64,000 nucleotides of DNA from Candidatus Eiseniibacteriota bacterium (lineage in GTDB: Bacteria > Orphanbacterota > Orphanbacteria > Orphanbacterales > Orphanbacteraceae), in assembly GCA_024276995.1 (NCBI GenBank), contig JAJRWB010000009.1, positions 1 through 64,000 on the forward strand, written 5' to 3'. A model generated the notes under the pieces. The model ran no database searches and was not told the DNA's origin. It worked only from the letters and a program-made list of their open reading frames with translations. Position 1 is the first letter of the stretch. Each line of letters opens with the position of its first letter. The translations under genes were made by a program, and so were the position numbers. Shown piece by piece: positions 1 to 64,000 of the stretch.

Positions 1-2
1 AG

Positions 3-428
3 GATGTCGATCTTTCGGGATGGGTTCTTTCCGACGACGACGCTCCCGGGTCGGAATTCGTCTTCCCCGAGGGAACGACGATCGCTCCCGGTGGATTCAT
101 CACCCTCTTCGGCGGCGGTTCTCCCGCCGGCTTCGAAGGATCCGTGTTCGTCGACGACGGGCGGATCGGCAATGGATTGTCGAACTCGGGCGACACGATC
201 TTCCTCTCCAGGGGGGGGGAACTGGTGGACCAGTTCACCTTCGCCGCCGAGGGGAATCATGATGAATCGATGATCCGCCTGCCCGATGGTGTCGGAGGAT
301 GGACGAGACCGTCGATCGAGGGACTCGGCTGGAGTTCGAGTCCCCAGAGAAGCAACGGCGATGGAGTGACCCGGACCGACTTTACGAGCTGGGGAGCGGT
401 GAAGAGTCTCTTCTTCGACGGAGATTGA
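3..428 (+). CDS. Lamin-tail-domain surface protein, C-terminal part (5' end outside window)
   Basis: The frame is open from the first bases of the window, so only the last 141 residues are seen. They read as a lamin tail domain (LTD) beta-sandwich: DLSGWVLSD near the start, then FVFPEGTTIAPGGF, SNSGDTIFL and a late WTRPS segment, the usual order of the fold. In bacteria LTDs sit in secreted or surface nucleases and adhesins, often at the C-terminus. No sorting tail or catalytic part is visible. A G9 run at 211-219 lies inside the domain without breaking the frame. Family recognised by sequence pattern; the function of the whole protein is unknown. Confidence 0.75.
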   Translation, partial: DVDLSGWVLSDDDAPGSEFVFPEGTTIAPGGFITLFGGGSPAGFEGSVFVDDGRIGNGLSNSGDTIFLSRGGELVDQFTFAAEGNHDESMIRLPDGVGGWTRPSIEGLGWSSSPQRSNGDGVTRTDFTSWGAVKSLFFDGD

Positions 429-436
429 CCGGAGTG

Positions 437-471
437 CGGCGGGGGTCCGCCGGACGGCGCGACCCCCGCCG
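437..471 (+). terminator. Strong GC hairpin after the lamin-tail gene
   Basis: Eleven-base perfect inverted repeat (437-447 with 461-471, CGGCGGGGGTC and its complement) with a 13-base loop, 9 bases after the stop codon. No U-tract follows, so it may be a weak or Rho-assisted terminator. Confidence 0.5.
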
Positions 472-531
472 GAGGTTCGACAAGGTGCGATCGGGTGCGC
501 CGTCGCGCCGTTCTTCCGCCCTCGTTTTGCT

Positions 532-561
532 TTGACACCCTTTCGCGCGATCCCCTAGACT
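532..561 (+). promoter_or_regulatory. Sigma-70-type promoter for the glycosyltransferase/radical SAM pair
   Basis: TTGACA (532-537), 18-base spacer, TAGACT (556-561). The start point would fall near 568, giving a leader of about 36 bases before the ATG at 604. Confidence 0.6.
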
Positions 562-603
562 GAAGCAGCCCCGATGTCGCGCGGGAGGTGGAAGAAGGAC
601 CCG

Positions 604-1803
604 ATGTTCACCTTTTTCATAGTTGTCGCTTACTTGTTGCTCTCCGTCGAACTGCTGATCCTCGTCCGCTCCTTCCGTTATGCACGAAGGGAAAGGCGGC
701 GGAGGAGGAAGAAGTACGCTCCGAAGGCGGTGATCCTCGCTCCCCACTACGGCTGGAACGACCAGATCGAAAGAAACGCGCGACTCCTTCTGCGGCAGGA
801 TTATCCAGGGGAATACGAGGTCTGCTTCATCACCCACGAGCGGGGAAAAGAGGGCGCGGACGATTCGTACGGTCCTCTCGCGGCGCTGGCCGAGGAGAAT
901 CGGTCGGTGCGGGTGGTGCTCGCGCCGAATATCGTGGACAATGCCCTTCCCCGGTCGCAGAAGGTGCAGAATCTCCTCACCGCGGTGAACCGCCTCGACG
1001 AAGATGTGGAGGTTCTCGCCTTCGTGGACGCCGATTCGCGGGTGAGGAAAGACTGGCTTCGGAAGCTGGTGGAACCGCTGAGCGACGAGACGATCGGTGT
1101 CACCGTGGGCGCCCGTTACTACGTTCCCCAGGTGCTCCGCGTGCCGACCCTCGTCGAGTCGGTTTGGATCAATTTCCAACTCTTCTGGCAGGGAGATCAT
1201 TCTTTCGCCATGGTGTGGGGCGGCTCGACGGCGATCCGCCGGAAGACGTTCCGCCTCGGAGAGGTGAGCCGCCGCTGGATGCGTGCCGCATTCGAAGACC
1301 ACCAGCTCACCCGTTCGGTTCGGAACCTCGGGCTGAAGATCCATTTCGTCCCCGACTGCGTGGTGGTCACCGAGACGGGGCGCCGCACGTGGCGGCAGGT
1401 CATGGAGTTCACGAACCGCCAGATTCTGGTCACCTACCGGATGGGACTGCGGGTGCAGTGGGCGACGATCATCGCGCTGTTCGTTCCGAAGGCGCTCATC
1501 GTCCTCGGTGCCCTCCCCTATTCCCTCTCCTCCCCCGGACGGCTCGCCGCTATCGGGGCGATCCCCTTTCTCGAGGGGCTCTGCTATCTCGTCGCCGGGC
1601 TCAATCTGCCCCGCTGGCTCAGGCGGGAGCCGAAGCTGGCCCGGTCGCAGTATGTCGGATCGTTCGTCGTCCCGCTGGCGATGTCCGTCGCGGTGATCAA
1701 CGCGGTGAACGCCCTCTTCCATTCGGAGTTCGTCTGGGGGGGCGTGCGATATGTGCTACCCTCTCCGTCGGAATGTCACGTCGTTGGAAGGGAGTCGGAA
1801 TGA
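604..1803 (+). CDS. Membrane-anchored family 2 glycosyltransferase
   Basis: GT-A fold transferase of the ceramide-glucosyltransferase/hopanoid type, 399 residues. An N-terminal membrane anchor (FFIVVAYLLLSVELLILV) precedes the catalytic domain, which shows the metal-binding DADS motif near residue 140 and TNRQILVTYR in the position of the Q/RxxRW acceptor motif near residue 280. Two or three C-terminal membrane segments follow. It probably moves a sugar from a nucleotide or lipid donor to a lipid at the inner membrane. I prefer ATG 604 (AGAAGGAC upstream) to ATG 574, which lacks a Shine-Dalgarno and sits at the predicted transcription start. It overlaps the next gene by ATGA, so the two are translationally coupled. 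Confidence 0.8.
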   Translation: MFTFFIVVAYLLLSVELLILVRSFRYARRERRRRRKKYAPKAVILAPHYGWNDQIERNARLLLRQDYPGEYEVCFITHERGKEGADDSYGPLAALAEENRSVRVVLAPNIVDNALPRSQKVQNLLTAVNRLDEDVEVLAFVDADSRVRKDWLRKLVEPLSDETIGVTVGARYYVPQVLRVPTLVESVWINFQLFWQGDHSFAMVWGGSTAIRRKTFRLGEVSRRWMRAAFEDHQLTRSVRNLGLKIHFVPDCVVVTETGRRTWRQVMEFTNRQILVTYRMGLRVQWATIIALFVPKALIVLGALPYSLSSPGRLAAIGAIPFLEGLCYLVAGLNLPRWLRREPKLARSQYVGSFVVPLAMSVAVINAVNALFHSEFVWGGVRYVLPSPSECHVVGRESE

Positions 1804-3026
1804 CGATGCCGGTGAGAAGCAGGATCAAGCCGGGAAGTTTCCTGAAACAGGCCGCGAAAGCCCTCTGGCAGGATTGGCCGACGTCATCCAACTTCCTCCG
1901 CTACCAACTCGCGAAGGAGACGTTCAACCTCCGCCGTCCGGCGCGGGGGAGGGACGGCAGGCCCGATAAGCTTCGCCAGGTGAGCCTGAGGATCACCGAC
2001 ATGTGCAATCTCCGCTGCCACTCGTGCGGCCAGTGGGGGGACAACGGTTATCTTCACGATACGTCGCTGAAGGACCTGAAGAAGAGGGAAGTGCCGGTGG
2101 AAACGTATATCGATCTCGTCGATCAGCTCGACGGCGAAGGCGTGCGGCCGGTGTTCTACATCTGGGGTGGAGAACCGATGCTCTACCCGGGCATGATCGA
2201 TCTTCTCCGGCACATGAGTGAGAAGGGGATGCCCGTCACACTCGTATCGAACGGGACGAAAGTGGCGAAGCACGCGAGGGAACTGGTGGAAACGTGCAAA
2301 GTGATCTGGCTCAGTCTCGACGGACCGGACGCGGCGATCCACAACGAGCAGCGTCCCGGCATTTCGAAGAGCCATGACAATTTCCGGGACGTCTTGTCGG
2401 CGCTGGAAGCGCTGCACGCCGAGAAGGAGAAGACGGGCCGCGTCTTTCCCGTCATCGCGCCGATCAGCTGCATCACGTCGTTCAACGTCGACTACGCCAC
2501 CGACATCTACCGTGTGGCGAACCCGTACTCCGACATGCACATCCTCTATCTCACCTGGTGGATCGATCCCGATTCCGCCCGTGAGCACACCGTCGATTTC
2601 GAAGAGCGATTCGGTTTCCGTCCGAAGACGCACTACGGCTGGATCGGCACGTGGAAGGATTTCGATCACAGTCTCATCCTGAAGCGATTCGCCGAGATGA
2701 AGGAGATCTCGGCGCGCACCGGGCGATGCACGCCGGTGATGATGCCTCACCTCGACACCACGGAGGACGTGAGGCTCTACTACTCCGATCACTCCGCCGA
2801 TTTCGGCTACAACCAGTGCGTGAGCATTTTCATGTCGATGGAGATCGACAGCAACGGCGATGTCAGCCTCTGCAGGGATTATCACGACTACACGATCGGG
2901 AACATCACCACCGACAGGATGATCGATATGTGGAATAACGATAAGGCAAGGAAATTCCGCAGTTCCATCGCCGATCGCGGAGCGATGCCGGTTTGCCGGC
3001 GGTGTTGCGGCCTGATGGGGTACTGA
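1800..3026 (+). CDS. Radical SAM protein with SPASM-like C-terminus
   Basis: 408 residues. The radical SAM cluster motif CNLRCHSC (CxxxCxxC) is near residue 72, followed by the GGEP motif (YIWGGEPML) that contacts the SAM amino group. The C-terminal part has a CVSIFMSMEIDSNGDVSLC segment and a terminal CRRCCG cluster, as in SPASM/twitch domains that bind auxiliary Fe-S clusters in enzymes modifying peptides or sugars. Start ATG 1800 has AAGGGAG about 6 bases upstream and overlaps the glycosyltransferase stop by ATGA. No precursor peptide gene is seen beside it, so a role in modifying a glycolipid or surface polymer is at least as likely as peptide maturation. Substrate unknown. Confidence 0.85.
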   Translation: MTMPVRSRIKPGSFLKQAAKALWQDWPTSSNFLRYQLAKETFNLRRPARGRDGRPDKLRQVSLRITDMCNLRCHSCGQWGDNGYLHDTSLKDLKKREVPVETYIDLVDQLDGEGVRPVFYIWGGEPMLYPGMIDLLRHMSEKGMPVTLVSNGTKVAKHARELVETCKVIWLSLDGPDAAIHNEQRPGISKSHDNFRDVLSALEALHAEKEKTGRVFPVIAPISCITSFNVDYATDIYRVANPYSDMHILYLTWWIDPDSAREHTVDFEERFGFRPKTHYGWIGTWKDFDHSLILKRFAEMKEISARTGRCTPVMMPHLDTTEDVRLYYSDHSADFGYNQCVSIFMSMEIDSNGDVSLCRDYHDYTIGNITTDRMIDMWNNDKARKFRSSIADRGAMPVCRRCCGLMGY

Positions 3027-3074
3027 CGCCCCCCGCCCGGACGGCGAGGGACGCTTTCCCTTCCTATTCCATCT

Positions 3075-4949
3075 CTACATCGCGCCGAGCAGTTTCATCG
3101 TCTTCGACGGGTTGATCAGCTTCACTTCCCGCTCGCCCGCCTTTTTCGAATCGGCGCCCCGCACGATCAGCGCGCGCACCTGCATCGGGTTCAGCCGGGG
3201 ATTCACGGCGAGAATCTTCGCCGCCAGGTTCGTCACGTTCGGCGATGCCTGAGACGTGCCGCTCATGCGCAGCCGGTGGCAGCCGGGCACGTTGCTCGTC
3301 ACCTCGAACCCATTTGCGTAGACATCGACCACGCCGAAGCTGGTGAAACCGGTCTCATCGCCCGCTTGGTCGACGGCGCCGATCGACATCAGGTTCGGCA
3401 GCCGGATACCACTCGGGACGAATTCGGCGAACTCGACGTCGCTGTCGGCGTTTCCCGCCGACGTGATGAAAAGAATCTAGGGCGCTTCCTCCATCGCCTG
3501 CTTGAGTCCGTTCCGGCCGATTTCGAAGATCTTCCGGGCGAGCGCCTTGCGCTCTTCCGGCGTATCGCCGACGCCGTGGGTTTCAAGGTCGCTCTCGACG
3601 GAGCCGAGGCTTCCCCCCCAGCTCATGTTCACCAGCCGAACGCCGTTACGACGGAAATACCGCACCGTGTCGAGAAACATGAGCGAGTCCTTCCGCGCCT
3701 GTTCCACGGTGGGCGTCTCTCCGATCATCCTGTAGTCGAACGTGAGCCGTGCCGCCATGAGGCGGATATACGGATTGCCGGCCGAGGCGATCCCCGCGAC
3801 ATGGGTGCCGTGGGCGTACGAGCCGTACTTCGAAATCCCCTCGATGAACGATTTCACGTCGTCTTTCGGGAGCGCGGCGATCTTCCTCTTCAATTCGCCT
3901 GCTTCCTCGCTGTCGATTCCCGAAGTGATGTCGTCGAGGCCCTTCATCCGCCTTTCGAGGAGATCCCGGTCGCCGCCGACGTCGCCGATCGGGTAGAGGA
4001 CGCCGGTGGTCCTATCGGAGTGAAGGGTCCAGGCGATCCCGTTCACGTCATCGACGAAACCGTTGCCGTCATCGTCGATGTCGTTTTCCGGCACCTCTTT
4101 TCCGTTCCGCCACAGCCGGTCGGGATAGCACTCCACGTCCACTCCCGAATCCCAAATGGCGACCGTCACGTTCGGATACCCTTCGCTGCCGTCGAAGTCG
4201 ACATTTCTCGCGGTCCAGATGTTCTCCTTCTCCACGTGGTGGGCGTCGAGGTAGGCGGCGTACACCGCGGCGATCGCATCGCGCAGGGGGAGGATGTCGC
4301 GAAGCGTGTAGAACGCCCCGATCAGGCGCGAGGCGACGTCACGGCTCACCTTCCCCCCGGTGTCGTCCACCAGCGGCTGAAGCGTCGATTCGATCCCTCC
4401 GAGGAGAAGGTTTTCGGTGAGCAATTCCATCATCCCCTTGCTCCGCTTCACCTGGGCTTCCACTGTTTCGTACGGCAGGGCGTTCACCCGCTCTTCGAAT
4501 TCGCGGCGGAAGACGTCGAGCGTATCCCCGCCGCCCGATCGGAGTGCCGCCACCCACGAGGCTCCCACGAGACCGCTCATCAGCCGGCTCGATTCCTTTT
4601 CCTCGAGGGCGCGCGCGGAATCGAGTTCTGCGAGGTAATCGTCGTAGCGCCCCTGGAGAAACGCGATCGTACCGAGAATCGAGTGGAATCCCTTGAGTGT
4701 TGTCTTGTCGTCGATCTCCCACTCGGCGAGATCCGCTTCCACGTCGCGGCGCACCTCCGTCGCGAGGGCGAGCACTTTCGCCTCGTCACGGATGAAATCG
4801 ACCGCCTTTCCCTCGACGGAATAAGTGTGCCGCGGCAGATCGTCCAGCTTTTCGAGGATCTTCTTCTCGCCCGCGACGAGCGGCGCCGCGGTGACCAGAA
4901 CCACGAACGCGGCGACGAGATACTTTCCGACGCGTCGATATGGGATCAT
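3075..4949 (-). pseudogene. Secreted subtilisin-like serine protease (S8) interrupted by an in-frame TAG
   Basis: A signal peptide (MIPYRRVGKYLVAAFVVLVT) starts at 4949 behind a GGAGG; an ATG at 5021 is also in frame. A helical propeptide-like region of about 240 residues follows, then a subtilase domain with all three catalytic blocks: Asp in AIWDSGVD, His in AHGTHVAGIA, Ser in MSGTSQASPNV. Calcium-type DDDGNGFVDD occurs between Asp and His. A TAG at 3477-3479 lies between the His and Ser blocks; the same frame continues as ILFITSAGNAD, the conserved oxyanion-hole Asn region, to the end at 3075. If TAG is read as a stop the product lacks the Ser and would be inactive. The interruption is a single codon in an otherwise clean gene, so nonsense mutation, readthrough or a base error are all possible. 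Confidence 0.85.
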
Positions 4950-5137
4950 TTTCTTTACTACCTCCGGTTTCGTCTTCAGCGAAGCGGGTTGTCCACGGTC
5001 GTTCTTTTCGGGAGCACTCATTATAACGGTTTCCGTTCCGGAAGCGCCTGGAAATCATCCATCCCCGGGTCGTTCCCTTGCGGCGGACCGGTCGATTGGG
5101 CTACGTTTTGCTCGGACGACGTCAGCGGGGGGATCGA

Positions 5138-6949
5138 TTGGACAGGAAACGGCTCGAAGAGATTCCGAATCATCCCGGTGTCTACCTGATGCGTGACTCC
5201 GACGGCGCCATTCTCTATGTGGGGAAGGCGAACAGCCTTCGCCGGCGGGTGAGGAGCTACTTCGACCGGGAGCACGACTCGCCGCGGCTCCGCGCTCTCG
5301 TGAGGAAGATCCGCGGTGTGGAAACGATCCTCGTCGGTTCCGAGAAGGAAGCTCTCCTTCTCGAAAACAACCTGATCAAGGAGCACCAGCCCCGGTACAA
5401 CGTCCGGTTGAAAGACGACAAGAAATATCCCTTCATCAAGGTCACCCTGGACGATCTCTTTCCGAGGGTGTTCGCCACCCGTCTGGTGGAGAACGACGGC
5501 GCCGCCTACTTCGGTCCCTACACCGACGTGAAGGGGATGCGCCGCGTGCTGAAGCTGATCCATCGACTCTTCCCCGTGCGCACGTGCACCTACCGTTTTC
5601 CGTCGAAGACGAAGATCCGGCTATGCCTCGATTACCAGATCGGACGGTGTCCGGGGCCGTGCGAGGAGAAGATCGCCCCGGCCGAGTACCGTGCGATGGT
5701 CGACCAGATCCTTCTCTTCTTGAAAGGACGAAGCCGAAAGTTGGCGGCCGATCTGAGACTCGAAATGCACCGCGCGTCCAAGGAACGCCGCTACGAGGCG
5801 GCCGCCCTCTTCCGGGACCGGTTGACGGCGGTGGAAAAGATGGTGGAAGGGCAAAGAATCACGACGGGGGAGAGGATCGACCGGGACGTGATCGCTATCG
5901 CGGGCGACGGGGACGATGCGGTGGCGGTGCTCTTGCGAATCCGGGAAGGGAGGATGGGTGGAAGAGAGGTGTTTCCCCTCGCCACGGGCGCGGAGCGCGA
6001 CCCGGCGGGTGCCCTGGTGAAGCGGCTCTACGGGGAGACCCTTCCGCCGCCGCGGGAGATTCTCTGCGACCGGGAGGTGGAGGACCGTGAAGCGATCGCC
6101 CGGTGGCTCTCGGAGAAGAGGGGGGCCGCCGTCACCCTTGCCGTTCCGAAACGGGGCGCCAAGAAGCGGCTCGTCGACATGGCGCGGGCGAATGCCGAGC
6201 ACGAGAAGGAAGCGCTCATCATCCGGAAGATGGCGCGGAAGGATGGGACGTGGGAGGGGGTCCGCCTCCTCGGACGGATTCTCGAACTCCCCGTCCTTCC
6301 GAGAAGGATCGAGTGTTTCGACATCTACAATCTCGGCGACCGCGACCTCGTCGGGTCGTCGGTCTGCTTCCTCGACGGGTTGCCGGAGAAGAGTCGGTAC
6401 CGCCGTTACAAGGTGCGGAGCGTCGGGGGCGTGGATGATTTCGCCTCGATGCGCGAGGTGGTGGCCCGCCGGTTCCGCCGTCTCTTGAGGGAGGGGGATG
6501 AACTTCCCGATCTCGTGGTGATCGACGGCGGGAAGGGCCACCTCTCGGCGGCGTTGGCCGCCTTCCGTGAAGCGAACATCGTCGACGTGCCGGTCGTCTC
6601 CCTCGCGAAGCGCCTCGAAGAGGTTTTTCGTCCCGGTTTCTCGGCGCCCCTTCGCCTGCCGCCCGGGCCGGCGCTCCATCTCCTCCAGAGAGTGCGTGAC
6701 GAAGCGCACCGGTTCGCCGTCGGCTACCAGCGAAAGAGAAGAGGCGTCTCTACGACCCGCTCGGCGCTCGACGCGATCCCCGGCGTCGGGCCGGCGAGAA
6801 AGAAGGCCCTCCTGGCGGCGTTCGGTTCGGCCGCCGCGGTGCGACGCGCCCCGGCCGCCGACCTCGCGGCGGTGCCGGGAATCGGCCCGGCGCTCGCCGA
6901 AGAGATCGACAGGCACTTTCGCTCGGCGGAGAGGAAGGAGCGGTCGTGA
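5138..6949 (+). CDS. uvrC: UvrABC excinuclease subunit C
   Basis: 603 residues, normal length. Order: GIY-YIG nuclease (PGVYLMRDSDGAILYVGKA) for the 3' incision, a CxxC-type cysteine cluster (CLDYQIGRCPGPC), UVR coiled coil near residue 205, the RNase H-like UvrC_C domain for the 5' incision (IECFDIYNLGD, VVIDGGKGHL), and a C-terminal tandem helix-hairpin-helix (IPGVGPARKKALL, VPGIGPALAEEI) that binds DNA. TTG at 5138, preceded by a G-rich ribosome site, is the best start because homology begins with KRLEEIPNHPGVYL. It overlaps xerC by GTGA. Acts in nucleotide excision repair with UvrA and UvrB, not in this window. Confidence 0.95.
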   Translation: MDRKRLEEIPNHPGVYLMRDSDGAILYVGKANSLRRRVRSYFDREHDSPRLRALVRKIRGVETILVGSEKEALLLENNLIKEHQPRYNVRLKDDKKYPFIKVTLDDLFPRVFATRLVENDGAAYFGPYTDVKGMRRVLKLIHRLFPVRTCTYRFPSKTKIRLCLDYQIGRCPGPCEEKIAPAEYRAMVDQILLFLKGRSRKLAADLRLEMHRASKERRYEAAALFRDRLTAVEKMVEGQRITTGERIDRDVIAIAGDGDDAVAVLLRIREGRMGGREVFPLATGAERDPAGALVKRLYGETLPPPREILCDREVEDREAIARWLSEKRGAAVTLAVPKRGAKKRLVDMARANAEHEKEALIIRKMARKDGTWEGVRLLGRILELPVLPRRIECFDIYNLGDRDLVGSSVCFLDGLPEKSRYRRYKVRSVGGVDDFASMREVVARRFRRLLREGDELPDLVVIDGGKGHLSAALAAFREANIVDVPVVSLAKRLEEVFRPGFSAPLRLPPGPALHLLQRVRDEAHRFAVGYQRKRRGVSTTRSALDAIPGVGPARKKALLAAFGSAAAVRRAPAADLAAVPGIGPALAEEIDRHFRSAERKERS

Positions 6950-7863
6950 GCGGGGGACGGCGCGACGGGAGCGCACTTCGGGCGGCCTTGAAGAGCTTCC
7001 TCGTCCATCTGAAAACCGAGCGGGGCTTAGCGGCGAATACGATCAAGGCGTACGGACGCGACCTGGAGCAGTACACCGCCTGGCTCGTGTCGCGAGGAGT
7101 GGCTCGACCCGACCGGATCGACCGTCCCTTGGTGCGGCGCTTCGCCGATGATCTCGGCGATCTCGGCCTTTCCGCCCGCACCGTTGCACGCCGCTTCTCA
7201 TCGGTCCGCATGTTTCACCGCTACCTCGCCGCGGAAGAAGGGGTTGCTGGGGACCCGACATCGGTACTCCTCGCGCCGCGCCTCCCGCTGCGACTTCCCC
7301 ACGCCCTTTCGCTCTTCGATGTGGAGAAACTGATCGAGTCGACCCTTCCCGAGATCCCACTCGGTCTCCGGGATCGGGCGATGTTCGAATTCCTCTACGC
7401 CACCGGTCTACGTGTTTCCGAGCTCGTCCGGTTCCCCATCCGCGGCCTCTCGTTCGACGAGCGTCTCGCCCGCTGCATAGGCAAAGGGGGGAAGGAGAGG
7501 ATCGTTCCCGTGGGGAAGGCGGCGCTCGGCGCCGTCCGATTCTACCTCGAGCGGTCGAGACCGCTTCTCGTACGCCGGCAGACCGGGGAGGAACTCTTCC
7601 TCAACTATCGCGGCGGCGGTCTCACGCGGACCGGTTTCTGGAAAATCCTGAAGAAGCGCGCCGCCGAGGCGGAGATCACAGCCCATCTTTCGCCCCACAC
7701 CCTCCGCCATTCCTTCGCCACCCACCTCCTCGAGGGGGGAGCGAACCTGAGGGACGTGCAGGAGATGCTCGGCCACAGCGATCTGTCCACCACCCAGATC
7801 TACACGACGGTGGACACCGCCCACATGAAAGAAGTGCACCGTTCCTGCCACCCCCGCGCCTGA
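6946..7863 (+). CDS. xerC: Tyrosine recombinase XerC/XerD
   Basis: 305 residues. N-terminal SAM-like core-binding domain (LAANTIKAYGRDLEQY) followed by the catalytic domain with Arg in ATGLRVSELV, Lys in GKGGKERIVP, HxxR in HTLRHSFATHLL, His in MLGHSDLSTTQ and the nucleophile Tyr in IYTTVD. Resolves chromosome dimers at dif with FtsK. A GTG start overlaps uvrC. Which of XerC or XerD cannot be told from the sequence alone; the symbol is a best guess, since single-Xer lineages also exist. Followed by about 75 bases and scpA. Confidence 0.88.
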   Translation: MSGGRRDGSALRAALKSFLVHLKTERGLAANTIKAYGRDLEQYTAWLVSRGVARPDRIDRPLVRRFADDLGDLGLSARTVARRFSSVRMFHRYLAAEEGVAGDPTSVLLAPRLPLRLPHALSLFDVEKLIESTLPEIPLGLRDRAMFEFLYATGLRVSELVRFPIRGLSFDERLARCIGKGGKERIVPVGKAALGAVRFYLERSRPLLVRRQTGEELFLNYRGGGLTRTGFWKILKKRAAEAEITAHLSPHTLRHSFATHLLEGGANLRDVQEMLGHSDLSTTQIYTTVDTAHMKEVHRSCHPRA

Positions 7864-7938
7864 CGCGACGGGGCACCTTTTTATGGCGTCCGGTCGGGCC
7901 GTATGCTTAAATGAGATCCACGGGAGGGAGTTACGGCG

Positions 7939-8823
7939 ATGGTCCAGGCGGTCCAGGAGATCCCGGCGACGGGGTACCGCATCAAGCTGGAGAGTTTCGA
8001 GGGACCTCTCGATCTTCTCCTCTACCTGATCAAGCGGGATGAAGTCGATATCTATGATATCCCGATCGCCCGGGTGACGGAGCAGTATCTCGACCATATC
8101 CGCATGATGGAGGTCCTTGATCTCGACGTGGCGGGGGAGTTTCTCCTCATGGCCGCCACGCTGATGCGCATCAAGTCGAGGATGCTCCTTCCGAGACAGC
8201 TCGACGAAGAAGAGGAGGACGAAGGCGATCCGAGGGAGGAGTTGGTTCAACGACTCCTCGAATACAGACGCTTCAAGGGAGTCGCCGAAAAGCTGAAGAA
8301 CCGCGCCGCGACGCGGGCGATGAAGATCGGCCGCGTCGCGCCCGAGGAGGACGGTCTGCCCGAGGAGGAGCCGGAGCTGCTCATCCCCGTCGACCTGGTC
8401 GGACTCCTCCGGACGTTCAGCGGTCTCATCGAGCGTGCCCCCCGCATCGAGCCGTACGAGGTGATCCTCGACGAGTACAGCCTGGAAGAGAGGACGGAGT
8501 TCATCCTCGAACGGCTCGAGCAGGAGGAGCGCGTCGAATTCGGTTTGCTCTTCAAGGAAAATGCGAAGAAATCCGAGATTGTCGTCACCTTCGTGGCGCT
8601 TCTCGAACTGCTGCGGCTTCAGAAAATCACTCTCAGCCAGGCGGGCTCTTTCGGACGGATCTGGATCCGCCGGCGGGAGGAGGGAAATGGAAACGAAACC
8701 GGAAACGCCGATCGGGGGGGAGAACTCCCTGCCGGGGGAGAACCGGCCGGCCCCGATCGACTCGGCCGAGGAGACTCCGGCGGAAGCGCCGTCCGACGGC
8801 AGCGGGGAACGGCCGCGCGATGA
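7939..8823 (+). CDS. scpA: Segregation and condensation protein A (kleisin)
   Basis: Kleisin subunit of the SMC-ScpAB condensin. N-terminal SMC-neck binding region (FEGPLDLLLYLIKRDEVDIYD) and C-terminal winged helix (VVTFVALLELLRLQKITLSQ, SFGRIWI) are intact. The family core ends near residue 248; the last ~45 residues are Gly/Glu/Arg-rich, look unconstrained and lie entirely inside the start of scpB. GGGAGGGAG precedes the ATG. Partner scpB is next; smc is not in the window. Confidence 0.92.
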   Translation: MVQAVQEIPATGYRIKLESFEGPLDLLLYLIKRDEVDIYDIPIARVTEQYLDHIRMMEVLDLDVAGEFLLMAATLMRIKSRMLLPRQLDEEEEDEGDPREELVQRLLEYRRFKGVAEKLKNRAATRAMKIGRVAPEEDGLPEEEPELLIPVDLVGLLRTFSGLIERAPRIEPYEVILDEYSLEERTEFILERLEQEERVEFGLLFKENAKKSEIVVTFVALLELLRLQKITLSQAGSFGRIWIRRREEGNGNETGNADRGGELPAGGEPAGPDRLGRGDSGGSAVRRQRGTAAR

Positions 8824-9586
8824 CGGCGGCGAGGACGCCGGTCCGGAACTGAAAAGGATCGTCGAGGCGCTTCTCTTCGCCTCCGACGAACCGTTGACGA
8901 TCCGGCAGATCCGCCGGATCGTCAGGGGGAAGACTCCGGGCGAGATCCGCAGGGAACTGAACGAACTTCGGGAGGAATACGACAGGGAAGAGCGGAGTTT
9001 CCGTCTCGTCGAGATCGAGAACGGGTACCAAATTCTCACGGAGGTCGAGTTCTTCCCGTTCATCCGGAAACTGAGAAACGACATTCGCACCGTGCGCCTC
9101 TCGCGCGCCGCGCTCGAGACGCTCGCCATTGTGGCGTACAAGCAGCCGGTGACCCGTGCCGAGATCGAGCAGATCCGCGGTGTCGATGCGGGAGGTGTGC
9201 TGCGGACGCTTCTCGACAGGGGGCTCGCCACGATCCGCGGAAGGGGAGAGGGGGTGGGCCATCCCCTCCTCTACGGGACGAGTGATTTCTTCCTGAACCA
9301 TTTCGGCCTGCGCGACCTGGACGAACTGCCCCGCATCGAGGAACTCTCCGAGCTGATGCGTTCGAGGGAGATGGACGAAGTGCGCGCCGAGGTGGAGGAG
9401 CGTCTCGGCCCGGAGGAGAAGGACGATCCGGACGACGGGATCACGAAAGACGGGTGCGCCGTCGAACCGGCCGACACGAGCGGTGGACCGGAGGAGGACG
9501 GGTGCCCGGCGGGGGAGGAGATTTCCCCGGACGCGGACGAGGGACTCGAGTCGATCGCCGGCGGGAACGAGAGTTCCCTTGGGTGA
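8687..9586 (+). CDS. scpB: Segregation and condensation protein B
   Basis: Winged-helix partner of ScpA. Two tandem wHTH units are seen: LKRIVEALLFASDEPLTIRQI and LETLAIVAYKQPVTRAEIEQIRGVDA, then the conserved end GHPLLYGTSDFFLNHFGL. The N-terminal ~50 and C-terminal ~60 residues are acidic and low in complexity. ATG 8687 follows GGGAGGAGGGAA, a near-ideal ribosome site located inside scpA; the two genes overlap by 137 bases. Confidence 0.92.
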   Translation: METKPETPIGGENSLPGENRPAPIDSAEETPAEAPSDGSGERPRDDGGEDAGPELKRIVEALLFASDEPLTIRQIRRIVRGKTPGEIRRELNELREEYDREERSFRLVEIENGYQILTEVEFFPFIRKLRNDIRTVRLSRAALETLAIVAYKQPVTRAEIEQIRGVDAGGVLRTLLDRGLATIRGRGEGVGHPLLYGTSDFFLNHFGLRDLDELPRIEELSELMRSREMDEVRAEVEERLGPEEKDDPDDGITKDGCAVEPADTSGGPEEDGCPAGEEISPDADEGLESIAGGNESSLG

Positions 9587-10313
9587 AGAGATACGAATCA
9601 ACCGTTTTCTCGCCTCCGCCGGACTCGGTTCGCGGCGGAAAGTGGAGTCGCTCATCCTTCAGGGGAAGGTGACGATCAACGGCCAACTCGTGCGCGATCT
9701 ATCCGCTCGCGTCGACCCGCAGAGGGACAGGGTCCGCGTCGGAGCGCGCGTCGTGCGCGTCGACCGGAAGGTCGTCTACGTGATCCTTCACAAGCCGCCC
9801 GACTACCTGACTACGGCGAGCGACCCGGGCAGGCGGAGAACGGTGTACGATCTGCTGAGGGGAGTCCCATCCCAGGTTTTCCCGGTGGGGAGGCTCGATC
9901 GGATGAGCGAGGGACTGCTCCTGTTCACCAACGACGGTCCCTTGGCGTACAGGCTCGCCCATCCGAGTTACGGCATCCACCGGGTCTACCGTCTCCGCGT
10001 GAGGGGCACCCTGTCGGAGGACCAGGTGAACCGCTTCCGAAGGGGGATCCTCATCGGGAAGAAGATGATCCGGCCGAAGGAGGTCCGCGTGGTGCACCGG
10101 GGCGCGAAATCGACCTCCCTCGAGGTCGTGCTCGTGGAGGGACGGAACCGGGAGATCCGCCGGATCTGCGCCGCCCTCGACCTGGCGGTGGAGCGGCTGC
10201 GGAGAATCCGGTTCGGTCCGATCAGCCTCCGCGGCGTCCCGGTGGGAAGCTGGCGGTATCTCAGGGAGAAGGAAGTGGATGCCCTGAAGAAGTCGGTCCG
10301 TTTAGGAGTATAG
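9579..10313 (+). CDS. rluB: 23S rRNA pseudouridine synthase, RsuA/RluB family
   Basis: 244 residues. N-terminal S4 RNA-binding domain (INRFLASAGLGSRRKVESLI) and the RsuA/RluB/E/F catalytic domain with PVGRLDRMSEGLLLFTNDG containing the catalytic Asp. The linkage scpA-scpB-rluB is common in bacteria and supports RluB, which modifies helix 89-90 region uridines of 23S rRNA. The TTG at 9579, overlapping the scpB stop, fits the family start; longer upstream frame is Arg-rich shadow of scpB. Ends with TAG, 7 bases before the DAHP synthase gene. Confidence 0.88.
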   Translation: MGEEIRINRFLASAGLGSRRKVESLILQGKVTINGQLVRDLSARVDPQRDRVRVGARVVRVDRKVVYVILHKPPDYLTTASDPGRRRTVYDLLRGVPSQVFPVGRLDRMSEGLLLFTNDGPLAYRLAHPSYGIHRVYRLRVRGTLSEDQVNRFRRGILIGKKMIRPKEVRVVHRGAKSTSLEVVLVEGRNREIRRICAALDLAVERLRRIRFGPISLRGVPVGSWRYLREKEVDALKKSVRLGV

Positions 10314-10320
10314 AAAACTC

Positions 10321-11334
10321 ATGATCATTCATCTGAAGGCGAACGTCACCGAGGGACAGAGGAAGCGTCTCACCCGGAAGCTCGCCCTTCTCGGCGCCGC
10401 GATCTACTATTCTCCCGGCACCGGCGACCGGCTTCTCGCGGCGATCGGCGAGCCGTCGCGCATGGCGCAGGCCGACCCGGGGAAACTGCCCGGCGTCGAG
10501 CGGGTCGTGGAGATCGCCACGCCGTACAAGCTGGCGAACCGGGAATTCCGCCCCGAGAACGCCACCCTTCGTGTGGGTCCACTCTCCTTCGGGGGAAAGA
10601 AGATACCGGTCATCGCCGGACCGTGTTCGGTGGAGAACCGCACCGACCTCCTCGCTCTCGCCCGGATCGTCCGGAAGGCGGGCGCCACGCTCCTGCGCGG
10701 CGGGGCGTTCAAGCCGCGCACCTCTCCCTACAGCTTCCAGGGACTCGGTGAGGAGGGCCTCGCGATCCTGGCCGAGGCGCGCGATGAGACCGGCCTTCTC
10801 ATCGTTACCGAGGTGATGGACACACGGGACGTCGATCTCGTCTGTCGTTATGCCGATGTTCTCCAGGTGGGCGCGCGGAATATTCAAAATTTCAACCTTC
10901 TCAAGGAGGTGGGAAAGGCGGGCAAGCCGGTTCTCCTCAAGCGGGGAATGATGACGAAGGTGACCGAGTACCTCATGTCGGCGGAGTACATCCTCTCCAA
11001 CGGCAACTACGACGTCATCCTCTGTGAAAGGGGGATCCGCGGCTTCGATCCCGCCACGAGGAACACCCTCGACCTCACCGCCATTCCGCTGATCCACCAC
11101 TTGAGCCATCTGCCGATCATCGCCGACCCTTCTCACGGCACGGGGCACTGGCGGTGGGTCTCTCCCATGGCGCGGGCGGCGGTGGCGGCGGGCGCCGACG
11201 GGCTCATGCTCGAGGTACACGAGCAGCCCGACGAGGCGTTCTCCGACGGCGACCAGTCTCTTCTGCCCGAGAGATTCCGTTCCCTTATGAAAGAACTGAA
11301 GCCGATCGCCTCGACCATCGGCAGGCAGATCTGA
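10321..11334 (+). CDS. aroF: 3-deoxy-7-phosphoheptulonate synthase (DAHP synthase, type I-beta)
   Basis: 337 residues. First step of the shikimate pathway, condensing PEP and erythrose 4-phosphate. An N-terminal ferredoxin-like domain (residues 1-70), as in Thermotoga DAHP synthase where it mediates feedback control by aromatic amino acids, precedes the TIM barrel. Barrel motifs: VIAGPCSVE with the metal Cys, LRGGAFKPRTSPYSFQG, VLLKRGMM, and metal ligands in DPSHGTGH and LMLEVHEQP. Followed 3 bases later by aroA, so early and late shikimate steps are coexpressed. Confidence 0.93.
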   Translation: MIIHLKANVTEGQRKRLTRKLALLGAAIYYSPGTGDRLLAAIGEPSRMAQADPGKLPGVERVVEIATPYKLANREFRPENATLRVGPLSFGGKKIPVIAGPCSVENRTDLLALARIVRKAGATLLRGGAFKPRTSPYSFQGLGEEGLAILAEARDETGLLIVTEVMDTRDVDLVCRYADVLQVGARNIQNFNLLKEVGKAGKPVLLKRGMMTKVTEYLMSAEYILSNGNYDVILCERGIRGFDPATRNTLDLTAIPLIHHLSHLPIIADPSHGTGHWRWVSPMARAAVAAGADGLMLEVHEQPDEAFSDGDQSLLPERFRSLMKELKPIASTIGRQI

Positions 11335-11337
11335 GCG

Positions 11338-12666
11338 ATGACTTCCACCATCGATTATCGGATCTTTCCCGGCCGCGCTCCGGAAGGAACGGTGACGATT
11401 CCCGGCGACAAGTCGGTCACCCACCGGGCGTTCCTCCTCGGCGCGCTCGCCTCGGGGGATACGGTGATCGCCGGCGCGAACCGGGGGGACGACTGCCTCC
11501 GTACCGCCGCGGCGTTACGTGCACTCGGTGTTGTCATCGACGATGACGGCGAACGGTTCGTCGTCCACGGGGCGGCGGGGCGGTTCGCCCCCGCTCCGCG
11601 CGACATCGACATGGGCAACTCCGGAACGGGGGCGCGGCTCCTTTCGGGACTCGTCGCCGGCCAACCTTTTCCCACCACCCTCGACGGCGATGCCTCTCTC
11701 CGGGAGCGTCCTATGGGGCGGGTGGTCCGTCCCCTCCGGCTGATGGGCGCGGTGATCGACGGTCGGAGGGACGGTTCGCTCCTGCCGCTCACCATTCGGG
11801 GCGGCGATCTGCGGGGAATCCGATACGAAACGAAGGTCGCTTCCGCCCAGGTGAAGTCGGCGATTCTTCTCGCCGGCCTGTTCGCCGACGGCGTCACCGA
11901 GGTGGTGGAGCCCGCCCTCTCGCGCGATCACACCGAGAAGATGATCGTTTACCTCGGTGGCCCCCTCGAAAGGACCGGAGACGCGGTTCGCGTTACCGGC
12001 GGTGCGTCGCTGAAAGGAGCGCCCATCGACGTGGGGGGGGATCCATCGTCCGCGGCGTTCCTCATCGTGGCGGGGCTGATCGTTCCGGGGGGGAAAGTGA
12101 CGGTGGAAGGGATCCTCGACAACCCGACGCGAACCGCCTATCTCGATGTCCTCGAGGAGATGGGCGGGAAGATCACCCGGGAGGCGATCGCCGGCGACGG
12201 TCCCGAGCCGGCGATGCGGGTCACCGCCGAGGAGAGCGATCTGAAAGCGATCGATCTGGGAGGAGACCGGATCCCCGCGTTGATCGACGAGATCCCCGTG
12301 CTCGCCGTGGCGGGCTCTCGCGCGAAAGGGGCGTTTCGCGTGCGAGACGCATCGGAGCTTCGCGTGAAGGAGAGCGACCGGATCACCGCCACCGTCCGCT
12401 TCCTGTCCGCCTTCGGTGTCGACATCCGCGAGGAGGAGGACGGCTTCGTCATCGGCGGGAATTATCGAAAGGGACCGTTCAAGGGGGCGAAGGTGTCGAG
12501 CGGCGGCGACCACAGGATCGCCATGGCGGCGGTGGTGGCGGCACTCGCCGCGAAAGGGAAGAGCGTCGTCTCCGACGTGGCATGCGTCGCCACTTCGTTT
12601 CCCCTTTTCCTGCCTCTCCTCGGGCGGCTCGGTCTCGAGGGCGCCGTCACGGAGAAGGGACGGTAG
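11338..12666 (+). CDS. aroA: 3-phosphoshikimate 1-carboxyvinyltransferase (EPSP synthase)
   Basis: 442 residues. Adds the enolpyruvyl group of PEP to shikimate 3-phosphate. Recognised by PGDKSVTHRAFLLGALA near the start, GNSGTGARLLSGL (PEP site), LRERPMGRVVRPL, and the C-terminal LRVKESDRI and GGDHRIAM motifs. Two inverse alpha/beta domains are complete. Begins 3 bases after the DAHP synthase stop and ends in TAG, 2 bases before the cmk GTG. Confidence 0.95.
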   Translation: MTSTIDYRIFPGRAPEGTVTIPGDKSVTHRAFLLGALASGDTVIAGANRGDDCLRTAAALRALGVVIDDDGERFVVHGAAGRFAPAPRDIDMGNSGTGARLLSGLVAGQPFPTTLDGDASLRERPMGRVVRPLRLMGAVIDGRRDGSLLPLTIRGGDLRGIRYETKVASAQVKSAILLAGLFADGVTEVVEPALSRDHTEKMIVYLGGPLERTGDAVRVTGGASLKGAPIDVGGDPSSAAFLIVAGLIVPGGKVTVEGILDNPTRTAYLDVLEEMGGKITREAIAGDGPEPAMRVTAEESDLKAIDLGGDRIPALIDEIPVLAVAGSRAKGAFRVRDASELRVKESDRITATVRFLSAFGVDIREEEDGFVIGGNYRKGPFKGAKVSSGGDHRIAMAAVVAALAAKGKSVVSDVACVATSFPLFLPLLGRLGLEGAVTEKGR

Positions 12667-12668
12667 CG

Positions 12669-13337
12669 GTGGACTTGGTGATCACTATCGACGGGCCGGC
12701 CGGGGCGGGGAAGACCACCACCGCCCGCGGCGTCGCCGCGGCGCTCGGTTATCGCTATCTTGACACGGGGGCGCTCTACCGCGGCCTCGCCCTCGCCGCG
12801 TTGCGCGCCGGAGCGGGCGACGCCGGTTCTCCCGCCGCCCTCGCCGCGGTTCGCGCCGTCCGGATGGAACCGTACTGGGAAGGGGATGGCATGGGAATCC
12901 GCCTCGACGGGGAGGATGTGACCGGCGCGATCCGCGCGGAGGAAGTGACCCGTCTCGTGTCGCCCCTCTCGGCGATTCCGGCGGTGCGGGAAATCCTGCT
13001 CCCCGTTCAGCGGAAAGAGGGTGAACACGGCCGTCTCGTGGCGGACGGGCGGGACACGGGATCGGTCATCTTTCCCGATGCCCGTCTGAAAGTCTTCCTC
13101 ACCGCCGATCTGGAGGAGCGTGCGAGAAGACGGAGCCTCGAGCTGGCCGCCTCCGGCATCGTGCGCAACCACGCCGAGGTGAGACGGGAGATCGAGGAGC
13201 GGGATCGCCGCGACTCGAGCCGTTCCCTCGCGCCGCTCATCTTTCCTGAAGGGGGCGTGGAAGTGGATACCACCGGGATGACGATCCGTGAGCAGATCGA
13301 TGCGATTGTCGCCCTCGCGAGAGAGAGGGGTGCGTGA
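12669..13337 (+). CDS. cmk: Cytidylate kinase
   Basis: 222 residues. P-loop DGPAGAGKTTTAR, then DTGALYRGLAL and DGRDTGSVIFPDA, the CMP-binding signatures; the LID region has RRDSSRS. Phosphorylates CMP and dCMP. GTG start with AAGGGACGG upstream. The string aroA-cmk-plsC-rpsA is a common bacterial linkage. Overlaps plsC by GTGA. Confidence 0.94.
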   Translation: MDLVITIDGPAGAGKTTTARGVAAALGYRYLDTGALYRGLALAALRAGAGDAGSPAALAAVRAVRMEPYWEGDGMGIRLDGEDVTGAIRAEEVTRLVSPLSAIPAVREILLPVQRKEGEHGRLVADGRDTGSVIFPDARLKVFLTADLEERARRRSLELAASGIVRNHAEVRREIEERDRRDSSRSLAPLIFPEGGVEVDTTGMTIREQIDAIVALARERGA

Positions 13338-13945
13338 GCGGCCTCTATCGATTCAGCTGGACCGTTCTCCGGTTGCTCGCGCGGATCCTTTTCGGGTATC
13401 GCGTCCACGGCGACGGCAAGATCCCGCCGCGTGGCGCCTTCATCCTGGCGTCGAACCATGTCTCGTACGCCGACCCGATCGTCGCCGGCCTCGGCGTTCG
13501 ACGGGAACTCCACTTCCTCGCGAAGCGGGAGCTGTTCGCCATGCCGGTGATCCGCTGGTGGATCCGCCGGCACCACGCGATTCCCGTGAAACGGGGAGGA
13601 GTGGAGCGTTCCACGCTCCGCTTGGTGGCTTCGGTGCTCGCCGGCGGAGGGGCGCTGCTCCTCTTCCCCGAGGGGACGCGCTCGAGGGACGGCACGGTGG
13701 GCGCCCCCCAGCCCGGCGTCGGGATGATCGCCTCGAGAAACGCCGTCCCGATCTACCCGGTCTACGTTCGGGGGACCCGCGGGATCCTCCGTTCCCTCCT
13801 CCACAGGGGGCGGCTCGCCACGTTCATTGGCGAGTCGATCGATCCCGCCGGCTTCACCGGCGCCGACCGGAAGGAACTCTACCAGGCGATCGCCGTCGCC
13901 GTGGCGGACCGTGTCCGGAAGATGAGGGAACGCCACGAAGGATGA
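13334..13945 (+). CDS. plsC: 1-acyl-sn-glycerol-3-phosphate acyltransferase
   Basis: 203 residues. LPLAT fold with the catalytic NHVSYADP block (HX4D) near residue 39 and the glycerophosphate block LFPEGTRSRDG near residue 113. Makes phosphatidic acid at the inner membrane. GTG start overlaps the cmk stop. Length is somewhat short but both essential blocks are present. Confidence 0.9.
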   Translation: MSGLYRFSWTVLRLLARILFGYRVHGDGKIPPRGAFILASNHVSYADPIVAGLGVRRELHFLAKRELFAMPVIRWWIRRHHAIPVKRGGVERSTLRLVASVLAGGGALLLFPEGTRSRDGTVGAPQPGVGMIASRNAVPIYPVYVRGTRGILRSLLHRGRLATFIGESIDPAGFTGADRKELYQAIAVAVADRVRKMRERHEG

Positions 13946-13994
13946 TCCGGCCGGGGAAGGGTCGGCCCCCGGTTTCCTCTCCACTATTTTTCGG

Positions 13995-14024
13995 TTGTAA
14001 TCCCACCTCGTTCTTCCCTATTAT
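13995..14024 (+). promoter_or_regulatory. Candidate promoter of rpsA
   Basis: TTGTAA (13995-14000), 18-base spacer, TATTAT (14019-14024), leaving a leader of about 65 bases before the rpsA ATG with AAGGAGG near 14080. Confidence 0.4.
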
Positions 14025-14097
14025 GTAAGTTCGCGCTTTATGCGCGGCACGCCCTTTTCGAGGGCGAATCTTCGGGTTAAGGAGGATCAGGAGCAGC

Positions 14098-16008
14098 ATG
14101 GAGGAATCGAACAGGGAAGAGGTCCGCGAAGAGACGCCGGCCGTGACGGAAACGACGGGCGAAAGCGCCCCGGCCGGGGAGGCCCCTTCCGCGAAAGTGG
14201 AGACGGAAAAGCCGGTGAAGAAACCGCGGATCCGTCTCGTCAACGTGGACGAGGACGAGGAGGAGAACAAGGAACAGATCCAGGACATGCTCGATCTCTA
14301 CGAGGAATCGATGAAGGAGATCGAGGAGGGCCAGGTCGTTCCGGGAACGGTGCTCAGGGTCGGTGAGAACGAGGTTCTCGTCGACGTGGGATTCAAATCG
14401 GAAGGGGTGATCCCTCTCCATGAATTCCCCGAGCCGGTGAATATCCAGGTGGGCGAGAAGATCGACGTCTATCTCGAGCGGCTGGAGAACCAGGACGGCC
14501 TCGTGGTGCTTTCGAAGCAGCGCGCCGACTTCCTGAAGGTGTGGGGCGAAATCAAGGACGCCTACGACAGCGGCAACGTGGTGAACGGATGCGTCACCCG
14601 CCGGATCAAGGGAGGCCTCGTGGTCGACCTCTTCGGCGTGGAGGCGTTTCTTCCCGGGTCGCAGGTCGCTCTTCGCCAGGTTCCCAATCTCGACGATTTG
14701 ATCGGGGAAACTTTCCCATTCAAAATTATCAAGCTGAACAAGCGGCGCAGGAACATCGTCGTCTCCCGCCGCGTGGTTCTCGAGGAAGAGCGGAACGAGA
14801 AGAAGCAGGCGCTTATCAAGGAATTGGAGAAAGGCCAGATCCGCGAGGGTGTTGTGAAGAACATCACCGACTTCGGCGCTTTCGTCGATCTCGGAGGAAT
14901 CGACGGGCTTCTTCATATCACCGATATGTCGTGGGGACGGATCGGACATCCTTCCGAGGTGGTCACCATCGGGAGCACGATCAAGATCAAGATTCTCGAG
15001 TTCGACCGGGAAAGGGAAAGGATCTCCCTCGGTCTCAAGCAGATGACACCCTACCCGTGGGAGGACGTGGAGGAACGCTACCCGGTAAACACCCGCGTCA
15101 AGGGACGGGTCGTCTCGATCACCGATTACGGCGCCTTCGTGGAGCTGGAGAAGGGGATCGAAGGGCTGATCCATGTCTCGGAGATGTCGTGGACGAAACA
15201 TATCCGCCATCCCTCGAAGCTCCTGTCGGTGAACGACGAGGTCGAGGCGATGGTGCTCAAGGTGGACCGGGAGAACGAGAAGATCTCCCTCGGCCTGAAA
15301 CAGACCGAGCCCGATCCGTGGCTTTCCATCGATCAGCGTTACCCGGTCGGTTCCAAGTTCACCGGGAAGGTGAGAAACCTGACGAATTTCGGAGCCTTCG
15401 TCGAGCTCGAGGAGGGGATCGACGGGCTCGTTCATATCTCCGACATGTCGTGGACGAAGAGGATCAAGCACGCCAACGAAGTGGTCAAGAAGGGCGACGA
15501 CGTGGAAGTGATGGTGCTCAACATCGACAAGGAGAACCGCCGGATCTCTCTCGGCCTCAAGCAGGTGCAGAACGATCCGTGGGAAACCCTCGCCCATACG
15601 ATCCCCGAGGGGACCGCACTCGAAGGAGAGGTCATCAAGGTCGTCGACAGGGGTGTTGTGGTCGACGTGGGAGACGATCTGGAGGGGTTCGTTCCCCTCA
15701 ACCAGGTGACCGACGAGCTGGCGCGGAATAACTATGCCGCCCTCCAGCCGGGAACGAAGCTCTCGCTGCGCGTCGTGAGGATCGATCCGCAGAATCGGCG
15801 GATCGTACTCTCGGTGAAGGCGTTCTACGAGCAGGAGGAGGAGGACGAGGTCGCCCAGTATCACCGCCGCACGTCGGACAGCGGCAAGATCGCCCTTTCG
15901 GACATGGTCGACCTTTCGAAGGCGGTTTCTTCCGCGGCGGGAGAGACGGCGGACGAGGCGGACGGGTCGGAAAAGGATGGCGACGACGGGGAGAGCGAAT
16001 CGTCTTGA
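14098..16008 (+). CDS. rpsA: 30S ribosomal protein S1
   Basis: 636 residues. Six consecutive S1/OB-fold repeats between roughly residues 75 and 575; repeats 3-6 carry clear G-x-V-x3-DYGAFVEL type signatures (ITDFGAFVDL, ITDYGAFVELEKG, LTNFGAFVELEEG) and VSEMSW/ISDMSW ends. The N-terminal 70 and C-terminal 60 residues are acidic and low in complexity. Binds mRNA on the small subunit. Preceded by AAGGAGG. The stop overlaps the -35 element of the tRNA-Val promoter. Confidence 0.95.
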   Translation: MEESNREEVREETPAVTETTGESAPAGEAPSAKVETEKPVKKPRIRLVNVDEDEEENKEQIQDMLDLYEESMKEIEEGQVVPGTVLRVGENEVLVDVGFKSEGVIPLHEFPEPVNIQVGEKIDVYLERLENQDGLVVLSKQRADFLKVWGEIKDAYDSGNVVNGCVTRRIKGGLVVDLFGVEAFLPGSQVALRQVPNLDDLIGETFPFKIIKLNKRRRNIVVSRRVVLEEERNEKKQALIKELEKGQIREGVVKNITDFGAFVDLGGIDGLLHITDMSWGRIGHPSEVVTIGSTIKIKILEFDRERERISLGLKQMTPYPWEDVEERYPVNTRVKGRVVSITDYGAFVELEKGIEGLIHVSEMSWTKHIRHPSKLLSVNDEVEAMVLKVDRENEKISLGLKQTEPDPWLSIDQRYPVGSKFTGKVRNLTNFGAFVELEEGIDGLVHISDMSWTKRIKHANEVVKKGDDVEVMVLNIDKENRRISLGLKQVQNDPWETLAHTIPEGTALEGEVIKVVDRGVVVDVGDDLEGFVPLNQVTDELARNNYAALQPGTKLSLRVVRIDPQNRRIVLSVKAFYEQEEEDEVAQYHRRTSDSGKIALSDMVDLSKAVSSAAGETADEADGSEKDGDDGESESS

Positions 16009-16032
16009 CCCGCGCCCGGCGATCGATATAAT
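16005..16032 (+). promoter_or_regulatory. Promoter of tRNA-Val
   Basis: TTGACC (16005-16010), 16-base spacer, TATAAT (16027-16032). Start point near 16039, 25 bases before the tRNA. The -35 overlaps the rpsA stop codon. Confidence 0.65.
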
Positions 16033-16063
16033 GCCGGCGGCGCGCGAAGACCGCCGGGAGAAC

Positions 16064-16140
16064 GGGCGATTAGCTCAGCTGGTTAGAGTGCTTGCTCGAC
16101 ACGCAAGAAGTCACTGGTTCAAGTCCAGTATCGCCCACCA
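16064..16140 (+). tRNA. tRNA-Val(GAC) with encoded CCA and C33
   Basis: Full cloverleaf of 77 bases: acceptor GGGCGAT/ATCGCCC, D arm GCTC/GAGT, anticodon stem CTTGC/GCAAG, T arm ACTGG/CCAGT with TTCAAGT loop, and a genomic CCA end. The anticodon loop reads TCGACAC, giving anticodon GAC (valine GUC/GUU codons) but with C at position 33 where U is nearly universal. Confidence 0.92.
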
Positions 16141-16145
16141 TATGA

Positions 16146-16210
16146 GGGGACAACTGTCGAAAGGGGGCCTCCGAGCCCGGAGGCCCCGCTGTCCCCGTTT
16201 CTTTTTTTCA
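16146..16210 (+). terminator. Rho-independent terminator between tRNA-Val and thrS
   Basis: Outer stem GGGGACA/TGTCCCC (16146-16152, 16190-16196) around inner stem GGGGCCTCC/GGAGGCCCC (16164-16172, 16179-16187), followed by GTTTCTTTTTTT. Starts 5 bases after the tRNA. I see no promoter between it and thrS, so partial readthrough may feed thrS. Confidence 0.85.
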
Positions 16211-16254
16211 GGCGTGTCGGGAGAATGCGCTTTCCCGCAGCCCGGAGTGCGTTG

Positions 16255-18066
16255 ATGGTCCTTCCCGAGGAAACCGAAGAGAGCCGGTACGAGAGGTACC
16301 GCCATTCGGCGTCGCACCTGATGGCATCCGCCATCCAGGAGCTGTGGCCCGACACGATGTTCGCCATCGGACCTCCGACGCGGCTCGGGGAGAAGTACGG
16401 GGGCGTCGGTTTCTACTACGATCTCGACATGGAGCACAAGCTCACCCCCGAAGATCTTCCCCGCATCGAAAAGGTGATGCGCCGTTTCGTGAAGGAGGCC
16501 CAGCCCTTCTCGATGGAGGAGATCGACAGGGAAGAAGCGATCCGCTTCTTCCGGAAAAAGGGACAGCCGTACAAGGTGGAGCTGATCGAATCGTTCCCTG
16601 AAGGGGAGAAACTCACTCTCTATAAGCATGGCGATTTCGTCGACCTTTGCCGCGGTCCCCACATGGAATCGACCGCCGCCATCCGGTCGTTCAAGCTTCT
16701 TTCCCTCGCCGGCGCCTACTGGAGGGGGGACGAGAAGAAGAAGATGCTCCAGCGGATCTACGGTGTGGCGTTCTACTCCGACGACGAACTCGATGCGTAT
16801 CTCGATCTTCTCGAGGAAGCGCGGAAGAGGGATCACCGCCGCCTCGGCCGCGAACTCGATCTGTTCTCCACCGACGAAGCGTACGGTCCGGGACTGATCT
16901 TCTGGCATCCGAAGGGAGCGCGCATCCGGAACGAGATGGAGCGGTTCTGGTACGACGAACACTTCGCCAATGGGTACGATGTCCTCTACACGCCCCACGT
17001 CGCCAAGGAACATCTCTGGGAGACGTCGGGCCACATGGAGTTCTACGGGGACCGTCTCTTCGCGCCGATGCAGATCGACGATCTGAACTACCGGTTGAAA
17101 CCGATGAACTGTCCGTTTCACATACATGTCTACAAGTCGAGGTTGAGGAGCTACCGCGATCTGCCGATCCGCTGGGCGGAACTCGGCACGGTCTACCGTT
17201 ACGAGCAATCGGGAGAACTTCACGGGCTGAAGAGGGTGCGCGGCTTTACCCAGGATGACGCCCATCTCTTCTGTGCGCCCGAGGACCTGCGCGACGAGAT
17301 CGAGGAGGTTCTGCGGTTCACGCTTCACATGCTCCGGACCTTCGGGTTCATCGAGTTCGAGGTCTTCCTCTCGACGCGCCCGGAGAAATCGGTGGGCGGC
17401 GATGAAGCGTGGGAGCGTTCCACCGAAGCGCTCCGCGAGGCGCTCGAAAACTCGAGACTCCCGTACGAGATCGATCCGGGCGAAGGGGTGTTCTACGGTC
17501 CGAAAATCGACATCAAGATCCGGGACAGTCTCGGCCGGGCATGGCAGTGTTCCACCATCCAGGTCGATTTCAACCTCCCCGACCGGTTCGGTATCGCCTA
17601 CCGCGGATCGGACGGGAAGGATCACCAGCCGATCATGATCCATCGCGCGCTGCTCGGCAGTTTCGAGCGCTTCTTCGCCTGTCTGGTGGAACATTACGCC
17701 GGCGCCTTTCCCGTGTGGCTCGCGCCGGAGCAGGCGCGACTCCTCCCGGTGACGGAGAAGCAGAACGATTACGCGGCCGACGTGGCGGCGAAGATGAGGG
17801 GCAGGGGGATCCGTGCCGGCGTCGATCATTCGGGAGAGAAGCTCGGCTTCAAGATCCGCAAGGCCCGGGAGGAACGGATACCGTTTCTGCTCACCGTCGG
17901 CGGCAGAGAAGCGGAAGGGGGCACCCTCTCCGTCCGGAGCCGCGCGCGGGGCGACGAAGGGGTGATTTCCGTGGAGGAAACCATTGAAAGGATTCGGGGC
18001 GACATCGATCGGAAAGTGACCGATCTCGTTCCGGAGGAGGTGAAGCAATCAAAGAGAAAGAAGTAA
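16255..18066 (+). CDS. thrS: Threonyl-tRNA synthetase lacking the TGS domain
   Basis: 603 residues. Starts directly at the editing domain (YRHSASHLMASAI; CRGPH zinc-like site near residue 135) instead of the usual ~60-residue TGS domain. The class II core has the zinc Cys in PMNCPFHIHVYKS, motif 2 TVYRYEQSGELHGLKRVRGF and motif 3 region MIHRALLGSFERF; the C-terminal anticodon-binding domain is complete. ATG 16255 has GGAG 7 bases upstream; ATG 16225 is possible but would not add a TGS domain. Followed by infC, whose ribosome site lies in the thrS end. Confidence 0.95.
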   Translation: MVLPEETEESRYERYRHSASHLMASAIQELWPDTMFAIGPPTRLGEKYGGVGFYYDLDMEHKLTPEDLPRIEKVMRRFVKEAQPFSMEEIDREEAIRFFRKKGQPYKVELIESFPEGEKLTLYKHGDFVDLCRGPHMESTAAIRSFKLLSLAGAYWRGDEKKKMLQRIYGVAFYSDDELDAYLDLLEEARKRDHRRLGRELDLFSTDEAYGPGLIFWHPKGARIRNEMERFWYDEHFANGYDVLYTPHVAKEHLWETSGHMEFYGDRLFAPMQIDDLNYRLKPMNCPFHIHVYKSRLRSYRDLPIRWAELGTVYRYEQSGELHGLKRVRGFTQDDAHLFCAPEDLRDEIEEVLRFTLHMLRTFGFIEFEVFLSTRPEKSVGGDEAWERSTEALREALENSRLPYEIDPGEGVFYGPKIDIKIRDSLGRAWQCSTIQVDFNLPDRFGIAYRGSDGKDHQPIMIHRALLGSFERFFACLVEHYAGAFPVWLAPEQARLLPVTEKQNDYAADVAAKMRGRGIRAGVDHSGEKLGFKIRKAREERIPFLLTVGGREAEGGTLSVRSRARGDEGVISVEETIERIRGDIDRKVTDLVPEEVKQSKRKK

Positions 18067-18647
18067 GGGTCAACCGGAAGATCCGGGTTCCCCAGGTGAG
18101 GGTGGTGGACGAGGATGGAGAGATGGTCGGTATTCTCGCCACCCACGAGGCGATGGCGCTCGCCGAGGAGAAGGGACTCGATCTTGTGGAGGTGGCGACC
18201 AACTCGAAGCCTCCGGTGTGCCGCATCATGGATTATGGAAAGTTCAAGTATGAGCAATCGAAGCGGGCAAAGAAAGCGAAGCAGAAGCAGCACGTCACCC
18301 ATCTGAAGGAAGTCAAGCTGCGCCCGAAGATCGAAAAGCACGACTACCAGTTCAAGCTTCGCAACGCGATCCGGTTCCTCGAAGGGAGGGACAAGGTGAA
18401 GGTCACCGTGATCTTCCGGGGAAGGGAGCTGGCGCACATCGATCTCGGCCGGAAGATCCTCGACGGCTTTGTCGCCGACCTCACCGATGTGGCGAACGTG
18501 GAAGTGCCGCCGAAGATGGAAGGGCGCAACATGTCGCTCGTGCTTTCGCCGAAACCGGTGAAGGTGGAAAAGCAGCCGAAGGCGGCGGATGGAGAAAAAA
18601 AGGCCGATCCCGCCGGGCGGGAAGTGACGGCCGACGAGAGGGAATAA
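18048..18647 (+). CDS. infC: Translation initiation factor IF-3, AUC start
   Basis: 199 residues from an ATC at 18048. GGAGGAGG lies 7 bases before that codon, and no ATG/GTG/TTG exists upstream of the conserved N-terminus VRVNRKIRVPQVRV; the first GTG (18096) would cut into it. Family motifs NSKPPVCRIMDYGKF and the C-terminal domain (VKLRPKIEKHDYQFKLR) are intact; the last ~30 residues are a lysine-rich tail. Rare AUU/AUC starts are known for infC and let IF-3 repress its own translation. Overlaps thrS by 19 bases. Confidence 0.93.
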   Translation: MKEKEVRVNRKIRVPQVRVVDEDGEMVGILATHEAMALAEEKGLDLVEVATNSKPPVCRIMDYGKFKYEQSKRAKKAKQKQHVTHLKEVKLRPKIEKHDYQFKLRNAIRFLEGRDKVKVTVIFRGRELAHIDLGRKILDGFVADLTDVANVEVPPKMEGRNMSLVLSPKPVKVEKQPKAADGEKKADPAGREVTADERE

Positions 18648-18686
18648 GCAGGACGGCCCACGGGCCGGGTCAGAGGAGATCGTACC

Positions 18687-19040
18687 ATGCCGAGAGCGAA
18701 AAGCGGGCCTCCCGGGTCGAGGAGGCACAGGAAAGTACTGAAGCGCGCCCGGGGATACCGGGGAAGCCGGGGGAAGCTCTTCCGCACGGCTTCCACGTCG
18801 GTGATCAAGGGTCTGCAGCATGCCTATGTCGGGCGGAAGCTGAAGAAGCAGCAATACCGGGCGCTGTGGATCATCCGAATCGGTGCCGCGGCGCGGCTGA
18901 ACGGCATGTCGTACAGCCGTTTCATGAACGGCCTGAAGAGGGCGAACGTCGAGTTGAACCGGAAAGTGCTCGCCCACATGGCGGTTCACGAAGAAGACGC
19001 CTTCCGGGAACTCGTCGAGGTGGCCCGGAACGCGGGGTAA
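18687..19040 (+). CDS. rplT: 50S ribosomal protein L20
   Basis: 117 residues, full length, with RRHRKVLKRARGYRG, IRIGAAARLNGMSYSRFMNGL and LNRKVLAHMAV. Binds 23S rRNA early in 50S assembly. AGAGGAG precedes the ATG. It follows infC after 39 bases; rpmI (L35), normally between infC and rplT, is absent. Confidence 0.96.
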   Translation: MPRAKSGPPGSRRHRKVLKRARGYRGSRGKLFRTASTSVIKGLQHAYVGRKLKKQQYRALWIIRIGAAARLNGMSYSRFMNGLKRANVELNRKVLAHMAVHEEDAFRELVEVARNAG

Positions 19041-19161
19041 GAAAACACTTCTGCCTCCGTCGCCACATATGCTAGTTTGACAAGAAATAAGGTCGCTTAC
19101 CTCATGCGGTTTCCGAGGAGGGAAGCCGCCCGGCCCGGGACGGGCATGGGGGACCGCCGAA

Positions 19162-19440
19162 ATGTGCAACCTCGACTTCGAATCGCTCGACAGGCAGATC
19201 GCCTCGGTTCGCACCCGGATGGAGCAGATAGGACGGGAGCGGGAGGAATGGAACGCCGAGAGGCGGCGCTTCGAGGAGAGGGTGCGTGCCTTGGAGGAGG
19301 AGATCGCCCGCCTCGCCGAATCGGAAGAGCGGTATCGCGCCCTCCTCAACGAGAACGAGCAGTACAGGAAGAGCCAGAGGATCGTCCGCGAGCAGGTCGT
19401 CAAGATGCTGCAGAGGATCGATACGTTCGCGCGGCCGTGA
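19162..19440 (+). CDS. Small coiled-coil protein upstream of zapA
   Basis: 92 residues, almost entirely heptad-like and charged (REEWNAERRRFEERVRALEE, LLNENEQYRKSQRIV). No signal peptide or membrane segment. Size, composition and position directly before zapA suggest a division-linked coiled coil analogous to ZapB or to the unnamed coiled-coil proteins often paired with ZapA; this is inference. ATG 19162 has GGGGGA about 8 bases upstream. Confidence 0.7.
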   Translation: MCNLDFESLDRQIASVRTRMEQIGREREEWNAERRRFEERVRALEEEIARLAESEERYRALLNENEQYRKSQRIVREQVVKMLQRIDTFARP

Positions 19441-19553
19441 CGGTTCTTCCGTTTACATAGATCGGGACCGTGTATTCTCCCGGACCGGGCGTCGTCGGGA
19501 ATCGAGTCGCCCGGGGGACCGGCAGTCAGAGATCATTCGTTTGCGAGGACCAC

Positions 19554-19847
19554 TTGGATACACCCAGGGAAAGCGCAAAAGTCACTATATTCGGGAATGA
19601 CTACCACATCCAGGCAAGCGAGAATCCCGAGTACATCGAAAAGATCGCCCGTTACGTGGACGGGAAGATGCGCGAACTTCAGGGGCGCAGCACCGTCTCG
19701 TCGTCCACGAAGATCGCCATCCTGGTGGCCATGAACATTGCCGACGAACTCCACAGGGAGCGGCGCCACCGTACCGGATGGCAGGAACAACTGGACGAGA
19801 AGACGGCTGAGCTGGCCAGGATCCTCGAAGAGGCCGGCGGCGACTGA
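19554..19847 (+). CDS. zapA: Cell division protein ZapA
   Basis: 97 residues from TTG 19554 (GAGGA 5 bases upstream). ZapA globular head VTIFGNDYHIQASENPEYIEKIARYVDGKM followed by the dimerising helix (KIAILVAMNIADELHRERR). Cross-links FtsZ filaments at the Z ring. A longer GTG-started frame from 19470 adds residues not typical of the family. Confidence 0.88.
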   Translation: MDTPRESAKVTIFGNDYHIQASENPEYIEKIARYVDGKMRELQGRSTVSSSTKIAILVAMNIADELHRERRHRTGWQEQLDEKTAELARILEEAGGD

Positions 19848-20052
19848 TCCTCCCCGCGCGAGCGGGATTCGGACTGACATCGGATACCCCCCCTTCGCCC
19901 TGTCCGGGCGATAATCCGACCCCCGCGTCGCGGATGCCGGATTATCGGTATCGGCAGGGCTTCTTGCTTTGTTGCTGATTCGACCGCCCGGCCCCGGCCG
20001 CGGCGGCTCGGGATTCACATAGAGGGGAGCGATCCCCACGGGAGGAATGCAG
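19848..20052 (+). promoter_or_regulatory. Structured 5' region before rny
   Basis: About 205 bases without a gene. A two-tier hairpin is formed by TCGGAT/ATCCGA (19880-19885, 19914-19919) enclosing CGCCC/GGGCG (19896-19900, 19906-19910); a second hairpin is TGCCG/CGGCA (19935-19939, 19952-19956). TCCTCCC at 19848-19854 is complementary to GGGAGGA at 20040-20046, which contains the rny ribosome site. No promoter hexamers were clear. Role is inference. Confidence 0.4.
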
Positions 20053-21618
20053 ATGGCTCTCTCTTGGACGGAATTGCTGATTCCGATCATCCTGGGCGTT
20101 TTCGTTCTCATCGTTCTGTGGCTTCTCCTGGCGCGCGCCGGGAGGGGACGCGTCCGTTCGGCGAAGAACGTGGCCACCCGGATCATAGAAGAAGCGAAGA
20201 AGGAAGCGGAGACACGCAAGAAGGAAGCGATCCTCGAGGCGAAGGAGGAATGGTACAAGGCGAAGGAGAAGTTCGACAGGGATACCGATTCGAAGCGGAA
20301 AGAACTCCAGAAGTTGGAGAAGCGGATCGCCGATAAGGAGGCAAGCCTGAACCGCCGGGTCGATCTTCTCGATAAGAAGGATTTGGAGGCGAAGAAGAAG
20401 GAGACGGAACTCGCCCGGCAGACGGAGCGGGTCCGCGCCGAGAGGGAGGAGCTGAAGCGCACGTTGGAGCGGGAGAACCAGCGGCTCGAGAGGATCGCCG
20501 GTATGTCCCAGGAGGAGGCGAAGCAGGTCCTCATCAGCAACCTGGAGGAAGAAGCGCGCCACGAGGCGTCGAAGCAGCTCCTCCTCATCCGGGATGAGAC
20601 GAAGAGAAGGGCGGAGAAGGAGGCGCAGCGGATCGTCACCATGGCGATTCAGCGTTGCGCCGCCGACCATTCCGCCGAAACCACCGTGTCGGTGGTGACG
20701 CTCCAAAACGACGACATGAAGGGGAGGATCATCGGCAGGGAGGGGAGAAATATCCGCGCCTTCGAGGCGGCCACGGGGATCGACGTGATCATCGACGATA
20801 CGCCGGGCGCCGTCGTCCTTTCCGGTTTCGACCCGGTGCGGCGGGAAGTAGCGCGCGCCAGCTTGGAGAGGCTCATTTCCGACGGGCGGATCCATCCCGG
20901 TCGGATCGAGGAACTCGTCGCGAAGTCGGCGAAGGAGAGGGACGAGAAGATCCAGGAGATCGGCGAACAGACCACCCTCGAAATGGGGATCGTCGGCCTC
21001 AACGCGCGGCTCGTCAAGCTCCTCGGGAGGCTCCACTACAGGACGTCGTACGGACAGAACGTGCTGCAGCATTCGAAGGAGGTCGGTTGGCTCTGTGGGA
21101 TCATGGCGGCGGAGCTGCACATCGACAACGTGGTGGCGAAGCGCGCCGGACTGCTGCACGACATCGGCAAGGCGCTCACCCACGAAGTCGAGGGGATTCA
21201 CTCCCTCATCGGCGGCGACGTTGCGGAGAAGTGCGGAGAGCACGCCGTGGTGGTGAATGCCATACGGGCGCATCACGAGGATGTGGAGGCGACCACCCTC
21301 ATTGCGCCGCTCGTTCAGGCCGCGGACGCGATTTCCGGCGCCCGTCCCGGCGCACGTGGGGAGACGCTCGAGACGTACATCCAGCGGCTCGAGAGGCTCG
21401 AGAACATCGCCCGCTCCTTCAAGGGGGTGGAAAAGGTTTATGCCATCCAGGCGGGCCGGGAGATCCGGATCATGGTGGAGGGGGGGGCGGTGAACGACGC
21501 GCAGTCGGTGACGTTGTCGACCGCCATCGCGAGGAAGATCGAGAAGGATCTCGAGTATCCCGGTCAGATCAAGGTGACCGTGATTCGCGAGACGCGGGCG
21601 GTGGAGTATGCCCGATAA
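20053..21618 (+). CDS. rny: Ribonuclease Y
   Basis: 521 residues. N-terminal membrane segment ([19 protein letters not shown]), a long charged coiled coil (residues ~30-190), KH RNA-binding domain with the GxxG loop [17 protein letters not shown], and an HD phosphohydrolase domain with [15 protein letters not shown]. Membrane-tethered endoribonuclease that starts mRNA decay. GGGAGG lies 7 bases before ATG 20053; the ATG at 20047 is too close to it. The end overlaps folD by 11 bases. Confidence 0.95.
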
Positions 21619-22513
21619 AGAGACCGGACCGCGCGGTGTGAAAATCGACGGGAGAGGTATCGCCCGGGCGATGGAGGAGGAGGTCGCCGCGGAGGTGGGC
21701 CGTCTCGCTGAGCGGGGCGTCGTTCCCCGCCTCGTTTCGGTCGCCGTGGACGACGACGACCGGTCGTTCGAATCGTACAGCCGCTCCCGGGAGAGGGCGT
21801 GCGAACGTGTGGGCATCGAAACCGACTCGGTGAAAGTTCCTCTCATGGACGCGGAGCGTTCGCTCGGCCGGGAGCTGGCGAAACTCTCGGCGGACCCGGC
21901 GGTTCACGGCGTCCTGCTGAAACTCCCCCTCCCTTCCGGCGTGAGCGAGGCGGGCGTCTTCTCCCATCTCCATCCCGGAAAGGATGTGGAAGGGGTCCAT
22001 CCGCGCAACGCCGGTCTTCTCGCCCTGGGGAGACCCCGCTTTGTCCCGTGTACCGCCGCGGCGGTGATGGCGATCCTCCGGCGCGAGGATCTCCCCCTCG
22101 AGGGGAGACACGTGGTGGTTCTCGGGCGAAGCCGTGTGGTCGGCGCGCCCCTTACGACGATGCTTCTCGACAAGCGCACCGGGGGGAACGGCACCGTCAC
22201 GGTATGTCATTCCCGCACGAGAAACCTTCCCCAGATGGTGGCCCAGGCGGAAGTGCTCATCGCGGCGGTCGGCCGCCCGGAGTACGTGAAAGGGGAGTGG
22301 ATTCGTCCGGGTGCGGTGGTGATCGACGTCGGAGTCCACTGGCTCGCCGACTCTTCCCTTCCGAAGGGGGGAAAACTCGTCGGAGACGTTCATTTCGAAA
22401 GCGCGTCTCGTGTGGCGTCGAGGATCACGCCGGTGCCCGGCGGCGTGGGGCCGGTCACCACGGCGATTCTCCTGCGGGCGACCGTGCGGGCCGCCGCACG
22501 GGCGGAGGACTGA
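21608..22513 (+). CDS. folD: FolD-like methylene-THF dehydrogenase/cyclohydrolase with altered active site
   Basis: 301 residues, typical fold and length with [10 protein letters not shown] (NADP loop), CHSRTRNL and [13 protein letters not shown]. The catalytic positions differ from the family: the essential Lys of YxxxK is Arg61 ([10 protein letters not shown]), the Gln of VQLPLP is Lys105 (LLKLPLP), and the Asp of KDVDG is Glu128 (KDVEGVHP). Tyr57 is kept. Either chemistry is altered or one activity is lost. It overlaps rny and abuts xseA, so it is expressed with both. Confidence 0.88.
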
Positions 22514-23758
22514 ATGGCTGCGCGGGTCCCTTCGGCGGGCCGCTTTGCCGGGAAGATCTGGACCGTCGCCGAACTCACTTCGCACGTGAAAGGGATTCTT
22601 GAGCGCTCGGTTCCCCCGCTGTGGGTGGAAGGGGAAATCTCGAATTTCGTTCACCATTCTTCAAAGCATATGTATTTCTCGCTGAAAGATGATCGTGCCC
22701 AGCTGAGGTGCGTCTTTTTCCGCGGAAGGAACCGCCTGCTCCGTTTCACCCCCGAGAACGGCATGAAGGTGCGCGCCAGGGGCGAGATGACGGTGTACGA
22801 GAGGAGCGGCCAGTACCAGCTCCTCGTGTCGCGTCTCGAGCCGGCGGGCGAGGGGGAACTGGAACTCGCCTTCCGCGCTCTCGTGGAGCGACTCGAAAAG
22901 GAAGGGCTCTTCCGGCTGGAGGGGAAGAAGGAACTTCCCCTTTTTCCCCGGACCGTCGGTATCGTCACCTCTCCCACGGGCGCGGCGATCCACGATATGA
23001 TCCGAACGCTTTCCGCCCGGTTCCCCGTCGACGTGCTTCTCTATCCCGTGCGTGTTCAGGGGGAGGGCGCCGCCGGGGAAATCGCCTCGGCGGTCCGGCG
23101 TTTCAATGAACTCGACCTCGCCGACGTGCTGATCGTCGGTCGTGGTGGGGGCTCTCTCGAGGATCTGTGGGCGTTCAACGAGGAGGTGGTGGCGCGGGCG
23201 ATTCACGACTCGGACATACCGATCATCTCCGCCGTGGGTCACGAAGTGGACGTCACCGTTTCGGACATGGCGGCCGACTGGCGTGCGGCGACGCCGACGG
23301 CGGCGGCGGAAAGGGTCGTGCCCGCGAGAAACGAAGTCGTCGAGACGCTCGCGCTCCTGCACGGCAGGCTCTCCAGAAAGATGCTCGATCTGTTAAGATT
23401 CTGGAAGGAGAGGCTCCGCCGCCACGCCGAGGGGCGCGCCCTCGGCCGGCCGCTCGCCGGGCTTCGCGAAGAAGCGCAGCGTCTCGACGATCTTTCGCGC
23501 CGTCTCGAAAGGGCGCTCGCGCGAGTGGAGGAACGGATGACGGAGAAATTGCGCGCCGCCGCGGGAAAACTCGCCGCCCTTGATCCGATGGCGGTGCTCG
23601 AAAGGGGGTACAGCATCTGCCGCACCGTGGGGGGGGAAACGGTGACCGATGCGTCGGCTCTCTCGCCGGGAGACGGCGTGCGGATCATTTTCCGGCGGGG
23701 AAGCGCGGGTGCGCGCATCGAAGAGACGAAGCCCGGCGGTGAAGGAGAGATACGTTGA
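22514..23758 (+). CDS. xseA: Exodeoxyribonuclease VII large subunit
   Basis: 414 residues. N-terminal OB fold (LWVEGEISNFVHHSSKHMYFSLKDD), then the Exonuc_VII_L domain with TSPTGAAIHDMIRTL, VGRGGGSLEDLWAFNEE and SAVGHEVDVTVSDMAAD, and a coiled-coil region that carries XseB. Starts right after folD; overlaps xseB by TTGA. Confidence 0.95.
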   Translation: MAARVPSAGRFAGKIWTVAELTSHVKGILERSVPPLWVEGEISNFVHHSSKHMYFSLKDDRAQLRCVFFRGRNRLLRFTPENGMKVRARGEMTVYERSGQYQLLVSRLEPAGEGELELAFRALVERLEKEGLFRLEGKKELPLFPRTVGIVTSPTGAAIHDMIRTLSARFPVDVLLYPVRVQGEGAAGEIASAVRRFNELDLADVLIVGRGGGSLEDLWAFNEEVVARAIHDSDIPIISAVGHEVDVTVSDMAADWRAATPTAAAERVVPARNEVVETLALLHGRLSRKMLDLLRFWKERLRRHAEGRALGRPLAGLREEAQRLDDLSRRLERALARVEERMTEKLRAAAGKLAALDPMAVLERGYSICRTVGGETVTDASALSPGDGVRIIFRRGSAGARIEETKPGGEGEIR

Positions 23759-24003
23759 GCGCCAAGGAGAAGTTCGACTGGGCGAAGAGCATGGAACGGA
23801 TCGAGGAGATCGTGAAGAAGCTGGAGGAGGGGAGCGGGGGGCTCGACGAATCGATCTCCCTTTTCGAAGAGGGAACGAAACTCGTTCGATCGTGCCAGGA
23901 GGAACTCGCCCGCGCGGAGGTGCGCGTCAAGAAGCTGATCGACGGCGGGGATCACGTGGAAGAAGACCTCTTCGGCGTCCCGGCGGAGGGAGAAGAAGGG
24001 TGA
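23755..24003 (+). CDS. xseB: Exodeoxyribonuclease VII small subunit
   Basis: 82 residues, TTG start overlapping the xseA stop. Motifs WAKSMERIEEIVKKLEEG and LDESISLFEEGTKLVRSCQ are characteristic. Wraps the XseA coiled coils. Overlaps ispA by GTGA. Confidence 0.93.
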   Translation: MSAKEKFDWAKSMERIEEIVKKLEEGSGGLDESISLFEEGTKLVRSCQEELARAEVRVKKLIDGGDHVEEDLFGVPAEGEEG

Positions 24004-24893
24004 ACGACCGGCTGCCCCCTTCGTTGGCGTCGTACGGCGCGAGGGTGGAGGAGGCGCTTCGCAGGCGTTTTCCTCCCCGCGGGGACGACGACTCCGCCGT
24101 GGCGCGCGCGATGGCCTATTCCCTTCACGCCGGTGGAAAGAGGATCCGCCCGATCCTCTGCCTGCTCGCCTGCGAGGCGACGGGGGGAGACGTCGAGGCG
24201 CTCGAACCGGTGGCCGTCTCCATCGAGATGATCCATACGTACTCGCTGATCCATGACGATCTCCCCTGCATGGACGATGACGATCTGAGGCGCGGCAGGC
24301 CTTCGTGCCATGTCGCTTTCGGGGAGGCGGTGGCGCTTCTCGCCGGCGATGGTCTTCTCACTCTCGGTTTTGCCGGAATCGCCGGCGCCGGGGCGCTTCA
24401 CGCCGAGCGCCGCACCGCCATCGCCGCCGAGCTGGCCGGCGCCGTCGGATGGGAGGGGATGGTCGGCGGCCAGGAACTCGATCTCGCCGCCCAGGACGGC
24501 GCCCCTTGCGGCGAAGCGGCCGTCGAAAAGATTCACCGGATGAAAACGGGCGTCTTTCTCACCGCCGCGGTGGTCTGCGGCGCCCTCGGCGCCGGCGCAT
24601 CCGTCGAGACGGTCGACGCCTTTCGGAGGTACGGCGACGATCTCGGCCTCGCGTTCCAGATCGCCGACGACCTCCTCGACGTCGTGGGGAGCGAGGAGAC
24701 CGCCGGGAAACGGGTGGGCAAGGATGCCGCCCGGGGAAAGACGACCTATCCGTCGCTCCTCGGCGTCGACGAATCCCGGAAAAGGGCACAATTGCTGGTG
24801 CGCCGGGCGGTCGATGCATTACCATGCGATACGGAGGACCGCCGTCTCGCGGCGCTTGCGGAATTCGTGGTTCGCCGGATCGATAGTCCGTAA
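24000..24893 (+). CDS. ispA: Polyprenyl (farnesyl/geranylgeranyl) diphosphate synthase
   Basis: 297 residues from GTG 24000. GGKRIRPIL, the first Asp-rich motif HDDLPCMDDDDLRRG and the second FQIADDLLD identify a trans-prenyltransferase that chain-elongates with IPP. xseA-xseB-ispA is a standard linkage, supporting a short-chain product. Chain-length residues before the first motif (IHTYSLIHDD) do not settle C15 versus C20. Confidence 0.92.
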   Translation: MNDRLPPSLASYGARVEEALRRRFPPRGDDDSAVARAMAYSLHAGGKRIRPILCLLACEATGGDVEALEPVAVSIEMIHTYSLIHDDLPCMDDDDLRRGRPSCHVAFGEAVALLAGDGLLTLGFAGIAGAGALHAERRTAIAAELAGAVGWEGMVGGQELDLAAQDGAPCGEAAVEKIHRMKTGVFLTAAVVCGALGAGASVETVDAFRRYGDDLGLAFQIADDLLDVVGSEETAGKRVGKDAARGKTTYPSLLGVDESRKRAQLLVRRAVDALPCDTEDRRLAALAEFVVRRIDSP

Positions 24894-24910
24894 CACGGGG
24901 TGGGCGCTTC

Positions 24911-25747
24911 ATGAAGATCGGAGTGATCGCCAACTACACCAAGGCGGGAGTCCGCCACACGCTCGACTCCCTTCTGAAGTGGGCATCGGCGAGGGGAGCC
25001 GATCTGTTCGTCCTTCCCGGCGGGCAGGGCGTTCCGGCCGCCACCGACGAACTTCTCACGGCCGACCTCGTGGTCACCCTCGGAGGGGACGGCACCCTTC
25101 TCGGAGCCGCCCGCCTGATCGGTTCGAGCGGCATCCCGATCCTCGGTGCGAATCTCGGCAAGTTCGGGTTCCTCACGGAGACTTCCGCCGGAGAGCTGGA
25201 AGGGAAGCTCGACAAGGTTCTCGACGGGGACTACACCGTCACCGAGCGGATGAATCTCGCCGGCCGTGTCGAATCGCCGGGAGAGGAAGCGATCGAGTTC
25301 ACCGCGCTGAACGACGCCGTGGTGCATCGCGCGGCGGCCACGCGGATCGGCCACTTCGAAACATACGTCGGGGGAGAGCGGATCAACGCCTACACGGCGG
25401 ACGGGCTGATTCTCTCGACGCCCACCGGGTCGACGGCCTACAACCTCTCCGCGGGCGGGCCTCTCGTGTCGCCGAATATGAAGGCGATCTTGATCACCCC
25501 GATCTGCCCCCACACCCTCGGGATCCGACCTCTCCTCCTCCCGGAAGACGCCGAGGTCCAGCTGAAGTTTCCCGAGGCGAACGAGGAGCTTCGTCTCACC
25601 GTGGACGGCCAGGAAGGATTCGCCGTCCATTCGGAGTCGGTGGTGCATGTCGGGGCCGCGTCGTTCACCACTCGGCTCATCCGTATCGGGGGACCGCGGT
25701 TCTACGAGGTGCTCCGGAAGAAACTTTACTGGGGAAGAAGGGAATAG
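24911..25747 (+). CDS. nadK: NAD kinase
   Basis: 278 residues. GGDGTLLGAARL and the TPTGSTAYNLSAGGPLVSPN motif are diagnostic. Makes NADP from NAD and ATP. Eighteen bases after ispA; the nadK-recN order is conserved in many bacteria. Ends in TAG. Confidence 0.94.
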   Translation: MKIGVIANYTKAGVRHTLDSLLKWASARGADLFVLPGGQGVPAATDELLTADLVVTLGGDGTLLGAARLIGSSGIPILGANLGKFGFLTETSAGELEGKLDKVLDGDYTVTERMNLAGRVESPGEEAIEFTALNDAVVHRAAATRIGHFETYVGGERINAYTADGLILSTPTGSTAYNLSAGGPLVSPNMKAILITPICPHTLGIRPLLLPEDAEVQLKFPEANEELRLTVDGQEGFAVHSESVVHVGAASFTTRLIRIGGPRFYEVLRKKLYWGRRE

Positions 25748-25758
25748 GGGGCGGGGAA

Positions 25759-27468
25759 TTGCTTCGTGAAATCCGGATTCGAAACTACGCGCTCATAGAT
25801 GAACTCGCCCTGGAGTTCGGTCCGGGGTTGAACGTGATCACCGGCGAAACAGGTGCGGGGAAGACGATTCTCTTCGACGCTCTTGCGCTGGCGCTCGGGG
25901 GAAAGACATCGCGCCCCGCGGTGCGGGAGGGGGCGGAGTGCGCCTTCGTGCAGTGCCTCTTCGATATCGCTCCCGGGGAAGGCTTCCCCGGAGCGGACTA
26001 CGTCGACGAGGAGGGCGTCCTCCTTTTGGAACGGAAGATTCCCCGCGCCGGCCGCGGCCGGGTGGAGGCGAACGGCCGGCTGATCCCCCTCGAGCGGTTG
26101 AGGGAGTGGGGCGGCCGGCTCGTCGATTTTCACGGCCAGCAGGAGAAGGAGAGCCTCGTGCGCCGTCCGTCGCAGAGGAACTATCTCGACGTGTACGGCG
26201 GTTGCACGCCGGCGGTGGAGGCGTTCCGTGTCGCCATCGACGCCGCGCGCGCGGCGAAGGCCGCCCTCGACGAGGAGGCGGCGCGTATCAATGCACTCCG
26301 GGAGAAGGAGGATTTTCTCCGCTGGCAGCTGTGCGAAATCGGCGGTGCCGGTCTCGTGTCGGGCGAAGAGGAGGAACTCGACGAGCGCCGCCGGATTCTG
26401 CAGGAGGCGGAGAAGCTCGCCGAGGCCGTCTTTCACGCCCGCGAATCGCTCCGTGAGGGAGAGAGAAGCGCCGTCGAGCTCATCGGAGAAGTGGCGGAAA
26501 AACTCGGCCGTTTCGACGGCCACGGAACGGAGGCGATCGATGCGGCGAAGGCGTGCGAACGGGCGCTCGCCGAGATCGAGGAGGCGCTCTCGGCGGTCGA
26601 CCGGCTCGCCGGGAGGATCGACGCGCCTCCAGGGGAACTGGAGAGGATCGTCGAACGTCTCGAGGAGATCGCCGTTCTCAGGAGAAAGTATCGCCGCACC
26701 GTCGACGAGATCCTCGAGTACCGGGCCGAGGCTGAGGCCGAACTCGAGCAGATCGAATCGGGCGACGAGGCGCTCCGCCTCCTCGCCGAGGAGGCGGAGA
26801 AAAGAAACGCCGCGGCGGCCCGCCTCGCGGTGAAACTCTCGGCGCTCCGAAAGAAGAAAGGGACGGAGCTTTCGAAGAAAGTGGAGAAGGGAATCGCCGC
26901 CCTCGCCTTCCGGGGCGCGCGGTTCGAGGTGCGCCTCGATCGCACCGCCGATCCCGATGGTGAACTGGAGATCGACGGAGTGCGCTGGCGCGCCGACCGG
27001 GGAGGAATCGATACGGTCGAATTCCTTCTCGCGGCAAACCGCGGCGAGCCGCTCCTCCCCCTGCGAAAGGTGGCGTCGGGAGGGGAGCTTTCCCGGGTGA
27101 TGCTCGCACTGAAACGGGTGCTCGCCGACGAGGCGCAGCTCCCGACGGCGCTCTTCGACGAGATCGACGCCGGTGTGGGGGGGGACGTGGCGGAGAGGAT
27201 CGGCGACGCCCTCCGCGATGTCTCCCGCGGAAGGCAGGTCCTGTGCATCACCCACTTCCCGTCGATCGCCAGCCTCGCCGACCGGCATATCCGCGTAGAG
27301 AAGAGGATGCTCTCGCACCGGGTGGTGATCCGGGCGTCGATCCTCGACACCGAGGAGAGGGTGGAGGAACTGGTGCGTATGATGGGGGGCGATTCGAGGC
27401 GGGCGGTTTCGGTGCCCCACGCCGAGGAGATCCTTCGTTCGGGTAAGGGTGGTCCCGGTGCTGCATAA
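25759..27468 (+). CDS. recN: DNA repair protein RecN
   Basis: 569 residues from TTG 25759. SMC-like: Walker A GETGAGKTILFDAL near residue 30, VDFHGQQEKESL, two coiled-coil arms, ABC signature VASGGELSRVMLALK, Walker B TALFDEIDAGVGG and the D-loop. Acts in double-strand break repair. The translated start LREIRIRNYALIDELALEF matches the family N-terminus; no ATG/GTG is better placed. Confidence 0.94.
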   Translation: MLREIRIRNYALIDELALEFGPGLNVITGETGAGKTILFDALALALGGKTSRPAVREGAECAFVQCLFDIAPGEGFPGADYVDEEGVLLLERKIPRAGRGRVEANGRLIPLERLREWGGRLVDFHGQQEKESLVRRPSQRNYLDVYGGCTPAVEAFRVAIDAARAAKAALDEEAARINALREKEDFLRWQLCEIGGAGLVSGEEEELDERRRILQEAEKLAEAVFHARESLREGERSAVELIGEVAEKLGRFDGHGTEAIDAAKACERALAEIEEALSAVDRLAGRIDAPPGELERIVERLEEIAVLRRKYRRTVDEILEYRAEAEAELEQIESGDEALRLLAEEAEKRNAAAARLAVKLSALRKKKGTELSKKVEKGIAALAFRGARFEVRLDRTADPDGELEIDGVRWRADRGGIDTVEFLLAANRGEPLLPLRKVASGGELSRVMLALKRVLADEAQLPTALFDEIDAGVGGDVAERIGDALRDVSRGRQVLCITHFPSIASLADRHIRVEKRMLSHRVVIRASILDTEERVEELVRMMGGDSRRAVSVPHAEEILRSGKGGPGAA

Positions 27469-28035
27469 GTGAAGCGTCATCTTCCCAACCTGATTTCCGT
27501 CGCCCGGCTTCTCCTGGCGGCGCCGGTGTTCTTCGCCATCCGTGCGGGGGAGAACGAAACCGCGCTTCTCCTTCTCGCCGCCTGTCTCGCCACCGACGGC
27601 GCGGACGGCTTTCTCGCCAGGAAGTGGAATGCCATCAGTGATCTGGGGCGGATGCTCGACCCGCTGGCGGACAAGACGGTGGCCGGCATGGTGGCGCTTT
27701 CCCTCTTCCTCTGGCGCGAGTTGCCCCTCTGGTTTCTTCTCGCCGTGGTCATCAGGGACGCGCTCATCCTCCTCGGGGGCGAGTGGATGCGGCGGCGCTC
27801 GGGCACCGTTCCGAGCGCCAACATGATCGGGAAGATCACCATCAACGTCATCGTGGCGGTTCTTCTCTCCTGGCTCTTCGATGTGAACCGCTTCAAACAG
27901 GTCGGATTGTATGTGGGCGCCTTTTTCCTCGTTGCCTCGTTCATCGCGTATGCAAGGGGCTGGCGGGACGTCTGGAAGGTGAAATCCCTTGACAGGAACG
28001 GAGTTGTCCTGCCAAACTCCAAGCCCCAGAGGTGA
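27469..28035 (+). CDS. pgsA: CDP-alcohol phosphatidyltransferase (PgsA-like)
   Basis: 188 residues with four hydrophobic segments. The CDP-alcohol signature DGADGFLARKWNAISDLGRMLDPLADKT fits D-G-x2-A-R-x8-G-x3-D-x3-D. Likely makes phosphatidylglycerophosphate from CDP-DAG and glycerol 3-phosphate, though substrate is inferred. GTG start immediately after the recN stop. Confidence 0.88.
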   Translation: MKRHLPNLISVARLLLAAPVFFAIRAGENETALLLLAACLATDGADGFLARKWNAISDLGRMLDPLADKTVAGMVALSLFLWRELPLWFLLAVVIRDALILLGGEWMRRRSGTVPSANMIGKITINVIVAVLLSWLFDVNRFKQVGLYVGAFFLVASFIAYARGWRDVWKVKSLDRNGVVLPNSKPQR

Positions 28036-28083
28036 AGTGGCTTTTCCGTGAATCTTCCGGCGAAAGTGCCGGCAGGAGAGAAG

Positions 28084-29565
28084 ATGATCGTCCCTTCCTG
28101 GAAACGATTCCGGGAGATCGCCGGCAGGGGAAACCTCGTTCCCGTATATCGAGAGATCCTCGCCGACCTGGAAACGCCCGTGTCCGCCTTCCTGAAGCTC
28201 GGATCCCAGGGAATTTCATACCTTCTCGAGAGCGTCGAGGGATCGGAGAAGCTCGCGCGTTACTCGATCATCGGAATCGATCCGAAGATGGTCGTCCGTG
28301 CCTCGGGCGATGCCGTGGAAATCGAGAGGAGGAGCCGACCCCCGCGACGCAATAAGAGCACGGCGCCTCTGGGCGAGTTGGAAAAGCTCTTCCGCCAGAT
28401 CCGTCCGGTCGAAGTTCCCGGGCTTCCCCCTTTCTACGGAGGTGCCGTCGGGTTTCTCGGTTATGACATGGTGCGCCGCTTCGAGAGGCTTCTCTCCATC
28501 GCGGAAGACGACCTGAAGATCCCCGACCTCTTTTTCGTGTTCGCCGGAACGATTCTGGTATTCGACAACCTGACGCACAGCGTGAAGGTGGTCACCTACG
28601 CGAAAACGGACGGGCGGGCGAAGATCGACCGGGAGTATCGCGGGGCGATGGAGAGGATCGAGAAGGTGATCGCGCGGCTCCGGGAGCCGGTGGGAAGGCT
28701 AGTCTCCCCCGTGCCGGACGGGGCGCCCATCCGGTACAAGAGCACCTTGAGCCGTGAAGCGTTCTGCCGCCAGGTCCGGCGAATCAAGAAGTATATCCGC
28801 GAGGGGGACGTGTTCCAGACGGTGCTCGCCCAGCGGCTCGAGACGGTGCTCCGCTCGGAGCCGTTCGATGTCTACCGGGCGCTTCGCACGATCAACCCCT
28901 CGCCGTACATGTACTACCTGAACTACGGCGATCTGAAGGTGATCGGTTCGTCGCCCGAGGTTCTCGTGCGTGAATCGGCCGGACGACTCGAGCTGAGGCC
29001 GATCGCCGGGACACGGCCGCGGGGCAGGGATCCGATGGAAGATGAGGCGTTCGCCCGCGATCTTTTTTCGGACGAGAAGGAACTCGCCGAGCACGTGATG
29101 CTCGTCGATCTGGGGCGCAACGATCTCGGCAGGGTGAGCGAGTTCGGAACGGTGGTGACCGACGAACTGAAGGTTCTCGAGAAGTACTCCCACGTGATGC
29201 ATATCGTTTCGAATGTCACCGGCCGGCTCCGGGAAGGCCTTTCCCCGTTCGACGTGGTGCGCGCCTGTTTTCCCGCCGGCACCGTGTCGGGGGCGCCGAA
29301 GATACGGGCGATGGAGATCATCGAGGAACTCGAGCCGGTGCGGCGCGGCCTCTACGCCGGGGCGATCGGGTATTTCGGCTACGCGAAGAACATGGACATG
29401 TGCATCGGCATCCGGACGATCCTCGTGTCGGGGAGGCGTGCCTACATCGGCGCCGGCGCCGGCATCGTGGCCGATTCGGTGCCGGAACTCGAGTACCAGG
29501 AGACGCTGAACAAGGCGGACGCTCTGAAGCAGGCGATCGAAAAGGCGGCGCGGGGGCTGGTGTAG
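28084..29565 (+). CDS. trpE: Anthranilate synthase component I
   Basis: 493 residues from ATG 28084 (AGGAG 5 bases upstream); a GTG at 28048 is also in frame. The N-terminal tryptophan-site region carries LLESVEGSEKLARYSIIG. Chorismate-binding core: LRPIAGTRPRG, MLVDLGRNDLGRVS, PAGTVSGAPKIRAMEII and a C-terminal IGIRTILV block. Converts chorismate and ammonia (from TrpG) to anthranilate. It follows pgsA by 48 bases with no clear promoter, Trp-rich leader peptide or attenuator visible. Ends in TAG. Confidence 0.95.
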   Translation: MIVPSWKRFREIAGRGNLVPVYREILADLETPVSAFLKLGSQGISYLLESVEGSEKLARYSIIGIDPKMVVRASGDAVEIERRSRPPRRNKSTAPLGELEKLFRQIRPVEVPGLPPFYGGAVGFLGYDMVRRFERLLSIAEDDLKIPDLFFVFAGTILVFDNLTHSVKVVTYAKTDGRAKIDREYRGAMERIEKVIARLREPVGRLVSPVPDGAPIRYKSTLSREAFCRQVRRIKKYIREGDVFQTVLAQRLETVLRSEPFDVYRALRTINPSPYMYYLNYGDLKVIGSSPEVLVRESAGRLELRPIAGTRPRGRDPMEDEAFARDLFSDEKELAEHVMLVDLGRNDLGRVSEFGTVVTDELKVLEKYSHVMHIVSNVTGRLREGLSPFDVVRACFPAGTVSGAPKIRAMEIIEELEPVRRGLYAGAIGYFGYAKNMDMCIGIRTILVSGRRAYIGAGAGIVADSVPELEYQETLNKADALKQAIEKAARGLV

Positions 29566-29576
29566 GAAGGATTCCC

Positions 29577-30143
29577 ATGATCCTGATGATCGACAACTAC
29601 GATTCATTCACCTACAACCTGGTACAGTATTTCGGCGAGATGGGTGAGAAGGTGGAAGTGGTCCGGAACGACGCCCTCTCCGTCACGGCGGTGGCGCGGC
29701 GGCGTCCCGACCATATCGTGATCTCGCCGGGACCGGGCTATCCGAAGGATGCGGGCATATCGGTCGACATCATTCGCCGCCTCGGCCGGAAGATCCCGAT
29801 TCTCGGCGTATGTCTCGGTCACCAATGCATCGGCGCGGCGTACGGCGCGAAAATCGTCCACGCGAAAAACCTGATGCACGGCAAGACGTCGCGGGTGATC
29901 CATGACGGGCGCGGCGTCTTCCGGGGGATCGAGAATCCCTTTGAAGCGACGCGATACCACTCCCTCGTGGTGAGCCGCACGAAACTGCCCGCCGAACTCG
30001 AGGTGACCGCCTGGACGGCGGACAAGGAGATCATGGCGCTCAACCACCGAGAATACCCGGTGTGGGGCGTTCAGTTCCACCCCGAATCGATCCTCACTAT
30101 CAGGGGGAAGAGAATCCTCCGGAACTTCCTCGAGGTTTCATGA
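29577..30143 (+). CDS. trpG: Anthranilate synthase component II (glutamine amidotransferase)
   Basis: 188 residues. Class I amidotransferase: start MILMIDNYDSFTYNLVQYF, catalytic Cys in GVCLGHQCIGAAYG, His-Glu in WGVQFHPES. Supplies ammonia to TrpE. Eleven bases after trpE; ATGA overlap with trpD. Confidence 0.95.
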   Translation: MILMIDNYDSFTYNLVQYFGEMGEKVEVVRNDALSVTAVARRRPDHIVISPGPGYPKDAGISVDIIRRLGRKIPILGVCLGHQCIGAAYGAKIVHAKNLMHGKTSRVIHDGRGVFRGIENPFEATRYHSLVVSRTKLPAELEVTAWTADKEIMALNHREYPVWGVQFHPESILTIRGKRILRNFLEVS

Positions 30144-31201
30144 ACGGCTCACCGCAGACCGACGCCGCCCTCGCCGCCGCGATTCGGAAAGTGATCGACG
30201 ACGGCGCCGACCTGACGGTGTCGGAAATGCACGACTCGATGACCGCCATCATGGAGGGGCGTGCCACCGACGCCCAGATCGCCGCGTTCCTCATCGGTCT
30301 TCGGCAAAAGGGGGAGACGGTCGACGAGATCGTGGGCGCCGCGTCGGTGATGCGCGAGAAGGCGAAACGGATCCGCCCGGGCGGGAGCGTCGTGCTCGAC
30401 ACGTGCGGCACGGGGGGCGACCGGAAGGGGACGTTCAACATCTCCACCGTCACCGCCATCGTCGCCGCCGGCGCGGGGATCACCGTGGCGAAGCACGGGA
30501 ACTACTCCGTGTCGAGCCGGTGCGGCAGCGCCGATCTCCTCGAGGCGCTCGGCGTGAACATTCGCCTTTCCGTCCCCGATCTCGAGAGGAGTCTCGCCGG
30601 CGGACGGATCGCCTTCCTTTTCGCGCCCCTCCTTCACGGGGCGATGAAGTACGCCATCGGGCCGCGAAAGGAGATCGGCGTCCGAACGATCTTCAATGTG
30701 CTCGGCCCCCTCACGAATCCGGCGGGCGCCCGATTCCAGCTTCTGGGCGTGTACGACGCGGCGCTCACCGAGCCGATCGCCAACGTCCTTTCCCGTCTCG
30801 GTTCGGAACGGGCGTGGGTCGTCCACGGGGAGGACGGGACCGACTAGATCACCCTCACCGGAAAGACGCGCGTTTCCCGCCTCGAGGACGGAAAGGTGGA
30901 GACCGTCGAGATCGAGCCGCGTGACTTCGACCTCCCCGCAGCGCCTTTCGATTCGATCGTGGGTGGTGACATCCAGAGGAACGTCGACATCGCCCACGGT
31001 ATCCTGAAAGGGGAAGGGGGACCGGCGAGGGACACGGTGCTCGCCAACGCCGCCGCCGCCCTTTTGGTCTGTCGGAAGGCGAACAGCCTCCCCGAGGGGG
31101 TCGCACTCGCCGCGGAGGCGATCGACTCGGGCGCAGCCATGGAGCAACTCCAGTATCTCCGCTCCTTCGGCAAGGGACCGGAAGACATCCTCCACGAGTG
31201 A
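30140..31201 (+). pseudogene. trpD: Anthranilate phosphoribosyltransferase interrupted by an in-frame TAG
   Basis: 353 codons. The PRPP site DTCGTGGDRKGTFNISTVTA and KHGNYSVSSRCGSADLLEALG are intact, as are GPRKEIGVRTIFNVLGPLTNPA and the C-terminal NAAAALLV. At 30845-30847 a TAG replaces the conserved Glu after Asp: the frame reads VHGEDGTD, stop, ITLTGKTRV, where relatives have DG-x-DE-[IV]. The frame then runs cleanly to TGA at 31199-31201, overlapping trpC. A one-base GAG to TAG change explains it. Termination would remove the last third of the enzyme in a set of otherwise intact trp genes, so sequence error, readthrough or recent loss must be separated. Confidence 0.9.
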
Positions 31202-31989
31202 GTGCGGCCGTGATTCTCGACGAAATCGTTCAGGTTAAAAGGGAGGAACTCTCCCGGAGGAAGAACGCGTACTCTTTTGCTTCGCTCCGCTCAGAGGCTT
31301 CCCACCGCGACGATCACCGCTCCTTCTCCGCCGCGCTCCTGGAGGAGGGGATCTCCCTCATCGCCGAGATCAAGCGGGCGTCCCCCTCGGCCGGATTGAT
31401 TCGGGAGGACTTCGACGCCCCGGCGATCGGCGCGGCATACGAGCGGGGCGGAGCGGCGGCGCTATCGGTTCTCACCGACGAGTCGTATTTCCGCGGATCC
31501 CTCGCCTTTCTCGGAACGGTCCGCCCGGCGACGACCCTCCCTCTTCTTCGGAAGGATTTCATTATCGACGAATACCAGGTCGCCGAGGCGGGGGCGTCGG
31601 GGGCGGACGCCTTCCTGCTGATCGCGGCGATTCTCTCGAAAAGCCAGGTCGAGGAATACATCGCTTTCGGTGCGGAACTTGGAATGGACGCCCTTGTGGA
31701 AGTGCACGACGGCGACGACCTCGACAAGGCGGTGTATGCCGGCTCCGGTATCATAGGGATCAACAATCGGGATCTGAAGACGTTTGAAGTGAATATGAAC
31801 ACGTCGATCGAGCTGGGGAGGGTTCTGCCCGGCGGCGTGATCCGGGTGAGCGAGAGCGGAATCCGGACCGCCGAAGATGTGGAACGTCTCGCCGGTTTCG
31901 GCTTCGATGCCGTGCTTGTGGGGGAGAGCCTCATGCGGGAGGACGACCCGGGCGAGGCGGCCCGGCACCTGATGGGACGCGTTCCGTGA
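31198..31989 (+). CDS. trpC: Indole-3-glycerol-phosphate synthase
   Basis: 263 residues, TIM barrel. LIAEIKRASPSAG, LLRKDFIIDEYQVAEA, INNRDLKTFEV and VSESGIRTAEDVERL are family blocks. GTG start overlaps the trpD stop; GTGA overlap with trpF. Not fused to trpF. Confidence 0.95.
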   Translation: MSAAVILDEIVQVKREELSRRKNAYSFASLRSEASHRDDHRSFSAALLEEGISLIAEIKRASPSAGLIREDFDAPAIGAAYERGGAAALSVLTDESYFRGSLAFLGTVRPATTLPLLRKDFIIDEYQVAEAGASGADAFLLIAAILSKSQVEEYIAFGAELGMDALVEVHDGDDLDKAVYAGSGIIGINNRDLKTFEVNMNTSIELGRVLPGGVIRVSESGIRTAEDVERLAGFGFDAVLVGESLMREDDPGEAARHLMGRVP

Positions 31990-32621
31990 GCCTCGTGAAG
32001 ATCTGCGGCCTCACGCGGGAGGAGGATGTGGAACTCGTTCGCCGGGAGGGCGTCGACTTCGCGGGCTTCGTTTTCGCCGCCGGTCCGAGAAGGGTCGATC
32101 CGAAAAGGGCGCGGGAGCTGATCGCACTTCTCGAAGGTTCCTCCGTTCGCCCGGTGGGGGTCTTTGTGAACGAGGATCCCGCCAGGGTGGAGGAGATCGC
32201 CCGGATCACCGGGATCACCCACGTTCAACTCCACGGCGATGAGCCGGAAGGGTATCTCGCGTCGTGGCGGGGAAAGCGGATCCGCGCGATCGCGGTGCGC
32301 AACGGCGCGACACTCGCGCGGCTCGGCCGGTGCGACGGCGATTATCTTCTTCTCGACGCCTGGGACGGGACGGTCCGGGGAGGGACGGGGAAGACGTTCC
32401 GTTGGGAACTCGCCCGCGATCTCGATATTCCCGTTCCGCTGTTTCTCGCCGGTGGGCTCGATCCCGACAATGTGACGGAAGCGATCCGCCTGGTCCGCCC
32501 CGCGGGGGTGGATGTTTCGAGCGGCGTGGAGAAGGAGCCGGGCATCAAGGACGCGAGAAAGGTACGAAGCTTCGTAGAAAGGGCGCGCCGGGCCTTTTCT
32601 GCGGAAGGGGGAGACTCTTGA
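31986..32621 (+). CDS. trpF: Phosphoribosylanthranilate isomerase
   Basis: 211 residues. [12 protein letters not shown] with the catalytic Cys, [26 protein letters not shown] and [18 protein letters not shown] start; its TGA overlaps the trpB TTG. Confidence 0.95.
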
Positions 32622-33808
32622 AAACGGGACCGGACAAGGCTGGGTACTTCGGAGCGTATGGGGGGAGATTCGTGCCGGAAACGGTGATGCCCGCCCTTCT
32701 CGAACTCGAGGAGGCGTACGGCGCGGCGAAGAAGGAGAAGGCTTTTCGTCGCTCCGTCGATCGATACCTCAAGGAGTACTGCGGGCGCCCGACGCCGCTT
32801 TATTTCGCCGAACGACTCACCGCCGCGTTCGGCGGTCCGCGGGTCTATCTGAAACGGGAAGACCTGAACCATACCGGTGCTCATAAGATCAACAACTGCA
32901 TCGGCCAGGCGCTTCTCGCGAAGCGGATGGGGAAGAACCGGATCATCGCCGAAACGGGGGCGGGCCAGCACGGTGTCGCCACCGCCACGGCGGCCGCCCT
33001 CTTCGGGATGAAGTGCGTGATCTACATGGGCGTCGAGGATACGCGCCGGCAATCTCTCAACGTGTTCCGTATGAAAATGCTCGGCGCCGAAGTGGTGCCT
33101 GTCGACTCCGGTTCGAAAACATTGAAGGACGCGATCAACGAGGCGATGCGCGACTGGGTGACCCACGTGAAAACCACCCATTACCTCCTCGGTTCGGTAC
33201 TCGGTCCGCACCCGTATCCCGTCATGGTGCGGGACTTCCAGGCGGTGATCGGACGGGAGGCGCGCCGGCAGATCGTGCGCGCCGAGGGGCGTCTCCCCGA
33301 TCTCCTCGTCGCATGCGTCGGCGGGGGCTCCAACTCGATCGGCCTGTTCCACCCTTTCCTCGGGGACGACGCCGTCCGGATGGTCGGCGTCGAGGCGGGT
33401 GGACGGGGAAAGAAGCTCGGCGATCATGCCGCCCGTTTCTCGGGAGGATCGATCGGCGTCCTCCAGGGGACGCTGAGCTATCTCCTCCATGACCGCCACG
33501 GACAGATCGCGCCCACCCACTCGGTCTCGGCAGGGCTCGATTACCCGTCGGTCGGGCCGGAGCATAGTCACCTGAGAGAGACGGGGCGGGTGGAATACAC
33601 GTCGGTCGGCGATCGCGCCGCCCTCGACGCGTTCCATTTCCTGAGCCGCACGGAGGGGATCGTCCCCGCCCTCGAATCGGCCCACGCCGTGGCGTGGCTT
33701 CGAAAGGCGGCGCGTTCGCTTCCGAAGGGCGATCTTGTCATCCTCAATCTCTCCGGACGGGGGGACAAGGACGTGGTCACCGTGGCATCCGGCGCTTCGC
33801 AGGTGTGA
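32618..33808 (+). CDS. trpB: Tryptophan synthase beta subunit
   Basis: 396 residues from TTG 32618. [17 protein letters not shown] start, PLP Lys in [34 protein letters not shown] phosphate loop and [17 protein letters not shown] TrpB1-type enzyme, the form that pairs with TrpA, but trpA does not follow; the next feature is a tRNA. Overlaps trpF by TTGA. Confidence 0.95.
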
Positions 33809-33815
33809 GGGACGG

Positions 33816-33843
33816 CTCTTCCCGCCGCCACCCGCGGGGAGAG
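33816..33843 (+). terminator. Hairpin closing the trp operon
   Basis: CTCTTCCCGC (33816-33825) pairs with GCGGGGAGAG (33834-33843), one U-G pair, 8-base loop, 7 bases after the trpB stop. Only GGCTTTC follows, so termination strength is uncertain. Confidence 0.5.
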
Positions 33844-33882
33844 GGCTTTCCCGAATCTCCGCGCCCGGGCCGGCGATTCGCC

Positions 33883-33911
33883 TTGGCGTCTTCGTCCGGT
33901 TGCGATACAAT
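33883..33911 (+). promoter_or_regulatory. Promoter of tRNA-Arg
   Basis: TTGGCG (33883-33888), 17-base spacer, TACAAT (33906-33911), 20 bases before the mature tRNA 5' end. Confidence 0.55.
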
Positions 33912-33931
33912 GCCGTCTCCGGTGCGATTCA

Positions 33932-34004
33932 GCGCCCGTAGCTCAGTGGATAGAGCACTGGCCTCCGGAGCCAGGTGTCGGAGGTTCGAATCCTCCCGGG
34001 CGTA
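33932..34004 (+). tRNA. tRNA-Arg(CCG)
   Basis: 73-base cloverleaf: acceptor GCGCCCG/CGGGCGT (G-U at 1-72), D arm GCTC/GAGC, anticodon stem CTGGC/GCCAG with loop CTCCGGA (anticodon CCG), T arm GGAGG/CCTCC with TTCGAAT. No CCA is encoded; a T6 run follows immediately, then a CCCCGGGG...CCCCGGGG repeat that may help end transcription. Confidence 0.95.
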
Positions 34005-34119
34005 TTTTTTCCCCGGGGATCCTTCCCCGGGGAGATCTTCCTCCTCCCCCGTCCGGCCTTTGTAACAATATGCTGTGAAAGGGGATGTAAATCTTCCATC
34101 CGGAGAGATCAATTTCTTG

Positions 34120-34148
34120 TTGACAGGAGGGAAAGGCGTTCCTAGAAT
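34120..34148 (+). promoter_or_regulatory. Strong sigma-70 promoter for a noncoding transcript
   Basis: Consensus TTGACA (34120-34125), 17-base spacer, TAGAAT (34143-34148). Start point predicted at about 34155. No coding frame starts within 390 bases downstream. Confidence 0.75.
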
Positions 34149-34154
34149 GGCGGT

Positions 34155-34357
34155 CCCTTTTCGGCGTGCGCCCGCGGCGCGATCTTTCGGGAAGGCCTCC
34201 TAGAGAGGATCCGGTTAACCTGTTGAAGGAGAAGAGAATAGAGTATTGCGCTCATCGAGATCGGCCCTGAACGGGCGGGGAACGAACCGCCAGGGGGACA
34301 GCGGACTCGCACGGTTCACCCCCTGCTCCCTGGTCGGTCCCGCCCTTCGGAAAAGGG
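34155..34357 (+). ncRNA. Candidate structured RNA of about 200 nt (unknown class)
   Basis: Begins at the predicted transcription start. Its two ends pair: CCCTTTTC (34155-34162) with GAAAAGGG (34350-34357), continued by GGCG (34163-34166) with CGCC (34341-34344). Inside are a GCGCC/GGCGC hairpin (34168-34180) and a long arm closed by GGGCGGG/CCCGCCC (34273-34279, 34339-34345); the arm holds two mutually exclusive pairings, GAACCG/CGGTTC (34284-34289, 34312-34317) and CAGGGGG/CCCCCTG (34291-34297, 34319-34325). The GGCG/CGCC pair competes with the base of that arm. Size and end pairing recall 6S RNA, but the internal layout does not match. I recognise no known family. Confidence 0.5.
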
Positions 34358-34390
34358 TGTAGGGGGTTCCCCCGGGCGCACTTTCTGCGT

Positions 34391-34512
34391 TATAATGTAG
34401 TAGAGGGCTTCAAGAAAGAGCCGCTTGACCGTTCGGCGCCAGCGTGAGGAGGTGGACGTCCGCACCTCCACCCCCATCAGGTGCACGGCGGGAAGGCGGC
34501 CTTTTTCTTTTT
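34391..34512 (+). ncRNA. Candidate small RNA or attenuating leader before pilM
   Basis: TATAAT at 34391-34396 (weak TTCCCC 18 bases upstream) would start a transcript near 34403. Its ends form a 13-pair helix with one bulge: 34412-34424 (AAGAAAGAGCCGC) with 34496-34509, running into a T-rich tract like a terminator. Inside lies the perfect hairpin GGAGGTG/CACCTCC (34448-34454, 34463-34469), itself enclosed by CGCC..GTG with CACGGCG. The element ends about 35 bases before pilM, so it could be a terminated small RNA or a riboswitch-like attenuator. Class unknown. Confidence 0.45.
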
Positions 34513-34546
34513 GCCCCCGTGAGGGTCGTGGAGTAGGGTATTCGGG

Positions 34547-35584
34547 ATGTGGGGTACCAATCGGCATGTCGCCGGCTTTGACGGGTCGGGCGACACGATA
34601 AAAGCGGTGAGGGTCCGGTGCGGAAGGGGACGGCGTCCGCTCCTCGTCGATTTCGCGCTGCGCGATCTCTCCGGACCGGGGTCCGACTCGGGACTCTTCC
34701 GCGAATCGGGGTGGGGATTCCGCCGAGGCGGGGCGTCGTGCTCTTATCCGGGCCGGGACATACACATCCGCCAGCTCGATCTTCCTCTCCAGGATGACTT
34801 CGAACTGATGGCGAGTCTCCCTTTCGAGGTAAGGCGTCACGTTCCCGTGTCGGAGTCGGCCGACCGCGTGGTGGCGCACCAGGTTCTTCGCAGGGAACGG
34901 GAACGCCGGCGGATGTCGGTGCTCGTGGTGGTTGCCCCGTCGGCGGAGATCGAATCGGTTCGCGACCGCTACCTGCGGGCGGGGGTGCAGCCGAAGAGAA
35001 TCGAGCCGGCGCCTCTCGCCGCCGTGAACCAGGTGATCCACTCCTCCCTCGCTCCGGACGACGGTTGCTGGGGTGTTCTCGACGTGGGCGATACGGGAAG
35101 CTGGCTCGCTCTTTGCCGGAAGGGCGGTCCTCTTCATGTGCGGTCGATCCACATCGGCGGCGCGAGTTTCACCCAGGAACTCGTTCTTCGCTGTCGTCTC
35201 ACCCGTAAAGAAGCGGACCGCGTGAAGCGGGCGGAAGTGGCGCTCGGGAAGATTCGTCCCGAGTGGCGTTCGCGGACCGCCACGCTGCCGACGCTTCTGA
35301 AGAATACGATCCAAGGACTCGCTTCCGAAGTATCCTTACAGTTGAATGGTTACAGGAAGAAGAACGGCCCGGTAAGGGCGCTCTTTCTCGCCGGCGGAGG
35401 CGCGCTCGTCCATGGTCTCGACGGCGTTCTCGGCGAGAAACTCGGCATGACGGTGCGTCTCGCGGATCCGTTTTCCGCGTTCGATCTCCCCTCGACATGG
35501 ACCGCCCGAAAGAGGGATCTCCTCGCCGACCTGGCTCCCCGGTTTCTCGTCGCCGTGGGGTTGACACGCTGGTGGGAACACTGA
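34547..35584 (+). CDS. pilM: Type IV pilus assembly protein PilM-like
   Basis: 345 residues. Actin-like ATPase fold: VAGFDGSGDTIKAVRV at the start (phosphate 1), VLDVGDTGSWLALCRKG (phosphate 2), and FLAGGGALVHGLDGVLGEKLG (adenosine motif). Cytoplasmic ring partner of PilN in type IV pilus machines. Followed at once by pilN, pilO and pilP homologues. A GGAG at about 34530 is rather far from the ATG, and the true start may differ by a few codons. Confidence 0.82.
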   Translation: MWGTNRHVAGFDGSGDTIKAVRVRCGRGRRPLLVDFALRDLSGPGSDSGLFRESGWGFRRGGASCSYPGRDIHIRQLDLPLQDDFELMASLPFEVRRHVPVSESADRVVAHQVLRRERERRRMSVLVVVAPSAEIESVRDRYLRAGVQPKRIEPAPLAAVNQVIHSSLAPDDGCWGVLDVGDTGSWLALCRKGGPLHVRSIHIGGASFTQELVLRCRLTRKEADRVKRAEVALGKIRPEWRSRTATLPTLLKNTIQGLASEVSLQLNGYRKKNGPVRALFLAGGGALVHGLDGVLGEKLGMTVRLADPFSAFDLPSTWTARKRDLLADLAPRFLVAVGLTRWWEH

Positions 35585-35585
35585 A

Positions 35586-36092
35586 ATGTATCGCATCGAT
35601 CTTCTCGCCCGCCGTGATCGTGTCGTTTTCAGATGGTATTCGGTTCTTCTCACTCTCGCCCTCTCTGCGGGACTCGTGTCGTTCGGTATCCACGCGGGGG
35701 GGCTCGTGATGCTCCGCAAGAGCGATGTCGAAAGCCGCGGGGCGCTCCTCGCCGGGATCGATCGCGTGACCGCGGCGAAAACCGGGGTGGACCGGAGACT
35801 CGACGATCGGCTCGCCGTGATCGGCGTCCACGCGGAGCGGATTCTCTGGGCGCCCCTTCTCGCCGCCGTTACGGCCGATCTCCCGCGGGGAGACATTCTC
35901 GAAGAGATCGAATGGCACGCCGACAAGAAGAGACTCGTCCTCCGGGTCGAGGGAGAGGACGCGGCCGCTTTTCGTGCATCCCTCGCGTCGGACGCCGCGC
36001 TGCGGGAACGTTTCCCATCGGTGGGCGAGGCGAGGCGGCTCGAGGAAGGGAGATACGAAATCGCCCTCCTTTCGAACGGAGGGGGGCGGTGA
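35586..36092 (+). CDS. pilN: PilN-like pilus assembly protein
   Basis: 168 residues. N-terminal MYRIDLLARRDRVVF in the place of the PilN motif that docks in PilM, one membrane segment (VLLTLALSAGLVSFGIHAGG), then a periplasmic domain with DRRLDDRLAVIGVHAERILWAPLLAAV and a ferredoxin-like end. Assignment rests mainly on topology and position between pilM and pilO. Confidence 0.7.
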   Translation: MYRIDLLARRDRVVFRWYSVLLTLALSAGLVSFGIHAGGLVMLRKSDVESRGALLAGIDRVTAAKTGVDRRLDDRLAVIGVHAERILWAPLLAAVTADLPRGDILEEIEWHADKKRLVLRVEGEDAAAFRASLASDAALRERFPSVGEARRLEEGRYEIALLSNGGGR

Positions 36093-36595
36093 GCCGGTAC
36101 GGAAAATACCTCCCCCTCCTCGCCGGGCCGGTTCTCTTCCTCCTTTTCTCCGTCACGGAAGCGCTTATCGGTCCTCCACGCCCCGGGCCGGAGCGGGAGA
36201 CGGTGTACGAACTCGTCCATCGTCTTTCGCAGCGCACCGCCGCTCTCGCCGAGGCGAAGGAGGCGCTTGCCGCCGCGGAACGCTATCTCGCGGCCAGCCG
36301 TCCCGCGGGGGGGGAGGGCTCGTCTTTTCTGCCCGCCGATCCGGCCGTCGAGTGGGCGCCCATGATGGCCACTCTCCCGAGCGGGTCGTACCACTGGCAA
36401 AGGGCGGTGGACCGCGATTCGACCCGATACGAACTGACTCTTCGGGCGTCGTTCCCCGCGCTCTTCCGATGGCTCGGAGAGCTCGACCGGAGGAAGCCGG
36501 GTTTCGAGATCCGCCGGCTGCGCCTTTCCGGCGAAGGGGAAAATGTCGTGCTCGATCTTGTGGTGGTCCCCGTGGGTGGAGGAGAAAGAGGATGA
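36089..36595 (+). CDS. pilO: PilO-like pilus assembly protein
   Basis: 168 residues, GTG start overlapping pilN. One membrane segment (YLPLLAGPVLFLLFSVTEALI), a coiled coil (VHRLSQRTAALAEAKEALAAAERYL) and a ferredoxin-like periplasmic domain (YELTLRASFPALFRWLGELD), as in PilO, the PilN partner. Assignment from topology and context. Confidence 0.68.
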   Translation: MSRYGKYLPLLAGPVLFLLFSVTEALIGPPRPGPERETVYELVHRLSQRTAALAEAKEALAAAERYLAASRPAGGEGSSFLPADPAVEWAPMMATLPSGSYHWQRAVDRDSTRYELTLRASFPALFRWLGELDRRKPGFEIRRLRLSGEGENVVLDLVVVPVGGGERG

Positions 36596-37098
36596 GAGGC
36601 TGGCCTTCCTTGGCGGGATTGATCCTTCTTCTTCCCGCGCTCCTCTTCGGTATTCGGCGGTCGTCGGAGACCCTCTCATCGGTGGCTGATATGGCCGATC
36701 GGGAAGTTCCGGGGATCGAGACCGTTGCGGTCGATCCCCCCGCCGTCGAACGGATCGCCGCCGCCACGCGGAGTGACAGCATCGCCGCCCGCCCGACGGC
36801 ATTGCCGCGGCGCTCCCCGTTTCGCCGCGTTGCCTCTCCGCCGGTGAAGAGCGGCGGTGACGCCGCGCCGCCGGGAAAAACGGTTCCCGGAGATGGGATT
36901 CCCCGCGTGGAAGCGGTGCTCGCCGATCACGGGAGGATCGCGGCGGTGCTTCGTGTCGGATCGCGCCGTTCGGGGCCGCTCGGTCGGGGCGAATCGTTCG
37001 AAGGATGGGAGGTGGTCGATGTGGGGTGGGAATCGGTGCTCGTCGGCAGGAAGGGGGTTCTCTACACGCTCGACACTCCGGACCCGCCGGCACGCTGA
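36592..37098 (+). CDS. pilP: PilP/GspC-like pilus protein
   Basis: 168 residues. N-terminal hydrophobic segment (LAGLILLLPALLFGI), Pro/Arg-rich linker, and a C-terminal small beta domain (IAAVLRVGSRRSGPLGRGESFEGWEVVDVG, VLVGRKGVLYTLD) resembling the homology region of GspC/PilP that meets the secretin. It has no lipobox Cys, unlike classical PilP. ATG overlaps pilO. Its last 37 bases overlap the end of the convergent gene. No secretin pilQ follows. Confidence 0.6.
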   Translation: MRGWPSLAGLILLLPALLFGIRRSSETLSSVADMADREVPGIETVAVDPPAVERIAAATRSDSIAARPTALPRRSPFRRVASPPVKSGGDAAPPGKTVPGDGIPRVEAVLADHGRIAAVLRVGSRRSGPLGRGESFEGWEVVDVGWESVLVGRKGVLYTLDTPDPPAR

Positions 37099-38543
37099 AC
37101 GAACCGTCTTCTCAGCTTCTCCGCGGAGAGGAAAAAAACCGCCAGCAGAGCCCCTTCCATCAGCATCGTCGTTTTCCGTGAGACGCCGAACCGCTCCCTC
37201 ACCGTGGCGGGCCAGAAGTCGAAAGGAATCTCCGATCCTTTTCCGGACAGGAGGAGCGGGATCGATTCTTTCAGCGTGAGCAGGTGCGACACGAGGCGCG
37301 TGCGCAGGGGGTTGTGCCACGTATCGTCCCGTGTGAGAACGCCGTCGGGCGGAAGGAAGCCCGCATCGATAAGCGGCTTCGCGAGGCGGGGGAGATCGCC
37401 GAGGTGGAACGACACGCCGAGAACCTGGACGGCCACCGACAGGACGATCAGCGTGCCGAGGAGCAGCCGCCCTGTCCGCCTCTTCGGCACGGCGAGGAGC
37501 GCCAGGGGAAGGAGGAGGAAGGGAACGGCGGGGATGAGGAAACGCGGTCCCCATGTGTAGGCGTGGAACCACCACGACGAGTAGAGAAGCACGAGCGCGG
37601 CGGGGATTCCGAAAGCGAAAAGGAACGCTCCGCGGTCCCGCCTCCAGAGCGCGGCGGCGGTGAAGAGCGCGGCGATCAGCACGGGAGAGTAGAGGAACAC
37701 CGACTCCCCCGGGCTGACGAGCAGACCGAGAAACCCTTCGAGGAAAGGAGTGGTGAATCCCCCCGTCCGCCAGCGGTAGAGGCCGGTGACCGATCCGAAT
37801 CGAACGGCGTTCGGCACCGCCACGAGGGGAATCACCGCGACCAGCGTTCCGGCAAGGAAGAGGACCGCCGTCCGGAGCGGACCGGTGCTTTTTCCCGGCC
37901 GGATCGCCGGAAAGAGAAGGAAGAGGGGGAGGAGAACGATCCCCGTGATCCTGAGGGCGACCACACTTCCGAATGCGAATCCGGCGAAGAGAGGGCGCAT
38001 GCCGCCCGGGCGATCGCGCATCGAAGCGAGAAGCCAGGCGGCGAGCAACAGGAGCGTGGTCTGCGGCATTTCGGTCCAACTCCTCTTGGCGTACGGCCAG
38101 ATCATCGTGCCGAGCGCCAAGAGCGCCGCCAGGGCGATTCCCGAACGCGGAGAACCAAACAGTTCACATGTGAATAGATAGAGCAGGCCCGCCGCCAACG
38201 CAGCGCAGATCGGGCTGAGCAGGGAAGCGAACGTATCTTCCGCCGCCGGTCGCCGTTCGGGAGGGAGAACGCCTACGGCGACGAGACCTTTCGCCGCCAC
38301 GCTTGCCGGGATGAACAGGAGGGAGTGAAGAAGGCCGAACTTGGCGTACGAGTATCCCGTCTTCGGGGAAACCACCGTCAGTTGGCCCTGCGACGGGATC
38401 GCCGGCGATCCCCTGTCGACGATCGCCCGGGCGGTGAGCATCTTGACGTACGCGTCATTCACGTAGAGGCGCCCGCCGGACGTAGCGAGAAAAAGCGCCG
38501 CCGCGCAGACGAATATCATCCAGAATGTGCTGCGGCACCCCAT
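37062..38543 (-). CDS. GT39-like polytopic glycosyltransferase (ArnT/PMT type)
   Basis: 493 residues, about 11 hydrophobic segments. The N-terminal loop after the first segment (LYVNDAYVKMLTARAIVDRG) is where polyprenyl-phosphate-sugar transferases keep their acidic catalytic residues. Later loops YAKRSWTEMPQTTLLL and WWFHAYTWGPRFLIPAVPF are typical. Likely transfers a sugar from a lipid carrier to an envelope acceptor on the periplasmic side. Start at 38543 (MGCRSTFWMIFV) is preferred over 38669, whose extra residues are Arg-rich and run into the divergent gene. Ends in TAG inside pilP. Confidence 0.8.
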   Translation of the reverse strand: MGCRSTFWMIFVCAAALFLATSGGRLYVNDAYVKMLTARAIVDRGSPAIPSQGQLTVVSPKTGYSYAKFGLLHSLLFIPASVAAKGLVAVGVLPPERRPAAEDTFASLLSPICAALAAGLLYLFTCELFGSPRSGIALAALLALGTMIWPYAKRSWTEMPQTTLLLLAAWLLASMRDRPGGMRPLFAGFAFGSVVALRITGIVLLPLFLLFPAIRPGKSTGPLRTAVLFLAGTLVAVIPLVAVPNAVRFGSVTGLYRWRTGGFTTPFLEGFLGLLVSPGESVFLYSPVLIAALFTAAALWRRDRGAFLFAFGIPAALVLLYSSWWFHAYTWGPRFLIPAVPFLLLPLALLAVPKRRTGRLLLGTLIVLSVAVQVLGVSFHLGDLPRLAKPLIDAGFLPPDGVLTRDDTWHNPLRTRLVSHLLTLKESIPLLLSGKGSEIPFDFWPATVRERFGVSRKTTMLMEGALLAVFFLSAEKLRRRFVQRAGGSGVSSV

Positions 38544-38667
38544 GGCGACGACCTTACCCGACCGTCCCCGGCGAGGCAAGGCGGACGGCCCCGGCGGTCT
38601 TTCCTTGATCCGGCGGGGCCATTCCCTTATCCTGAAAAGTGTCCCGCTTCTCCCAGGAGCCCGTCCC

Positions 38668-41127
38668 ATGCCAGAAACTCCCGGATTGTTCGAGGAGATT
38701 CACGAGATTCTCGCGCGGGGCGCCCCGGTGGACGAGTCGCTTCGATCGGTGCTCGAGAAGGTGCTCCGGCTTGCGGATGCGGAGAGGGGGGCGATCTTCC
38801 TGATGAACCGCGCGAAGAGCGCGCTCGTCCGGCGCGCTCACGTGGGGATGCCTCCCGAAATCATTGAATCGTATACGGAAGTGCCCGTGGGCGAACAGAT
38901 CATCGGCACGGTGGGGAAAACGGGCGAGAGGATCTTGGTTGAGGATGCCTCCTCCGACGACCGGGTTCGTTTCTCGAACCTGGGGGGGCTCGGCCTCGCT
39001 TCGTTCGCGTGCCTCCCGATCGTCGCGCGGAGGAACGTGCTCGGCGTGCTCACCGCCGGCAATTCCCGCCCCGGGACGATCGACGCCCGCCGACTCTCCA
39101 CGCTTGCCGCCGTGGGACACCAGATCGGCATCGCCCTGGACAACGGCGATCTTTTGCGGCGGTCCCGCAGGAGCGAGCGTCTCTACAGGCACCTGGTCGA
39201 CCACGCCCCCGATCTGACCTTCCTGTGCGATCCCTCGCTGCGCATGATCCGGATGAATCGGGGGGGGATCGAATTCTTCGGCCTGTCGGCCGAACATGTT
39301 TCGCGGGAGAATCTCGAATCGCTCATCGACGCCGAGAGCGTCGCCCTCTTCCGCGAGGCGAGAGACTCGCTCGTTCGCGGGGACCGGCACGGTTCGGTGT
39401 TCGAAATCAAGCTCGGCGGCGGCGGCGGAAGGAAGAAATCGTACGAGTTCCGGACGAGCCTGATCCGCGAGGAAGGAGATCTCTTCTATATGCATTATGT
39501 TGGACGGAACATTACACGGAGAAAGGAACTTGAATCCCGGCTCCTGCAGTACGCCGATCAGCTCGAGGGGGAGGTTGAGAAGCGTGTGAGCGAGCTTCAC
39601 CAGGCGAAAAACCAGATCGCGGTCCTCTTCCAGGTTTCGGAGAAGATCCGGGAGATGGAATCGGTGGATGAGAAACTCTCGCTCATCGTTCGCACCGTCG
39701 TGGATGCGAAGCTCTTCCGGAAGGTGATGATCCGCGTCCACGACGGCGCGGGCAAGAGAAGGAAGGTCGCTTCCTGGGGCTACGGCGATGAGGAACTCGT
39801 TTCTGTGGAAAGGGAATTTTTCGCGGACAAGGCGCTCGACAGCCCTTTCCTCAAGAAGGGGGTCGCCATGGGGAACTCGTACTTTCTTCCGGCGGACGGC
39901 GGCGGGGCCGACCGGGGCGCGATGCCCGGTTCCGCCCGCTGGAGGGAGGGGGACAGGTTGATCGTGCCGCTCTCCCGGGGGGCGGGACGGCCGATCGGTT
40001 TTCTCCTCGTGGAGGATCCGCCGGGGGAGAAGCGTCCCGGCGAGGATCTCGTCCAGGTTCTCGAACTCTTCGTCAACCAGGCGGCGCAGGCGATCGAGGA
40101 GGAACGTCTCTCCCGGCGCCTTCGAGAGGCGGACCGGATTCGCAGAGAGTATACGAGCCGACACTCGATGGAGAATCTGATCGGCTCGACACGGGAGATG
40201 CGGGACGTGATCGATTCGATCCGGAAGCTTTCCGAAGTCCGTTCCTCGGTGCTGATCACGGGCGAGAGCGGTACGGGGAAGGAACTGGTGGCGAACGCGA
40301 TTCACGGGAGCGGCAACAGGCGTGACGGCCCGTTCATCAAGATCAACTGCGCCGCCATACCGGACGCACTCCTCGAGAGCGAGCTGTTCGGAATCGAGAA
40401 GAATGTGGCGACCCAGGTCGATCGGAGGATCGGGAAGTTCGAACTCGCCGACGGCGGGACGCTCTTTCTCGATGAGGTGGCCGACATGAGCCTCGCCACG
40501 CAGGCGAAGGTTTTGCGCGCCCTTCAGGAGCGGGTGGCCGAGAGGGTGGGGGGGGAAAGGCCGATACCGATCGACGTGCGGATCCTGGCCGCAACGAATC
40601 GGGATCCTCTTGTCGAGGTGGAAGAGGGGAGACTCCGGCAGGATCTCTTCTACAGGCTTCACGTGGTCCGGATCGAACTGCCCCCCCTTCGCGACAGGCG
40701 CGAGGATATACCGGCCCTCGTCGATCACATGATCGAAAGAACGTGCCGGGAGCAGGAACTGGAACCGAAAAGGGTGGCGCCGGAGGTGCTCTCTCTTTTC
40801 CATCGATATCCGTGGCCCGGAAACGTGAGGCAGCTGCAGAACTGTATCGAGCGCGCCCTCGTGATGGGGAAGGCGAAGGAGGAGATCGTGGTGGACGACC
40901 TTCCCCCCGCCATCCGGATGTGGGAGCCCGATCAGAGGGAGGCTCCTCCGGGTGAAGGAAACGGCGATCTGGAGAGTGCCCTGGAGGCATTCGAGAGGGA
41001 GCGCATCATCGAAGCGCTGGAGAAGAGCGATTGGGTCCAGTGCAGGGCCGCTCGACTCTTGGGGATCAGTGAGAGGGCGATGTGGTACCGCGTGAAAAAG
41101 CTCGCAATATCGATTCCCGATGGGTAG
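38668..41127 (+). CDS. GAF-PAS-GAF-AAA+-Fis regulator of the sigma-54 activator family, GAFTGA loop altered
   Basis: 819 residues. Order: GAF (~20-170, RGAIFLMNR), PAS (~175-290), coiled coil, second GAF (~320-480), AAA+ (~500-730), Fis-type helix-turn-helix at the end (AARLLGISERAMWYRVKKL). Walker A GESGTGKELV near residue 532, Walker B GGTLFLDEVADM, and Arg-finger region RQDLFYRLHVVRIELPPLRDR are intact. The loop that should read GAFTGA and contact sigma-54 is NVATQV near residue 579 (LFGIEKNVATQVDRR). No receiver domain. AGGAG lies 8 bases before ATG 38668. Target unknown; a sigma-54-like promoter lies just downstream. Confidence 0.9.
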   Translation: MPETPGLFEEIHEILARGAPVDESLRSVLEKVLRLADAERGAIFLMNRAKSALVRRAHVGMPPEIIESYTEVPVGEQIIGTVGKTGERILVEDASSDDRVRFSNLGGLGLASFACLPIVARRNVLGVLTAGNSRPGTIDARRLSTLAAVGHQIGIALDNGDLLRRSRRSERLYRHLVDHAPDLTFLCDPSLRMIRMNRGGIEFFGLSAEHVSRENLESLIDAESVALFREARDSLVRGDRHGSVFEIKLGGGGGRKKSYEFRTSLIREEGDLFYMHYVGRNITRRKELESRLLQYADQLEGEVEKRVSELHQAKNQIAVLFQVSEKIREMESVDEKLSLIVRTVVDAKLFRKVMIRVHDGAGKRRKVASWGYGDEELVSVEREFFADKALDSPFLKKGVAMGNSYFLPADGGGADRGAMPGSARWREGDRLIVPLSRGAGRPIGFLLVEDPPGEKRPGEDLVQVLELFVNQAAQAIEEERLSRRLREADRIRREYTSRHSMENLIGSTREMRDVIDSIRKLSEVRSSVLITGESGTGKELVANAIHGSGNRRDGPFIKINCAAIPDALLESELFGIEKNVATQVDRRIGKFELADGGTLFLDEVADMSLATQAKVLRALQERVAERVGGERPIPIDVRILAATNRDPLVEVEEGRLRQDLFYRLHVVRIELPPLRDRREDIPALVDHMIERTCREQELEPKRVAPEVLSLFHRYPWPGNVRQLQNCIERALVMGKAKEEIVVDDLPPAIRMWEPDQREAPPGEGNGDLESALEAFERERIIEALEKSDWVQCRAARLLGISERAMWYRVKKLAISIPDG

Positions 41128-41636
41128 GCCGGAACGTCCACGGGTAGCAACATATTATGTAGATATCCCTATATGAATAGGGGTAGAATGATGAAGCACG
41201 GTTCATGGTTTTAAGGCTTTTGAAATAGACGGTTACGGTCGATTTCTCATGCAGATCCTTATGTGGATTCCTACAGTAGATGTAGATTTTTCCGGCGGCA
41301 TCTGTGCACGAGGTTCATAGCCGATTCCAGGGGTGTAAGTTCCTGCTATTCCAAGAGATAGATTGGGGGTCCGGGAGGCGCTCTGGCACGGTACTTGTTA
41401 GTAAAACGGGGTACAACAACAGGATTTTGCAGGATTGTCCCCTGCTAGCGCTCGTGTTCACGCAACATCATGAGCCAAATCGATGATAGGGATTCCATAG
41501 ACTACCCTGGGTTTCCAAGTCGCGTGCACGGTATCCTGCGGGGGACATTTTTCAAGGGGGCCGGTGCTTGCGTTCCGGTCCCCTTCCGCTGAACATCCCT
41601 TTCCAAGGGCCTCACGATTCGTTACGATCTCTTCCC
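41128..41636. other. Low-GC intergenic region without a convincing gene
   Basis: About 509 bases. By hand count the 60-base lines from 41161 to 41460 run at about 38-52 percent GC, against over 60 percent in most coding DNA here. It holds a CCCTAT/ATAGGG hairpin (41167-41172, 41177-41182), three related ATGTRGAT-type motifs (41157, 41261, 41280), a sigma-54-like promoter (41384-41399) and a GGGG...CCCC pairing just downstream of it. A 60-codon GTG frame at 41304 has no ribosome site and no family likeness. Confidence 0.6.
41384..41399 (+). promoter_or_regulatory. Sigma-54-like -24/-12 promoter
   Basis: TGGCACG-GTAC-TTGTT fits TGGCACG-N4-TTGCW except C to T in the -12 GC dinucleotide; spacing is exact. 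It points at the lipid kinase gene or at an unannotated RNA in the low-GC region, and lies 257 bases after the sigma-54-type regulator gene. Confidence 0.5.
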
Positions 41637-42554
41637 ATGAACGTCGTCGTGCTGATCAATCCGAAAGCGGGCATGCCGGGAGACCGGAAGCGTCTCGGTG
41701 AGCGGGTGGCGGGGGCCTTTCCCGGTAGCGAAGTACGGGTGCTCACGCCCGGGAGCCGGTCCGCCATGGTCGCCCGGGCGGGCGCGGCGGTGGAGCGGGG
41801 TGTGGAGATGGTGGTGGTCGCCGGCGGTGACGGAACGATTCACGACGTCGCCTCGGTGGTCGCCGGATCGGACACGGTTCTCGGAATCGTCCCCCGCGGT
41901 TCGGGAAACGGTTTTGCCCGGGGACTCGGTATCGGCCCGTCGCTCCGGCAGGCGATCGGCGTGCTCCGGTCGGGCCACGATGTGAGGCTCGATACGGGCG
42001 TGGTGAACGACGAACCCTTCTTCTCCGTCTCCGGTCTCGGTTTCGACGCCCTTGTGGGGGAATCGTTCACCCGCAGCCGTCTGCGGGGCTTTCTCCCCTA
42101 CCTCAGCATCGCGGCCCGGGAGTCGCTCCAGTACAAGCCGATCGAGGTGAACATCGTCTTTGATGACCGGGAGATCGTGGCGAAGGTATTCCTCGTCACG
42201 GTGGCCAACACGAGCCAGTTCGGTTCGGGCGCGATCATCGCCCCGGGGGCGGACCCCACCGACGGTCGGCTCGATGTGGTGGTGATCCGAAGCCTGACCG
42301 CACTCGAGATGCTCCTGCACACGCCAAAGCTGTTCGACGGGTCGATCGGTACGTACTCCCGCGTGGAGATCTACCGGTGCCGCTCGGTGTGCATCCTCAG
42401 AGCCCATTGCGGCCCACTTCATGTCGATGGCGAGCCGATCGACTCGGGACCGTCGCTTCGCTACGGCGTGCGTCCCGGCGCGTTGCGCGTCCGCCTGCCG
42501 GCCGGGTTCGACCCCGCCGCGGAGGCGGCGAGGCAACGATCGTCCTCCTCCTGA
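41637..42554 (+). CDS. Diacylglycerol/lipid kinase, DagK-YegS family
   Basis: 305 residues. VVVLINPKAGMPGD start, GGDGTIHDVASVV nucleotide motif, PRGSGNGFARGLGI, and the C-terminal beta domain with GADPTDGRLDVVVI and a final VDGEPI block. Phosphorylates diacylglycerol or a related lipid at the inner membrane. Starts at ATG 41637; the upstream frame lies in the low-GC region. Convergent with the Clp-like gene, 47 bases apart. Confidence 0.88.
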   Translation: MNVVVLINPKAGMPGDRKRLGERVAGAFPGSEVRVLTPGSRSAMVARAGAAVERGVEMVVVAGGDGTIHDVASVVAGSDTVLGIVPRGSGNGFARGLGIGPSLRQAIGVLRSGHDVRLDTGVVNDEPFFSVSGLGFDALVGESFTRSRLRGFLPYLSIAARESLQYKPIEVNIVFDDREIVAKVFLVTVANTSQFGSGAIIAPGADPTDGRLDVVVIRSLTALEMLLHTPKLFDGSIGTYSRVEIYRCRSVCILRAHCGPLHVDGEPIDSGPSLRYGVRPGALRVRLPAGFDPAAEAARQRSSSS

Positions 42555-42601
42555 TCGGACCGGCCGGGATCTTCTTCGCCCCGGACGGTGCGTCGGAGCG
42601 A

Positions 42602-44422
42602 TTATCTCGCGGCGGTGACGGCGATCCTCTTCGACCGCATGACGAGCCGGATCCGGCGCGTGTTCTGGTGGCGGAGGAGGTACTGGGATACCGGCTGAAG
42701 AACCATGCTCTCCACCGTGTGGGAGAGTTGTCTCGCCCCGGAAGAGCGGCTGCTTCCCTCGACCGACACGGCATCGATTACTTTCTGGGAAACGTCGAGG
42801 TGGATTCCCCGGGCTGTGAGTCTCGCCCGGATCTTTTCGATGGCGAGCGCGGCGATCTCCTGGACCGATTCGGGGGTGAGGGGGTCGAAATAGACGATCT
42901 CGTCGAAGGAAGCGAGGAAATCGGGGCCGAAGTACGCCTTCGTCGCCGCCTCGAGGGCGCGGCGCTGATTGGAAATCTTGTTTTTTTCGGTCGACTCGGT
43001 GAACCCCACGGGACGTTCCGGTTCATCGGTGGTGATGTTGTCCGAGTTGGCGATGATCACGAGCGTGGTGCTCGCGAAGGAGAGACGTCGTCCTTCGTCA
43101 TCCACCGTCTGTCCCTCGTTGAGAATCTGCATCAGAATCGGCCCTGCCTTGGGACTCGCCTTTTCGACACCGTTGATCACGAACACGGCGTTCGGCCTGT
43201 TTTCGAGAAGCCGCGACAACACCCCTTTCACAGGCCCCGCCATGCCCCGGCCGCCGAGAAGCTTCGTCGCCGCGTCCTCGTCGGAGAACTGTGCCATGTC
43301 GATGCGAAGGAGGTGTTCTTCGCTTCCGAACAGTTCCACCGCCAGCGATCGTGCCAGTTCCGTCTTGCCAACGCCGTTCGGGCCGACGAAGAGAAACACG
43401 CCGTCGGGCCGCCTCGGGTTGGGCGAAAGCCCCAGCTTCGCCACGCGCACCACGTTCGCCACCTGGCGGATCGCGGTGTCCTGTCCTTTGATCGTGCCTT
43501 TCAGTTTTTCCTCGAGATTGAGCAGCTCGCTTCCGGCACGATCGTGGAGTTTCGTCACCGGAATGCCGAGTCTCTTGCTCACCGTCTCTTCCACCGCGCT
43601 GGCGTCCACCGTCCGGGCGCGCCGCTTCCGGCCGCGCATCGACCGAACCACTTCCTCGGCGCATGCCTCGTCGAGGATCTCGAGTGCCTTGCCCGGGAGG
43701 ACCCTCGTTTTCAGGTAGTAATTCGATAGGTCGATCGCCTTGTCGACCGCTTTCTCGTCGATTTCGATCTGGTGGAAACTCTCCAGCTTCGCACGCACCA
43801 CCCGCAGGATCTTCTTCGCCATTTCCCGTGAAGGCTCGTGAACCGGCACCGGCACCATGTTGAAGCGGAGCCACTGGTGCTCGCTCACCAGCTTGCGGTG
43901 GGCCCAGTCGGACATCGAGGCGATCACCTGGAGATCGGGCTGCCTCGTCGTCGCCTCGATGATGTATGAAGCATCGAGAAGGCTCCCCTCTCCCGACCCG
44001 AGGAAATTGTCGAGCTGGTTGAAATAGAGGATCACGTCTTTCCGGTCGATCGCCTCCTTCACGGCGAGGAAGATCACCTTCTCGAACTCGTCGGTGTCCT
44101 GGATGAGGGGGAGAACGGAGGGGAGGGAGATTTCGAGAATCCTCCTGTTCCTCAATCGGGGCGGGACGCGTCCCGCGGCGATCTGCTCCGCCAGGCGGAG
44201 CACCATCGTTCGCTTTCCCACGCCTGTGGGGCCGAGGAGGAGGACGTTGTGGTTGCTCCGTTTCTGGAGCGTCTCGAGCAGCCGGCTCACTTCCTCCTTC
44301 CATGGAACGATCGAGCCGAAACGTCTTTCGAAGAGACTTTTGGACATATCAAGGGAGATCTGGTCGAGAATGGAGACTTCCTCCATCGGATGGTCTTCCG
44401 GCAGGCGGTTTGTGGAATCCAT
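42602..44422 (-). CDS. Clp-like double AAA+ protein with degenerate ATPase motifs
   Basis: 606 residues with the two-module order of ClpA/ClpC but no Clp-N domain. Module 1 keeps Walker A GPTGVGKR (64-71) but Walker B is ILYFNQLD (131-138), Asn-Gln in place of Asp-Glu. Module 2 keeps Walker A GPNGVGKT (347-354) but Walker B is VFVINGVEKA, with Asn-Gly for Asp-Glu; the pore motif GYVG is replaced (LGGRGMAGPV) and the Arg finger of PEFLNRID is Ser505 (PDFLASFDEI). ATP binding may remain; hydrolysis and threading seem unlikely. No ClpP-binding IGF/IGL loop is visible. A start at Met13 is possible. Function unknown: perhaps a scaffold or inactive partner. Confidence 0.85.
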   Translation of the reverse strand: MDSTNRLPEDHPMEEVSILDQISLDMSKSLFERRFGSIVPWKEEVSRLLETLQKRSNHNVLLLGPTGVGKRTMVLRLAEQIAAGRVPPRLRNRRILEISLPSVLPLIQDTDEFEKVIFLAVKEAIDRKDVILYFNQLDNFLGSGEGSLLDASYIIEATTRQPDLQVIASMSDWAHRKLVSEHQWLRFNMVPVPVHEPSREMAKKILRVVRAKLESFHQIEIDEKAVDKAIDLSNYYLKTRVLPGKALEILDEACAEEVVRSMRGRKRRARTVDASAVEETVSKRLGIPVTKLHDRAGSELLNLEEKLKGTIKGQDTAIRQVANVVRVAKLGLSPNPRRPDGVFLFVGPNGVGKTELARSLAVELFGSEEHLLRIDMAQFSDEDAATKLLGGRGMAGPVKGVLSRLLENRPNAVFVINGVEKASPKAGPILMQILNEGQTVDDEGRRLSFASTTLVIIANSDNITTDEPERPVGFTESTEKNKISNQRRALEAATKAYFGPDFLASFDEIVYFDPLTPESVQEIAALAIEKIRARLTARGIHLDVSQKVIDAVSVEGSSRSSGARQLSHTVESMVLQPVSQYLLRHQNTRRIRLVMRSKRIAVTAAR

Positions 44423-44747
44423 GACAAATTCCCGCTAATGATCTCGACAAATACACCGATCTTCTGAGGGTAGGCGGAGCGCGCAGTGGTGTCAACGCAA
44501 TACCTCGGGTGCTCCTTTTCCGGGCATCTGGGCAGATCTGCGCCACCCGGCCGCAGGGGCGCGACGACCGTCGTGTTCAACTTCGGTACACCGGTCGAAC
44601 GGGGAACAGGCGCAAAGGGAAGGGTGGTATGCCTTTCCCCCGCCGGCGGGATGGAGGAGTGGTCATGGCACACCGATTGCCCCGGCTTCCCGTGGAGGGG
44701 GGAAATCTCTCTCCCCTCGGGGGCCGATCTTTTCGGGGAGTACGGGA
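44423..44747. other. Divergent intergenic region with hairpins
   Basis: 325 bases between the Clp-like gene and the nine-gene operon. It holds a minus-strand promoter (separate entry) and, towards the operon, two inverted repeats: GGGAAGG/CCTTTCCC around 44618-44641 and GAGGGG/CCCCTC around 44695-44718, the second close to the first gene. No convincing gene or plus-strand promoter was seen. Confidence 0.4.
44467..44495 (-). promoter_or_regulatory. Candidate promoter of the Clp-like gene
   Basis: On the minus strand TTGACA (44495-44490), 17-base spacer, TACCCT (44472-44467); start point about 38 bases before the gene. Confidence 0.4.
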
Positions 44748-46514
44748 ATGAAGGGTCGAATCCGCCGCGTCATCACCGTCGCCGCCGTTCTCGCGCCGGC
44801 GCTGCTCGCATCGTGCGCGTCCGATGTTCTCGTGCGGCGGCAGAGCGATCCTCTTGACCAGCCGGTGGAGAACGTGGCGGTTCTCCTCTTCTTCCAGGAG
44901 GCGGAGGGTGCCCCCGAGGGGCTCGACGAGCTCGCCACCGATGCCTTCACCGTGCAGGTGCAGAAATACTTTCCCGCGCTGGTGAGCCGGTACGAAGTGC
45001 GCGATTTCCTCCGGCGGAACCGCTACACCCATGCCCTCTCTCCGGCGGTTCTGCGCGAGCTGGGCGAACAGCTTGGCGTCGACGGGCTCTTCGTCGGAAA
45101 GATCACCGGGTACAGCGAGAAGGAGAGCTTTCTCGGCTGGAACGGCAAGCCGCACTTCGAAATGGCGTGCCGTCTCCTTTCGACGAAAACGGGACGGGTT
45201 CTTCTCGCCGGCCAAGTGAACGTCGAGGGTAGCTACGTGATTCCGGTGAACTCCCGCGCGGATAGGGTTGTTTTTGGCGTAAAACTTTTGACGAAGAAGA
45301 TGGGCCTCTCCGAGCGGTTCGGCCTGAGGTACGTCACCCGCGACGATCCGATCTGGGCGCGGGCGATGCGTCACTACGAGAAGAAACAGTTCTGGGAGGC
45401 GGCGAGATACTTCGGGGCGATCGTCCACGACTACGCACCGAGCGATCTTCGCGACGAGGCGCAGTTCTACATGGGCCGCTCTCTCGACGAACTCTCCCTC
45501 GCCTCGGCGGCGTTGGAAATATACCGGTCGATCGAGAAAGGACCCTTCGCGGTACGCGCCCTGCTTCAGAGGATGGAGATCGCCTTCCGGGAGGAACGGG
45601 ACGCCGATCTTCTCGCCCTCGATCGTCGGATGAACGGCCAGTGGGCCGATCGATCCGAGAGCGAGGCGGCCCGCTATCTCGCGGGACTCTCGCTCCTGCG
45701 AACGGGCCGGGCCGACGAGGCGATCGCCCGTCTCGCCTCGGTGGGCGAAACGAGCCGGTGGTACCCATTCGCCCGGTGGTCTCTCGCCGACCCGCTCCTG
45801 GCGAAGGGGGACAGCGCCTGGGCGCGGCGGTCGCTCGAAGCGGTGGCCGCCATCAAGGGGGTCACCGAGTCGGAAAGACGTCTCCGGGAGAGGGCGTTCG
45901 TCACTCTGGGCGACTATCACTACGCCAGGGGCGACCGCGCCGAGGCGGAACGATGGTATGGCCTCGTGCGGGGGGAGTTCCTTCCCCGGGCGGCGCTCGG
46001 CTTGGCGTGGATCGCGGCGGAACGGGGCGATTACGAGGAGGCGATCGCCCATGCCGACGCCATGGGCGACGACGCCGATCCCCGCTGGGTCGGCGAGGCG
46101 CAACTCCTGGCGGGGACGTGCGAAGCGCGTCTCGCTCGGTTCGACCGTTCGGCGAAACGCCTCGAAACGGCGCTCGAGAAGTGTGAGCGATGGAAGGCGA
46201 GCGATGACGAGCAGGAGGCGGCAAGGCTCCGTGTCGCGTTGGCGCGACGTCGGATCGGCGTGGAGATCGGACCTATCGAAAGCGAGGTGATCGCCCTTCT
46301 CACGGGCGAACGGACGGAGGAGGAAGTCACCCGGCTCGACGAGCTGCACGACCGTTACGTCGAGATCGCCCGTCCCCTCGAGTCGCTCGAGCACCTCGCC
46401 GGCGCGGGACTCGACAGGGCGGAAGCGGAGAATCTGCGTGGTCGGATCCGGGAGAAGGCGGAGTTCTCCCTCGTCCAGGTACGATACGAACAAGAGAGGA
46501 TGGAGGAAAAATGA
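44748..46514 (+). CDS. TPR lipoprotein with CsgG/GNA1162-like N-terminal domain
   Basis: 588 residues. Lipoprotein signal with lipobox LLASC near residue 22. Residues ~40-190 form a CsgG-like alpha/beta domain (VENVAVLLFFQEAEG, LGEQLGVDGLFVGKITGYSE, RLLSTKTGRVLLAG). From ~200 on are TPR-like helical hairpins (MRHYEKKQFWEAARYFGAIV, LGDYHYARGDRAEAERWYG). Lys/Asp at +2 (CASD): Ala follows Cys, consistent with outer-membrane sorting. First gene of a nine-gene run; ATGA overlap with the next. May bind or assemble the envelope complex encoded downstream. Confidence 0.78.
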   Translation: MKGRIRRVITVAAVLAPALLASCASDVLVRRQSDPLDQPVENVAVLLFFQEAEGAPEGLDELATDAFTVQVQKYFPALVSRYEVRDFLRRNRYTHALSPAVLRELGEQLGVDGLFVGKITGYSEKESFLGWNGKPHFEMACRLLSTKTGRVLLAGQVNVEGSYVIPVNSRADRVVFGVKLLTKKMGLSERFGLRYVTRDDPIWARAMRHYEKKQFWEAARYFGAIVHDYAPSDLRDEAQFYMGRSLDELSLASAALEIYRSIEKGPFAVRALLQRMEIAFREERDADLLALDRRMNGQWADRSESEAARYLAGLSLLRTGRADEAIARLASVGETSRWYPFARWSLADPLLAKGDSAWARRSLEAVAAIKGVTESERRLRERAFVTLGDYHYARGDRAEAERWYGLVRGEFLPRAALGLAWIAAERGDYEEAIAHADAMGDDADPRWVGEAQLLAGTCEARLARFDRSAKRLETALEKCERWKASDDEQEAARLRVALARRRIGVEIGPIESEVIALLTGERTEEEVTRLDELHDRYVEIARPLESLEHLAGAGLDRAEAENLRGRIREKAEFSLVQVRYEQERMEEK

Positions 46515-47062
46515 TCGGCACCTCGACTTCGACGACCGGCGGCGGGTCTTCCCTGACGCTTCATACGCGAAATGCCGCCTTCTCCGTCGTGGTGATCGCG
46601 CTCTTTGCGGCGGCGCCCCGATTTTCCCCCGCGGCGGCGAGGGAGCCGTACATTCCCGACACGCTGATCTTCGCCGACTCGAGCGAACGGGAGGGGAGGA
46701 TCGTCTCGATCGACGGCGCCGACATCCAGTTTCAGGAGGATCCGAGGGGAAGGACGAAGTTGATCCCTCTCGCCGAGGTGAGAAGGATCGTGTGGGCCTC
46801 GGGGGGCGAGTCGCTTCATCCGGTGGTTCAAGATCCCCTCTCGGGCGAGATCCCCGGTTTCCGCAGGGCGCGATCCTCGGCCCGTTTCCGGAGGGACGAT
46901 CTCGAACTGAGCAGGGGGGAGGTGGCGTACAACGCCTTCGGCCGCGGGGTGATGGTCGGGGCGGTGGCGACGTTCTTCACCTCCGACGGGGACGAGAAGA
47001 AAGTCGCCTTCGCCGCGGGATTTCTCCTGCAGTTCGGGATTTCATTTTTCGCGGGGTGGTAG
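46511..47062 (+). CDS. Predicted membrane/exported protein of unknown function
   Basis: 183 residues. N-terminal hydrophobic stretch (AAFSVVVIALFAAAP) after ~20 polar residues, a small beta-rich part (REGRIVSIDGADIQFQED, TKLIPLAEVRRIVWASGG) that resembles SH3-like repeats seen in envelope proteins, and a C-terminal hydrophobic segment (VAFAAGFLLQFGISFFAGW). Not recognised further. ATG overlaps the upstream TPR lipoprotein gene; ends in TAG. Confidence 0.65.
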   Translation: MIGTSTSTTGGGSSLTLHTRNAAFSVVVIALFAAAPRFSPAAAREPYIPDTLIFADSSEREGRIVSIDGADIQFQEDPRGRTKLIPLAEVRRIVWASGGESLHPVVQDPLSGEIPGFRRARSSARFRRDDLELSRGEVAYNAFGRGVMVGAVATFFTSDGDEKKVAFAAGFLLQFGISFFAGW

Positions 47063-47075
47063 GGAAGTGCCGATC

Positions 47076-47672
47076 ATGAGCAGGAGAATCGATTCTCATA
47101 TAAATCGGATCGTTTCGTCGATCGTGGCGCCGGCCGTCATGATCATACTATCCGGCTGTACCGGGTCGACCGGCCATGTGCCCTTGCATGTCGATTCGCC
47201 CGGCGGTTTCGGCGTCCTTCCCTTCGAGGACCGTAGCGGGAGCACCGACGCGACGCTCGGCTCCCAGGTGGCGCACCAGTTCGCGTCCCGCCTCGCCGCC
47301 GGCGCGTTCGATGTCATCGATCCGCGCCAGATCGATGCGCTCTTCGCCGAGGCGGGAATGGAGCTTCCCGATCGATTCGATGCGCGGGCACGCGAGATGA
47401 TCCGAACCGTGACCGGGTGCGACATGGTCGTCACCGGGGTGATCACCGACGTGGTTCCGGGGGACGGTTTCAACGCTCCGAAGGCGGTGATCTCGATCCG
47501 ACTCGTCGATCTCGAGAGTGGGTATACCGTCTACTCCCTCGGCAGGTCGTATCCCGGCGGAGTGGGAAACCGACTCGGCGGCGATACCGACCGGCTCGTT
47601 CTCGACTGCGCCGATTACCTGGCGGACCGGATGAGTCTCGACGTGGCGCGCCGGGAGGGGTCGGACGAATGA
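47076..47672 (+). CDS. CsgG-like outer-membrane lipoprotein
   Basis: 198 residues from ATG 47076 (AGGGAAG 8 bases upstream). Signal sequence with lipobox LSGC near residue 27; a CsgG/GNA1162-type fold: GFGVLPFEDRSGSTDATLGSQVAHQFASRL, FDVIDPRQIDALFAEAG, TGCDMVVTGVITDVV, ISIRLVDLESGYTVYS. Related domains polymerise or scaffold at the outer membrane. ATGA overlap with the large TPR gene. Confidence 0.78.
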   Translation: MSRRIDSHINRIVSSIVAPAVMIILSGCTGSTGHVPLHVDSPGGFGVLPFEDRSGSTDATLGSQVAHQFASRLAAGAFDVIDPRQIDALFAEAGMELPDRFDARAREMIRTVTGCDMVVTGVITDVVPGDGFNAPKAVISIRLVDLESGYTVYSLGRSYPGGVGNRLGGDTDRLVLDCADYLADRMSLDVARREGSDE

Positions 47673-50600
47673 CGGGAATCCTATCCGCGGCGCTCCTCCT
47701 GGCGGCGGCGTGCTTCGCCGGGCCGGTGCGGGCTTCGAATGATTCGGGCGGGTTCGAAGACGAGTCGATTCGCCGCTTCGAAGCGCTCCTGGAGCGATAT
47801 CCCCGGAGCGAAATGCGCGCCCCCGTTCTCGTGCTTCTCGGAAATCTCTATATGGAAACGGAAAAGGAGCGATACCTCTCCGGGGTGGTTCGCTACGAGG
47901 ACGGCGAAAGCGACGTGGAGCCGGTTCTCGACTACTCAAAGGCGATCGGCGCCTTCCGCGAGGTGATTCGCGACTATCCCGCGTATGCCGGGAGGGCCGA
48001 GGCGATATTCGCGCTGGCGGTCTGCCTTGAGGAGTCGGGCGACGAGTCGGGCGCGGTGGATGCCTATCGGCAGGTGATCGAGGCGGTCCCGGCAAAGAGC
48101 CCGGTCGGCGGTGAGGCGGCCATGCGCGTTGCCGACATCGAGTTTCTCCACGAACGATGGGGAAGCGCGCTCGAAGCGTACGAGCGGGCCGTGGCCCTCG
48201 GTGTGGACGCCGAATCGGGAAAGCTCGACTACAAGATCGGCTGGTGTCACCTCAAGCGGAATGAACTGACGGAGGCGCGCGAGCGGTTCCAGGCATGCGC
48301 GGACCGGACATGGGCCGCCGATGCCCGCGGCGCCGGGCGGGAGGACCTGACCGAATTGCTCCGGTCGCTCGCCCTCGTTCAGGCGGAAACCGATCCCGCC
48401 GGAATCGATCGGTACGCCTCCCGTTTCGAGGACCGCCTCTATCGCCGGGCGGCGCTCGTGGAACTGGGGGAAGTCCTCCTCGATCAGGATCGGCCCGTCG
48501 AGGCGGAAGAGGCGTTCCGTTCGGCTCTTGGTATCGACGGTACGGCCGACGACGCGCCCGAGCTGCGCGACAGGGTGATCGAGTGCCTCGTGTCGCGCGA
48601 CGAGAAGGAGGCGGCCGGCCGAGAGATGGAGCGTTTCTGCGCGTTGTTCGGACCGGGGAGCGAATGGCGGCTTTCGAGACGACTCGACGCCGACCGTTCC
48701 ACCGCGCTGGCGCAGAGGCTGCGGCGAAACGCGTGGAACGGCGCCCTTCTCCGGTACCGGACGGGCGGCGAAAAGGACTGGCCGGTGGCGGCGGCGCTTT
48801 TCGAGTCGTACATCGACGAGCTGGGCGGCGACGTGCAACTGGAGCGGGCGAGACTTTTCGCCGCCGAATCGTGGTACAGAAGCGGCCGGTTCGACAGGAG
48901 TGCGGACGACTACGACGCCATCGACCCGGCGGGGCTCGAAACCGATGAAGAGAGAACGATGGCGCTGCGCGGCTCGTTTCTCGCCCATCGAGACGGCGGA
49001 GCGGGGGGGGGATCTCGCCGCCGCGGCGCTGCGCTGGTTCGACGACCGCCCCGGCGACGACGAGAGTCGCAAGGCGGTTCTCCTGGCGGCGGAACGGCTC
49101 GAGTCGGAGGGCGATCTCGACAGGGCGCTCGACCTCTGTTTCCGTGTCGGACAGTCGGAGGGGGGAACACTCCGGGGCGAGGCGGCGGTGCGCGCCGGAA
49201 AAATCGCTTCAGCAATGAAGGACTATTCCGCCGCCGAGGAGTGGTTCCTCCGGGCGGCGGACGCGACCGGCGATCCGGCGGAGCGAAAGGGGAGAATCGA
49301 ACGGGCCGCCGCCGGATCGTTCCTGCATGCCCGGGAGGCGGAGGAACGCGAATCGTGGGACGAAGCGGCCGACCGTTATGCGAGGACCGCTTCGGAGTAC
49401 GATTCGACATCCGTCGCTGTCGATGCGATCCGCGCCGAGCTTCGCTGCCGGACGGCGGGCGACGACGCGGAGAGGGCGATCGCCGTCGCCGCCGCGCTTT
49501 CCGCGCGGACGGCGGGCGACACCCTTTCCGCCGATGCGGTCCGGTTCGCCGCCGCCCGGTTCGCCGAGAGGGGAAATCACGGGGAGGCGGGCGATCTTCT
49601 TCAGATCGCCTTTTCGATCGCCCAGCGTCCCGCCGATCTCCTCGCCGGTGCCGCCGAGTACGAAGCGGCCGGCGCCGTCCCCGAGGCGGACGGTCTTCTC
49701 ACCGAGCTGACGGAGCGCTTCGCCCGCCATGAGGCGGCGGCGGAAGGGGCGTTCCGTCTCGCCATGATCCGGTTGAAGCAGGAGCGTTACGATGAGGCGG
49801 CCTCCTGGTTCGACCGTTCCCTAGCCTCCGGCGCTTCACCCGGCGTCTCGGCCGCACAGGTCCGTTTTCACGAGGGAGAAGCCCGCCTCGCCGCCGGTGA
49901 TTCGGCCGCCGCCGCCGCCGTATTCCACAAGGCGGCCGCCGCCGGGGAAGGCGCGACCGGCCGAGCGGAGTGGTATGCCGCGCGCGCCCACTTCGCCGCG
50001 GCGGCGATCGCCCGCGGCGCCCTCGACCGCGCGATTGCCGCGTGGCGCCGTGGCGAGAGGCGTGAAGGTCCGGCCGATCTACTCGCGTCCTACGTCGAGG
50101 ATCTCCGGAAGGGAATCGCGGCGCGCTTCGAGAACATCACCACCGGGCCGATGATCGAACTCGCCGGCGCGCTCGAGCTGTACGGCCGAACCGCCCACCT
50201 TCGCGAGTGGGAGAGGGGAAACATCCCTTCGGCCGGCCTCGTGGAGCCCTACTTCTCCGACGCCGCGGCACTTTACGCGTCGGCCGGGGCGACGGGCCGA
50301 CCGGGCGCGAATCCGTACGCTTCCCTCGCCGACACGCTGGTCCGCTTCGGCGAGGAGGAATTGGAGCGCAACGCGCCGCCCGCCGCCGCCGACATCGACA
50401 CATCCGTCGCCGGGTGGTTCGACGCCCACTCCGACGCGCTTTCACGCCGGCTGCTCGCCACCGAAAGAGCCGACGCGCTGTGGAGCACCGCCATGGAGCT
50501 GTACGAAATGCAAGAGAGCGGACCGGCCGTGACGGAGTGGAACGGCCGCGCCGGTGTTTCGGTCGCCCTTCGCGGGGCGGAAGCGAATCACGCCGCCGCG

Positions 50601-50816
50601 GCGCTCCTTCGCGAGGCCCCCCTTCCTCCGTCGGCGAGCGAGGAGGAACGGCGGCTGTACGGCGACCTTCTCCGGGAGAAGGCGGCGTCGTACGAAGAGC
50701 GCGCCGCCGCCTGGATAGAAAAAATCGAGGAGGCGACCGCCGGTGATGCCGTCCGGTCTCTCTCGCAGCGTCTTCTTTCCGTGGAGAACGGGAACGGCGA
50801 AGGAAGGGAACGATGA
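47669..50816 (+). pseudogene. Very large exported TPR protein, frame broken at a G9 run
   Basis: About 1,048 residues if the frames are joined. Signal peptide ILSAALLLAAACFAGPVRAS, then 20 or more helical-hairpin repeats (LERYPRSEMRAPVLVLLGNLYM, AIGAFREVIRDYPAYAGRAE, AADRYARTASEYDST) of the TPR/Sel1 kind. Frame one is coding-like up to FLAHRDGGAG; frame two becomes coding-like at DLAAAALRWFDDRPG. The switch sits on nine Gs at 49013-49021; eight Gs would make one open frame. So this is homopolymer error, slippage-based phase variation or a recent frameshift. The tail overlaps the next gene by ATGA. Likely the periplasmic body of the ExbBD-driven machine. Confidence 0.82.
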
Positions 50817-51091
50817 AAAGAATATCGGTTCTTCTTCTTCTCCTCGTCGTCGCGGCGGCCGGCGCCGCGGCCGGTGAGAAGCCGAAGAGGCAGATCGTGA
50901 ATCTGAAGAAGATGAACATCGAGGGGACCGTACCCGATCCCGCTACGATGTTTATACGTGAAAGACAACCGGGCGGTCTGCTCGAACTGTTTCCCTTGAA
51001 AAGAGAACTCCGGGAGGAGTGGCTTCTCCCGGTGATCAAGGGAAACTTCGATCGGGCGACCGTGGAACTCGTGGACGGAAGGAAGAGGTGA
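50813..51091 (+). CDS. Small exported protein of the ExbBD operon
   Basis: 92 residues. Signal peptide ISVLLLLLVVAAAGAAAGE, then a short conserved-looking body (IVNLKKMNIEGTVPDPATMFI, LFPLKRELREEWLLPVIKG). No lipobox. Unknown family; short proteins of this shape occur beside AgmX/ExbB-type clusters of gliding bacteria, a recollection rather than a search result. ATG overlaps the TPR stop; 4 bases before exbB. Confidence 0.7.
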   Translation: MKRISVLLLLLVVAAAGAAAGEKPKRQIVNLKKMNIEGTVPDPATMFIRERQPGGLLELFPLKRELREEWLLPVIKGNFDRATVELVDGRKR

Positions 51092-51095
51092 GGTC

Positions 51096-52061
51096 ATGAC
51101 CAGGAATAGGCTGAATCGATCGATCCCGCCGGTGGCGCTCTTGATACTGGCGCTCACGGCGATCTGCCCCCCGCCCACCGCCGCCCAGGCGGCGGACGAC
51201 AACGGGGTCGCCCCGGGCGCGGCGAACGCAGCGGCCGTCGAATCGGGGCCTGTGGCCGGCGGCGTGTCCCCTTTCGCCGTGGTGGAGGCAGTTCCCGCTA
51301 AGGGCGCCGTGGCGATCATGCCGTGGGATAGGCTTCTCCGGTTCGCCGCCGGCGCCTTCTCCGGGGCGGGCGCGCCCTTCATGTGGGCGATTCTGATGGT
51401 CAGCGCCTTCGCGACCACCGTGGGACTCGAAAAGATCCATTTCCTCACGGTCCGTACCGGACGGGGGGGGGGCGAGCGTTTCTTCGACGAGGTGTGCCGT
51501 CTCGTCCGGGACAGGAGGATCGAAGAGGCGCGCAGCCTAGCCGCCGGCAGCGACACGCCGTTCGGCAGGATGGTGAACCGGATCCTCGGCATCCGGCACG
51601 GTCACAGGCGCGACGAGATGCAAAGCCGCCTCGATGAGGCGTACTTGAAGGAGATTCCCGCGTATCACAGGAGACTTCCTCTCCTGGCGGTGTGCGCGAA
51701 TCTCGCCACCCTTCTCGGTCTCCTCGGAACGATCGCCGGGCTGATCATCGCTTTCGAGGCGGTGGCGACCGTGGCGGCGGCGCAGCGGACCGCCGCCTTG
51801 GCAGGGGGAATCTCCGTTGCGATGGCCACCACCGGATTCGGCCTTCTCGTGGCGATTCCGACGCTCGCCCTCCACGGCATTCTCGGCGCGCGCGCCGACC
51901 GGGCGGTGGAGGAGATCGAGGCGAAGCTCGCGTCGCTCACCTCCCTGATGGAGGAGTGGAACCGGAAACTCCAGATCGATCCGTACGAGGGAGAGGAACG
52001 GAGAGGCCGCGGCGCGGAAGAGAAGATCGCCGAGTTCGCCACGGCGGGAGACGCCCAATGA
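51096..52061 (+). CDS. exbB: MotA/TolQ/ExbB proton-channel protein with signal peptide
   Basis: 321 residues. A cleavable signal peptide and ~60-residue periplasmic spacer precede the first helix (MWAILMVSAFATTVGLEKI); after a cytoplasmic loop come two helices with LLGLLGTIAGLIIAFEAV and GGISVAMATTGFGLLVAIPTLAL, the ExbB/TolQ signatures. Forms the ring around an ExbD pair and conducts protons. A G10 run at 51463-51472 is in frame. ATGA overlap with the first exbD. Confidence 0.88.
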   Translation: MTRNRLNRSIPPVALLILALTAICPPPTAAQAADDNGVAPGAANAAAVESGPVAGGVSPFAVVEAVPAKGAVAIMPWDRLLRFAAGAFSGAGAPFMWAILMVSAFATTVGLEKIHFLTVRTGRGGGERFFDEVCRLVRDRRIEEARSLAAGSDTPFGRMVNRILGIRHGHRRDEMQSRLDEAYLKEIPAYHRRLPLLAVCANLATLLGLLGTIAGLIIAFEAVATVAAAQRTAALAGGISVAMATTGFGLLVAIPTLALHGILGARADRAVEEIEAKLASLTSLMEEWNRKLQIDPYEGEERRGRGAEEKIAEFATAGDAQ

Positions 52062-52555
52062 GACCGGGACGTTCTTCGACGTCGCGGCGCGGGATCGAGG
52101 GAAACGACCTCGACATGGTGCCCATGATGAACCTGTTCACCGTGCTCGTCCCCATTCTTCTCCTGGCGGCGGTCTTCGCCCGGGTGAGCGTTCTCGACCT
52201 CGCCCTTCCCCCGAAGGGAAGCGGCGAAACGGGCCGAAGCGTCCACGAGGAGAAATCGCCGCTCAACCTGGTGGTGGTGGTGTCCCGCGAGGGGATCACC
52301 GTGGGCGGAACGGGCGGTTTTCTTCCCTCGGTGACCGACCGGGACGAGAAACTCCGGTTCGACGCATTCGCGCTCCTTCTCGACAGGGTGCGCGGCGAAT
52401 ACCCGGATGAGAGCAGCGTCACCGTCGCCTCCGACGGCGGCGTAGCATACGAGGATGTTTTGAAAGTGATGGACATCTGCAGGGATCGCGGGTTCCGCGA
52501 GATCGCGTTGAGCGCTCTTCACGACGTCCGGTCGTCCGGCGGGGGGGAGGGATGA
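52058..52555 (+). CDS. exbD: ExbD/TolR-like protein 1, channel Asp replaced by Asn
   Basis: 165 residues. Short cytoplasmic tail, one membrane helix (MNLFTVLVPILLLAAVFA), periplasmic peptidoglycan-type domain (VTVASDGGVAYEDVLKVMDICRD). In the family the helix begins PLIDvvfvLL with a proton-carrying Asp; here it reads PMMNLFTVL, Asn25. This subunit probably cannot be protonated. One base separates it from the second exbD. Confidence 0.82.
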   Translation: MRPGRSSTSRRGIEGNDLDMVPMMNLFTVLVPILLLAAVFARVSVLDLALPPKGSGETGRSVHEEKSPLNLVVVVSREGITVGGTGGFLPSVTDRDEKLRFDAFALLLDRVRGEYPDESSVTVASDGGVAYEDVLKVMDICRDRGFREIALSALHDVRSSGGGEG

Positions 52556-52556
52556 G

Positions 52557-53033
52557 ATGAAACCGACCCGACCGAGAAGAAGGGGGCGGAGTGGCGGCGC
52601 CGTCCTCACAGTGACTTCCCTTGTGGATATTCTTTCCATACTGCTCATATTCCTGCTCCTCTCGTTCTCACCGGAAGGGGCTCTTCTCCAGGCGGCGCAG
52701 GATCTCGAGCTTCCCGAAACGACGTCGCGTGAAAGCGTCGATCGAAGCGATCGCGTCATCGCCGTCACCGGCCGCGCGATCACTGTGGGGGAGAAGGTGG
52801 CGGCCCGTCTCGACGGCTGGGATGGCTCCGTGCCGATCGCCGGTCTCGCCGCACTGCTCGGCGATGTCTCCTCGACGCCCGAGGCCGACCGGCGGGTGCT
52901 GATCGAAGGAGACCGGCGGATACCGTTCGACCTTCTCTACGCCGTTCTTTTCACCAGCCACCAGGCGGGCTACAGGAACCTCGCTCTAGCGGCGTACGAA
53001 CGGCCGGCGGGGGAGGAAGGAGGCGCACCATGA
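52557..53033 (+). CDS. exbD: ExbD/TolR-like protein 2, channel Asp kept
   Basis: 158 residues. Helix LTVTSLVDILSILLIFLLLSF keeps the family Asp (Asp24). The periplasmic domain (VLIEGDRRIPFDLLYAVLFTSHQAGY) is ordinary. Probably pairs with the Asn-bearing ExbD in one ExbB ring. ATGA overlap with the AgmX-like gene. Confidence 0.85.
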   Translation: MKPTRPRRRGRSGGAVLTVTSLVDILSILLIFLLLSFSPEGALLQAAQDLELPETTSRESVDRSDRVIAVTGRAITVGEKVAARLDGWDGSVPIAGLAALLGDVSSTPEADRRVLIEGDRRIPFDLLYAVLFTSHQAGYRNLALAAYERPAGEEGGAP

Positions 53034-53977
53034 AGAGCGCAAACGGGCCGGGAGAGACATCGATTCTCCGAAGAGTCGCCGCCGCGTCGATCGGCGCTCA
53101 CCTCCTCTTCGGCCTCGGTATCGCCACGGTCGAACTCCAACCCCTGGTCACCCCCGGTGTCTGGGCGGTGGAGGAAGCACCGCCGGTGGAGGTTATCCTC
53201 TCGATGGAAGCGCCCGTTTTCAGTAAGACGGCGCCTCCGCCGGTGCGCCAAGCATCTCCCGTTCCGGCGGGGATGAAGAAGGGGATGCGATCTGCGAAAG
53301 TCGAAGCGGGGAAGAAGTCGGGTGGGGGCGGGGGGGATCCCCTCCGGAGAGTAACCCGCCTCGGCGTTCTCGGCCGGCTCGCGACCGCCTCTTCCGGAAG
53401 TCGCGTGACCGCCGAGCGGAAGGGGACGCTCTACGCAAGCGACGGCATGACGCAGCTCCTACGCGGCGTGGGGGAAACGCGCCGCGTGACCGGTCCCGCG
53501 TCGAAAGGAGAATCGGGCATCGGCTTCGGTTCGGGTGTGGGGAGCGGTTTCGGTGGGGGCACGGCGAAACAGGAGGCGGAAGAACTGGTCGCCTCCCTCG
53601 GGGACGGCAGCGGCGAAAAGCTCGTGCTCGAGCGGCGCGAAGGGGTGATCGACGGTACCGGGTTCTCCTTCGAAGGAGCCGACGGTTGTCGGGATGAAAC
53701 GGAGATCGCCCGGATCGTCCTGAGTCACAAGGGGGGGATTCGCGGCTGCTACAACAGGACCCTCAGGCGCACCCCGGGTGGGAAGGGAGAGATCGCCGTG
53801 CGCTTCCTCATTTCCACCGGGGGGGACGTGACCGGCGCGGAGGTGATCTCCAGCACCGTCGGCGATCCCGGTCTCGAGGAGTGCGTCCTCGAGAGGATCG
53901 GGAAGTGGACGTTCCCGGCCGAACCCGATTGCGAAACGGTTGTGCGCTACTCGTTCCATTTCACATCCGACCTGTAG
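53030..53977 (+). CDS. AgmX/PglI C-terminal-domain (TonB-like) energy transducer
   Basis: 315 residues. An N-terminal membrane helix (RVAAASIGAHLLFGLGIATVEL), a basic Gly/Lys-rich linker, a Gly-rich patch (GFGSGVGSGFGGG) and the C-terminal AgmX/PglI domain: IARIVLSHKGGIRGCYNRTLRR, GEIAVRFLISTGGDVTGAEV, ERIGKWTFPAEP. This domain is a relative of TonB C-termini known from Myxococcus gliding motility proteins. It should span the periplasm and pass ExbBD energy to outer-membrane partners. Ends in TAG. Confidence 0.85.
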   Translation: MKSANGPGETSILRRVAAASIGAHLLFGLGIATVELQPLVTPGVWAVEEAPPVEVILSMEAPVFSKTAPPPVRQASPVPAGMKKGMRSAKVEAGKKSGGGGGDPLRRVTRLGVLGRLATASSGSRVTAERKGTLYASDGMTQLLRGVGETRRVTGPASKGESGIGFGSGVGSGFGGGTAKQEAEELVASLGDGSGEKLVLERREGVIDGTGFSFEGADGCRDETEIARIVLSHKGGIRGCYNRTLRRTPGGKGEIAVRFLISTGGDVTGAEVISSTVGDPGLEECVLERIGKWTFPAEPDCETVVRYSFHFTSDL

Positions 53978-54004
53978 CGTGGATTCTTGAGAAGCGGAGC
54001 CGTC

Positions 54005-54046
54005 CGGCCGGCACCCGGAAGCGTCCCGGCGCTTCCCCGGCCGGCA
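54005..54046. terminator. Bidirectional hairpin between convergent genes
   Basis: GGAAGCG (54017-54023) pairs with CGCTTCC (54030-54036), 6-base loop, flanked by CCGGCCGG repeats that can extend it. Lies between the agmX-like stop and the kinase stop on the other strand. No U-tract on either side. Confidence 0.5.
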
Positions 54047-54087
54047 CGGCGCGTTCTCCCGTCCTGTGCGAACGACCGGCCAAAGGG

Positions 54088-55665
54088 CTACGCCGGTCCG
54101 CTCCGATTCTTCCCGGTCACGGGAAAGCGCATCAGAAAAGCGGCCCCCTTTCCGGGCTCGCTCTTCACATCGATCGATCCGCCGTGGGCTTCCACGATGC
54201 CGTGCGCGATGCTCAAGCCGAGCCCCGTTCCGCCGGTGTTCGTTTTCGTGGTGAAAAAGGGATCGAACAGCTTCTTGATTACGTCCGGCTCGATACCGGA
54301 GCCGTCGTCGGTTACGGTGATGACGAGGTGATCGTCTTCCTGTTCGAGTCCCACCGCGACGTTCCCGCCCGGGCTGCACGCGTCGATCGAGTTCTGCAGC
54401 AGGTTGGTCACCGCCCGCTCGAGGCCGATCCCGTCGCCGTCGATGGAGGGGACCGGTCCGTTCACTTCGAGAGAGAGGGCGACGTCCTTCGCGGCGGCGC
54501 TCTCCCGGACGCTTCGCAGGGCGAGGCGAACGACCGGGTCGACGTCGAGCCGGCTTCTCACGGCGCCCGCACTATTCGAAAAGCGGAGAACACTCTGCAC
54601 GATGCGCGTGCATCGGCTGCACTGCTCGATGATTTCTCCGAGCGCCGCCGTTCTCTTCTCGCGGCCGGCAGGGTCATCCTTCATCCGCAGCGCCGTCTGT
54701 GCGTACAGGAGGATCGCCCCGATCGGGTTGTTGATCTCGTGGGCGATTCCCGCGGCGAGCGTCCCGAGCGAGGCGAGCCGCTCGGCACGGTTCAGCTTCT
54801 CCTCCGACCGGAGGAGTGCGGATGTCCTCTCCCGCACCAGTTCCTCCAAGTGCGCCCTGTAGCTTTCCAATTCCGATTCCGCCTTCTTCCGCTGCGTGAT
54901 GTTGCGGCAGTTGATCACCATCCCCTCCACGCCCGGCGCGTCGGGCATGTGGACGAACAGTCCCTCGAGGAAGATGTAATGCCCCCGCCTGTGGCGCACG
55001 CGGAACGAGTCGAGACGGTTCGCCTTCCCCGGCTTCCCCCGGGTGGCGGCGAGGGAGCGGTTGACCTTGGCCAGATCGTCCGGGTGAACAAACGCCGCCG
55101 GTCTCCGCCCAAGTATTTCATGTACGGCATAGCCGCCGATCCGCATGGCGGACGGACTGACGTAGCGGGCGACCCCGGAGGAATCGAGAATGAGCGTGAT
55201 GTCGGTGGAGTTCTCCGTGATGGCGCGGAATCTCTCCTCGCTTTCGCGAAGCGCCTCGAGAGCTTCGTTCTTCTGGCGAATCAACTCCCATTCGCGGAGC
55301 GCCGATTCCGCTGTGTAGGGCATGTGGATGAAGGTGGATTCCGACTTCACCACATAGTCGATGGCGCCCGCCTTGATCGCCTCCACCGCGACCTGCTCGT
55401 CACCGTGGCTCGTCATGATCACCACCGGGATCGGCGGGGGAGCGGCGGTGTCTTCGAAAAGGTCGGTCCCCCGGCCGTCGGGGAGGACGAGATCGACGAT
55501 CGCCATGTCCGGGAGTTCGGTGCCGAGCATGAAGCGCGCTTCCGCCAGTGTCGATGCCGTGCGGACGACGACCGGCATGCGCGCACCGTCGAAAGCCCGG
55601 CGGATCAGCCCCGCGTGGGCGCGGTCGTCCTCCACGAGGAGGATCGTCTTCTCGCCGGTGCTCAC
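54088..55665 (-). CDS. Hybrid sensor histidine kinase, REC-PAS-HisKA-HATPase
   Basis: 525 residues, soluble. N-terminal receiver (TILLVEDDRAHAGLIRRAF, AIVDLVLPDGRG with Asp, PVVIMTSHGDE, DYVVKSE), PAS domain (~130-260), HisKA with the phosphorylated His in AAGIAHEINNPIGAILL, and HATPase with LLQNSIDACSPGG, DDGSGIEPDV and GGTGLGLSIAHGI. An inverted order: the receiver comes first, so it likely takes its signal from an upstream kinase. ATGA overlap with the response regulator gene upstream on the same strand. Confidence 0.93.
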   Translation of the reverse strand: MSTGEKTILLVEDDRAHAGLIRRAFDGARMPVVVRTASTLAEARFMLGTELPDMAIVDLVLPDGRGTDLFEDTAAPPPIPVVIMTSHGDEQVAVEAIKAGAIDYVVKSESTFIHMPYTAESALREWELIRQKNEALEALRESEERFRAITENSTDITLILDSSGVARYVSPSAMRIGGYAVHEILGRRPAAFVHPDDLAKVNRSLAATRGKPGKANRLDSFRVRHRRGHYIFLEGLFVHMPDAPGVEGMVINCRNITQRKKAESELESYRAHLEELVRERTSALLRSEEKLNRAERLASLGTLAAGIAHEINNPIGAILLYAQTALRMKDDPAGREKRTAALGEIIEQCSRCTRIVQSVLRFSNSAGAVRSRLDVDPVVRLALRSVRESAAAKDVALSLEVNGPVPSIDGDGIGLERAVTNLLQNSIDACSPGGNVAVGLEQEDDHLVITVTDDGSGIEPDVIKKLFDPFFTTKTNTGGTGLGLSIAHGIVEAHGGSIDVKSEPGKGAAFLMRFPVTGKNRSGPA

Positions 55666-56099
55666 AGCGTCTCCCCCTTCCGGTGCAACCGGATGCCGAG
55701 GCCGTCGAGGACCGCCGCCAGTCTCCCGATATCCACCGGCTTGACGAGGTAGCTGTCCGCCCGGCTCTGCGAGGCGCCGGCGAGATCGGACTCGGCGTCG
55801 GACGTGGTGAGGATCACGACGGGGAGCGACGAGAGAGGCCCCGAGGCGCGAACCTTGGCGAGAACCTCGAGGCCGCCGATCTTCGGCAGGCGCAGATCGA
55901 GGAGGAGCGCATCGGGCGGCGGCGGCGGATCGTAGGTTTCGCCGAAAAGGATATCGAGCGCCTCCTCGCCGTCCCGGGCACGGCGGATCTGGGCGACCAA
56001 GCCTCTCCGCTCGAAACCGGCGAGCAGAAGGTTTGCGTGGGCGACGTTGTCCTCCACCAGGAGGATCCGCGGCGGCGCGCCGCTACCGTTTTCCTTCAT
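55662..56099 (-). CDS. Single-domain response regulator (Rcp1 type)
   Basis: 145 residues, one receiver: RILLVEDNVAHANLLLAGFE, phospho-Asp in DALLLDLRLPKIGG, PVVILTTSDAE, Lys in YLVKPVD. No output domain; resembles regulators that relay phosphate between phytochrome-type or PAS kinases. Sits between two kinases with overlaps on both sides. Confidence 0.93.
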   Translation of the reverse strand: MKENGSGAPPRILLVEDNVAHANLLLAGFERRGLVAQIRRARDGEEALDILFGETYDPPPPPDALLLDLRLPKIGGLEVLAKVRASGPLSSLPVVILTTSDAESDLAGASQSRADSYLVKPVDIGRLAAVLDGLGIRLHRKGETL

Positions 56100-58230
56100 C
56101 GGGCAATTCCCTTCCGGGGAGGGCGAAGCAGAACGTCGAACCGTGTCCGGTGCCCTCCGATTCGACCCAGATCGTGCCGCCGTGGGCCTCGATGATCTTC
56201 TTCGTGAGGGCGAGGCCGACGCCGGTTCCTCCGCGGGCGGGGTCGAGCTGCTCGAACAGGTCGAATATCTTTTCCCGGTATCGTGCCTCGATGCCGATGC
56301 CGTTGTCTTTCACGAAACAGACCGGCCCGTCGTCGCCCGCTCTCGCTCCGATGGTCACCACCCGTTCCGCCCCGAAGGCCGAAAACCGTATCGCGTTATC
56401 CACGAGATTCTGCAGCACTTCGAACATTCTCGTCTTGTCACAGCGGAATCGGGGGAGCGCCGGCTCGATGCGCAGCGAGACGCGCTCCTCGTGCAACCTC
56501 CCCTCGAGAAGACGGGCCACATCGGAAGCGAGTCCGCCGAAGTCGACGTCCTCCTCCGGGTTGACCGTTCTGCCGATTCGGGAGAGTTCGAGCAGTTCGT
56601 CGAGGAGCCTCTTCATCCTTCCGGCGGCGCCGGCGATGAAATCGATGTCGGCGGCCACCTTTCCCCGGTCGTCCGACTCGATGTCCCGGGCGAGAAGATC
56701 GATATATCCTCTGATCGTGATGAGCGGACTTTTCAGATCGTGGGAGACGGTGTAGGTGAACCGTTCCAGCTCCGCGTTCTTCGTTTCCAGTTCGGTGATG
56801 AGCGCCTCGCGCTCTTTCTCGATGTTTTTTCGATCGGTCACGTCGAAGGAGATTCCCGACATGCCGGTCACGTTCTCCCCCTCGTCGCGGATCGGTATGT
56901 AACTGCTGTCCCATACCCGACCGGCCACCTCGGAGTCGCCCGACACTTCCTCTCCCCGAAGCGCACGCTTCACCATCTCGATCGTATCGTGATGCTCGCC
57001 GAAGAGATCCCAGATCGAACGTCCCACGATCTCTCCCGGTTTGAGTCCAAAGTGTTTGAGGCCGTCTCCCTCGGAGAGGGTGAACACGCCGTCCCGGTCG
57101 AGAGCCCACAGGATCACGGGCGCTCTTTCGATCACCGACCGGAGGCGGCCTCGAATCTCTTCGAGTTTCCTTTCCGTTTCCTTTCGGTTCGTAATATCGC
57201 GGAACACTACCTGGACGGCCGGCCTCCCCTCGATTTCGATCGGAATGCCGGCCACCTCCACGTCGATAATCCGCCCGTCGGTGCGGACGAACTTCTCCTC
57301 GAGCAGGGGGGCCGGTTCGTTGGCGTCGTAGATCGCGTTCACCCGCTTGGCGACCACGTCCCTATAGGAGGGATGGAGGAAGCTCAGCGATGGGAGTCCG
57401 ATCAGCTCGTCCGGATCGTTCGCGCCGATCAACCGTGCCGCCTCCCGGTTGGCGAAGACGATCTTCCCCGCGCTGTGGGCGATAATGCCGAGAGGAGAAG
57501 TCTCGACGAGAATGCCGTATCGTCTGTCGATCTCCCCTCGCGCCCTCTCGAGTCTCTCTCTCTCCCGGACCCCTCTCGCGAACCGTCCGGCGCCGGCGAA
57601 AATACCGAGGAGCCCGACGAGACCGACGGCGGCGTGACTGACGTAAAACGAACGAATATGCCGGCGCACCAGGGCGCGGATCGGCGCGACGGGAACGCGG
57701 ACCTCGAGCCCTCCGACGACGGTGCCGGTTTCACCTGCGGCGGCGTGGCACCGCGCACATTTCGGAGAGCCCCGGACGGCGCCGGCGCAGATCACTTCCT
57801 CCTTTTCCCCGATACCGGAGAAACGACACACCGTTCCGCCGTTCGAACCCTCCGACTTGTTCACCGCCCGGAGGGCGCCGGGTGGGAGCTCCTCCGTTGG
57901 GAGGAGGCGTCCCGTCGCGCCTTCGCTCGCCAGCACGGCCGCAATGTGGGAGATCGGAAGGGTAGTGTCCTCTCTCCCTCCGGCGCGGATCACCAGGGCG
58001 GACCGTTTCGTTTCGAACCGGCGGCGCGCCTGCAGAACGGCGAAGTCGTGCACCTCCTTGCTCTGCTGGCGGATGTTCCAAACCAGGGAGAGGAGGACCA
58101 CCGAGATCCAGCCGGCGGCGAGGAGCGAGGCATAGCGACGCACCCGGACCATGGCCGCCGCCGGCCGGAGTGGACCGGCTGCTTCGTTCTTCGCCCGCGG
58201 GGGCGCCCCGTTTTCTCTCGTTTCGGTCAA
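56083..58230 (-). CDS. Membrane sensor histidine kinase with periplasmic CxxCH heme-type site
   Basis: 715 residues from TTG 58230 (GGAGGGAGAGG just upstream) or 689 from ATG 58152, which has no ribosome site. Membrane helix ~33-53, periplasmic domain ~55-195 with CARCH (158-162) and two further Cys, helix ~196-215, two PAS domains (~235-470), HisKA (YTVSHDLKSPLITIRGYIDLL) and HATPase (LVDNAIRFSA, DNGIGIEARY, GGTGVGLALTKKI). The periplasmic part resembles DUF3365/Tll0287-like heme sensors; this is inferred from CxxCH and layout. Probably senses redox or a gas and signals through the adjoining regulator. Confidence 0.9.
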   Translation of the reverse strand: MTETRENGAPPRAKNEAAGPLRPAAAMVRVRRYASLLAAGWISVVLLSLVWNIRQQSKEVHDFAVLQARRRFETKRSALVIRAGGREDTTLPISHIAAVLASEGATGRLLPTEELPPGALRAVNKSEGSNGGTVCRFSGIGEKEEVICAGAVRGSPKCARCHAAAGETGTVVGGLEVRVPVAPIRALVRRHIRSFYVSHAAVGLVGLLGIFAGAGRFARGVRERERLERARGEIDRRYGILVETSPLGIIAHSAGKIVFANREAARLIGANDPDELIGLPSLSFLHPSYRDVVAKRVNAIYDANEPAPLLEEKFVRTDGRIIDVEVAGIPIEIEGRPAVQVVFRDITNRKETERKLEEIRGRLRSVIERAPVILWALDRDGVFTLSEGDGLKHFGLKPGEIVGRSIWDLFGEHHDTIEMVKRALRGEEVSGDSEVAGRVWDSSYIPIRDEGENVTGMSGISFDVTDRKNIEKEREALITELETKNAELERFTYTVSHDLKSPLITIRGYIDLLARDIESDDRGKVAADIDFIAGAAGRMKRLLDELLELSRIGRTVNPEEDVDFGGLASDVARLLEGRLHEERVSLRIEPALPRFRCDKTRMFEVLQNLVDNAIRFSAFGAERVVTIGARAGDDGPVCFVKDNGIGIEARYREKIFDLFEQLDPARGGTGVGLALTKKIIEAHGGTIWVESEGTGHGSTFCFALPGRELPDEGKR

Positions 58231-58381
58231 GGGCGGCCTCTCCCTCCGATTCGGAATGCCTCGGGAAGTGCCTCGTCTAAAATACCCGTCCCGCCGTGCG
58301 GTGTCAAAGCGGCCCTTCGGCGCCGCCCGCTCCCAGCCCGCTGCGCATCGAACCACTTCCCCTCCCGGCGGGTCATCGCGG

Positions 58382-58410
58382 TTGCCACGGGGAATCCATA
58401 CCATTATAAT
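58382..58410 (+). promoter_or_regulatory. Promoter of the metallo-hydrolase gene
   Basis: TTGCCA (58382-58387), 17-base spacer, TATAAT (58405-58410); leader of about 42 bases to ATG 58459, with AAGGAGG 8 bases before it. Lies in the divergent region with the kinase. Confidence 0.6.
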
Positions 58411-58458
58411 GGGCCCGCACGAAGCGCTCTGCGGGCGCCGGCGAAGGAGGATATGCAA

Positions 58459-59112
58459 ATGAAGGTTACGTACCTGGGGCACTCCGCCGTTCTCCTCGAG
58501 GGAAGCCGGACGATCTATATCGATCCGTTTCTCACCGGGAACGACAGGGCGTGCCTGTCGGTAGACGACGTGAACAAGGCCGATTTCGTCGCCGTCACCC
58601 ACGATCATGACGATCATCTCGGCGACGCCTTCGAGATCTGCCGGAGAACGGGCGCGACCCTCGTGTCGATCTTCGAGATCACCTGCCGGGGAGAGGGGGA
58701 GGGACTCGCCGTCGAGCCGATGAGCATCGGTGGAAGCATCGAGACGGAGGGGGTTCGTTTCAGCTTGGTCAACGCGGTGCACTCCTCGCCCGGATCCGAC
58801 CCCACGGGGGTGATTGTCGAAATGGACGGTAAGACGGTCTATCACATGGGCGACACCGCACTCACGTCGGATATGGCGCTCCTGCCCGACTTCTTCCGGA
58901 TCGATCTCGCCCTCGTCCCGGTGGGAGACCGGTTCACCATGGGGGGGGCGTCGGCCGCGCGCGCCGTGAAGATGTGCGGCGCGAAGATCGCCGTGCCGAT
59001 CCATTACGGTACCTTCCCGATCATCGATGCGACGCCCGACCGGTTCGTCGAGGCGGCGAAAGACGTGGCCGAGATCCGCGTCCTTGATCCGGGGGAATCG
59101 ACCGAGTTGTAG
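58459..59112 (+). CDS. Metallo-beta-lactamase-fold hydrolase, UPF0173/UlaG-like
   Basis: 217 residues. VTYLGHSAVLLEG start, metal motif THDHDDHLGD, YHMGDTALTSDMALL and PIHYGTFPII. UPF0173 proteins are widespread two-metal hydrolases of unsettled substrate. ATG 58459 is favoured by its ribosome site; ATG 58453 is 2 bases from it. Ends in TAG. Confidence 0.9.
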   Translation: MKVTYLGHSAVLLEGSRTIYIDPFLTGNDRACLSVDDVNKADFVAVTHDHDDHLGDAFEICRRTGATLVSIFEITCRGEGEGLAVEPMSIGGSIETEGVRFSLVNAVHSSPGSDPTGVIVEMDGKTVYHMGDTALTSDMALLPDFFRIDLALVPVGDRFTMGGASAARAVKMCGAKIAVPIHYGTFPIIDATPDRFVEAAKDVAEIRVLDPGESTEL

Positions 59113-59220
59113 GGACCGATCGCCGGGGGGCGAGTGGCCCGTTTTCGGAAAATAGGGGATAGTCGCAGGTGCCACAGCTCCTGGCCTCCCACGGTGAGGA
59201 TATGACCGGAGGTGCCCGCG

Positions 59221-59409
59221 ATGAACTGTTCGAAGTGCGGCCGGACGGATGCCGGCGAGAGATGTTATCGTTGCGAGTCATGGCTCTGTGAGAAGTGTGT
59301 CTGCGAATACGAGGGGTATCTCGTCTGCGAAGGGTGTCTCGCCGAGTACTCGGGCATGGCGGCGTTCGGCGGGCACGCCGGATTCGAGGAGGACGATGTT
59401 TTTCTTTAG
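59221..59409 (+). CDS. Small cysteine-rich zinc-ribbon protein
   Basis: 62 residues with four CxxC units: CSKC, CYRC, CEKC and CEGC, enough for two zinc sites in a B-box/treble-clef-like arrangement. GGAGGTG is 8 bases before the ATG. No further recognition; may bind protein or nucleic acid. Ends in TAG, 18 bases before the next gene. Confidence 0.7.
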   Translation: MNCSKCGRTDAGERCYRCESWLCEKCVCEYEGYLVCEGCLAEYSGMAAFGGHAGFEEDDVFL

Positions 59410-59427
59410 AACCGAGGCGGTGGGGAA

Positions 59428-61626
59428 ATGCGAATAAACGGTTGTGATTCCGGAACGAAAAAGCGTCTTCGCCTGCGAGCGGCGGCGTTCCTTCCCGCGG
59501 CGGCTCTCGCCGTACTCCTCTTTCCCGGCACCGGCCTTGCCGGAGAAAAAACGGAGAACTTCTGGAAAGACCTGCTCCGGAAATACCCGCACGAAAGTCT
59601 CGTCTGTCTCCTGGACAAGACGCAGCTGAGCATGGAGTACACGGGCGAGACGGTGAAACGAGATGCCACGGAGATGGCCGATTTCGGCGCGGACGATCGC
59701 ACCTCGACCCTTGCCCTCGGATCGACGTTTCTGACGAGCGCCCGGTGGGAAAAGACGTTCGCCGTGTTCGACGAGGTGGCGGCCGCTAGGTTTCGGGAGT
59801 GGGTCATTCCTCTCGCCGCCGGCGAAACCGCCGTGCGCACGCGCATCGAGGTGGTCGATAACATGGGAAAAATCGTCGACCTTCCACCCGAAGTGATTTC
59901 CGTGCGTCCGGCGCTCGAGGGGGCCCCCGAACTTTATTCTAACGTAAAAGAACTCGTTTTCTCGGTCCGCGATATTCCCGTACCGTGCATTATCCGTCTC
60001 TATTACACCATCGAGGGGGAGAAGGAATACGGACGGCTCGACAGACCGTTTTTCGCCACCGTTCCGACGTACCGGTCGGAACTGGTGTACAACCAGTCGC
60101 AGACACAGGCGTCGCAGTTTCCGTGGATCGCCTCGGGCACGTTGAGGATCCAGCGTATCGAGGGAGCGAAGGAGGAGACGAAACAGATCGCCACGCCCCA
60201 AGGGCAGGTTCAGCAGTTTTTCTGGGGCTTCAAGAACCTGAAGGTCGCGCCGGACGAGCCGTACGCCGTCCCGCCCGTGACGACGGCGCCCCGTGTTTCG
60301 ATCGCGCCGAACTTCGAGGCGGACTGGACCGCTCTGCTCGCGTGGTACGCCGGAGGCGTGGAAGACGTGCTCAACCTCGGTGGAAACGAAGTGGTTCTCA
60401 AGCCGATCATCCGGGACCTGCCGGACGGACTCGAGACGGATACCGACAAGGCCCGCGCGATCTACCGTTATGTCCAGGAGAACTACGACATCATTCCCGT
60501 CGACCTGGGCAGGGACGGCTACATCCCCGACCGCCCGGTGGATATCGCCGGACTCGAGGAGGCGACGCCGCGCGATCTCGCCCTTCTCCTGGTGGCGCTC
60601 TTTCGGGAAGCGGGGCTGAGCGCCGACTACGGGATCACCTCGACCGCCGACCACGGTCAGATCAACAAGAACATCGTGGCGCTCCACCAGTTCAACCGGC
60701 CCGTGGCGCTGCTCGATCTGGACGACAAGACGCTCGTGATCGATCCCACCGATCGATTCGCGGGACTGCTCGACACGCCCGCTCCGATCGATAACAACCT
60801 CGCGCTTCGCGTATCCGCCGGAGAGCCGGACTGGGTCGAGATTCCCCCTTCCTCCGCCTCGGATAACGACTGCGATATCTCGGGAAGAATCGAGATCACC
60901 GACCAGGGGAAATACGTCGTTTCCCAGAGCGTGGAGTTCGGCGGGGAACAGAACCGGATCATGCGCAGGCGTTTCTATGGGGAGGGTGCGGCCGCCGGGG
61001 ACGCGGCGAAGAACGAGTGGTTCGGCCGAAACTTCCCGGAAGGGACGGTGATTACCGGGTTCGACCAGGAACGGGGAGAATCGAACGACGACCGTTACCG
61101 TATCGTGTTCGACATGGAAGTGCCCGCAAACCTCGTCTCGGACAGCGGAGATACGATCACGATCTCGGGCGCGCTCTTCGGCAGAATGACGCCGGCGCAG
61201 ATGTTCCCCGTGCCGAGGGAGGGGAGAGTTTCCGCCATCGAGTTCCCCTTCGCAGAATCGGGTTCCCAGGAGACGAGCATACGGATTCCGGAAGGGTATG
61301 AAGTGAGGGGAAGCAAGCTCCCTCCCGACGTGAACCAGGATTTCGATTTCGGCTACTTCTCATCGAGCTACTCGAAGCAGACCGAGTTCGAGGATATCTA
61401 CGACACCCTCATGGTGGACGACTCCCTCGTGATCGAGGAGACGGGCGACTTCAACAAGTACTCCGTGGTGACGTACAGCCTGACGTACAGCCTGAGGCCG
61501 GGAGAGAACGGCATCCCGGCATCGAGCGCGGCGTCGCTCGCCGAGTTCTTCGATCTGTTTTTCGCAAACGAGGATGCGAAGGTCACGTTTTTCAAGAGAG
61601 AAGAGGAGTTCGTCGGCGCGAGGTAG
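59428..61626 (+). CDS. DUF3857/transglutaminase-like exported protein without catalytic Cys and His
   Basis: 732 residues. Signal peptide region LRAAAFLPAAALAVLLFPGTGLAG; DUF3857-like beta domain (~50-250); transglutaminase-core-like domain (~330-450); C-terminal beta domain. In active relatives a GDC(K/R)D block starts the core helix; here the place reads EEATPRDLALLLVALFREAGL, with no Cys. The expected Asn-His reads QFNRPVALL, while the Asp (LVIDPTDRF) remains. So a non-catalytic, probably periplasmic binding role. Ends in TAG; convergent with the next gene, 4 bases apart. Confidence 0.8.
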   Translation: MRINGCDSGTKKRLRLRAAAFLPAAALAVLLFPGTGLAGEKTENFWKDLLRKYPHESLVCLLDKTQLSMEYTGETVKRDATEMADFGADDRTSTLALGSTFLTSARWEKTFAVFDEVAAARFREWVIPLAAGETAVRTRIEVVDNMGKIVDLPPEVISVRPALEGAPELYSNVKELVFSVRDIPVPCIIRLYYTIEGEKEYGRLDRPFFATVPTYRSELVYNQSQTQASQFPWIASGTLRIQRIEGAKEETKQIATPQGQVQQFFWGFKNLKVAPDEPYAVPPVTTAPRVSIAPNFEADWTALLAWYAGGVEDVLNLGGNEVVLKPIIRDLPDGLETDTDKARAIYRYVQENYDIIPVDLGRDGYIPDRPVDIAGLEEATPRDLALLLVALFREAGLSADYGITSTADHGQINKNIVALHQFNRPVALLDLDDKTLVIDPTDRFAGLLDTPAPIDNNLALRVSAGEPDWVEIPPSSASDNDCDISGRIEITDQGKYVVSQSVEFGGEQNRIMRRRFYGEGAAAGDAAKNEWFGRNFPEGTVITGFDQERGESNDDRYRIVFDMEVPANLVSDSGDTITISGALFGRMTPAQMFPVPREGRVSAIEFPFAESGSQETSIRIPEGYEVRGSKLPPDVNQDFDFGYFSSSYSKQTEFEDIYDTLMVDDSLVIEETGDFNKYSVVTYSLTYSLRPGENGIPASSAASLAEFFDLFFANEDAKVTFFKREEEFVGAR

Positions 61627-61630
61627 CGCG

Positions 61631-63106
61631 TCAACTCCCGGCGCCGGGGATGTGGGGGGCGATGGCGGCGCATGTGGCGTCGTCGAGAGCGCCGCGGCGG
61701 ACGAGCCTGTCGAGGGCGGCGCGCAGCGAACCGTCCCCTGCTCCCTGTTCGAGGACCGAGCCCGCCTCGTCGTAGCCGCCTCCGTCGAGAGCCGCCGCGG
61801 CCCGGGCGGACCACGGCGCGACGCCCCCGAGGGGGAGCGGCCCGTCGCCGTTCCCCGGGGCGAAGATCAACGAGATCACGCCGGCGAGAAGGGGTGAAAG
61901 GGCGTTCCCGCCCGAGGGGGACGCGAACCAACCGGCGCTCCTGCGAAGGGCGTCGGCGCCGCCCACCCCGGGAAGGGACGCCAGCACCGGGCGGCCCGAC
62001 CGGGCGAGATCGAGGAGAAGCGCCGCATCCTCCCCGTCGAGCAGTTCCGGCAGGATCACCCGCGAGGGACGAAGGTCGGCGAGATCGGCGACGAGTTGTG
62101 CACGCGTCTTCCCGCGAAACGGACCGGCACGGTGGATCGCGATGCCGGGGCCGGCGAACGCCCGGCGCCGTTCGCCGAGGAAGGCCACCGTGTGTCCCCG
62201 TTCGACGAGGCGCGCCGCCGTCGCGTCTGCGAGGAGGCGCTCCTCGTCGGCCGACTCGGCGACGAGGAGCACGACGCCCCGCATCCGTTCGAGAAGGGCG
62301 TCCACCGACGGAACATGGAAGTTCGCCCCCTCGAACGAGAGCGCGGCGCGCGCATCCCGGAGGAGCACCGCCTCATCCCGGAACCGGTGAACGAGGCGGA
62401 ATCGTTCCTCTCCCGAGACGATCACTCCCCGCTCGCCGGCCGCGCGTCGCACCTCGTCGATCATTTCCTTCCGGACCACGCCGGGAAGCCTGTGGGAGAC
62501 GCGCCCGCCGCGCGCCGCCACCGGACTCTCCCCCTCCCGGAGCACCACCGTGTCCGCCCCGCGCGAGGCGGCGGCGGCGAGGATGCCGTCGACGGGAGCC
62601 GTCTCGGCGCCGCCGGTCACCTCCTTTTCGAGCCGGGAGAAGAGGCTCTGGAACGACTCCCCTTCCGCCTGCTTCCTGAGAAGTTCTTCTTCCCGGGAGA
62701 CCGCCGCACCTTCGCCGCCCCCCTCGCCGCCTGCGATCTCTTCCTCCTCGTCGAGTCGGCGCGCCGCCTCGAGAAGGAGATTCTGGGTCGGCTCCTCGAT
62801 CAATCTGGGCGCGACGATCTCCTCCACACGAAACCGGAACCCCCCTTCCCGAAGCTGGAGGATGCGCATCGCAGCATCGCGGCCCTGCTTCCTTTCCGGT
62901 TCTTCCGCCGCGTTCACGATCTTTCCGGCGTCGAAGAAAAGGCGCGATGTGCCCCCCCTGCGGAAGAGCGTCAACGTGCCGCTGCGCGCCCCGAGAAGGA
63001 GGAATTGGCAGATGTCGAAGATCGAAGCGACGCGCAAGGAGCCGACGAGATCGTTCCCGCCGAGAACATCGGCGGGCCGTTCCATCGTGTCCGTTCGATC
63101 CCTCAT
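61631..63106 (-). CDS. PATAN (DUF4388) protein fused to a degenerate PilT-like domain
   Basis: 491 residues. N-terminal PATAN/DUF4388 domain (LVGSLRVASIFDICQFLLLGARSGTL) to ~125, acidic linker, then a stretch that tracks PilT: GADTVVLREGESPVAARGG in the place of the PilT N-terminal domain, GVVLLVAESADEER where PilT has its Walker A, RVILPELLDGED for Walker B and PVLASLPGVGG for the His box. All nucleotide motifs are gone. ATGA overlap with pilT just upstream on the same strand. Possibly a regulator or inactive partner of the retraction motor. Confidence 0.72.
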   Translation of the reverse strand: MRDRTDTMERPADVLGGNDLVGSLRVASIFDICQFLLLGARSGTLTLFRRGGTSRLFFDAGKIVNAAEEPERKQGRDAAMRILQLREGGFRFRVEEIVAPRLIEEPTQNLLLEAARRLDEEEEIAGGEGGGEGAAVSREEELLRKQAEGESFQSLFSRLEKEVTGGAETAPVDGILAAAASRGADTVVLREGESPVAARGGRVSHRLPGVVRKEMIDEVRRAAGERGVIVSGEERFRLVHRFRDEAVLLRDARAALSFEGANFHVPSVDALLERMRGVVLLVAESADEERLLADATAARLVERGHTVAFLGERRRAFAGPGIAIHRAGPFRGKTRAQLVADLADLRPSRVILPELLDGEDAALLLDLARSGRPVLASLPGVGGADALRRSAGWFASPSGGNALSPLLAGVISLIFAPGNGDGPLPLGGVAPWSARAAAALDGGGYDEAGSVLEQGAGDGSLRAALDRLVRRGALDDATCAAIAPHIPGAGS

Positions 63107-64000
63107 CCGCCCGCCGCCTTCACCGTTTCGACGTTTTTCGACGCGCCCCCGGAATCGCGCTTCTCTCTTTCGAGAAGCGGCGCGATCAGATTCTTCTGGC
63201 CGGCGACCCGGTAGCCGGCGGCGGCGGTGATCACCCCTTCGCGGATGAGCCGGACGATGTCGTCGTCCATGCGCCGCATGCCGTCCTTCTTTCCCACCTG
63301 CATCATCGATGGAATCTGGAACGTCTTCCCGTCACGGATGAGCGCCGAGATCGGCCGGGTGCAGACGAGAATCTCCACGGCGGGTACCCGCCCCTTCCCG
63401 GCGGCGCGGGGGATCAGCTTCTGGGCGACCACGGCGCGAAGCGATTCGCTCAGCGAGGTGCGCACCTGCTCTTGTTTCTCCGCCGGGAAGGAGTCGATGA
63501 TCCTGTCCACCGTCTGATGGGCGCCCGGCGTGTGAAGCGTGGCGAACACGAGGTGTCCCGTCTCGGCGGCGGTCAGCGCAAGGCTGATCGTTTCGAGGTC
63601 GCGCATCTCACCGACGAGAATGATGTCCGGGTCCTCGCGGAGCGCCCCCCTGAGAGCACGGGGGAACGATCGGGTGTTGCCCCCCACTTCCCTCTGGTTG
63701 ATCAGCGACAGGCGGCTGCGGTGTACGTACTCGATCGGATCCTCGATCGTGAGGATGTGCATTCTTCGGGTCGTGTTAATCTCGTGGATCATCGCCGCGA
63801 GGGTGGACGACTTGCCGCTCCCCGTCGTGCCGGTGATCACCACGATTCCCTTCTCGAATTCGGTGAAGCGGAGAAGCTCCGGCGGCAGGCCGAGTTCGGC
63901 GAGGCTCGGTATGGTCGTCGGCAGGAGACGGAAACAAGCGGCGATCCCGTTCGACTGCCGGAAGATATTGCATCGGAGTCGGACGACGCCGGGCACTTCG
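63103..64000 (-). CDS. pilT: Twitching motility ATPase PilT (5' end outside window)
   Basis: About 299 C-terminal residues; the frame is still open at the window edge. RLRCNIFRQSNGIAACFRLLP is the end of the N-terminal domain; Walker A GTTGSGKSSTLAAMIHEI, Asp box ILTIEDPIEYVH, Walker B DPDIILVGEMRD, and His box LVFATLHTPGAHQTVDRIIDSFP are intact. The AIRNLIRE-like helix reads IVRLIREGVITAA. Powers type IV pilus retraction and fits the pilMNOP cluster at 34.5-37.1 kb. Confidence 0.95.
   Translation of the reverse strand, partial: EVPGVVRLRCNIFRQSNGIAACFRLLPTTIPSLAELGLPPELLRFTEFEKGIVVITGTTGSGKSSTLAAMIHEINTTRRMHILTIEDPIEYVHRSRLSLINQREVGGNTRSFPRALRGALREDPDIILVGEMRDLETISLALTAAETGHLVFATLHTPGAHQTVDRIIDSFPAEKQEQVRTSLSESLRAVVAQKLIPRAAGKGRVPAVEILVCTRPISALIRDGKTFQIPSMMQVGKKDGMRRMDDDIVRLIREGVITAAAGYRVAGQKNLIAPLLEREKRDSGGASKNVETVKAAGG

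Follow-up and report, generated by a model that had tools for sequence, protein, structure and literature searches.

The nine genes at 44748-53977 of the window, the 64-kb stretch of DNA analyzed here, probably encode a lineage-specific Agl-Glt core complex, that is, a proton-driven trans-envelope machine with mechanical output. The two ExbD proteins of its motor are split at the proton site, one carrying Asp and the other Asn, and this split is new here. The first-pass annotation had interpreted the operon as one trans-envelope machine matching neither Tol-Pal nor TonB uptake. Its general reading of a proton-driven machine remains the best one, in which lipoproteins at the outer membrane and a TPR body are combined with a TonB-like transducer and a motor in the inner membrane. 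The gene order, however, corresponds to a system that already has a name, though with exceptions: GltE is lacking, and neither g2 nor g3 has an equivalent in it.

The nine co-oriented genes overlap or lie at most 14 bases apart (Table 1), and the order, strand and tight spacing described earlier were all verified. Overlaps of 4 bases join g1/g2, g3/g4, g4/g5, g6/g7 and g8/g9; the gaps measure 4 bases (g5-g6), 1 base (g7-g8) and 4-13 bases (g2-g3). An alternative GTG start of g3 is possible at 47067. The operon is flanked on the 5' side by a divergent gene (42602-44422, - strand) and on the 3' side by a convergent one (54088-55665, - strand).

Table 1. Genes of the operon, with window coordinates.
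Gene	Coordinates	Strand	Assignment
g1	44748..46514	+	Lipoprotein; N-terminal CsgG/PelC-like domain (~40-190), C-terminal TPR repeats; GltC-like position
g2	46511..47062	+	Small exported protein of no known family; no Pfam or NCBIfam match
g3	47076..47672	+	Small lipoprotein; PelC/GNA1162/CsgG/LpoB fold (predicted structure)
g4	47669..50816	+	Giant periplasmic TPR protein in the position of GltD; frameshifted in this assembly
g5	50813..51091	+	92-aa secreted protein of a putative GltF-like family
g6	51096..52061	+	ExbB/AglR-like ring subunit; Pfam MotA_ExbB 4.7e-25
g7	52058..52555	+	ExbD-A (AglQ-like); Pfam ExbD 1.4e-17
g8	52557..53033	+	ExbD-B (AglS-like); Pfam ExbD 7.2e-12
g9	53030..53977	+	TonB/GltG-like transducer: TM helix, Gly-rich linker, AgmX/PglI C-terminal domain

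The gene-order search across genomes showed that the operon is not confined to its contig. The complete nine-gene order was found in three other genomes of the host phylum (7 examined), with g1 identities of 46-52%, and a partial order in two more. The recurrence of the complete order exceeds what chance would give. The phylum itself is barely known. A core of this order, running TPR, giant TPR, small secreted protein, ExbB, ExbD, ExbD, AgmX, is also present in KSB1/Calditrichota, Fibrobacterota, Nitrospinota, Fermentibacterota, Myxococcota and others. Among named loci with room for the respective neighbor, ExbB adjoins in 75 of 76 and AgmX in 72 of 76, the giant TPR gene lies upstream in all 62 of 62, and a g1-like TPR gene is present in 51 of 55.

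The Agl-Glt machinery powers gliding in Myxococcus. Its core complex has been known since 2011 to be encoded in one operon in bacteria that do not glide, Fibrobacter among them (Luciano et al., PMC3169522). The operon studied here resembles this core in having an ExbB of AglR type, then ExbDs of AglQ and AglS type, an AgmX/TonB_C transducer, an outer-membrane TPR protein, a giant TPR protein that may correspond to GltD and a small protein that may be related to GltF, all encoded in one operon as in non-Deltaproteobacteria. It differs by the lack of GltE (none between g4 and g5, and no match to the GltE model among the nine proteins), by a transducer without an FHA domain, by the extra genes g2 and g3, by the PelC/CsgG-fold N-domain of g1 and by an ExbB without the ring Glu; moreover, its ExbD-A carries Asn where Myxococcus-type AglQ has Asp. 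The motor and the AgmX transducer are of the Agl-Glt kind, which could indicate an ordinary gliding-motility machine in an organism that glides like Myxococcus. We consider this unlikely: a single AgmX-domain protein was found in the host genome and GltJ is therefore absent, and the Group A genes, which are specific to gliding, are confined to Myxococcales and Bdellovibrionales, the core being found in non-gliders as well (PMC3169522).

In Fibrobacter succinogenes, FSU_2396-2403 (OmpA, TPR, TPR, ExbB, ExbD, ExbD, TonB) are up-regulated on cellulose, and FSU_2396 and FSU_2397 are found in a complex with cellulases and a fibro-slime protein (PMC6851124). This cluster and a look-alike in genome G095, L022, which we liken to it by gene order, share the order TPR, giant TPR, ExbB, ExbD, ExbD, TonB/AgmX with the present operon. 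The ExbD-A of L022 is also non-Asp (Gly). L022 differs in having an OmpA gene upstream, in lacking g2, g3 and a recognized g5, and in its g1 counterpart, which starts with a stretch of ~330 residues that has no Pfam match and may form an outer-membrane barrel, as opposed to the PelC/CsgG-fold lipoprotein here. Also in favor of the present reading, Agl-Nfs moves the spore-coat polymer of Myxococcus (PMC5349195).

The lipoboxes noted earlier were seen in g1 (LLASC) and g3 (ILSGC). Both proteins had also been called CsgG-like, a claim that failed at the level of sequence models and held at the level of fold. Pfam CsgG had no match in the 64-kb window and its matches in the host genome are confined to another contig, C72; the g3 sequence gave sub-threshold Pfam matches to FlgO and LpoB. 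Using Foldseek, the g3 model matched best to GNA1162 (9e-9), PelC (9e-8), FlgT (2.6e-6) and CsgG (3e-5), and it also matched the TolB N-domain. The predicted structure of g1 (pLDDT 83.9) has an N-domain of the same topology as g3, E-H-H-H-E-E-E-H. Because TPR structures dominated the Foldseek matches of the entire g1 model, the N-domain was aligned to g3 by hhalign, which returned a probability of 91.6%.

Given that g3 shares the fold of the PelC dodecamer and CsgG, and the g1 N-domain the topology of g3, one could envisage a proton motive force-driven exporter in which both proteins form PelC/CsgG-like outer-membrane rings and the motor opens or drives the export of a polymer or protein. This reading appears improbable. 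The fold is common to non-pore proteins (TolB N-domain, LpoB, GNA1162, FlgT), the g3 model seems to lack a CsgG-type barrel-forming insertion, no synthase or export channel gene is present in the operon, and the related operons of other loci lack g2 and g3. As for g2, previously described as exported and of unknown family, the description stands: the protein is conserved in L017, L018, L019 and L020, has a counterpart in 0 of 79 named loci and is, among the loci examined, confined to the host phylum.

We liken g1 to GltC by its position and a weak profile similarity; the GltC model was unmatched: g1 scored 23.8 bits, below the cut-off of 450, and the model had no match anywhere in the host genome. 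A profile of the Fibrobacterota protein in the g1 position matches g1 of the relatives at 1e-15 to 1e-17, and a single-protein scan of the genome contigs with g1 gave no matches. Similarity among TPR proteins can easily arise by convergence. For g5, a family motif, I-x-G-x-[VIL]-x-x-P-x-x-x-[FY]-I, is present in about 49 loci. The profile built from loci of other phyla matches g5 at 1.5e-4 (hhalign 93%) and a protein of 91 aa from the Myxococcus-type glt cluster L181 at 1e-16, and its match to GltF of the main glt cluster is weak (0.12). Within a glt cluster of Myxococcus type, a member of the g5 family also precedes GltG.

In this assembly, the reading frame of g4 is broken within or beside a G9 run at 49003-49011, a frameshift that had gone unnoticed. 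The frame from 47669 ends at a stop at 49732, the second half lies in the frame 48900-50816, and the codon-position GC switches frame at about 49,000. In the relatives L017, L018, L019 and L020, g4 is a single frame of 1055-1103 aa, which rules out two separate genes. Thus, the TPR protein of ~1,050 residues described earlier is borne out by these four relatives, but its frame is not intact here. The g4 profile matches the giant TPR protein of a Myxococcus-type glt cluster at 7.8e-51, in a class of proteins that generally match one another.

The ExbB and both ExbDs exceed their Pfam cut-offs, and the two ExbDs are indeed unlike. In trees whose AglR, AglQ and AglS references come from a Myxococcus-type genome (G034) and were assigned from models and lengths, g6 groups with AglR-type ExbB (100/99), g7 falls into ExbD clade A with AglQ (100/98) and g8 into clade B with AglS (99/93). 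In this reference genome, GltC and GltG score above their NCBIfam equivalog cut-offs, and its ExbDs of 162 and 194 aa have the lengths of AglQ and AglS (PMC3169522). All three motor proteins fall apart from E. coli Tol/Ton and from the genome's own paralogues. A PDB sequence search gave no matches for ExbD-A and only TolQ/ExbB for ExbB.

The last gene had been called AgmX/TonB-like, and g9 supports this with 83.6 bits against the AgmX/PglI model NF033768 (cut-off 40) and 25.8 bits against TonB_C (cut-off 24.6). It has no FHA match and reaches 62 bits against the GltG equivalog model (cut-off 650). Its TM helix carries the TonB/TolA-type SxxxH motif in the window and in relatives; a crude scan recovered the motif in 22 of 100 AgmX proteins, so that it is not universal among them. 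The TonB_C-like domain and the SxxxH helix would fit an energizer of TonB-type uptake with its receptor encoded elsewhere, and one other genome holds a cluster of TPR, receptor-like OMP, ExbB, ExbD and TonB (L023). However, the L023 ExbB lies outside the clade of the operon ExbB, and the constant partners of the core operon are TPR scaffolds and two ExbDs, with no receptor among them, which makes uptake very unlikely. The earlier exclusion of TonB uptake was thus upheld: the operon lacks a receptor and its motor falls outside the ExbB/ExbD clade.

Together with a TPR protein and a TolQR-like motor, the TonB/TolA-like transducer with its SxxxH motif could likewise suggest a substitute for Tol-Pal in envelope integrity and division. 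We regard this as extremely unlikely, in line with the first-pass annotation: the operon shows no TolB, Pal or CpoB pattern, the motor lies outside the TolQ/TolR clade, and AgmX proteins are entirely missing from genome G002 (95% complete), which belongs to the same family, so that members of the phylum can do without the system. Tol-Pal and TonB-ExbB-ExbD share with the operon a 5:2-type motor and a TonB/TolA-like transducer, but have a single kind of ExbD/TolR with Asp, retain the ring Glu and work with TolB/Pal or receptor partners. Clusters of the PVC group also combine a TolQ-like gene, two unlike tolR-like genes and a TPR gene, whereas their transducer tip is a vWA domain in place of AgmX/TonB_C (PMC12204202).

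In g7, the proton-site Asp is replaced by Asn25 (codon AAC at 52130), whereas g8 keeps Asp24 (codon GAT at 52626). In g6, both lumen Thr residues are kept and the equivalent of E. coli ExbB E176 is Val. The asymmetry had been overlooked in the earlier reading of the sequence. Among related motors, 106 of 110 lack Asp in ExbD-A (Asn in 96, other non-Asp residues in 10, Asp in 4). ExbD-B has Asp in 111 of 111, an invariance inherent in the search pattern for the 80 named loci, and in all 55 of 55 loci of the set found without the DNA pattern. The ring Glu is lost in 105 of 105 loci with both a non-Asp ExbD-A and an ExbB, partly through shared descent of the Glu and Asp losses, so that these are not 105 independent events, and the locus sample leans on KSB1; both Myxococcus-type loci with an Asp ExbD-A keep it. 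Both ring Thr residues are invariant (109 of 109), and the rings therefore look functional. In MotB, the Asp-to-Asn substitution has served to mimic protonation.

According to a 2022 review of 5:2 motors, Asp is predicted in both AglQ and AglS, and heterodimer formation between them is unknown (PMC9389320); a conserved proton site of AglQ was reported to be essential in Myxococcus xanthus (PMC9120999). Literature searches on AglQ/AglS heterodimers and on two ExbDs with asparagine returned no description of the Asp/Asn split. Since ExbD-A lacks Asp, ExbD-B always carries it and the ring Glu is lost, we predict a heterodimeric axle with one proton site. Our data leave it evenly balanced whether the motor represents a widespread 5:2 subclass, not described before, with an obligate heterodimer axle (5:1:1) and a single proton-carrying Asp, in which the conserved Asn of the partner mimics a permanently protonated Asp, the ring lacks the partner Glu and the two-Asp AglRQS of Myxococcus is the exception.

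From the computed gene order, homology, motor phylogeny, folds and Asp/Asn asymmetry, we infer complex formation, stoichiometry, a force path and a surface cargo for the Agl-Glt-type machine. A g6 pentamer would encircle a g7-g8 heterodimer, protons would pass solely via Asp24 of g8, and g7, with its permanent Asn at the proton site, would serve as a structural partner. The periplasmic domains of the axle may bind peptidoglycan, as in TolR. Movement of the ring against the axle could be passed on by g9, from its SxxxH helix to the AgmX/TonB-like tip, which would pull cyclically on outer-membrane partners: the small, putatively GltF-like g5, the giant TPR protein g4 as a scaffold, and two lipoproteins, g1 and g3, with their putative ring-forming-type PelC/CsgG-fold domains. 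The presumed function is to move outer-membrane-anchored structures: adhesins, surface polymer or enzyme complexes would be moved, tensioned or spread, and nutrients would not be imported.

These results extend the Agl-Glt core well beyond the gliding myxobacteria and show it to be an envelope machine that is widespread among uncultured bacteria. Its motor is apparently a natural experiment: across many phyla, one axle subunit has lost its Asp and the other never has. If both ExbDs share one motor, it must run on one proton site per axle, which, if true, would bear directly on whether rotation needs two alternating Asp sites.

The nine genes are co-oriented, and their neighbouring ends either share 4 bases or are no more than 14 bases apart, coordinates that bear out the one-strand operon described in the first-pass annotation. 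Its ExbB (g6), two ExbDs (g7 and g8) and AgmX-like protein (g9) were likewise upheld, as these operon proteins exceeded the curated cut-offs of the ExbB, ExbD and AgmX/PglI C-terminal domain models. The long gene proposed there (g4) was recovered as a TPR gene though not as a single open frame; in this assembly it forms two half-frames joined at or beside a G9 run. Codon-position GC switches near 49,000, inside g4, and alignment with relatives' g4, a single frame of 1055-1103 aa in four of them, shows the frame changing at the G run. The break is most simply read as an indel from assembly or sequencing, and it may be a true frameshift. A G10 run lies within the ExbB gene, where the frame is unchanged. 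At the place equivalent to that of the window's ClpB-like gene, one relative's operon (L017) has a gene of similar length with the same domains, and two others (L019, L020) have a gene comparable in length.

Coordinates of the operon, its surroundings and further loci
Feature	Location	Position	Strand	Remark
Double-AAA+ (ClpB-like) gene	window	42602-44422	-	upstream, divergent
Operon g1-g9	window	44748-53977	+	
G9 run	window	49003-49011		in g4
G10 run	window	51463-51472		in ExbB gene
Hybrid histidine kinase (receiver, PAS, histidine kinase domains)	window	54088-55665	-	downstream, convergent
CsgG-like frames L001, L002	G000:C72	24118-24363, 29019-29288		~5 kb apart
Separate motor locus L013	G000:C75:78000-95000	7224-8994		
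Cluster with receptor-like protein, L023	G051:C211:60000-78000	7750-14431		
Second core operon L057	G001:C4	5723-14472		
Second core operon L058	G004:C20	6834-15719		

The operon's arrangement is the one for which Luciano et al. (PMC3169522) used the name core complex, a part of the Myxococcus gliding machinery made up of GltC, GltD, GltE, GltG, AglR, AglQ and AglS; outside the Deltaproteobacteria, including in Fibrobacter, its genes cluster in one region (PMC3169522). A 9-Mb genome, G034, is Myxococcus-like because its GltC and GltG score 1060 bits (cut-off 450) and 1033 bits (cut-off 650); its motor locus (L073) encodes an ExbB and two ExbDs, whose sizes (162 and 194 aa) are those reported for AglQ and AglS (PMC3169522). 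In a tree of 69 ExbD sequences, the first ExbDs, including AglQ of G034, formed one group (100/98), the second ExbDs, including its AglS, another (99/93), and E. coli TolR/ExbD with three paralogues from the window's genome a third (98/90). Among 33 ExbB sequences, 27 system proteins, including those of the window and AglR, grouped together (100/99). The trees thus make the window's motor and AglRQS one kind, apart from Tol and Ton. Given this grouping and the gene arrangement, the unnamed machine of the first-pass annotation is not borne out: the feature is real and conserved, and it represents the Agl-Glt core complex in a variant form. The window's genome also has a separate ExbB with two ExbDs (L013), Asp being kept in the ExbD read; elsewhere, L023 combines a 1013-aa TPR protein, a receptor-like outer-membrane protein, ExbB, ExbD and TonB, its ExbB falling outside the Agl-type clade.

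When the gene order was sought across genomes, it recurred. Within the phylum sample (seven genomes, one family), g1 was present in six; the full g1-g9 order was found in G004, G005 and G001, with G003 and G006 showing parts of it at contig ends. An AgmX-domain protein was looked for in G002 (95% complete) and none was found; the system is therefore dispensable in the phylum. Two relatives of the same family carry a second, divergent Agl-Glt-like core operon (L057, L058) encoding a 1.6k-aa TPR protein, a lipoprotein, a g5-like protein, ExbB, two ExbDs, of which ExbD-A likewise has Asn, and AgmX; none of this type was seen in the window's genome. Relatives matching the second-ExbD profile occur in 81 of 386 genomes spread across the domain, and many families share a core order: g1-like TPR, giant TPR (about 950-1600 aa), ~100-aa secreted protein, ExbB, ExbD, ExbD, AgmX. 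A 300-410-aa protein, GltE-like by position, often follows the giant TPR. A named-genome scan added 80 loci, and the named loci span KSB1, Calditrichota, Nitrospinota, Deltaproteobacteria/Myxococcota, Fibrobacterota (Chitinivibrionales, Chitinispirillales), Raymondbacteria, Fermentibacteria and others. Where their contigs were long enough, ExbB adjoined in 75/76, AgmX in 72/76, the giant TPR lay upstream in 62/62, the g1-like TPR was present in 51/55, and g2 and g3 occurred in none.

Those two genes, seen in this phylum only and inserted between g1 and g4, are additional to the Myxococcus machinery. Further differences are that g9 lacks an FHA domain and has a TonB/TolA-like SxxxH helix, and that g1 scores far below the GltC model; no GltE was found among the nine operon proteins and no GltJ in the window's genome. 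The predicted g3 structure (pLDDT 75; 83 residues at least 90) matches GNA1162, PelC, FlgT, the TolB N-domain, LpoB and CsgG, and the g1 N-domain has the same element order, hhalign pairing it with g3 at 91.6% probability. Elsewhere in the genome, two open frames (L001, L002) exceed the Pfam CsgG cut-off. The g5 family shares the motif I-x-G-x-[VIL]-x-x-P-x-x-x-[FY]-I in about 49 loci; its profile, built outside the phylum, matches g5 (1.5e-4) and a 91-aa protein whose gene, in a Myxococcus-type cluster, immediately precedes a GltG-like one (1e-16), and only weakly GltF of the main glt cluster. By sequence, g5 is probably GltF-like, in which case such proteins would occur far more widely than GltF's 2011 assignment to Group A implies (PMC3169522).

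The motor carries a one-Asp signature. The window's g7 (ExbD-A) has Asn25 at the proton-binding Asp position of ExbD/TolR. Across 111 non-redundant pairs, ExbD-A has Asn in 96, Ser in 5, Gly in 4, Asp in 4, Cys in 1 and a truncation in 1, and ExbD-B has Asp in all 111; in 55 loci found without a DNA pattern, ExbD-A has Asn in 34, Gly in 8, Ser in 6, Asp in 6 and a gap in 1, with Asp in ExbD-B throughout (55/55). The site context is unambiguous, since the Pro three residues earlier is usually kept (P-x-M-N). ExbB retains both lumen threonines (109/109), and the Glu at the E. coli E176 position is absent from all 105 loci with a non-Asp ExbD-A; these losses are correlated by descent, so the tally does not represent independent events, and the pattern spans many phyla. 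The four non-redundant ExbD-A Asp cases comprise two loci of G034, whose ExbBs both have the Glu, and two of one other family, with Met there. Among the controls, Glu stands at this place in TolQ and ExbB of E. coli and in three of the four other paralogues, the fourth having Gln.

The analysis establishes homology, gene order, folds and residues; the mechanism we infer is one in which a g6 pentamer would surround a g7/g8 heterodimer, the axle being a heterodimer because g7 homodimers would lack a proton site. Protonation of g8 Asp24 would power ring-axle movement, coupled via the g9 SxxxH helix, and the AgmX tip of g9 would reach the outer membrane; g5, g4, g1 and g3 would form the outer-membrane side. 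AglRQS is proposed to pull outer-membrane partners through GltG/GltJ (PMC9389320, PMC5349195), and Agl-Nfs to move spore-coat polymer (PMC5349195). Fibrobacter FSU_2396-2403, which share this gene order, show up-regulation on cellulose, and two of their products, the OmpA and one TPR protein, were recovered together with cellulases and a fibro-slime protein (PMC6851124). On these grounds, our best guess is that the window's operon serves mechanical handling of surface-anchored structures.

A review predicts that AglQ and AglS both carry Asp, leaves homo- versus heterodimers undecided, and notes that in MotB an Asn in place of Asp mimics protonation (PMC9389320); the literature searched held no description of an Asp/non-Asp split between two ExbDs. 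The one-Asp signature, which the window shares, is the part that goes beyond current knowledge, and it allows a test of whether homo- or heterodimers form.
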